Source of the DNA: a virus
Virus record (IMG/VR): IMGVR_UViG_3300042341_001110
Location: 1-23,348 of that record
Strand: one strand, 5' to 3'
Length of the DNA stretch: 23,348 nucleotides
This document shows, in pieces, positions 1 through 23,348 of the stretch. The notes below the pieces were generated by a model that worked only from the letters and a program-made list of their open reading frames with translations, did no database searches and had not been told where the DNA came from. Position 1 is the first letter of the stretch, and each line of letters begins with the position of its first letter. The translations under genes and the position numbers were made by a program.

Positions 1-2
1 TA

Positions 3-3000
3 AGGAACAATCAGACCAATTCAAACATAGCAATTGGCGGCGCTGCCCTACAGCAGAATTGCAGTGGCACATTTAACATAGCACTGGGTATTGGTGCGCT
101 GAGTGCAAACGCCGTTGGAACATGTAACATAGCAATTGGCCAAGGAGCTGGAAATGTTGTAACTGGATCTAACAACACAATAATTGGCAATTTGTCTGGC
201 ACTACGGGTTTGAATAACACTGTATTGATTGGTGCTGGCAGTTGTGAACGACTGAAAGTAGACTCAAGTGGGCTTTATGTTAATGGGGCATCTATTGGTA
301 GCTGTGGATATGCGTCTTTGGACTGCACTAGCAGTTATAAAATAGGCACATTTATGTCCAGCAGCACTGGGTTATATAACATGGCATTTGGCCTAGGTGC
401 GCTTTGTTGCAACCGTAATGGTAGTAGCAATACAGCTATCGGTGCGTCTGCTCTACGATGCAATACTGCTGGTAGCAATAACATTGCAGTTGGTTGTTTG
501 GCACTCCAATTAAACCTAACTGGTAACAATAACATAGGCATGGGCTTTGATGCCCTTGGCATTAACCCTGGTGGCTGTGACAACATTGCATTGGGGGCAT
601 GTGCTCTAAGGAACAATCTTACCAATTCAAACATAGCAATTGGCGGCGCTGCCCTACAGCAGAATACCAATGGCACATTTAACATAGCACTGGGTATTGG
701 TGCGCTGACTGCCAACACCACTGGAACATGTAACATAGCAATTGGCCAAAACGCTGGCTCCCTAATAACCACTGGGTTCAACAACACGGTAATTGGCAAT
801 TTGTCTGGCACCGGGGGTTTGGTTTGCACTGTATTGATTGGTGCTGGCGCATGTGAACGACTGCGAGTAGACGGAACTGGGCTTTATGTTAATGGAGCAT
901 CTATTGGTAGCTGTGGATATGCATGTTTGGACTGCACTTCCAGTTATAAAATAGGCACATTTATGTCCAGCAGTGCTGGGACATTTAACATGGCATTTGG
1001 CCAAGGGGCGCTTTGTTGTAATTTAACTGGTTGTAGCAATACAGCTATCGGTGCGTCTGCTCTACGATGCAACCAGAACGGGTCTCATAATATTGCAATT
1101 GGTTGTTTGGCACTTCAATTCAACACACTAGGTTGCAATAACATAGGCATGGGAGTTAATGCCCTAGGCACTAACTTGAATGGAAGTGACAACATAGCAT
1201 TGGGGGCATTGGCCCTTTGCTCAAACACCACCGGTTGCAACATAGCAATTGGTTACTTTGCCCTATCGCAGAATACTACTGGGACTGGTAACATAGCACT
1301 GGGTATTGGTGCGCTGACTGCCAACACCACTGGAACATGTAACATAGCAATTGGCCAAAACGCTGGAAGTCTGATCACAACTGGGTTCAACAACACGGTA
1401 ATTGGCAATGTAACACCAGCAGCAGGCAGTGTATCTTGTGTGCTGATTGCTGCTGGCAGTTGTCTGCGACTGGCTATAGATGGGAATGGATTTGCTATAA
1501 ACGGCAACCCTGTGGGCTGTTGTGGATATGCGTGTTTGGACTGCACTAGCAGTTATAAAATAGGCACATCCAATACCAGCAGCACTGGGCTATTTAACAT
1601 GGCATTTGGCCTAGCTGCGCTTTGTTGCAACCGTAATGGTTGTAGCAATACAGCTATCGGTGCGTCTGCTCTACGATGCAATACTAGCGGGTGTCACAAC
1701 ATTGCAGTTGGTTGTTTAGCACTCCAATTTAATACAAGTGGTAACAATAACATAGGCATGGGCTTTGATGCCCTTGGAATTAACCCTGGTGGCTGTGACA
1801 ACATTGCATTGGGGGCATGTGCTCTAAGGAACAATACCACCAATTCAAACATAGCAATTGGCGGCGCTGCCCTACAGCAGAATACTACTGGGACTGGTAA
1901 CATAGCACTGGGTATTGGTGCGCTGACTGCCAACACCACTGGAACATGTAACATAGCAATTGGCCAAAACGCTGGAAGTCTGATCACAACTGGGTTCAAC
2001 AACACGGTAATTGGCAATGTAACACCAGCAGCAGGCAGTGTATCTTGTGTGCTGATTGCTGCTGGCAGTTGTCTGCGACTGGCTATAGATGGGAATGGAT
2101 TTGCTATAAACGGCAACCCTGTGGGCTGTTGTGGATATGCGTGTTTGGACTGCACTAGCAGTTATAAAATAGGCACATCCAATACCAGCAGCACTGGGCT
2201 ATTTAACATGGCATTTGGCCTAGCTGCGCTTTGTTGCAACCAAAATGGTAGTAATAATACAGCTATCGGTGCTTGTGCTCTACGATGCAATACAACTGGT
2301 AGCAATAACATTGCAGTTGGTTGTTGGGCACTCCAATTTAATACAAGTGGTATCAATAATATAGGCCTGGGCTTTGATGCCCTTGGCACTAACTTTTGTG
2401 GCAGTGACAACATTGCATTGGGGGCATGTGCTCTAAGGAACAATACCACCAATTCAAACATAGCAATTGGCGGCGCTGCCCTACAGCAGAATACCAATGG
2501 CACAAACAACACTGCAATAGGACGATCAGCAGGTACGAGCAACACAAATGGCAGTAACAACGTGTTTTTGGGATGCGGTGCAAGTGGAGCAACAGCAACC
2601 AGCAACAACACAATAACTTTTGGTGATTCCAGCATTACTACACTGCGAGCTCAGGTAACTACTATTACTGCTTTGTCTGATGCTAGAGACAAAACTGACA
2701 TCGAAGATATTCCTTTGGGATTGCAGCTGATACGTGATCTACGTCCAGTAAAATTCACATGGAATACTAGAGATGGCAGCCGAGTAGGGGTCAAGAGCGC
2801 TGGATTTATTGCTCAAGAAGTACTGGAAGTCAGCAATCGATATAATCTACAAGACTGGCTGCATTTGGTGCTTGAGGACAACCCAGAGAAGCTTGAAGCC
2901 ACAGTAGCTAACGTGTTCCCTGTGTTGATTCGAGCTGTGCAAGAGTTGGCTGAAAGCAACGATCAGCTCAATCAGCGTGTGACAGCTCTTGAACTTGCAC

Positions 3001-3020
3001 TCACTGCCAAAGGTGTGTAG
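3..3020 (+). CDS. Repetitive tail fibre with C-terminal S74 chaperone (5' partial)
   Basis: The frame is open from the left edge, so the gene begins outside the window; the first ATG, at 192, lies inside a repeat and is not the start. The visible 1,005 residues are mostly 17-residue units of the pattern N-x-A-I-G-x-x-A-L-x-x-N-x-x-G, as in YadA/hemagglutinin head-type left-handed beta structures. About eight such units plus a linker containing CERLxVDxxGLYVNG make a 203-residue super-repeat, seen four times. The last 114 residues (from 2676) begin SDARDKTDI, followed by LRPVKFTW and GFIAQEV; these match the peptidase S74 intramolecular chaperone, which assists trimer folding and then cleaves itself off before the Ser of the SD motif. 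The very C-terminus is a short coiled coil. Each full super-repeat holds 11-15 cysteines, odd for a phage fibre. The role is inferred to be host receptor binding; which fibre it is cannot be told. Confidence 0.9.
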   Translation, partial: RNNQTNSNIAIGGAALQQNCSGTFNIALGIGALSANAVGTCNIAIGQGAGNVVTGSNNTIIGNLSGTTGLNNTVLIGAGSCERLKVDSSGLYVNGASIGSCGYASLDCTSSYKIGTFMSSSTGLYNMAFGLGALCCNRNGSSNTAIGASALRCNTAGSNNIAVGCLALQLNLTGNNNIGMGFDALGINPGGCDNIALGACALRNNLTNSNIAIGGAALQQNTNGTFNIALGIGALTANTTGTCNIAIGQNAGSLITTGFNNTVIGNLSGTGGLVCTVLIGAGACERLRVDGTGLYVNGASIGSCGYACLDCTSSYKIGTFMSSSAGTFNMAFGQGALCCNLTGCSNTAIGASALRCNQNGSHNIAIGCLALQFNTLGCNNIGMGVNALGTNLNGSDNIALGALALCSNTTGCNIAIGYFALSQNTTGTGNIALGIGALTANTTGTCNIAIGQNAGSLITTGFNNTVIGNVTPAAGSVSCVLIAAGSCLRLAIDGNGFAINGNPVGCCGYACLDCTSSYKIGTSNTSSTGLFNMAFGLAALCCNRNGCSNTAIGASALRCNTSGCHNIAVGCLALQFNTSGNNNIGMGFDALGINPGGCDNIALGACALRNNTTNSNIAIGGAALQQNTTGTGNIALGIGALTANTTGTCNIAIGQNAGSLITTGFNNTVIGNVTPAAGSVSCVLIAAGSCLRLAIDGNGFAINGNPVGCCGYACLDCTSSYKIGTSNTSSTGLFNMAFGLAALCCNQNGSNNTAIGACALRCNTTGSNNIAVGCWALQFNTSGINNIGLGFDALGTNFCGSDNIALGACALRNNTTNSNIAIGGAALQQNTNGTNNTAIGRSAGTSNTNGSNNVFLGCGASGATATSNNTITFGDSSITTLRAQVTTITALSDARDKTDIEDIPLGLQLIRDLRPVKFTWNTRDGSRVGVKSAGFIAQEVLEVSNRYNLQDWLHLVLEDNPEKLEATVANVFPVLIRAVQELAESNDQLNQRVTALELALTAKGV
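1268..1632 (+). repeat. Perfect 365-bp direct repeat, copy 1
   Basis: By eye, this stretch is identical base for base to 1877-2241, while other parts of the 609-base units differ at scattered positions. This indicates recent unequal recombination or gene conversion between adjacent units. Identity ends where cgtaatgg becomes caaaatgg in the second copy. Confidence 0.9.
1877..2241 (+). repeat. Perfect 365-bp direct repeat, copy 2
   Basis: Second copy of the block at 1268-1632, offset by exactly 609 bases. It covers the end of one super-repeat, the linker with the AIDGNGFAINGNP segment, and the start of the next unit. Confidence 0.9.
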
Positions 3021-3031
3021 ACTTTAGGCTT

Positions 3032-3940
3032 ATGATCCCACGCGGTGGCACTGAACTCATGATGGCCAATCTCTCTCAACAACTGGGAGGTTGGCCAACA
3101 TCGTTGAATCTCATAGTAAGCAATTGCAGCTTACATCAAATAGATCCCAACAAAAAGAACGTTGTTTGGCAGCATCTCGACACCGACCAAGAGGCCAGTC
3201 AAGGTGCGGCTAATCCACAGTTTCAACAGGCTGTTGCTTGCTGGATATTTGTAAGTGAATGGCAACGTATAAAATGGATAAACTATTTTGGCATAGATCC
3301 AAACAAAACAGTTGTGATCCGCAATGCCATACACTCTTTCAATTGGCAACTCAAACCCGCCTCTCAGCAAATTGAAATGATCTACACCAGCACTCCTTGG
3401 AGAGGACTTGATGTGTTGCTGGATGCTGTAGACCAACTGCAATATCAAAACTGGCGTCTCACAGTTTACAGCAGCACCATTATCTATGGCAAAGGTTTCA
3501 GTGACAGCACCATGAGAGGCTATCAGTCTTTGTTTGATCGCTGTCGCCAGCACACTCAAATCCAGTATGTTGGTTACGGGCTCAATCAAGCTGTGAGAAA
3601 GAGATTGCAAGGCAGTCACTTATGGGTATATCCCAGCACTTTCCCAGAAACCAGCTGCATCTCAGCAATAGAGGCTGCTAGTGCTGGGTGCCAGGTGGTC
3701 ACCACTCGACTTGGTGCTCTTGAAGAAACCCTTGGCGAAAGTGCTTGTTTTGTAGACTATACTACCAACAAACGGGTATTGTCAGCAGCCTTTGCTAAAT
3801 CTCTTGATAACCAATTGAGCAAATATGATTCAAATAACCCTCAATGGCAAAATCAAGCATTATTATTTGACAAACTCTACAGTTGGAACACTAGAATACA
3901 CGAATGGCAAATTTTAATCAATCAACTCGTCGCAGAGTAA
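3032..3940 (+). CDS. GT4-family glycosyltransferase (GT-B fold)
   Basis: A 302-residue protein with an N-terminal PRGGTELM segment and a C-terminal PETSCISAIEAASAGCQVV segment that carries the E-x7-E signature of GT-B retaining glycosyltransferases (GT4). TPWRGLDVLLDA in the middle matches the usual start of the nucleotide-sugar-binding domain. It probably moves a sugar from a nucleotide donor onto a growing glycan or a protein; donor and acceptor cannot be told. It starts 11 bases after the fibre stop, so it is likely cotranscribed with the fibre. It is shorter than typical cellular GT4 enzymes (about 350-400 residues), and the N-terminal Rossmann domain is trimmed: PRGGTE is already the first strand-loop. 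The next gene begins on its stop codon. Confidence 0.85.
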   Translation: MIPRGGTELMMANLSQQLGGWPTSLNLIVSNCSLHQIDPNKKNVVWQHLDTDQEASQGAANPQFQQAVACWIFVSEWQRIKWINYFGIDPNKTVVIRNAIHSFNWQLKPASQQIEMIYTSTPWRGLDVLLDAVDQLQYQNWRLTVYSSTIIYGKGFSDSTMRGYQSLFDRCRQHTQIQYVGYGLNQAVRKRLQGSHLWVYPSTFPETSCISAIEAASAGCQVVTTRLGALEETLGESACFVDYTTNKRVLSAAFAKSLDNQLSKYDSNNPQWQNQALLFDKLYSWNTRIHEWQILINQLVAE

Positions 3941-4602
3941 TGATAGGCACCCCTAGCTATGATGGCAAGGTAGAGGTCAGCTACACTAGCAGTTTATTTT
4001 ATACTACTAAAGCTGCTGAAAAAAGAAACATTGAACTTTTACCCTTATGGGTCAGCTTCGATGCATTGATTCAAAGAGCTAGAAATGACACCTTGCAATT
4101 AGCATATGAGATCGGTGTTGATGATCTCGTATGGATTGATCAAGATATTGAATGGACCCCGCAACAGTTTTTTAAACTACTGGATCATCCTGTAGATGTT
4201 GTGGGTGGCACATATCCCAAAAAAGGGGATCGTCCAGAATATGTTGTAAGACAAATGACTAAACGCCCTATTGACCCGCAAACTGGTTTGATGGAAGTTG
4301 ATGGCTTGGGCACAGGATTTGCACGCATGAGTCGACAAGCTATAAACCATTTGTGGAACACCAGTCAAGCCTATATTGATCCCAAAGACATGAAGCAACG
4401 CCGAATGATCTGTGATGTGATAGTTACCAACACCGGTCTTATGAGTGAGGACATACGTATGTTTGAAAAACTTCAGGAAGGCGGATTTCCCATATATCTT
4501 GACACCACAATCACTTGCAAGCACGGCGGCTATAAGCAATATCAGGGTGACTTCCTACAATGGTACACAGGGCTGGGACAGACAAAAGGCCGGCAATTGT
4601 GA
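3940..4602 (+). CDS. GT-A-like glycosyltransferase with DxD motif
   Basis: The chosen start, ATG at 3940, overlaps the preceding stop (TAATG) and gives 220 residues beginning MIGTPSYDGKVEV, the usual N-terminus of this phage family; an ATG at 3904 would add 12 residues. VWIDQDIEW (about residues 65-73) is a DxD-type metal and nucleotide-sugar site. VVGGTYPKKG and GLGTGFARMSRQA follow, and SEDIRMFEKLQ then GFPIYLDTTITCKHGG close the domain, where the His would complete the metal site. It is probably an inverting or retaining GT-A enzyme of the glycan cluster, coupled in translation to the GT4 gene. Substrate unknown. Confidence 0.75.
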   Translation: MIGTPSYDGKVEVSYTSSLFYTTKAAEKRNIELLPLWVSFDALIQRARNDTLQLAYEIGVDDLVWIDQDIEWTPQQFFKLLDHPVDVVGGTYPKKGDRPEYVVRQMTKRPIDPQTGLMEVDGLGTGFARMSRQAINHLWNTSQAYIDPKDMKQRRMICDVIVTNTGLMSEDIRMFEKLQEGGFPIYLDTTITCKHGGYKQYQGDFLQWYTGLGQTKGRQL

Positions 4603-4670
4603 CTACCTACAAGTGTTGGTCAAGTTCTCAACAGCTTTTTAGTCTATTATAGGCAGATGAATCTTAAATT

Positions 4671-4700
4671 TTGGCAAAAATAGTCAATTTGCCTTATAAT
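4671..4700 (+). promoter_or_regulatory. Sigma70-like promoter ahead of the GT9-like gene
   Basis: TTGGCA (4671-4676), an 18-base spacer, then a perfect TATAAT (4695-4700). It lies in a 122-base gap between two genes. The predicted transcript would start near 4707, just before a GAGGA ribosome site (4714-4718) and ATG at 4725. It would let the carbamoyltransferase operon be expressed by host polymerase independently of the fibre transcript. Confidence 0.6.
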
Positions 4701-4724
4701 ATCTTGAAGCTTCGAGGAACTAGA

Positions 4725-5657
4725 ATGACAAAAAAGATATTTTGGATAGACGGTGGTGCTGGTAGAGTAATCACCGCTATTCCTGCATTAATCAAATACG
4801 GTCGATTGCATCCCAACAGCGAATGGGCTGTGTTGGTTGGGGCATGGGATTTCTTATACTGGGGTATTCCCGAGCTGCAAGATCGCACCTACAATCTTGA
4901 TACAAAAGGTGTTTTTGACAACGTAGTCAAGAATGCTGATCAAATAGTAACCCCGGAGCCTTATCGTATCCCAGCATATTTTAGGCAAGAGATAAGTTTG
5001 GCTGAAGCTTTTGACAGGGAAATCAACCAAACTACAGATCACAGTGATTTATTGCCACCACGCTTGGCATTCAATCAACAAGAAACTCTAGTAGCCAAGA
5101 ATACCATAGCTGATCTCAAAAGTGTGAGCAAAAAGAACAAAACTATTGTATTTCAACCCTTTGGCCGTGGTGCCAAACTGGATCGTGCCACAGTGATTGA
5201 CGAAGAAAGCAGAAGCTTAAGCTCAAACGACTATTTGAGCCTGAGCCGGCGTCTTAATCAAAAATACAACATGATCTTTTTTGGCGAGCCTGACTTTCAA
5301 TTGAAAGACGACAACTGGAGTGCCAAATACACTGCTGATTTAAGAGTTTGGTCAGCTCTAGTTGCCAACTCTGACTATTTTGTAGGATGTGACAGTGTAG
5401 GCCAGCATATTGCTAGAGCCTCTGGAGTACCAGGCACAGTAATTATTGGGAGTACGTTTCCCAAGAACACCAGCTATCCAGATTACTTTCAAATAATTGA
5501 AAAGCCTGCTGCTAGGAAATATAGTCCTATTCGTATTGCTGGTCTGGACGTAAATCTCAGCAATAGGCTGAATGAAGGCACAATGAAATTCTCAACCAAA
5601 GAACTAGACGACATCTATCAAAAGATTGTTGCAGATATTGAAAGGAAAACACGCTGA
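4725..5657 (+). CDS. GT9-like (heptosyltransferase-type) glycosyltransferase
   Basis: ATG at 4725 is preceded by GAGGA seven bases upstream and is preferred over an in-frame TTG at 4671 that lies inside the promoter; this gives 310 residues. The N-terminus IFWIDGGAGRVITAIPAL is the GT-B glycine-rich first loop. VFQPFGRGAKLDR opens the second domain, and GCDSVGQHIARASGVPG (about 221-237) matches the GT9 donor-binding signature D-S-x-x-x-H-x-A-x-x-x-G. GT9 enzymes add ADP-heptose or related sugars to lipopolysaccharide cores; a different nucleotide sugar is equally possible here. The stop overlaps the next start (TGATG), so it is translationally coupled to the carbamoyltransferase. Confidence 0.75.
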   Translation: MTKKIFWIDGGAGRVITAIPALIKYGRLHPNSEWAVLVGAWDFLYWGIPELQDRTYNLDTKGVFDNVVKNADQIVTPEPYRIPAYFRQEISLAEAFDREINQTTDHSDLLPPRLAFNQQETLVAKNTIADLKSVSKKNKTIVFQPFGRGAKLDRATVIDEESRSLSSNDYLSLSRRLNQKYNMIFFGEPDFQLKDDNWSAKYTADLRVWSALVANSDYFVGCDSVGQHIARASGVPGTVIIGSTFPKNTSYPDYFQIIEKPAARKYSPIRIAGLDVNLSNRLNEGTMKFSTKELDDIYQKIVADIERKTR

Positions 5658-7354
5658 TGAAAATAATGGCCATCAATCCCGGTCACAACAGCAGTGTGGC
5701 GCTTGTTGAAGACGGTAAGTTGCTGTTTTATAGCGAGGAAGAACGATGGAGTCGCCTAAAGTATGACGGTAATCCATTTAGAGCCATGCTATGGGTACTA
5801 ACTAATCATTTGGTAGACCACTTGATCATTGGTGGGACCACCACTAATTGGGTTACTCTTCCTTGGACTAACGAGAATGCCTATGCTGCATTAGCTCGCA
5901 AATTCAGTCCTAATGTGCAAGTTACCCTAATGGGCCATCTACATCACTTGGGTCATGCAGCTAATGCCTTCTATGGCAGTGGTTTTGAAACAGCATGCGC
6001 CTTGGTCGTAGATGGGGCCGGAAGCTATGTGCAAGAAAGCATGGGAGAAGGACTACCACTTACTGGGGGTTTTGAAACTGAAAGCATCTATCATTGCAGC
6101 TATCCACATGAGTTCAACGCAGTTTACAAAAGATACAGTGACGGTGCGGAAACCAGCCTCTACTACGACAACGGTATCCAAGAATTTGATAATAATGTTA
6201 CTATTGTTAAGGCATACGAGAGTGTAAGTGATTATTTAGGATTTGGGGCTATTGAAGCTGGGAAGACCATGGGACTAGCTCCTTATGGCCAAGAAGACAG
6301 CAACATTCCTGCCTTTTTCATCAACAATAAAGGCAACAAGAACTTGTTGATTCCTCGATATCCCACCGGCGCACACATTGACGAGAATAGATTTCCTTAC
6401 TTGCGTAGATACACACAACCAAGTGACTGGCATAATAACTTTGAATTAGTGCGAGATCAAGACAAGAATCTAGCCTACCATGTGCAGAAAGAAACTGAAG
6501 AGCAGATGGTGAAGTTGATTGAGCGTGCTATTGACATTACTGGAGAAAATCGCATTGTAATCAGTGGTGGTTATGCACTCAACTGTGTTGCCAACTACAA
6601 ATATCTAGAACGTTTCCCTAATATTGAGTTTTACATTGATCCCATTGCACATGATGGTGGAACAGCCATTGGTTTAGCTCGGCATGCTTATTATGTTCTG
6701 AGCCAAGATACTACACCTCAACCACTCTCTCATCTCTACTTGAGTGTGTTGCCAGACTATAATCAGATTGAAACCACTATTGCTTCTGTTGAAGGTATCA
6801 GCATGAGAGACACATCACCTGCTGAAGTGGCACTACTGCTGGCAGAAGGCAATATTGTGGCTTTGTTTCAAGGCGCTAGTGAAGGTGGGCCTCGTGCACT
6901 AGGCAACAGAAGCATTCTTTTTGATCCTCGAGTAACCAACGGCAAGGATATTGTTAACCAAGTTAAAAATCGTGAATGGTTCCGCCCTTTTGCTGCGAGT
7001 GTGATGGCAGAACATGCAAATGACTGGTTTGACATGCGCAATCTCAATGAAAGCCCTTACATGATGTATGCTGTAAATGTGAAGGAAAGCCAAAGAGAGT
7101 TGATTCCTGCAGTTACACATGTGGATGGCACCTGCAGAGTACAAACTGTCACCAGCGAGCAAAACTTGCATTTGTATCAGCTGCTAGATGCTTTTCGGCA
7201 ACAAACCGAAACACCGTTGCTGTTTAACACTAGTTTCAATCTAGCTGGGCAGCCATTGGTGGAAACACTGGTAGACGCCTTGATAACAATCTTCAACTGT
7301 GATATCCACTACCTGTATCTTCCCGATCTGGGAATGTTAGTATGCAAACAGTAA
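5657..7354 (+). CDS. NodU/CmcH-family O-carbamoyltransferase
   Basis: A 565-residue protein of normal family length. The N-terminal ASKHA-like domain begins MAINPGHNSSVALVEDG. HLHHLGHAANAF (about 94-105) holds the histidines expected to bind metal and carbamoyl-adenylate, and VVDGAGSY and MGLAPYGQ follow. The C-terminal YrdC-like part contains GASEGGPRALGNRSI (about 406-420) and PLLFNTSFNLAGQPLVET. Such enzymes use carbamoyl phosphate and ATP to carbamoylate a hydroxyl on a sugar (Nod factor, antibiotic sugars); most phage members have unknown targets. It sits after a GT9-like gene and before a ruined sulfotransferase, so it probably decorates the glycan made by this cluster. No break or missing motif was seen. 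Confidence 0.92.
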   Translation: MKIMAINPGHNSSVALVEDGKLLFYSEEERWSRLKYDGNPFRAMLWVLTNHLVDHLIIGGTTTNWVTLPWTNENAYAALARKFSPNVQVTLMGHLHHLGHAANAFYGSGFETACALVVDGAGSYVQESMGEGLPLTGGFETESIYHCSYPHEFNAVYKRYSDGAETSLYYDNGIQEFDNNVTIVKAYESVSDYLGFGAIEAGKTMGLAPYGQEDSNIPAFFINNKGNKNLLIPRYPTGAHIDENRFPYLRRYTQPSDWHNNFELVRDQDKNLAYHVQKETEEQMVKLIERAIDITGENRIVISGGYALNCVANYKYLERFPNIEFYIDPIAHDGGTAIGLARHAYYVLSQDTTPQPLSHLYLSVLPDYNQIETTIASVEGISMRDTSPAEVALLLAEGNIVALFQGASEGGPRALGNRSILFDPRVTNGKDIVNQVKNREWFRPFAASVMAEHANDWFDMRNLNESPYMMYAVNVKESQRELIPAVTHVDGTCRVQTVTSEQNLHLYQLLDAFRQQTETPLLFNTSFNLAGQPLVETLVDALITIFNCDIHYLYLPDLGMLVCKQ

Positions 7355-7720
7355 ATTTAAAAGAGTTTCACTTGAGCAGTGCGTTACCTGGAGCAGGTAG
7401 CCCACTGCTCAACAGCATAATTAAACAAAATCCAAAGTTCTCTGCCACTATAAGTGATCCTTTGCATAGTTTTGTGCACATCCTTATAAGAGACATCAAC
7501 AGCCCTGTTGGTGTGGTTGCACAAATAACTTGAGATCGACGCCGGCAAATACTCACAATGAGTTTGATATTGGATAGCATACAGTCCAAAAAAAGTGGTC
7601 GCTACTACCAATTCTCCAAGAGACTTGACGACTGTGTTGTAGGATCTGTAATTACCTTATGATTTTTTGGTAATGAAACAGCTTAGAATTACAAAATATC
7701 CTCTAGATTCACGCATATAG
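7342..7720 (+). pseudogene. Decayed sulfotransferase gene
   Basis: The ATG at 7342 overlaps the carbamoyltransferase stop by 13 bases, as a live operon gene would. The first 63 codons read like the start of phage sulfotransferases: FHLSSALPGAGSPLLN stands where the PAPS-binding LPRSGSTLL loop belongs, then QNPKFSATISDPLHSFVH. A TGA at 7531 interrupts the frame, but homology-like text continues with DRRRQIL. After the seven-A run at 7588-7594 the family pattern resumes in another frame: KKVVATTNSPRDL, then two stops (TAG, TAA), then LPYDFLVMKQLRITKYPLDS, resembling the FPxxKFLVxVRDIxWxLDS segment. Nothing recognisable of the C-terminal half remains before the next gene. It therefore carries at least three stops, one frameshift and a truncation, and the P-loop Arg and Thr are also lost. 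The family call rests on remembered motifs. The 63-residue N-terminal fragment could still be translated. Confidence 0.65.
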
Positions 7721-7784
7721 CAGATCTTTTAACAAAAGTATGCAACACTGGAAGTTTCATACACCTACAAGAAAGCAATTATAA

Positions 7785-8660
7785 ATGGCAGGCACCTTAT
7801 ATGGGATGATAACTGTTGCAAGCAGCAACCAATATACACATGTAGCCCTTACAAGTTTTTTCAAACACACAAAATTATCTGCAGAAGATAGGTTTGTGTT
7901 GATTGACAACGACGGAGAATGGACTAAAAACTGGCATTTGGACTGTTTTGATCCCAACCTAGTATATGTGAATTCAAACCCTCAGAATTTTAGCACAAAT
8001 ATCAATCAATTGCTGAGATGGGCTGATGAACAATATGCAGATTTAGTTTTCCTCAGCAATGATGTTGTTTTTACCCCCAAGTGGGCTACCCGTCTAGTGA
8101 TAAATGACAGGACAGTGAGCATTCCCAGTTGTAATCAAACTCATTTTTATGGCTTTGACCCTACCTTAAATCTACAGCAATTTGGTGGTAGATTTCTACA
8201 TTTGAATGTAGCTGCTCACACACATGCTGCACGGTCACCAGCACCTTTTGAGCGCCTTCTCATGCCCACCTATGTATGTAGAATTCCACGTCTAATTTAC
8301 CAAGAAGTTGGAGGCTTTGATGAAGCGTTCAACATGGGAGGTGAAGATGTGGACTATAGATTGCGCCTACTTCAAAAAGGCTTTGAAATCAAATATTGCA
8401 GCAGTTATTTGCTACACTTCAACGGTTGCAGTAGTTGGAACGGGGCGGAAACCTTAGCTGAAACTCAACTGCGTAACCGGTTGTATATGCAAACTTTTAT
8501 TGAGAAATGGGGAGAAGATTTACACGACTTGTGTATGAGTTCAGGACAACCAACATCTATTATTGAAAAATATCAATTACACGGGTTACTTAACGAATGC
8601 CGTTTCAACGACATAATAAAATCCTTGCTAACTGCACTAGAGTTCAATAAAGTTATATAA
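7785..8660 (+). CDS. GT2-family glycosyltransferase (GT-A fold)
   Basis: A 291-residue protein. VASSNQYTHVALTSFFKHT begins the nucleotide-binding fold; VFLSNDVVFTPKW stands where the GT2 metal-site loop is found; EVGGFDEAFNMGGEDVDYRL (about 173-192) is the classic GT2 acceptor-side segment with the ED pair; and YLLHFNGCSSW supplies a likely metal-binding His. The tail after about 240 is not recognised. The start could be ATG 7785 or 7806; neither has a convincing ribosome site. It probably extends or branches the glycan built by the genes before it, from which it is separated by the sulfotransferase wreck and about 65 bases of non-coding DNA. Confidence 0.8.
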   Translation: MAGTLYGMITVASSNQYTHVALTSFFKHTKLSAEDRFVLIDNDGEWTKNWHLDCFDPNLVYVNSNPQNFSTNINQLLRWADEQYADLVFLSNDVVFTPKWATRLVINDRTVSIPSCNQTHFYGFDPTLNLQQFGGRFLHLNVAAHTHAARSPAPFERLLMPTYVCRIPRLIYQEVGGFDEAFNMGGEDVDYRLRLLQKGFEIKYCSSYLLHFNGCSSWNGAETLAETQLRNRLYMQTFIEKWGEDLHDLCMSSGQPTSIIEKYQLHGLLNECRFNDIIKSLLTALEFNKVI

Positions 8661-8663
8661 ATA
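8656..8663 (+). promoter_or_regulatory. T4-type late promoter
   Basis: An exact TATAAATA, the T4 late promoter -10 element recognised by the phage sigma (gp55) with its sliding-clamp coactivator. It lies at the end of the GT2 gene, 25 bases before the next ATG and ahead of an AAGGAG ribosome site, which is the right geometry for a late transcript starting near 8669. The flanking bases form a short imperfect palindrome (ATATAA/TTATAT). Confidence 0.65.
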
Positions 8664-8687
8664 TGTTATATCCAAGGAGAAAAAAAC

Positions 8688-8996
8688 ATGAGTGAGACAG
8701 TGGGATCAATTATTGATCCACAAACAATAACTACTGAAATTGTTTTAAGTGAAAGAGTAGTAACAAATGAGTTTGTTATTGCTGAAATTTATGAAAGCAT
8801 TGTGAACCGTTCTGTGCGGGCTGAGATTGAGCTTGGGCCATTTGTTACTGACACAAGACCAGATGGCAGCACGCAAACAAGAGGAAGCAGTCGTCGAGGG
8901 ATTACAGTGTGGGACAATGATGCGTATGATGCTATAAGGGACACTTGGCGCAACGAAGATCTCATTACACGTATCAAGACCATTTTGAACGGATAA
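8688..8996 (+). CDS. Small phage protein, unknown function, late-expressed
   Basis: A 102-residue protein with a strong AAGGAG site nine bases before the ATG and a perfect T4-type late promoter just upstream. It begins MSETVGSIIDPQTITTEIVL, rich in Thr, Val and Ile, which suggests beta structure. The middle is polar (TDTRPDGSTQTRGSSRRG) and probably a flexible loop. The last third (DNDAYDAIRDTWRNEDLITR) should be helical. No signal peptide, membrane segment or known motif is visible. Late timing and position after a fibre/glycan block suggest a virion or assembly role, but this is only inference. It ends about 20 bases before a strong hairpin. Confidence 0.75.
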   Translation: MSETVGSIIDPQTITTEIVLSERVVTNEFVIAEIYESIVNRSVRAEIELGPFVTDTRPDGSTQTRGSSRRGITVWDNDAYDAIRDTWRNEDLITRIKTILNG

Positions 8997-9016
8997 TTTA
9001 AGTTATGCAAAAACAT

Positions 9017-9047
9017 GAAAACGGAGGGCATATTGTCCTCCGTTTTC
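9017..9047. terminator. Hairpin terminator, probably bidirectional
   Basis: A perfect 11-base stem (gaaaacggagg / cctccgttttc) with a 9-base loop, 20 bases after the stop of the 102-residue gene. The stem ends in T-runs on both strands, so it can stop transcription from either side. It is the boundary between the rightward and leftward halves of the window. Confidence 0.85.
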
Positions 9048-9189
9048 ACCTATGGTGCTATAGACGTGCACGCGGGGAAGACTGATTCACAAACAACCTT
9101 ACACGTAGAAAGTTGATTTGGCTTGAGGTATCATAAATCCTTTTGAGGATCGCAACCTTGCTAGTGCATATGAAAGGAACGCAGTAGCT

Positions 9190-9236
9190 AAAAAGAACAA
9201 AGGTGCAGTGCTCCACAACGCTGCACCCTTGTTCTT
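9190..9236 (-). terminator. Rho-independent terminator of the MoxR gene
   Basis: On the minus strand a 16-base stem (9221-9236 with 9193-9208, one G-U pair, 12-base loop) is followed by TTT, with several U residues in the 3' arm. It starts about 20 bases after the MoxR stop. Together with the hairpin at 9017-9047 it isolates the two convergent transcription units. Confidence 0.8.
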
Positions 9237-9256
9237 GGTAACTCTAGTAGCTGAGT

Positions 9257-10471
9257 TTAGTTTGCGTTCATGCTCGGAATAAGTGACGAATATTGTTTCA
9301 CAAAAACTTTCCATGAACTCAGTTGATTTGGCTTGATGGGGTGGTCACGTGTAGTTGCCATAAACGACCGAGCACCCATTACAACCATCTCCGGTTCAAA
9401 GTTGTCCATCATGAACTGGAAGAAGCGATCGGCGCTCTTATACATGTCATCGTGCGAATTCTTCACACCATTCTGCTTATTACTCTCAGCTTTCTTGACA
9501 TCATCTGTGAGCTCATACACCAGTGCAGTGGTCAGTGCATAGCAAATGTCCATCTGCTTCACGTTCAGCTTGGTGACTGTGCCATCAAGGATGTCGCGTG
9601 CACGGGGTAGGTTAGCTGCTTGTCGACGATAGCTGAGGAACTTCAGGGCAGGACCCTCACCTACAGTGCCCTTGATGAGATCGCCAAGCACATCTGCTGG
9701 CAGATCCGTCTCGCGGTAGCTGCCATCCAGTTGGGGCTCATACAGCAGTTCGCTGACAAAGCTCCAGCTACGTGGGGTAGCAAACGCATAGCTTTCGCGA
9801 CGGGGATCAAAGTCAAAGAGATCATTGGGCTGATAGCTGAGGTAACCCACCACATGCTCGTGGATGCGATTCATCATAGCCCATTCCTGCCAGTCATCAA
9901 AGTCCACAGCCAGCGTTGCATGGATGAAGCGATTTGCCAGCGGAGTTGGCATGTTGTAGGCCACACCCTTGTCACGCACTCGGTTACCAGCAGCAACCAT
10001 CACTGCATCATCAGGCAGCTGGTAACTGCCAATGCGCCGGTTCAGGATCAGCTGATATGTGGCAGCCTGCACAGAGGGTGGTGCTGCGCTCATCTCATCA
10101 AAAAACACCATTGCGCGGCTGTTGGGATCAGTGGGCAGATCGGTAGGGTTGCTCCACTTGAAAATCTTCTCTGTCAGTGGAACGTTGTGCTCATTCTTTA
10201 CCACGTTGCCTTCTGCATCGCGGATAGTCACTTCTGCGAGGTGCGGAATGCCTCGAATGTCAGTGGCCTCAAGTAGGGGAAGTCGAATGTCAATCAGTGG
10301 GCGCTTCTGAGCACGAGCAACCTCTGCAACAATGTCACTCTTGCCAATGCCAGGAGGGCCGGCGATGAAGAGAGGTCGCTTCCTACGCGTCACGTGATCG
10401 ATCATCACCTTCAGCTTGCTGGGACTGACAGTAGTGATTGTCTGGATTTTCTCTTGAGCTGCCTTAGCCAT
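9257..10471 (-). CDS. MoxR-type AAA+ ATPase
   Basis: A 404-residue protein. Walker A is GPPGIGKS (38-45), Walker B MVFFDE (121-126), and AAGN (160-163) fits sensor 1. TPLANRFIHATL and DFDDWQEWA fit the MoxR/RavA branch, whose members usually act as chaperone-like remodelers with a von Willebrand A-domain partner. No such partner is in the window. The C-terminal third (after about 310) is not recognised. It has its own sigma70-like promoter and terminator, and three 60-base lines sampled inside it were 55-58% GC against 38-48% in three other genes, so it looks like an independently acquired single-gene cassette. Ribosome site AAGGA lies 11 bases before the ATG. Phage role unknown; remodeling of a virion or metal-cofactor complex is possible. 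Confidence 0.88.
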   Translation of the reverse strand: MAKAAQEKIQTITTVSPSKLKVMIDHVTRRKRPLFIAGPPGIGKSDIVAEVARAQKRPLIDIRLPLLEATDIRGIPHLAEVTIRDAEGNVVKNEHNVPLTEKIFKWSNPTDLPTDPNSRAMVFFDEMSAAPPSVQAATYQLILNRRIGSYQLPDDAVMVAAGNRVRDKGVAYNMPTPLANRFIHATLAVDFDDWQEWAMMNRIHEHVVGYLSYQPNDLFDFDPRRESYAFATPRSWSFVSELLYEPQLDGSYRETDLPADVLGDLIKGTVGEGPALKFLSYRRQAANLPRARDILDGTVTKLNVKQMDICYALTTALVYELTDDVKKAESNKQNGVKNSHDDMYKSADRFFQFMMDNFEPEMVVMGARSFMATTRDHPIKPNQLSSWKVFVKQYSSLIPSMNAN

Positions 10472-10508
10472 GTCTGCGTGTGTCCTTGCTGTTGTGTATT
10501 ACCAGCTG

Positions 10509-10536
10509 AATATATGGCAGGTATTTTTTACGTCAA
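10509..10536 (-). promoter_or_regulatory. Sigma70-like promoter of the MoxR gene
   Basis: Minus strand: TTGACG (10536-10531), a 16-base spacer, TATATT (10514-10509). It lies in the 73-base gap between the preceding gene's stop (10545) and the MoxR ATG (10471), leaving a leader of about 30 bases. This is the clearest sigma70 match in the leftward half. Confidence 0.6.
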
Positions 10537-10544
10537 CACAAAAA

Positions 10545-10940
10545 TCATCCGAACATTTCAGCCCACGTCAGTATATTGCCACCCGCCATCTCCAGTTCCA
10601 TAGCACGCTCAGAATGAAAAACTACAAACCGTTTTTGATCATAGTGATAAGGGCTTTTCACACTCCTATACAGATGGATGTGAACCTTTGGAATATTAAA
10701 TGTGTTGAAAGGCTGTTTGCTGATATCAAATTCCCAAAATTGGTACATCCTACAAAGGATCAGAAGCCCTGTTGATGTTAACCGAAAACTAGGGCGTGTG
10801 CTGCTCCAATTTACAAACAGAATTTTACAAAAACCTTCAAAACCACCTTCCACAAGGTTTTCTGGAAAAGCTTGCTCAGTTGCATCTGGGTTGATCTGCT
10901 CGCAAAAATCTTCCCAGATTGCCCGCTGTAATTGGGTCAC
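10545..10940 (-). CDS. Hypothetical phage protein
   Basis: A 131-residue protein starting with GTG directly after the previous gene's TAA, with AAGG just upstream. It is rich in aromatic residues (FCKILFVNWSS, LCRMYQFWEFDI, PYHYDQKRFVVFHSE) and probably a compact alpha/beta fold. No catalytic motif, signal peptide or membrane segment was recognised. It is the last gene of the long leftward series before the MoxR cassette and is separated from it by a promoter. Function unknown. Confidence 0.65.
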   Translation of the reverse strand: MTQLQRAIWEDFCEQINPDATEQAFPENLVEGGFEGFCKILFVNWSSTRPSFRLTSTGLLILCRMYQFWEFDISKQPFNTFNIPKVHIHLYRSVKSPYHYDQKRFVVFHSERAMELEMAGGNILTWAEMFG

Positions 10941-11243
10941 TTACACCTTGGGAGGTCTAGATATCTTAACACCTTGGGAAAACTCAAACACTTCAAATTT
11001 AGTTGTTTTGAACATTTTGTTAAGTTTATCAGCAAGATTGAAGGCATGCCCAGGACTTTCTGGAAAAGTGACCCTACGATATTTTGGATTTGAATCGTCA
11101 TGCAGTGTATTGACACTCTTGAGGTTGATGGGGGTTCCATCATAAAATACAGCATAAATTGCCTTGGCCGCAATAATCTGTTCGCTCTGAAATGTCTTGG
11201 GATCAGTGTAGCTCAACAACACTTTGGGCTTGGGACGACTCAT
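10941..11243 (-). CDS. Conserved-looking small phage protein
   Basis: ATG at 11243 (100 residues) is preferred over an in-frame TTG at 11270, because AAGG lies eight bases upstream and the protein then begins MSRPKPKVLLSY. The middle segment AIYAVFYDGTPINLKS and the later GHAFNLADKLNKMFKT read like a compact alpha/beta domain of a kind I associate with T4-like marine phages; no function is known to me. Its start codon lies inside a 9-base inverted repeat with a late-promoter-like octamer in the loop (see 11235-11284), so its translation may be timed. Confidence 0.75.
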   Translation of the reverse strand: MSRPKPKVLLSYTDPKTFQSEQIIAAKAIYAVFYDGTPINLKSVNTLHDDSNPKYRRVTFPESPGHAFNLADKLNKMFKTTKFEVFEFSQGVKISRPPKV

Positions 11244-11284
11244 GACTATTGCCTTGTTTCTGGTGTGCAATATTTATGAGTCGT
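11235..11284 (-). promoter_or_regulatory. Start-codon hairpin with embedded late-promoter-like octamer
   Basis: On the minus strand ACGACTCAT (11284-11276) and ATGAGTCGT (11243-11235) are perfect reverse complements 32 bases apart. The second arm starts with the ATG of the 100-residue gene, and its AAGG ribosome site is in the loop. CATAAATA (11278-11271), one base off the T4 late octamer, overlaps the end of the first arm. A transcript started there (near 11265) would lack the first arm, while read-through transcripts would fold over the start codon. Confidence 0.5.
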
Positions 11285-11296
11285 GAGTTTTCTCAG

Positions 11297-11710
11297 TCAG
11301 TCCACCTCGTAAACCACTCGCTTGAAAGTGGCAAAACGCTCCTCATGGGTCATGTTCTTGAGTTTTTTGCTGAGAATACTGAAGAGAAAGCTGAGAAAAC
11401 GCTCAGGCACAAACTGAGTGTCTTTGCACACATGAGCATAGACATTGGGATTTAACAGTCGCATATCACGGATCAGCTCATGTTCACCATCTTTGCAGAT
11501 GTTTGCTTGATACCATTTGCCACCCATGCATAGCCACATCCAAAATGTGGTGAAACTGCGAGATGTGAACAAAAGGCTGCCAGCAGCAATTACGCAAGTG
11601 GTGCCCTCTGAGGTTGGCAACCGGTCTACCAGGACACTTTCACCCAAATCGCTGGCGATTCGGAGGCATTCCAAATCTGAATGCTGGAAGTCTAGTAATC
11701 GTTGTCCCAT
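11297..11710 (-). CDS. Hypothetical phage protein
   Basis: A 137-residue protein with a strong GGAGG site seven bases before the ATG, which sits 19 bases inside the end of the nucleotidyltransferase-like gene. CVIAAGSLLFTSRSFTTFWM and MWLCMGGKWYQA form a hydrophobic middle that could be a buried beta core rather than a membrane span. The C-terminus is basic (KKLKNMTHEERFATFKRVV). No motif was recognised, so the function is unknown. The overlap suggests it is expressed together with the nucleotidyltransferase. Confidence 0.7.
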   Translation of the reverse strand: MGQRLLDFQHSDLECLRIASDLGESVLVDRLPTSEGTTCVIAAGSLLFTSRSFTTFWMWLCMGGKWYQANICKDGEHELIRDMRLLNPNVYAHVCKDTQFVPERFLSFLFSILSKKLKNMTHEERFATFKRVVYEVD

Positions 11711-12384
11711 GTTACTCCTCCCTTTGTAAGTTGCTCTACCGCAGTCAATAGCAATTCTTTGCTGGCTTCAAAACCATGCAAATGATATTTCAAGGTTCTC
11801 AAGGGCAAGTTGCGGGTGTTGTCAGAGTCTTTCAAGAGCAGCTCTCCAGAAAGGCTGCCCCAAGCAGCAGATTCTGAAGCCAGCAGTGTTTTCCCATCTG
11901 TGGCAAACTCACAATTGTGGAAGTCAAAGCTGTCCCAAACCTTCTCTACACTTTCTCCAAAGCGGCGTTTGATCATTTGCACTGTTATTCCTGTGAGCGG
12001 GGAATCACCTGGCATCCGATAAGTGATGGCATTATCACTTTGGTGTGCAACGTAAAACTTGTTTTTGGGTTTGGTCTGTAGGCATTTGAAGTTGTTGAAA
12101 AGCTCTACTGTGAAGGTGTTGTCTTCTTGTTCCATGCATTCAGTTTCTTTTTCAAACTCCTCCTGCACATTCACCATAAGAGAGGTTTCAAAGATTTTTT
12201 TCCAAGTGGCCAGCTGTTCCCCGCTGGTGAAAAACACATCTAAGTCACCAGTAGTCCAGGGATTGTTTTCCCAAAGTTTGCGTGCCGCGCCGCCAGCAAT
12301 CCAAGGCCCTTCAGTAATACTCAAAGGAGGCATTCGAGCAATCAAAGTTTGGAATAAGGGATCAACCACAGGCTTCATCAACAT
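11692..12384 (-). CDS. Nucleotidyltransferase-fold protein (poly(A) polymerase-head-like)
   Basis: A 230-residue protein. WIAGGAARKLW (28-38) followed by GDLDVFF (46-52) is the G-G-x-A-R ... D-x-D pattern of the Pol-beta/CCA-adding/poly(A) polymerase head, with D47 and D49 as likely metal ligands. The usual RNA-binding neck and body domains of CCA enzymes are absent, so a tRNA CCA-adding role is unlikely. YRMPGDSPLTGITVQMIKR (about 121-139) may be the sugar- or base-binding strand. The start overlaps the previous stop (TGATG). It could nucleotidylate an RNA, protein or small molecule; phage members of this type have no settled function. Confidence 0.65.
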   Translation of the reverse strand: MLMKPVVDPLFQTLIARMPPLSITEGPWIAGGAARKLWENNPWTTGDLDVFFTSGEQLATWKKIFETSLMVNVQEEFEKETECMEQEDNTFTVELFNNFKCLQTKPKNKFYVAHQSDNAITYRMPGDSPLTGITVQMIKRRFGESVEKVWDSFDFHNCEFATDGKTLLASESAAWGSLSGELLLKDSDNTRNLPLRTLKYHLHGFEASKELLLTAVEQLTKGGVTWDNDY

Positions 12385-12629
12385 CAGAACGTGCCTCCAT
12401 TGAGATCTAGATTGCGTGGGGTTGATTGCAGTTGCCCCACAAGTTTTTCTTGTAGTTCCATCACTTTTTGTGCAAGATTTACATCGCGAGCCAACAATGC
12501 AGTTAAGCTCAAGGCCAAACTTTCCGCGTCTTCTCTTGACATGCGAATCTCTTTTGAGTTGTAGTCGCGAGCAGTGTTCACCAGTTTCACAAACTGATTG
12601 ATGGGATCACTGGAAAAGTTGCTGCTCAT
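12384..12629 (-). CDS. Small helical hypothetical protein
   Basis: ATG at 12629 overlaps the previous stop (ATGA) and gives 81 residues; a longer in-frame reading from 12740 would lie almost wholly inside the neighbouring gene. The product is almost all predicted helix: NQFVKLVNTARDYNSKEIRM, SLALSLTALLARDVNLAQKV, MELQEKLVGQLQ. It may form a coiled-coil oligomer. The tail STPRNLDLNGGTF is likely disordered. Stop and start overlap on both sides make it part of one translationally coupled string. Confidence 0.7.
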   Translation of the reverse strand: MSSNFSSDPINQFVKLVNTARDYNSKEIRMSREDAESLALSLTALLARDVNLAQKVMELQEKLVGQLQSTPRNLDLNGGTF

Positions 12630-13102
12630 GGCTGTTTTTGTCCCTCTTTTTGTTTTTTGTTGAGCACTGTATTGAGTTCCAACTTGCTGGAAAATGGCCC
12701 CACAGTAGGGGCGTTTTCTACAGTTTCCATCTTGGGACAAAAACTGGGACTCCAGCCATGACTATAGTGAATGCCCCAATATCCAGCTGCAAATCTACTT
12801 TTGCTGTGTGCTGTTTTTGAATAGGTAACAAAAGGAGAGTCTTGGACATTTTGTGGATTCGTATGCTTGATTGGCCAAACGCCAATTTTGTCCAAAGGTT
12901 CTTCCTTTGCTTCCAGTTGCTCAAAAGTGATGTGCCACCCCAGCGACTTTTCCAACGCCTCTTGACTAGAGAATGTTTCAGTTGTTTGGCTGCTTAGGAG
13001 CGTGTAAGATCCATCCTGGGCACTGAGCACTCCAACTCTATTCCCCCATTCAGTCAACATCCAACTTTGTGCACTGATGGGTTTGGCTGAGATTTTCTTC
13101 AT
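12626..13102 (-). CDS. Conserved-looking T4-like phage protein, unknown function
   Basis: ATG at 13102 with AAGG nine bases upstream gives 158 residues beginning MKKISAKPISAQSWMLTEWG; a TTG two codons earlier is possible. An N-terminal beta-rich part (NRVGVLSAQDGSYTLLSS) is followed by a linker, then IGVWPIKHTNP, SRFAAGYWGIHYSHGWSPSF and CPKMETVENAPTVGPF. The layout matches a hypothetical protein I recall from T4-like cyanophage genomes, which cannot be checked here. The first 53 bases overlap the end of the upstream gene, and the conserved-looking N-terminus argues that the overlap is real. Confidence 0.72.
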   Translation of the reverse strand: MKKISAKPISAQSWMLTEWGNRVGVLSAQDGSYTLLSSQTTETFSSQEALEKSLGWHITFEQLEAKEEPLDKIGVWPIKHTNPQNVQDSPFVTYSKTAHSKSRFAAGYWGIHYSHGWSPSFCPKMETVENAPTVGPFSSKLELNTVLNKKQKEGQKQP

Positions 13103-13604
13103 TGTCAACTACCTTGAACTTTGCCCTACGGGCCTTCGCTTGTGTTTCTGTCTGCCAGTTACACATCAAGTCTGCAACAGCAACCAGCTTTGTCAACTCA
13201 TCAGGTGCTAGTGCCCCTGGATAAGATTCGTTGAATTTAAGCAATTGTTTTCTTAAGGAGTTTCCATGTTGGTTAAATGAATTTTCAAAAGGCAATATGT
13301 TGTAGTCAAAAACACCATCTGCTATTTTTAGGGTTATATCTATACCATCGCGGCACCAAATGCTAGCAGTATTTGGAATTGGGGCCTGTTGCCAATCAAA
13401 ACTTTCACTAGTAATACAAACCAAACGATTGTTGTTTTTGATGATGCGACTCCAAATTTTGTATAGGTCTGGTTCACCAATAAGTGGTACACACGTCTTT
13501 AACCACCATCCGCGGCCAGGATGGCTCTTTTGTTGAAAGTGTGTGATCTCAGGAGGTTGACATGAGACTAGGATGTTCCAGATGTTTTGAAAATCCAAAT
13601 CCAT
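13050..13604 (-). CDS. Hypothetical phage protein
   Basis: A 184-residue protein starting at ATG 13604, preceded by AAGG five bases upstream. QKSHPGRGWWLKTCVPLIGE, RIIKNNNRLVCITSESFDW and NTASIWCRDGIDITLKIADG suggest a mixed alpha/beta fold. The C-terminal part (ELTKLVAVADLMCNWQTETQ and the basic KARRAKFKVV) may be a helical nucleic-acid or protein-binding tail. No known motif. It lies eight bases after the FEN-type exonuclease gene and is probably cotranscribed with it. Confidence 0.65.
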   Translation of the reverse strand: MDLDFQNIWNILVSCQPPEITHFQQKSHPGRGWWLKTCVPLIGEPDLYKIWSRIIKNNNRLVCITSESFDWQQAPIPNTASIWCRDGIDITLKIADGVFDYNILPFENSFNQHGNSLRKQLLKFNESYPGALAPDELTKLVAVADLMCNWQTETQAKARRAKFKVVDNEENLSQTHQCTKLDVD

Positions 13605-13612
13605 AGCCTTAT

Positions 13613-14593
13613 TTACTCGGTCAAGTGTCCTTGATATTCACTACTGAAACACACACTGTAATCTGAGGCTGTTTTTTCAATCCGCATCAAACCCCACTGT
13701 GCTGCAAATTTCAGCAATGCAATGCCCACTTGTGCCTTACGGGGTTGGTTTACTGCATTTTTGATGCAAGTATCCCAAGTTTCCACAAACTCTTGAGGCT
13801 GAGCGGTGAGATCAACAAGAGTACAGTTTCTTTCATATGCGTCACGAACTCGAATCTCTTCTCCGTTGTGGTCTGTCCACGTGCTGAGCATGAGATTGTT
13901 CCAGGAATAGCCTTGGGACACTTTGTTTTCAAATGCTTCCAACATCTTTTTCTTCCGCACACCTGGGAATGCACTCATGACATTATCACTGGCATCACCC
14001 CTAATGCATTTTTCAAACAAAATCCATTCAGGATGAGGCACTGGTAGTGCCTCGCCCTTCTTGTTGTGCGCAAGATTGCCATCTTTGTCGTAAATTCCGT
14101 TTATGGTATAGAGCAACGCACTGATACCATCGTAAATTTTAACATTCGTGGCTAGCAGTTGTTGAAAGTCACTGTCAGTGCTGACAATCACATGATCATC
14201 ACCCGGATGCAATTGGATCCAACGTGCAATGAGATCATCTGCTTCAGCTTGTGGCGCCTTCAACACTGTTGCATTGGTACGCGAGCTTACGAACTTAATG
14301 AAGTCATCAAGAGCTTCATAAAACACTCGATCTTCTTCCTGTTCATCCGCTGTGCGCTGTCCAGCAGCTACTCGGCGATGAGCTTTGTAAGGCTGGTAAA
14401 AATCCCGTCGCCAACTCCTGCTTTCGAGGCAGCACACTAAATGTGACCCATTGAAATCGTTCCACACCTTTTTGATGCTGGTGAAAATAATGTGCATGGC
14501 CAAGCCCACTTGTGCATTGAAATCTGGAGCTCTTACACCATATCGAACACGCATCGCCAAATTTTGCAGATCTACAATTACATAAGTGCTCAA
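13613..14593 (-). CDS. 5'-3' exonuclease, T4 RNase H / FEN-type
   Basis: Homologues begin at the YVIVDLQNL strand, so I chose TTG at 14593, which has GGAG eight bases upstream and clears the preceding gene; ATG at 14722 would add 43 residues and an 80-base overlap. The product is 326 residues. Expected active-site groups are present in order: D8 in YVIVDLQNL; RRDFYQPYKAHRR (helical arch); APQAEADDLIAR; VIVSTDSDFQQLL; and the helix-3-turn-helix GDASDNVMSAFPGVRKKK. Such enzymes remove RNA primers and flaps during lagging-strand synthesis of phage DNA. It is the only clear replication gene in the window. Confidence 0.88.
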   Translation of the reverse strand: MSTYVIVDLQNLAMRVRYGVRAPDFNAQVGLAMHIIFTSIKKVWNDFNGSHLVCCLESRSWRRDFYQPYKAHRRVAAGQRTADEQEEDRVFYEALDDFIKFVSSRTNATVLKAPQAEADDLIARWIQLHPGDDHVIVSTDSDFQQLLATNVKIYDGISALLYTINGIYDKDGNLAHNKKGEALPVPHPEWILFEKCIRGDASDNVMSAFPGVRKKKMLEAFENKVSQGYSWNNLMLSTWTDHNGEEIRVRDAYERNCTLVDLTAQPQEFVETWDTCIKNAVNQPRKAQVGIALLKFAAQWGLMRIEKTASDYSVCFSSEYQGHLTE

Positions 14594-14642
14594 AGTTCTA
14601 TCTCCACTATATGACACAACTCTAGCAAGGCTAGGCAGTGTG

Positions 14643-15263
14643 TCAACTGTATTCAGTCTTCTGTTTGTTAGGTCGCCTTGCTCTCCGGTTAGTTGGTATA
14701 GCAGTGGCAACAAATGCATCATCTTGTTCGCCCAAATCTGAGGCTACGGCTCGACAAACATCTGTTAACCACTTTTCCACTACTTCTTGCTCACTGGCAC
14801 CTTCATAACCGTGGTTGCGGAGAAATTCCACAAAATAACTGTTGTAATCCAATTCAAAAAAGCTTCGTGACGGATCAGTGGGGTCCCAACTGATGTTGGG
14901 CATAGCTACCCAAGGCTCTTTTTTGGCCTCAGCTGTTTGCTTCTCATGCTCATTGCGATCAATTTTGTTGTGTTTGAGTTCAACATCCAACAGGGCTATT
15001 GCACGATCAACACTGGTTTCTTCAGTAGTCAGCATGCATATTTGCTGGTCAAACTCATACTCAGTAAGTTGCCCATATTTCTTTTTGGATTTGAGAGTTT
15101 TGATCTCTTTCTGAAGAGGATCTTCCTCATTTATTTCAATCAAGCGTAACTCAAGGTCAAGACCCTGCATAGTGTATTCGGCTTCTGCAATTTGTCTTGT
15201 GCGACCTCGTAGACCCCAACTTCCTGGCCAAAGGCCAAAGGGGATTTTTAGATTCTTGCTCAT
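14643..15263 (-). CDS. Hypothetical phage protein with long charged helices
   Basis: A 206-residue protein. It begins MSKNLKIPFGLWPGSWGLRG, an unusual Pro/Gly/Trp-rich N-terminus, then becomes a long charged helical region (QIAEAEYTMQGLDLELRLIE, KEIKTLKSKKKYGQLTEYEF) likely to form a coiled coil. FFELDYNSYFVEFLRNHGYE and VVEKWLTDVCRAV form a C-terminal helical domain, followed by a basic tail (RRARRPNKQK). I recall similar proteins from T4-like marine phages but no function. The start overlaps the previous stop (ATGA). Confidence 0.75.
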   Translation of the reverse strand: MSKNLKIPFGLWPGSWGLRGRTRQIAEAEYTMQGLDLELRLIEINEEDPLQKEIKTLKSKKKYGQLTEYEFDQQICMLTTEETSVDRAIALLDVELKHNKIDRNEHEKQTAEAKKEPWVAMPNISWDPTDPSRSFFELDYNSYFVEFLRNHGYEGASEQEVVEKWLTDVCRAVASDLGEQDDAFVATAIPTNRRARRPNKQKTEYS

Positions 15264-15526
15264 GTTTTTTCCTTGAAGTTGTTTGGTAGCACATAACTGA
15301 GATCTTGTAGATCAAACATGTAGTCGGGTGCTGAAAGTGGCACTGCATACCTCACTTGGGGATGGATGTATTTTTGGTGCTCTGAAATAGGACACTCAGC
15401 CACCCTACTAGCTAGCGTGGAGAGATTGTGGGGATCCTGACCATACGAGATGGTGAAGAATCCCCGGTTGGCCACCAACAGCTCGCCACTATCTGAATAC
15501 CAATCAAATCTGACAGGTATGCTCAT
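15260..15526 (-). CDS. Small hypothetical phage protein
   Basis: An 88-residue protein starting two bases after the queE stop and ending on the next gene's ATG. SIPVRFDWYSDSGELLVANR suggests beta strands, and YMFDLQDLSYVLPNNFKEKT a short C-terminal segment. No motif recognised. Its tight position between queE and the 206-residue gene suggests shared transcription, not necessarily shared function. Confidence 0.65.
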   Translation of the reverse strand: MSIPVRFDWYSDSGELLVANRGFFTISYGQDPHNLSTLASRVAECPISEHQKYIHPQVRYAVPLSAPDYMFDLQDLSYVLPNNFKEKT

Positions 15527-15528
15527 GC

Positions 15529-16410
15529 TTAGGCGTAACTTCCAAATAAATGCAATTGCATATTAAAGACGAATCCGTTCTGGACACAATAACGAGCAGC
15601 GTGTTCGTGATTGGCTTGAGCAGTTTGCATATTGATAAGCCCTGGCGTCCAAAAACTCACAACTTCATCCACAATACTGCGTTCTTCAAGACTAATTTGA
15701 TTTTTCTCAGCTCGAATTTGCTTGCTTTTCTGCGGTTCATGGTTGTAAATGTTCATGGGACTTACAAACACCTTCTTACCAGTTTGGTCCCGCCAGTTGT
15801 GTGCCCAGTCAGGGACATTATTGTAAGGAGTATCAGAATCTGCACTCATTACAAATTTCAAACAGTCTGCTCTTCCTAGCATTTCTGCTCGTGGTTCAAG
15901 ATATTTCACCGGACGGCCATTTTTTTCACTGCACTTGGGACTTACTACTAAGGTAGTTTCCTGAGGAATGTTCTGGACGATAGTGCCGTTGCTTTCAATT
16001 TGCGTTCGGGCAAACTGGGTATTCATATGCTCTAAAAATGGAACAATGTTTTTTTGTAGCATGGGCTCACCGCCAGTAAGCACGAGAACCATGTTGCGTT
16101 TCTTTACAGGATCACTTCCTGGACCCCCATACACAACATCAGCCCAAAGAGGGGTATTACCATTGAAGCTGTCAGAGATGCTCTTTGCGATTTTGGAGTC
16201 AATCTCTTGGATTGTCATCCAATCACCATCATCAAAGAAAGTATCACAAAATGAACATTGGAGATTGCACTTGGCTAGCCTAACAAACACAGCAGGCTCG
16301 CCTCGATATGGGCCTTCTCCCTGAAATGTGGTGAAAATACTAGTTACAAAAAGTTCATCTTCTGCATTTTTGAAGTAACGTTCACCAACCAGCTCATTGC
16401 GTCCAAACAT
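15529..16410 (-). CDS. queE: 7-carboxy-7-deazaguanine synthase (radical SAM)
   Basis: A 293-residue protein. CNLQCSFCDT (C48, C52, C55) is the C-x3-C-x2-C iron-sulfur motif of radical SAM enzymes; FTTFQGEGPYRGEPAVFVRL is the QueE substrate-binding start; TGGEP (112-116) binds SAM; and VVSPK lies at about 155. QueE converts 6-carboxytetrahydropterin to 7-carboxy-7-deazaguanine, the third step of preQ0 synthesis after FolE and QueD. It is longer than many bacterial QueE (210-250 residues) because of the DSFNGNTPLWADVVYGGPGS region and a longer C-terminal half. AGGAG lies nine bases upstream of the ATG. It shares direction with folE and dpdA further upstream, supporting a DNA-modification role. 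Confidence 0.9.
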   Translation of the reverse strand: MFGRNELVGERYFKNAEDELFVTSIFTTFQGEGPYRGEPAVFVRLAKCNLQCSFCDTFFDDGDWMTIQEIDSKIAKSISDSFNGNTPLWADVVYGGPGSDPVKKRNMVLVLTGGEPMLQKNIVPFLEHMNTQFARTQIESNGTIVQNIPQETTLVVSPKCSEKNGRPVKYLEPRAEMLGRADCLKFVMSADSDTPYNNVPDWAHNWRDQTGKKVFVSPMNIYNHEPQKSKQIRAEKNQISLEERSIVDEVVSFWTPGLINMQTAQANHEHAARYCVQNGFVFNMQLHLFGSYA

Positions 16411-16427
16411 CCTAGATTCTCCTATTT

Positions 16428-16457
16428 GTTATAATTTTGTTGTAACCATGCAGACAA
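16428..16457 (-). promoter_or_regulatory. Possible sigma70-like promoter ahead of queE
   Basis: Minus strand TTGTCT (16457-16452), an 18-base spacer, TATAAC (16433-16428), in the 62-base gap before queE. Both hexamers deviate from consensus, so this is only a candidate. If real, queE would not depend wholly on the long upstream transcript. Confidence 0.35.
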
Positions 16458-16472
16458 GTCAAGGAGCTTGTG

Positions 16473-17057
16473 TTAAAGCTGCCAAACTAGTTGATAGCCG
16501 TCATATACAAGCGGCACACAAATGTTTTGAAAGAATTCTTCCACATACTTGCCTTTGCCTATCCGAGAAGAAGAGTCACCAAAATTATCGTCCACAGCAA
16601 TCATTGTGCCTGGACCCAAACAACTCCAAATTGCAGTCAATTCTTTCATATGATGAAAACTACTGGGATGAGGATTGTCTGGGTAAAAATCAAAACTGTC
16701 GAGATAGAGTAAGTTTATCTGACGGTTTTCTGCCTGCAACTTTTGACTTAAATTTCGTAACCAAACAACACTGTCTTGACAAAAAATTTGTGTGTTTGAG
16801 CACACTTGTGAGCGAGAAAAATTCACATGAGACTCATCCAAATCAACTGTCAATAGTTGCCCAGAAAAAGTTTCCACATACTTGTCAAAAATTATTGTAC
16901 TGAAACCATCACCGTGGAATCCATGTTGTAGGCTGCGACTGCATCCAGTTTCAACAATCAACGGATTGGCAGTTTGTTTTAGATGATTTATCATTATTTC
17001 AAAGCTGGCTTGGCGCTTACCTGTTTGGGCCAGCATTTGTTCAAGGCTCATGTCCAT
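16473..17057 (-). CDS. SAM-dependent methyltransferase (Methyltransf_24-like)
   Basis: ATG at 17057 has AAGGGAG eight bases upstream and avoids overlap with the GT17 gene, giving 194 residues; an in-frame start at 17129 is less likely. LIVETGCSRSL (33-43) is the glycine-poor motif I of this methyltransferase group, LLTVDLDE (68-75) carries the SAM-ribose acid, and LLYLDSFDFYPD and TMIAVDDNFGD provide the later strands. Relatives methylate sugars or small molecules, often by metal-dependent O-methylation. It follows three glycosyltransferase genes, so a glycan hydroxyl is the best guess for its target. Confidence 0.75.
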   Translation of the reverse strand: MDMSLEQMLAQTGKRQASFEIMINHLKQTANPLIVETGCSRSLQHGFHGDGFSTIIFDKYVETFSGQLLTVDLDESHVNFSRSQVCSNTQIFCQDSVVWLRNLSQKLQAENRQINLLYLDSFDFYPDNPHPSSFHHMKELTAIWSCLGPGTMIAVDDNFGDSSSRIGKGKYVEEFFQNICVPLVYDGYQLVWQL

Positions 17058-17073
17058 TTTTATTTCTCCCTTG

Positions 17074-17946
17074 TTATGTTCTGTAAGTGTGTTGGGTATC
17101 AAAAGGATAGATATCACTTGTTTTGACACCTAACCCAGGTGCAACATGTTGCGAGAATTTTTGTGCATTGGATAAGACAAAATTGGGAAAATAGTTGTTC
17201 AATTCCACTGTTTCAAAAAACTGTCCTGGGGTGTGATGGCTACCTTTTGTGGCTATAAATCTGTCAATGTCAAAGTTTTCGACTATTTCAGGTATATTCT
17301 CATTTGTATGAACAAAACTGTTGATCTTTTGAATACAATGCTGATTGTTTCCCAATGAGCTCCAATGCCAACCTCCATGCGCAACAAAGGCTGTGCCATC
17401 AGGCAACCCAACCCATGGAAACGTAAATGTTCGTTCTGTTTGAGGGTCAGTAAAGTCTTGAGACTTTGAGACAATAATACTTGGACCAGCTTGCCAATCT
17501 ACCCCATTTGTGGTTTTGATTCTCATGTAATTTAATTTATACAAATACTGTGGAGCAAACAAAATCCAACGAGTGTGCTGACTATCATGTTTTATGCTAG
17601 AAACTACTGATGCTCGAGGAATTTCATCGGCATCAGTTACAATGATCAAATCATCAGGGCTTTTGTCTCCTAGTCCTCGAGCAAGACATCTGCGTTGATG
17701 ATTTTCTCTGAACCAAAGGTTGTCTTCACCGCCAGGCATGTCATCAACAACAATGTGACGAATTTTCTGGGCATATTTTTCAAAGCGTTGTTTGTTTAGA
17801 TCAAAATACAAGGGCTTGAACATGCCAGTATGTGTAACATTTGATTCAGCTAACACAAAATAGTCAACAACGTCCCATAGCTCTTCAAGGCGTATTTCAA
17901 GTAGATCTAACTCATTGAAAAAAGTAAAACAATCATATACTTTCAA
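17074..17946 (-). CDS. GT17-family glycosyltransferase
   Basis: A 290-residue protein starting with TTG; AAAGGA lies seven bases upstream and the protein begins exactly as the family does (KVYDCFTFFNELDLLEIRL). DYFVLAESNVTHTGMFKPLY, NLWFRENHQRRCLARGL and IIVTDADEIPR (DAD at 105-107) follow. GT17 includes the eukaryotic bisecting N-acetylglucosaminyltransferase; bacterial and phage members transfer unknown sugars. It is the third of three consecutive glycosyltransferase-like genes in the leftward block and is followed 16 bases later by a methyltransferase. Confidence 0.88.
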   Translation of the reverse strand: MKVYDCFTFFNELDLLEIRLEELWDVVDYFVLAESNVTHTGMFKPLYFDLNKQRFEKYAQKIRHIVVDDMPGGEDNLWFRENHQRRCLARGLGDKSPDDLIIVTDADEIPRASVVSSIKHDSQHTRWILFAPQYLYKLNYMRIKTTNGVDWQAGPSIIVSKSQDFTDPQTERTFTFPWVGLPDGTAFVAHGGWHWSSLGNNQHCIQKINSFVHTNENIPEIVENFDIDRFIATKGSHHTPGQFFETVELNNYFPNFVLSNAQKFSQHVAPGLGVKTSDIYPFDTQHTYRT

Positions 17947-17964
17947 TTTTTTGTCCTTTGGCAG

Positions 17965-18657
17965 TTACAACAGTATTTTGTTTTGCCAACTGTTGCACAA
18001 ATTTATTTTTTCTGATTCACTTACACCAGGAAAATGCACAGCCCAATCGCCTGGCTGCCATGAGCCATCTGTCAACAGTTTGTCCAAGGCAGGTTTTGGT
18101 ATATAAGGATATAGGTTGTAATCATAGCTGTTTAACATTCGTTGAGGCACAACTTGAATCGTTTTGTCCCAAGGATGTGGAATTTTCAAAGACTCGCCTT
18201 GCGGGTAACTTGGGTGGTGTGTGCCGGGGAACCCAAATAACTGATTCAATGCCCACTGTTCTGAGTCCCAATGTTGCAAAGCTTCTTTTTCCACTTTCAA
18301 TAACTCGTGCAGTAATGACCGACACTGACTTGAGTTACGAAATAAAATGCTGCCTGTATTGAGGCCATTTACATCAGTTGAGATGAGTAAATCATGTGTG
18401 TCACTAGTTTTTTCTTGTATGGTTGTTTTGAAGTTGGTGATCAAAACATCAGTATCAGTATACCAAAGCCAACTGAGATGTGGGTGTGTGTCAAAAAGTT
18501 CCAACACCGCATGGATTCTGTCAAAGTGACTGGTCCAAGTGGTTTTTTCAAACAGATGATAATTGTGTCTCTGAGCATACAGCTTTTTGTTTTTGTCCAA
18601 GGTTATTTTTGAAAGTTCTGAGAAATTGTTGTTGTAAACAACCAGCAGTCCATACAT
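17965..18657 (-). CDS. GT34-like glycosyltransferase
   Basis: ATG at 18657 (230 residues) comes 11 bases after the preceding stop; a TTG at 18672 overlapping that stop is the alternative. WLWYTDTDVLITN holds the DxD motif (about 68-70). DLLISTDVNGLNTGSILFRN, WDSEQWALNQLFG, VVPQRMLNSYDYN and GDWAVHFPGV follow in the order typical of GT34 (galactosyl/xylosyltransferases of the GMA12/MNN10 type). It is likely to add one sugar to a glycan acceptor. Bacterial and phage homologues are uncharacterised. Confidence 0.85.
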   Translation of the reverse strand: MYGLLVVYNNNFSELSKITLDKNKKLYAQRHNYHLFEKTTWTSHFDRIHAVLELFDTHPHLSWLWYTDTDVLITNFKTTIQEKTSDTHDLLISTDVNGLNTGSILFRNSSQCRSLLHELLKVEKEALQHWDSEQWALNQLFGFPGTHHPSYPQGESLKIPHPWDKTIQVVPQRMLNSYDYNLYPYIPKPALDKLLTDGSWQPGDWAVHFPGVSESEKINLCNSWQNKILL

Positions 18658-18668
18658 GTGTTGCCCGA

Positions 18669-19466
18669 TCAAAAATAATTTCCATTTATGCGGTCAAACC
18701 AACAATCGCCCCCGCCTCCTAGAGGAGTTTGTGTTTTTGTATCCCGATTGCCTTCGCACCAATAGCTTTTGCCCAAACCTATCGCTATAGCCAATGGCGC
18801 ACTTTGATTGCCAATGAACATTTCACAACCTTGAATTACCTGTGCCAAATGCAACAGATCTAGGGTAGGAAAATAGTCAATAGTCTCCTTGAACTCTGTT
18901 TGCCACTCTTGATGTTCTCTAGGTGTGCCCACAAACACAGCCTGCTTGCACAGACCTTGTTTGATAAAATCCATCCATTTTTGTGTAGCACTGTTGTCTC
19001 TATGTCTAGGTGTTCGATTGATTACTATGGGTCGATTGGGGATAAGGATTGGGCTAACCTGTGTGAGCCAAGGCTCTCTCAACAACTGGTGCTGCAATTG
19101 AACGTCAGTCATATCCCATCCCAGTCCCAAGGCATAGGCTTGAGTTTGATTACCTTGCCAACCAGAAGGTAATATGAATTTCCAATTTTCAGCTGCTAAA
19201 TCATAATCAATGTGCTGGTTGGTATAGATTTGCACTTCATGCAAATAACTTTGGTGTAACAACAGGCTTTCAATGTTTTGAAAATCTTTTTCACTTATTC
19301 TGCCTGTGAAGGGCTGATTGTACCAACCCAACACATTTCGGCAAAACTCATCAAGGTATCCCAATTTGAGGTAAATGTTGCCACCCCCAAGGATTTTTAC
19401 TGCACAAAGACTGTATATTATATCACCAGCAGTGGCATAGGTTATGAAGTTTTTCAGCACAATCAA
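18669..19466 (-). CDS. GT-B glycosyltransferase-like protein (GT9-like)
   Basis: A 265-residue protein. The frame has no upstream ATG (an in-frame stop lies six codons before), so translation begins at TTG 19466 or GTG 19460. FITYATAGDIIYSLCAVKIL is the first GT-B loop, RPIVINRTPRHRD starts the second domain, and GNQSAPLAIAIGLGKSYW (219-236) resembles the GT9 donor-binding segment. The N-terminal domain is compact, and whether it is catalytic is uncertain. It is next to the GT34 and GT17 genes. Confidence 0.65.
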   Translation of the reverse strand: MIVLKNFITYATAGDIIYSLCAVKILGGGNIYLKLGYLDEFCRNVLGWYNQPFTGRISEKDFQNIESLLLHQSYLHEVQIYTNQHIDYDLAAENWKFILPSGWQGNQTQAYALGLGWDMTDVQLQHQLLREPWLTQVSPILIPNRPIVINRTPRHRDNSATQKWMDFIKQGLCKQAVFVGTPREHQEWQTEFKETIDYFPTLDLLHLAQVIQGCEMFIGNQSAPLAIAIGLGKSYWCEGNRDTKTQTPLGGGGDCWFDRINGNYF

Positions 19467-19511
19467 CCCAAGAAAACTATTTCAAAACTATACCAGAGTC
19501 GTGCAAGATTG

Positions 19512-20093
19512 TCACTTTTTCCTAAGAATGATTTCGATAGCTGATTCACCAATGGGTGTCAGTGTTTGATCTTGATTTTGAATATGGTATCGATAACTGG
19601 CATCCAAAAGCTCAAGCTTCAAGATAGTGAGTTCGGGAAAGTTGGCTAGGAAACTTGTGCAGCTTACAGAAACAGGACTCCAGCTGAGATTTTTTTGAAT
19701 TGTCCAAGTAGTTTTGTGATCCCAGTTGAAACGACTGGGAAAAACCCCTTGTTCATAAAGGTCTTCATCTGGAACCAATAGGACCATATGCCCACCTGGT
19801 TGCAAAATTCTGCTCCAGTTTCTCATAGCTTCTGTAGGGTCTCTCATGTGCTCAAGACAATGGCTGCTGAGTAACCAATCAAAACTGTTGTCAGCTACAC
19901 CTGCCATCAACTGCGCATCACCATCAGGTAGGTCCCAATTTCTCACCTGCTGCATTCCTGGAAAAAAATCTTTGTAATTGCTGACTGGGTCATCCCCAGC
20001 ACCAATGTCAATGCCATTGCCTACGAAATATCGAGTAATAAATCTGCTGTCAGAGAGCCTTCTCATAACAGCTTTACTGGTTTCATGTGTCAT
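19512..20093 (-). CDS. Class I SAM-dependent methyltransferase (Methyltransf_11-like)
   Basis: A 193-residue protein. GNGIDIGAGDDPV (25-37) is motif I, DGDAQ (57-61) the acidic adenine loop, SSHCLEHMRDP (76-86) motif III, and LQPGGHMVLLVPDED (97-111) the strand-4/5 region. The C-terminal half is short and substrate-specific. The ATG overlaps the previous gene by 11 bases and has GGAG eight bases upstream. By context the target could be a sugar, a precursor lipid or nucleobase, or a protein; nothing in the sequence decides between them. Confidence 0.82.
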   Translation of the reverse strand: MTHETSKAVMRRLSDSRFITRYFVGNGIDIGAGDDPVSNYKDFFPGMQQVRNWDLPDGDAQLMAGVADNSFDWLLSSHCLEHMRDPTEAMRNWSRILQPGGHMVLLVPDEDLYEQGVFPSRFNWDHKTTWTIQKNLSWSPVSVSCTSFLANFPELTILKLELLDASYRYHIQNQDQTLTPIGESAIEIILRKK

Positions 20094-20538
20094 TTTGATT
20101 CTCCAAACTGTTGTTTAACGCCTGCCAAGTGAGTTTCCCTTCTCTATGCTCAACTTCTGTTTCCAATGGCCTAATCAGGTCCTCATGGGAAACTTGTTTA
20201 GCTATCCTCAAACACTTTTTAACCCCTTGTAGATAACTTCTTGCTATAGCTACTTCCCCAGCGGCTTTTATGTCAATGCAGTTCTGCAAACTGTCTACCA
20301 ACTTAGATGCTGCCTTAGTGGGATGGTTTTGATGCCAAGTGACCTCACCTTGTATGCTGATGCTTAAGATGGTTTCGCCATAGTCATTGTCAACTCGCAA
20401 TGCTTGAGTAGGCCTGGCATTACTGCTACCAAATGTCAGTAACGTACCAACCGTGTAACCTGATCCAAGGTTATTCACTGTGATACCGGTTACACTGCCT
20501 TGACAGACACTGGTTACCTTAAAAATATTAGAGGCCAT
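20083..20538 (-). CDS. Hypothetical phage protein with structural-type N-terminus
   Basis: ATG at 20538 overlaps the previous stop (TGATG) with AGAGG upstream, giving 151 residues. The first third, SVTGITVNNLGSGYTVGTLL, is the GSGYTxG type of beta turn common in phage baseplate and fibre proteins. The rest (HPTKAASKLVDSLQNCIDIK, AIARSYLQGVKKCLRIAKQ) is predicted helical and unrelated to it by eye. It may be a small virion or assembly protein; the function is not known. Confidence 0.7.
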   Translation of the reverse strand: MASNIFKVTSVCQGSVTGITVNNLGSGYTVGTLLTFGSSNARPTQALRVDNDYGETILSISIQGEVTWHQNHPTKAASKLVDSLQNCIDIKAAGEVAIARSYLQGVKKCLRIAKQVSHEDLIRPLETEVEHREGKLTWQALNNSLENQNDT

Positions 20539-20822
20539 CAGGAACCTCTGGGCGATTGCAAAAACTCTATAAAACGAGCTTGATCTTCCACAGCCCAAAA
20601 ACTGAACCGAAAACTCTCATAGCTGATTTTTTCTGTGGACCAAATATTGGTGCAATTTTCCACACACCAATTGAACAACAGTTCATAACTGGGTTCATAA
20701 CGTTGGTTGGATGGCTTGTAAAGCTCTTCGAAGCTAAGGAGTAATTGATTGTGAATGAGTATTGCCCGAACACTCTCGGGCAACACATTCCACTCTCTAT
20801 ATCTACTGTTGATGATTTTCAT
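20538..20822 (-). CDS. Small hypothetical phage protein
   Basis: A 94-residue protein with AGGT about ten bases before the ATG. VLPESVRAILIHNQLLLSFE and LYKPSNQRYEPSYELLFNWC suggest a helical protein rich in Trp, Phe and Tyr (NIWSTEKISYESFRFSFWAV). No motif recognised. It follows folE by 39 bases and is coupled to the next gene by a TGATG overlap. Confidence 0.7.
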   Translation of the reverse strand: MKIINSRYREWNVLPESVRAILIHNQLLLSFEELYKPSNQRYEPSYELLFNWCVENCTNIWSTEKISYESFRFSFWAVEDQARFIEFLQSPRGS

Positions 20823-20861
20823 ATTTTGACCTAAAAATTCTCTGTTACAATAACTGTTGTA

Positions 20862-21542
20862 TTAGAGAGAGGTCAAGTCAACCATCTTCATAAATTCAGC
20901 ACGAGCACTGGGATCCTGTTTGAACGCACCACCCAGCTTGCTGGTAACTGTGCTGCTGCAATCATCTTCAACGCCACGATGACTTACGCAATAGTGCTTG
21001 CCGTGAATGACGACAGCAATGCTATCGGTTTCCAGGATATATTCCATTGCATGAAAGATCTGCTCAGTCAAACGCTCTTGAATTTGTGGTCGGCGGCTAA
21101 AGTATTCGACAATTCGATTGATCTTGCTTAGGCCCAATACCTTTTCTTTGGGAATATAAGCCACAGTTGCTACACCATCAATCACAATGAAGTGATGTTC
21201 GCAGGCACTTTTGACAGTGACATTTCGTTCACACACCATTTCATCATAGCCCATTTTGTTGGCAACAGTGGTGCACTTGGGGAAAGCTTCCCAATCAAGA
21301 CCCCAAAAAAGTTCCTGGATAAACATGCGAGCCACTCGTGTCGGCGTTTCAGCCAAACTATCATCTGATAGATTCAAGCCCATTGTTTCCATGATGTCCT
21401 TGAACTTGCGTTCAATAATATCAATTTTGTCTGTGCGGCTTAGGGAATTTTCCACTGTTGGGGTTTCAACCCCTTTGGAAACTAGGTATTCATGTACTTT
21501 GCGACCCAGTTCAGGATCACATTTTGTGCGATTATAGCTCAT
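20862..21542 (-). CDS. folE: GTP cyclohydrolase I
   Basis: ATG at 21542 is chosen because AAAGGAAAG precedes it; an in-frame TTG at 21578 would add 12 residues. In the 226-residue product, ACEHH (113-117) and HYCVSHRGVEDD (183-194) supply the zinc ligands C114, H117 and C185, with the same spacing as the E. coli enzyme. LAETPTRVARMF, LGLSKINRIVEYFSRRPQ and QERLTEQI complete the family signatures. It converts GTP to dihydroneopterin triphosphate, the entry step to 7-deazaguanines. The first 40 or so residues before the conserved domain are not recognised. A late-promoter octamer lies 76 bases upstream. Confidence 0.95.
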   Translation of the reverse strand: MSYNRTKCDPELGRKVHEYLVSKGVETPTVENSLSRTDKIDIIERKFKDIMETMGLNLSDDSLAETPTRVARMFIQELFWGLDWEAFPKCTTVANKMGYDEMVCERNVTVKSACEHHFIVIDGVATVAYIPKEKVLGLSKINRIVEYFSRRPQIQERLTEQIFHAMEYILETDSIAVVIHGKHYCVSHRGVEDDCSSTVTSKLGGAFKQDPSARAEFMKMVDLTSL

Positions 21543-21617
21543 ATCTTTCCTTTCAAAGCATCTGTCGTTTATGCACAACGGGTGTTTCCACCAATTTGCT
21601 ACCGTAATGTAGCAGAC

Positions 21618-21625
21618 TATTTATA
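21618..21625 (-). promoter_or_regulatory. T4-type late promoter ahead of folE
   Basis: Minus strand exact TATAAATA followed by G, in the 103-base gap between dpdA and folE, 76 bases before the folE ATG. It would give a leader of roughly 65-70 bases. Late expression of an enzyme for DNA base synthesis is unexpected, because modification is needed while DNA is being made; the octamer may also be chance in AT-rich spacer DNA. Confidence 0.45.
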
Positions 21626-21642
21626 ACACAAAAATTGTGTTA
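21624..21642. repeat. Perfect 8-base inverted repeat after dpdA
   Basis: TAACACAA, three A, TTGTGTTA, only three bases past the dpdA stop and touching the late-promoter octamer. It could be a transcript-end hairpin (though it lacks a following T-run on the minus strand) or an operator over the promoter. Confidence 0.6.
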
Positions 21643-21645
21643 TTG

Positions 21646-23304
21646 CTATTCAAATTCATCAAAATCCATGACAATGTTGTTATCAGCGTTCATTCCTGTG
21701 ATTTTGGCTAACATAGCAGAATGTTTTTCAATCAGTTGCATGGGTTTTTCACTAGTGAAGATCTCTTCACAAAGTCCCCCAGCAAATTCAATCAAGTCTT
21801 CGCTGATGTGATGTTTCCTCTCCTCCATTGGCAGGTCTTGCATTGCACATGCATGTTGAATAGCTTCAATATGAAGCTCAACATTGTGGCTCATGCCCAG
21901 CACATAGCTGAGACCATCCATGCTGCTGGGCCATTTGACCTGATACTTTTCATGGTCCTTAAACTCTTTCTTGCCCCAATCAAACATGCCGCTGCCGTGG
22001 TCAGTGTGCTCATGCATAAGATAATGTTTGTATTCATCACTGTAGCGAAACTTCTCGCCATGAACGCCTTCCAAGCTTTGTTGATACAACAAGCTTTCAA
22101 ACTCTTTTTGTGAAAAAGCTTGTTTTTTGAAATTGAGATCTTCATAACCTTTGACACAGATATCACCAATGGTGATCCGCTTGCCAATGCTGCTTTCGCG
22201 AACAGCATGTTTTTGATTGTGGCGATTGATCCAGTCTTGAAACAGTTCTTGACTGCCCTTAAGCTCTTTTTTGTCTGGCAACGAGTTGTTTTTATATGCA
22301 ATGCTTTGCGGACTTACTTCCCAACTGTAGTAGATGTTGCCTTTTGCTACGTTCACAAAAGGACTTGCTGCATCGTAACTGAGAGTTGTACGCTCGTTGA
22401 TGTGCTTTCTCCACACTCGTTGAAGTGTAGTAAGAGCGCAGCCTGCCTTGATTTTGCCATTGCCTAGATAATGGATCCAATCTCTGTTATCCAAATACTT
22501 GCCATCTCGCATGATAATGATCCGACGGAGATTTATAGCAAAGTTGCTGGCTTGCACATTACTGAATGCCCAGGTTTCAAAAGGAAGATCTTTCACAACG
22601 TCCCACCAAATGTCACCTTCTTCTTGATTGCGCCCCTGCAACACATTCAAAAATTGTGTACTACCTTCCCGACGATTTTTGATGAAAAAGTTGTGATTCT
22701 CCATACTGCTTTCAAGACAGTCTCTAAAGTTCTTAACCCCAGGATGTAGGTTCTCACCTGTGATGGGATCGTTACCAAACTTCAACAAGCTGCCTGTGGG
22801 GACATCTAATACCATACTGTAGTCACAAGTGTGTTCAAGCCAGCGTAGGATTTTCATCCTAATGGCGTCTTTGTCCTTCATCCAGTCTTGATCAGTTTGC
22901 TTTTCTTTTTTCTGCCAAGGCCATTTGAGAACGCCAGTAGCAATCTGATAACCACCACTGTCGCCCACAATTACTGAGGCGTTTTTGTCTCGCTTTTGCA
23001 CCATAGCTTCTTGGATATCACTTTGAGCAGGATCCCAATAACTGTGACCGCTGCTGTAGAGTGCAGTGGGATAATAAAATAAGTTGGTATTGGTTTGCAG
23101 AAAGTCCAAATCCTGCAATCCACCCGGCAGCCCCTTGACTGTGCGAGCGTTGGGCTGACTTACTAGTCGCACATAGATCGCTGAGATTGAAGGAAGAAAA
23201 ATAGCATAGTCCTTGTTGGTGGTCCACATGTCTCTACCCACCACAGGTTGCATGTTTTGATCAATTTTTTTCAAATGTGGGTTGGGGCTGGAAAGTTTTG
23301 TCAT
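21646..23304 (-). CDS. dpdA: DpdA-type 7-deazaguanine DNA transglycosylase
   Basis: A 552-residue protein of the tRNA-guanine transglycosylase superfamily. VIVGDSGGYQ (111-120) matches the DSGGFQ base-binding motif, D167 lies in MVLDVPTG, FLNVLQGRN (218-226) matches the QGG region, and LSYDAASPF (D310) stands where TGT has its nucleophile in FDCVLPTR. DpdA enzymes swap guanine in DNA for preQ0 or a related 7-deazaguanine. The TGT C-x-C-x2-C zinc motif is not visible, and about 200 residues follow that I cannot assign, with a His-rich KHYLMHEHTDHGSGMF. FolE directly downstream and QueE in the same orientation support the call. The ATG at 23304 has no clear ribosome site. Confidence 0.85.
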   Translation of the reverse strand: MTKLSSPNPHLKKIDQNMQPVVGRDMWTTNKDYAIFLPSISAIYVRLVSQPNARTVKGLPGGLQDLDFLQTNTNLFYYPTALYSSGHSYWDPAQSDIQEAMVQKRDKNASVIVGDSGGYQIATGVLKWPWQKKEKQTDQDWMKDKDAIRMKILRWLEHTCDYSMVLDVPTGSLLKFGNDPITGENLHPGVKNFRDCLESSMENHNFFIKNRREGSTQFLNVLQGRNQEEGDIWWDVVKDLPFETWAFSNVQASNFAINLRRIIIMRDGKYLDNRDWIHYLGNGKIKAGCALTTLQRVWRKHINERTTLSYDAASPFVNVAKGNIYYSWEVSPQSIAYKNNSLPDKKELKGSQELFQDWINRHNQKHAVRESSIGKRITIGDICVKGYEDLNFKKQAFSQKEFESLLYQQSLEGVHGEKFRYSDEYKHYLMHEHTDHGSGMFDWGKKEFKDHEKYQVKWPSSMDGLSYVLGMSHNVELHIEAIQHACAMQDLPMEERKHHISEDLIEFAGGLCEEIFTSEKPMQLIEKHSAMLAKITGMNADNNIVMDFDEFE

Positions 23305-23348
23305 AGATATATCTTACTTTACTGTGGTTGATCTAGCAACTGTGTTGC

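Follow-up and report, generated by a model that had tools for sequence, protein, structure and literature searches.

A candidate 7-deazaguanine DNA-modification cassette in a large phage, with a QueD paralogue and a glycosyltransferase beside dpdA where QueC was not found

The 23,348-nucleotide stretch of phage DNA analyzed here (the window) most likely contains most of a gene cassette by which guanines in the phage's own DNA are likely swapped for a modified base. The explanation that we favor, with a probability of roughly 0.6 for the whole, DNA as the target of DpdA included, is a 7-deazaguanine cassette on the 7-carboxy-7-deazaguanine (CDG) branch, in which a QueD paralogue processes CDG and DpdA inserts the base into phage DNA. 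The evidence consists of genes, predicted folds, conserved residues, co-occurrence across relatives and searches in which QueC was not found. The route that we infer, in its DNA target, its CDG branch point, its decarboxylation and its protective effect alike, would run as follows. FolE would convert GTP into dihydroneopterin triphosphate; QueD, probably the host's because none was found in this phage, would yield CPH4; and QueE would make CDG. In QueC's stead, the QueD paralogue would act on CDG, most likely decarboxylating it to 7-deazaguanine, either before or after DpdA swaps the base for guanine in phage DNA, and the modified base would shield the phage genome from nucleases that recognize the N7 position of guanine. 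Passages of PMC6884629 present DpdA-inserted 7-deazaguanines in phage DNA, and the resulting protection, as established.

The window comes from the interior of a phage genome of about 400 kb or more. It is spanned by two near-identical contigs of 309,756 and 328,603 bp (100% and 99.93% identity), and about 400 kb of the genome, its ends unclosed, was seen. The window matches positions 157270-180617 of contig G001, reversed, at 100% identity; coordinates of genes beyond the window derive from this match and the ORF list (Table 1).

Table 1. Cassette genes in the window and just past its edge
Feature	Coordinates	Strand	Basis or remark
QueE, 293 aa, CDG synthase, radical SAM	15529-16410	(-)	phrog_2076, CX3CX2C
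FolE, GTP cyclohydrolase I	20862-21578	(-)	Pfam PF01227, phrog_2197, metal-site motifs
DpdA-type DNA guanine transglycosylase, 552 aa	21646-23304	(-)	predicted TGT fold, profile
GT4-like glycosyltransferase, final 35 bases	23314-23348	(-)	remainder beyond window, G001 156216-157304 (L039:16216-17304)
QueD paralogue, 123 aa	outside window, G001 155674-156045 (L039:15674-16045)	same strand as dpdA	

The original prediction named FolE, QueE and DpdA, and all three are borne out as uninterrupted reading frames with motif, profile or fold support. FolE matches Pfam GTP_cyclohydroI (E 2.1e-60) and phrog_2197 (E 1.8e-71) and carries the CEHH and HxC..RG motifs of the metal site. As listed, the gene begins with TTG, but translation may actually start 12 codons further in, at an ATG (about 21542). 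QueE matches phrog_2076, annotated 'QueE-like' (E 9.9e-50), and Pfam Radical_SAM (E 4e-5, under the family cut-off); its CX3CX2C motif lies at residue 48.

DpdA is more divergent: Pfam, PHROG and PADLOC gave no match at E<=0.001, and nothing relevant was found in the PDB by sequence or by profile. However, its AlphaFold prediction (pLDDT 86, pTM 0.84) has the TGT fold. Foldseek ranked the TGT structure 7a9e first (E 6.4e-6) and the crystal structure of a DpdA, 7ui4, second (E 9.3e-6), and VIA aligned it with 2ash_B (Z 19.7, rmsd 4.8 over 308 residues). By hhalign, the family matches three DpdA2 proteins (E 1.2e-7). All 51 of 51 aligned relatives share D115, which lies within DSGG[FY]Q, and D311, and both residues align with DpdA2; we take their catalytic role, with D311 at the position of the nucleophile Asp, from TGT. 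The tie to DpdA2 is by profile and fold only, not by tblastn: with the window protein as query, nt-1, ACP17 and X1 were all unmatched, and the DpdA2 of ACP17 retrieved no Sinorhizobium record and, among Pseudomonas, only phage pf16. By eye, dpdA lies downstream of DNA polymerase-like and clamp-like genes, and a gene matching the RNase H of phage PA5oct is nearby.

The statement that QueD and QueC are not in the window was correct, and extending the search to the roughly 400 kb of this unclosed genome with local profiles and a motif scan recovered neither. A Pfam search likewise found QueC in 0/13 and QueD in 0/13 close-relative records, the 309,756- and 328,603-bp contigs included. The only convincing SGGxDS protein in the 400 kb, and thus the only candidate for a hidden QueC, appears by eye to be TilS-like. 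According to passages of PMC6884629, phages of the preQ0 type (group 2 of Hutinet et al.) encode FolE, QueD, QueE and QueC; of this set, FolE and QueE were found here. Because the pathway stops short of QueC, the route probably leads via CDG, not preQ0.

QueD is encoded in 22/31 related records. In this phage the QueD step is probably supplied by the host; salvage via the phage's YhhQ-type transporter or a gene in an unassembled, repeat-bounded gap may account for it instead. Short QueC-like PP-loop proteins score above the Pfam cut-off in 3/30 records, Vibrio phage 2.275.O set aside. One of the three, G017, is the contig of the full-flank locus L077, with the QueC-like gene outside the flanks of that locus. 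Phage D479 encodes both a QueD paralogue and such a protein above the cut-off. QueC chemistry may occur in D479 and in these three records.

The QueD paralogue is encoded 1.3 kb upstream of dpdA, just past the window edge. Its predicted structure (pLDDT 94.6) has the T-fold and superimposes on E. coli QueD (4ntk_A; Z 12.6, rmsd 2.4 over 111 residues); hhalign against QueD gave E 3.1e-5 and a probability of 73, and a PDB sequence search with its profile gave unrelated weak matches only. Three His and Glu110 are kept in 42/42 sequences of the family. However, Leu36, also in 42/42, aligns with the catalytic Cys27 of QueD, which precedes the HxH motif, in a column that holds Cys in 10/11 QueD sequences. 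Moreover, ACP17, RHph_I1_18 and phiST encode a canonical PTPS/QueD within about 4 kb of the paralogue. Because of this neighboring canonical QueD and the lost catalytic Cys, we ruled out the 123-aa protein as the missing QueD. The protein belongs to phrog_17812, annotated as of unknown function. We infer that this family is DpdL, which is reported to be a CDG decarboxylase yielding 2'-deoxy-7-deazaguanine (Cui et al. 2023). Based on that reported activity and this family assignment, the QueD paralogue probably processes CDG, the reaction probably being a decarboxylation.

We compared the neighborhoods of these genes among relatives. At least 594 stretches encode DpdA relatives and at least 581 encode relatives of the QueD paralogue; each of these scans listed the best 80 loci, so the counts below describe the nearer relatives. 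Dropping loci more than 95% identical in the anchor protein reduced them from 92 to 70 (DpdA) and from 80 to 60 (QueD paralogue), of which 25 (with about 8 kb on each side) and 39, respectively, had full flanks. Among the matches listed, the 25 full-flank DpdA loci have the QueD-fold gene in 25/25, the glycosyltransferase in 25/25, FolE in 23/25, QueE in 22/25 and QueC in 0/25. For all 70 dereplicated loci listed, many of them incomplete, the counts are 58, 55, 45, 36 and 0 in the same order. One seed of our local QueE profile is in fact a QueC (Vibrio 2.275.O, L049:19575), and overlapping matches were assigned by best score. The DpdA, glycosyltransferase and QueD-fold genes lie on one strand in 140/140 listed loci that have all three (not dereplicated).

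The association of the three genes is not strict, since the glycosyltransferase is missing from 2/39 listed full-flank QueD paralogue loci, a window-type DpdA or DpdA2 is missing from 5/39, and in six named phages the QueD paralogue is accompanied by none of window-type DpdA, DpdA2 and glycosyltransferase. Both extra genes accompany DpdA proteins of two subfamilies across unrelated phages: with window-type DpdA in PA5oct and the Sinorhizobium phage Phosso, and with DpdA2 in ACP17, X1 and BUCT-ZZ01. Conversely, four phages that encode a DpdA and a QueC or QueC-like gene have neither: Vibrio 2.275.O (window-type DpdA), nt-1 and Mendera (DpdA2) and CAjan (DpdA1). Because the extra genes are present at all 25 listed loci and absent in these four phages, QueC looks replaced rather than merely lost. 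The predicted 7-deazaguanine DNA-modification route thus stands as one that is based on DpdA and stops short of QueC, while its wording as a route with missing steps is not supported.

The sugar and methyltransferase genes between folE and queE (16473-20093) were rejected as members of the base pathway. In L004 and L005, DNA is 97-98% identical on either side of this five-gene set, but four of the genes are swapped for alleles whose proteins are 43-68% identical, and no match was found for the fifth. None of the five has a match in L051-L057, some of which are incomplete.

The original prediction also held that, without QueC, the inserted base could be CDG itself (dCDG in DNA), unless the host or another part of the genome supplies the enzyme. 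On that reading, we would expect the QueD paralogue and the glycosyltransferase to act elsewhere or later. FolE and QueE are present without a detected QueC, and dCDG has reportedly been found in phage DNA (Cui et al. 2023). However, the two extra genes beside dpdA in every listed full-flank locus, with no QueC in the flanks, and their apparent lack in the four phages with DpdA and QueC point to further processing of CDG, and we consider dCDG as the end product unlikely. The CDG route is retained; because QueC looks replaced by neighbors of dpdA, a product of further CDG processing, either 7-deazaguanine or a base with a sugar attached, is a likelier inserted base than unprocessed CDG. The end-product base may not have been described previously, because two unassigned genes stand where the next enzyme is missing.

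The second of these genes, 9 bp from dpdA on the same strand and nearly all past the window edge, encodes a GT4-like glycosyltransferase. The Pfam Glycos_transf_1 match falls short of the cut-off for this phage (E 0.0058) and for ACP17 (E 2.5e-4) and exceeds it for X1 (E 8e-12); the best PDB match of its profile is 8xsg (E 0.041). It shows an EX7E-like acidic pair and candidate Arg/Lys donor residues: R209, K214 and E268 are present in 34/34 sequences, and position 260 is E in 30 and D in 4. On our favored explanation, the enzyme belongs to the dpdA module here and in related phages. It might add a sugar to 7-deazaguanine in phage DNA, with the attachment point being, e.g., CDG's 7-carboxylate or some group that the paralogue generates; these large phages would then have a guanine hypermodification, glycosylated 7-deazaguanine, in their DNA, which we propose only tentatively. 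A decarboxylated base has no obvious sugar acceptor and fits the conserved glycosyltransferase badly. A literature search limited to open-licence papers found no glycosylated 7-deazaguanine in DNA, and we know of no 7-deazaguanine pathway in which a glycosyltransferase has an explained role.

It is also conceivable, though quite unlikely, that the host assists a preQ0 route, its QueD and QueC completing the pathway or a YhhQ-type transporter importing preQ0, and that DpdA inserts preQ0. Many hosts of 7-deazaguanine phages encode the entire queuosine pathway, according to passages of PMC6884629. The phage has a YhhQ homologue (PF02592, E 6.8e-21, 75.7 bits against a cut-off of 27.2), and local profiles place a YhhQ-family gene in the DpdA neighborhood of 3/70 listed relatives, between FolE and QueE in L062. 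However, the transporter gene of this phage lies about 124 kb from the cassette, beside a tRNA gene, and only 2/31 records have a match (G002 does not span that part of the genome). Moreover, if host QueC were used, there would be no evident reason for the phage to retain its own FolE and QueE together with a QueD paralogue that takes QueC's place.

Finally, service of tRNA queuosine by a DpdA-like RNA transglycosylase is very unlikely: the TGT fold, for which VIA's best matches are tRNA enzymes, and the 18 predicted tRNAs, including tRNA-Asn(GTT) with its queuosine-type anticodon, would fit, but the protein is a profile relative of phage DpdA2 in which a motif scan did not find the zinc motif of TGT, CxCxxCx(18-32)H, QueF is unmatched in the 400 kb (local profile, two seeds), and dpdA lies near the polymerase-like, clamp-like and RNase H-matching genes described above.

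With processed CDG as the favored product, a pathway with missing genes becomes a testable module in which two further genes beside dpdA stand where QueC was not found, and phrog_17812 gains a fold and a likely substrate. If the glycosyltransferase acts on the base, a sugar would be carried on guanine in phage DNA, which would matter directly for restriction, for Cas nucleases and for sequencing artefacts. Viral contigs hold many relatives, and module-bearing isolates (Phosso, PA5oct and BUCT-ZZ01) exist.

Among known systems, the Pseudomonas jumbo phage PA5oct (Arenbergviridae) shares the DpdA subfamily (30% identity), the glycosyltransferase, the QueD paralogue and QueE, as well as the order of the QueE, RNase H and ATPase genes. 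However, its order DpdA-glycosyltransferase-QueD paralogue is the reverse of that in the window phage, YhhQ is unmatched, and QueD is present, with two PTPS/QueD matches elsewhere in the genome and, by eye, a FolE-like frame beside them. Among word-matched passages of PMC13329287, PMC9025141, PMC12783734, PMC6892783, PMC10761892 and PMC6950013, those for MIJ3, Paride and PA5oct do not deal with modification of own DNA, MIJ3 yielding no occurrence. Vibrio phage nt-1 (DpdA2), as described in passages of Hutinet et al. 2019 (PMC6884629), shares FolE, que genes and a profile-related transglycosylase inserting a 7-deazaguanine; it differs in encoding QueC and QueD, and the QueD paralogue and glycosyltransferase were not found there. 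The locus of Acidovorax phage ACP17 has FolE, DpdA, the glycosyltransferase, the QueD paralogue and QueE with QueC unmatched, as in the window phage, but its DpdA is of the DpdA2 subfamily and a canonical QueD lies within the same cluster. DpdL, on the family assignment proposed above, would likewise have CDG as its substrate in the absence of QueC. The alpha- and beta-glucosyltransferases of T4, which modify hydroxymethylcytosine, are also phage glycosyltransferases in DNA modification, whereas the enzyme of the window phage is GT4-like with an EX7E-like motif.

The original prediction placed FolE, QueE and DpdA in the window, and each of these genes is open and lies on the minus strand. QueE hits the PHROGs family of phage QueE proteins, phrog_2076 (E 9.9e-50), and FolE matches both phage (PHROGs) and Pfam GTP cyclohydrolase families. 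For the 552-aa protein called DpdA, Pfam, PHROGs and PADLOC give nothing at E<=0.001, so this name needed testing. An AlphaFold model (pLDDT 86) was built from a 59-sequence alignment of relatives; Foldseek ranks first for it the tRNA-guanine transglycosylase 7a9e (E 6.4e-6) and second 7ui4 (E 9.3e-6), a crystal structure of DpdA, the enzyme that inserts preQ0 into DNA, and VIA-align against tRNA-guanine transglycosylases gives Z 19.7 across 308 residues. Profile comparison with three proteins of another subfamily, DpdA2, that of phage nt-1 included, gives E 1.2e-7, and all 51 of 51 aligned relatives share D115 (within DSGG[FY]Q) and D311. The identification as DpdA stands.

The window, a 23,348-bp virus record, matches a 309,756-bp contig (G001) at 100% and a 328,603-bp contig (G002) at 99.93%. 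These two contigs overlap across 237.7 kb at 99.99%, which puts the phage genome at about 400 kb or above; repeats terminate the sequence at either outer end, and extension to closure failed. QueE, RNase H and ATPase genes are arranged as in Pseudomonas jumbo phage PA5oct. The lack of QueC and QueD, first noted for the window, extends beyond it: Pfam searches find each in 0 of 13 close records (the same searches are positive in 12/14 control genomes for QueC and 9/14 for QueD), and local profiles and a motif scan likewise find neither in the joined 400,663 bases. About 124 kb away, the same genome encodes a transporter of the YhhQ family (PF02592, E 6.8e-21); the title of PMC5372724 links this family to preQ0 transport.

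Several other features were seen in this genome (see table). The repeats of the tail-fibre-like protein self-align out of register in G001 and G002. PADLOC gives nothing for two tested genes of the glycosyltransferase-like series. In two loci 97-98% identical on either side of the variable cassette (L004 and L005), 4/5 cassette genes are replaced by alleles with 43-68% protein identity. The phage has 18 predicted tRNAs in total, one called tRNA-Pyl(CTA), and the TilS-like gene with its neighbouring tRNA-Met(CAT) suggests that the phage makes a tRNA-Ile2 and encodes the lysidine synthase for it.

Locations of features in the window, in G001 and in loci (L) cut from contigs or named phages
Feature	Location	Remark
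Tail-fibre-like protein	window 1-3020	long internal repeats; end resembles intramolecular chaperone (by eye)
Glycosyltransferase-like gene series	window 3032-8660, plus strand	by eye from translations
Carbamoyltransferase-like gene	window 5657-7354, plus strand	within this series (by eye)
FolE, QueE and DpdA genes	window 15529-23304, minus strand	
Variable cassette	window 16473-20093	between folE and queE; sugar and methyl transferase genes (GT17-like, GT34-like, others)
362-aa putative glycosyltransferase (GT) gene	window 23314-23348 (last 35 bases)	ends 9 bases before dpdA
123-aa gene	G001 155674-156045	before the GT gene, beyond window edge
YhhQ-family gene	G001 30764-31390	adjoins a tRNA gene
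TilS-like protein	L034:4728-5333 = G001 44728-45333	by eye; adjoins the next feature
Predicted tRNA-Met(CAT)	G001 45377	
Amidoligase-like gene, Vibrio phage 2.275.O	L049:16723-17835	adjoins window-type DpdA
Longer protein, Bakedbeans	L247:8212-9363	QueD paralogue is C-terminal part
Longer protein, MA9V-3	L250:8467-9348	QueD paralogue is C-terminal part
Two GT4-like genes, Synechococcus phage BUCT-ZZ01	L248:6367-7710 and 9358-10524	flank DpdA2 and QueD paralogue

Two further genes accompany dpdA. The 123-aa protein has no Pfam match at E<=1, and its PHROGs family, phrog_17812, is listed as "unknown function". Its model (pLDDT 94.6) is closest to QueD/PTPS structures (best Z 12.6, rmsd 2.4 over 111 residues, with E. 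coli QueD; top rows tied), and hhalign of the family against QueD gives E 3.1e-5 and probability 73. All 42 of 42 sequences retain three histidines and Glu110, but all 42 have leucine where QueD has its catalytic cysteine. The protein is a QueD paralogue that should not perform QueD's reaction. The N-terminal parts of the longer Bakedbeans and MA9V-3 proteins have no significant Pfam family. A scan of a genome collection for the paralogue returned 11 contigs (L236-L246), all titled MAG, which probably come from phages and were binned together with bacterial or archaeal sequences. The second gene matches Glycos_transf_1 weakly (E 0.0058), its relatives better (X1, 8e-12; ACP17, 2.5e-4); R209, K214 and E268 are invariant (34/34), E or D at 260 making an EX7E-like pair.

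Relatives were drawn from viral contigs using the DpdA and 123-aa alignments, the best 80 being listed for each. Among the matches listed, 92 DpdA-family loci reduce to 70 once those >95% identical are dropped; in these 70, many of them incomplete, we find the QueD paralogue in 58, GT in 55, FolE in 45, QueE in 36, QueD in 6 and QueC in none. Where about 8 kb is available on both sides (25 loci among the matches listed), the QueD paralogue and GT are each present in 25/25, FolE in 23, QueE in 22, QueD in 4 and QueC in 0. With the 123-aa gene as anchor, the matches listed give 60 dereplicated loci, 39 with full 5.5-kb flanks; these contain GT (37/39), window-type DpdA (33/39), DpdA2 (1/39) and no QueC (0/39). 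DpdA, GT and the QueD paralogue lie on one strand in 140/140 loci holding all three (not dereplicated), in five different orders, so their association survives rearrangement. QueD is present in 22 of 31 whole records, and many relatives therefore encode it, often outside the module; the nine without it include both large contigs of the window's phage, and several others are fragments.

The most likely working of the module is as follows. FolE and QueE, with QueD supplied here by the host and in many relatives by the phage, would yield 7-carboxy-7-deazaguanine (CDG). The QueD paralogue would stand in for QueC and, by elimination, its likely substrate would be CDG or DNA-borne CDG. Phages can reportedly carry dCDG and dDG, and a CDG decarboxylase, DpdL, is said to have been predicted (both Cui et al. 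2023, NAR); the 123-aa family fits this role, and its equation with DpdL is a proposal of this analysis. DpdA would then put the base into DNA, an insertion demonstrated for other phages (PMC6884629). GT is the unexplained part of the module: were plain 7-deazaguanine the final base, there would be no evident acceptor for it. Either the sugar is added before or instead of decarboxylation, or GT has another target. Phage DNA may thus contain glycosylated 7-deazaguanine; searches of an open-licence paper library for such a base listed none.

A full-length QueC match occurs in one of the 31 whole records, Vibrio phage 2.275.O (172 bits), which has window-type DpdA, QueF and YhhQ, and in which neither the QueD paralogue nor GT was found. 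Its amidoligase-like gene (PF12224, near cut-off at E 1.8e-4) is followed by QueF, YhhQ and QueC, and is possibly another way to decorate the base. Partial QueC matches occur in five other records, three above the cut-off (G034, G017 and G030); these proteins are 205-232 aa long, contain SGGxDS and end in C..CGxC..C; they may be divergent forms of QueC and are counted as exceptions to the exchange between QueC and the extra genes. The G017 contig holds L077, which belongs to the 25 full-flank loci. A comparable partial match is present in phage D479. Divergent QueC-like PP-loop proteins were seen in a few large phages (L221, L222, L223 and L256).

DpdA-based 7-deazaguanine modification is already known. 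Cui et al. 2023 reportedly describe DpdA3 and DpdA4, and the window's subfamily may already be named there. As far as could be checked, what is new is the exchange of QueC for the QueD paralogue and GT, together with how widely this arrangement and the window's DpdA subfamily occur among large phages. A phage lacking QueC alone, Mycobacterium phage Bipper, was noted earlier (PMC6884629). Among the named phages examined, those with DpdA (window type or DpdA2) and the QueD paralogue have GT too (5/5: PA5oct, Phosso, ACP17, X1 and BUCT-ZZ01); those with the paralogue and neither DpdA have no GT (6/6: RHph_I1_18, phiST, Ahp1, Bakedbeans, D479 and MA9V-3); and those with DpdA and QueC have neither extra gene (4/4: 2.275.O, nt-1, Mendera and CAjan), the QueC-like gene of Mendera, at 41 bits, covering part of the profile. 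One of the differences between ACP17 and its distant relative Mendera (PMC9025141) is this replacement of QueC by the QueD paralogue and GT.
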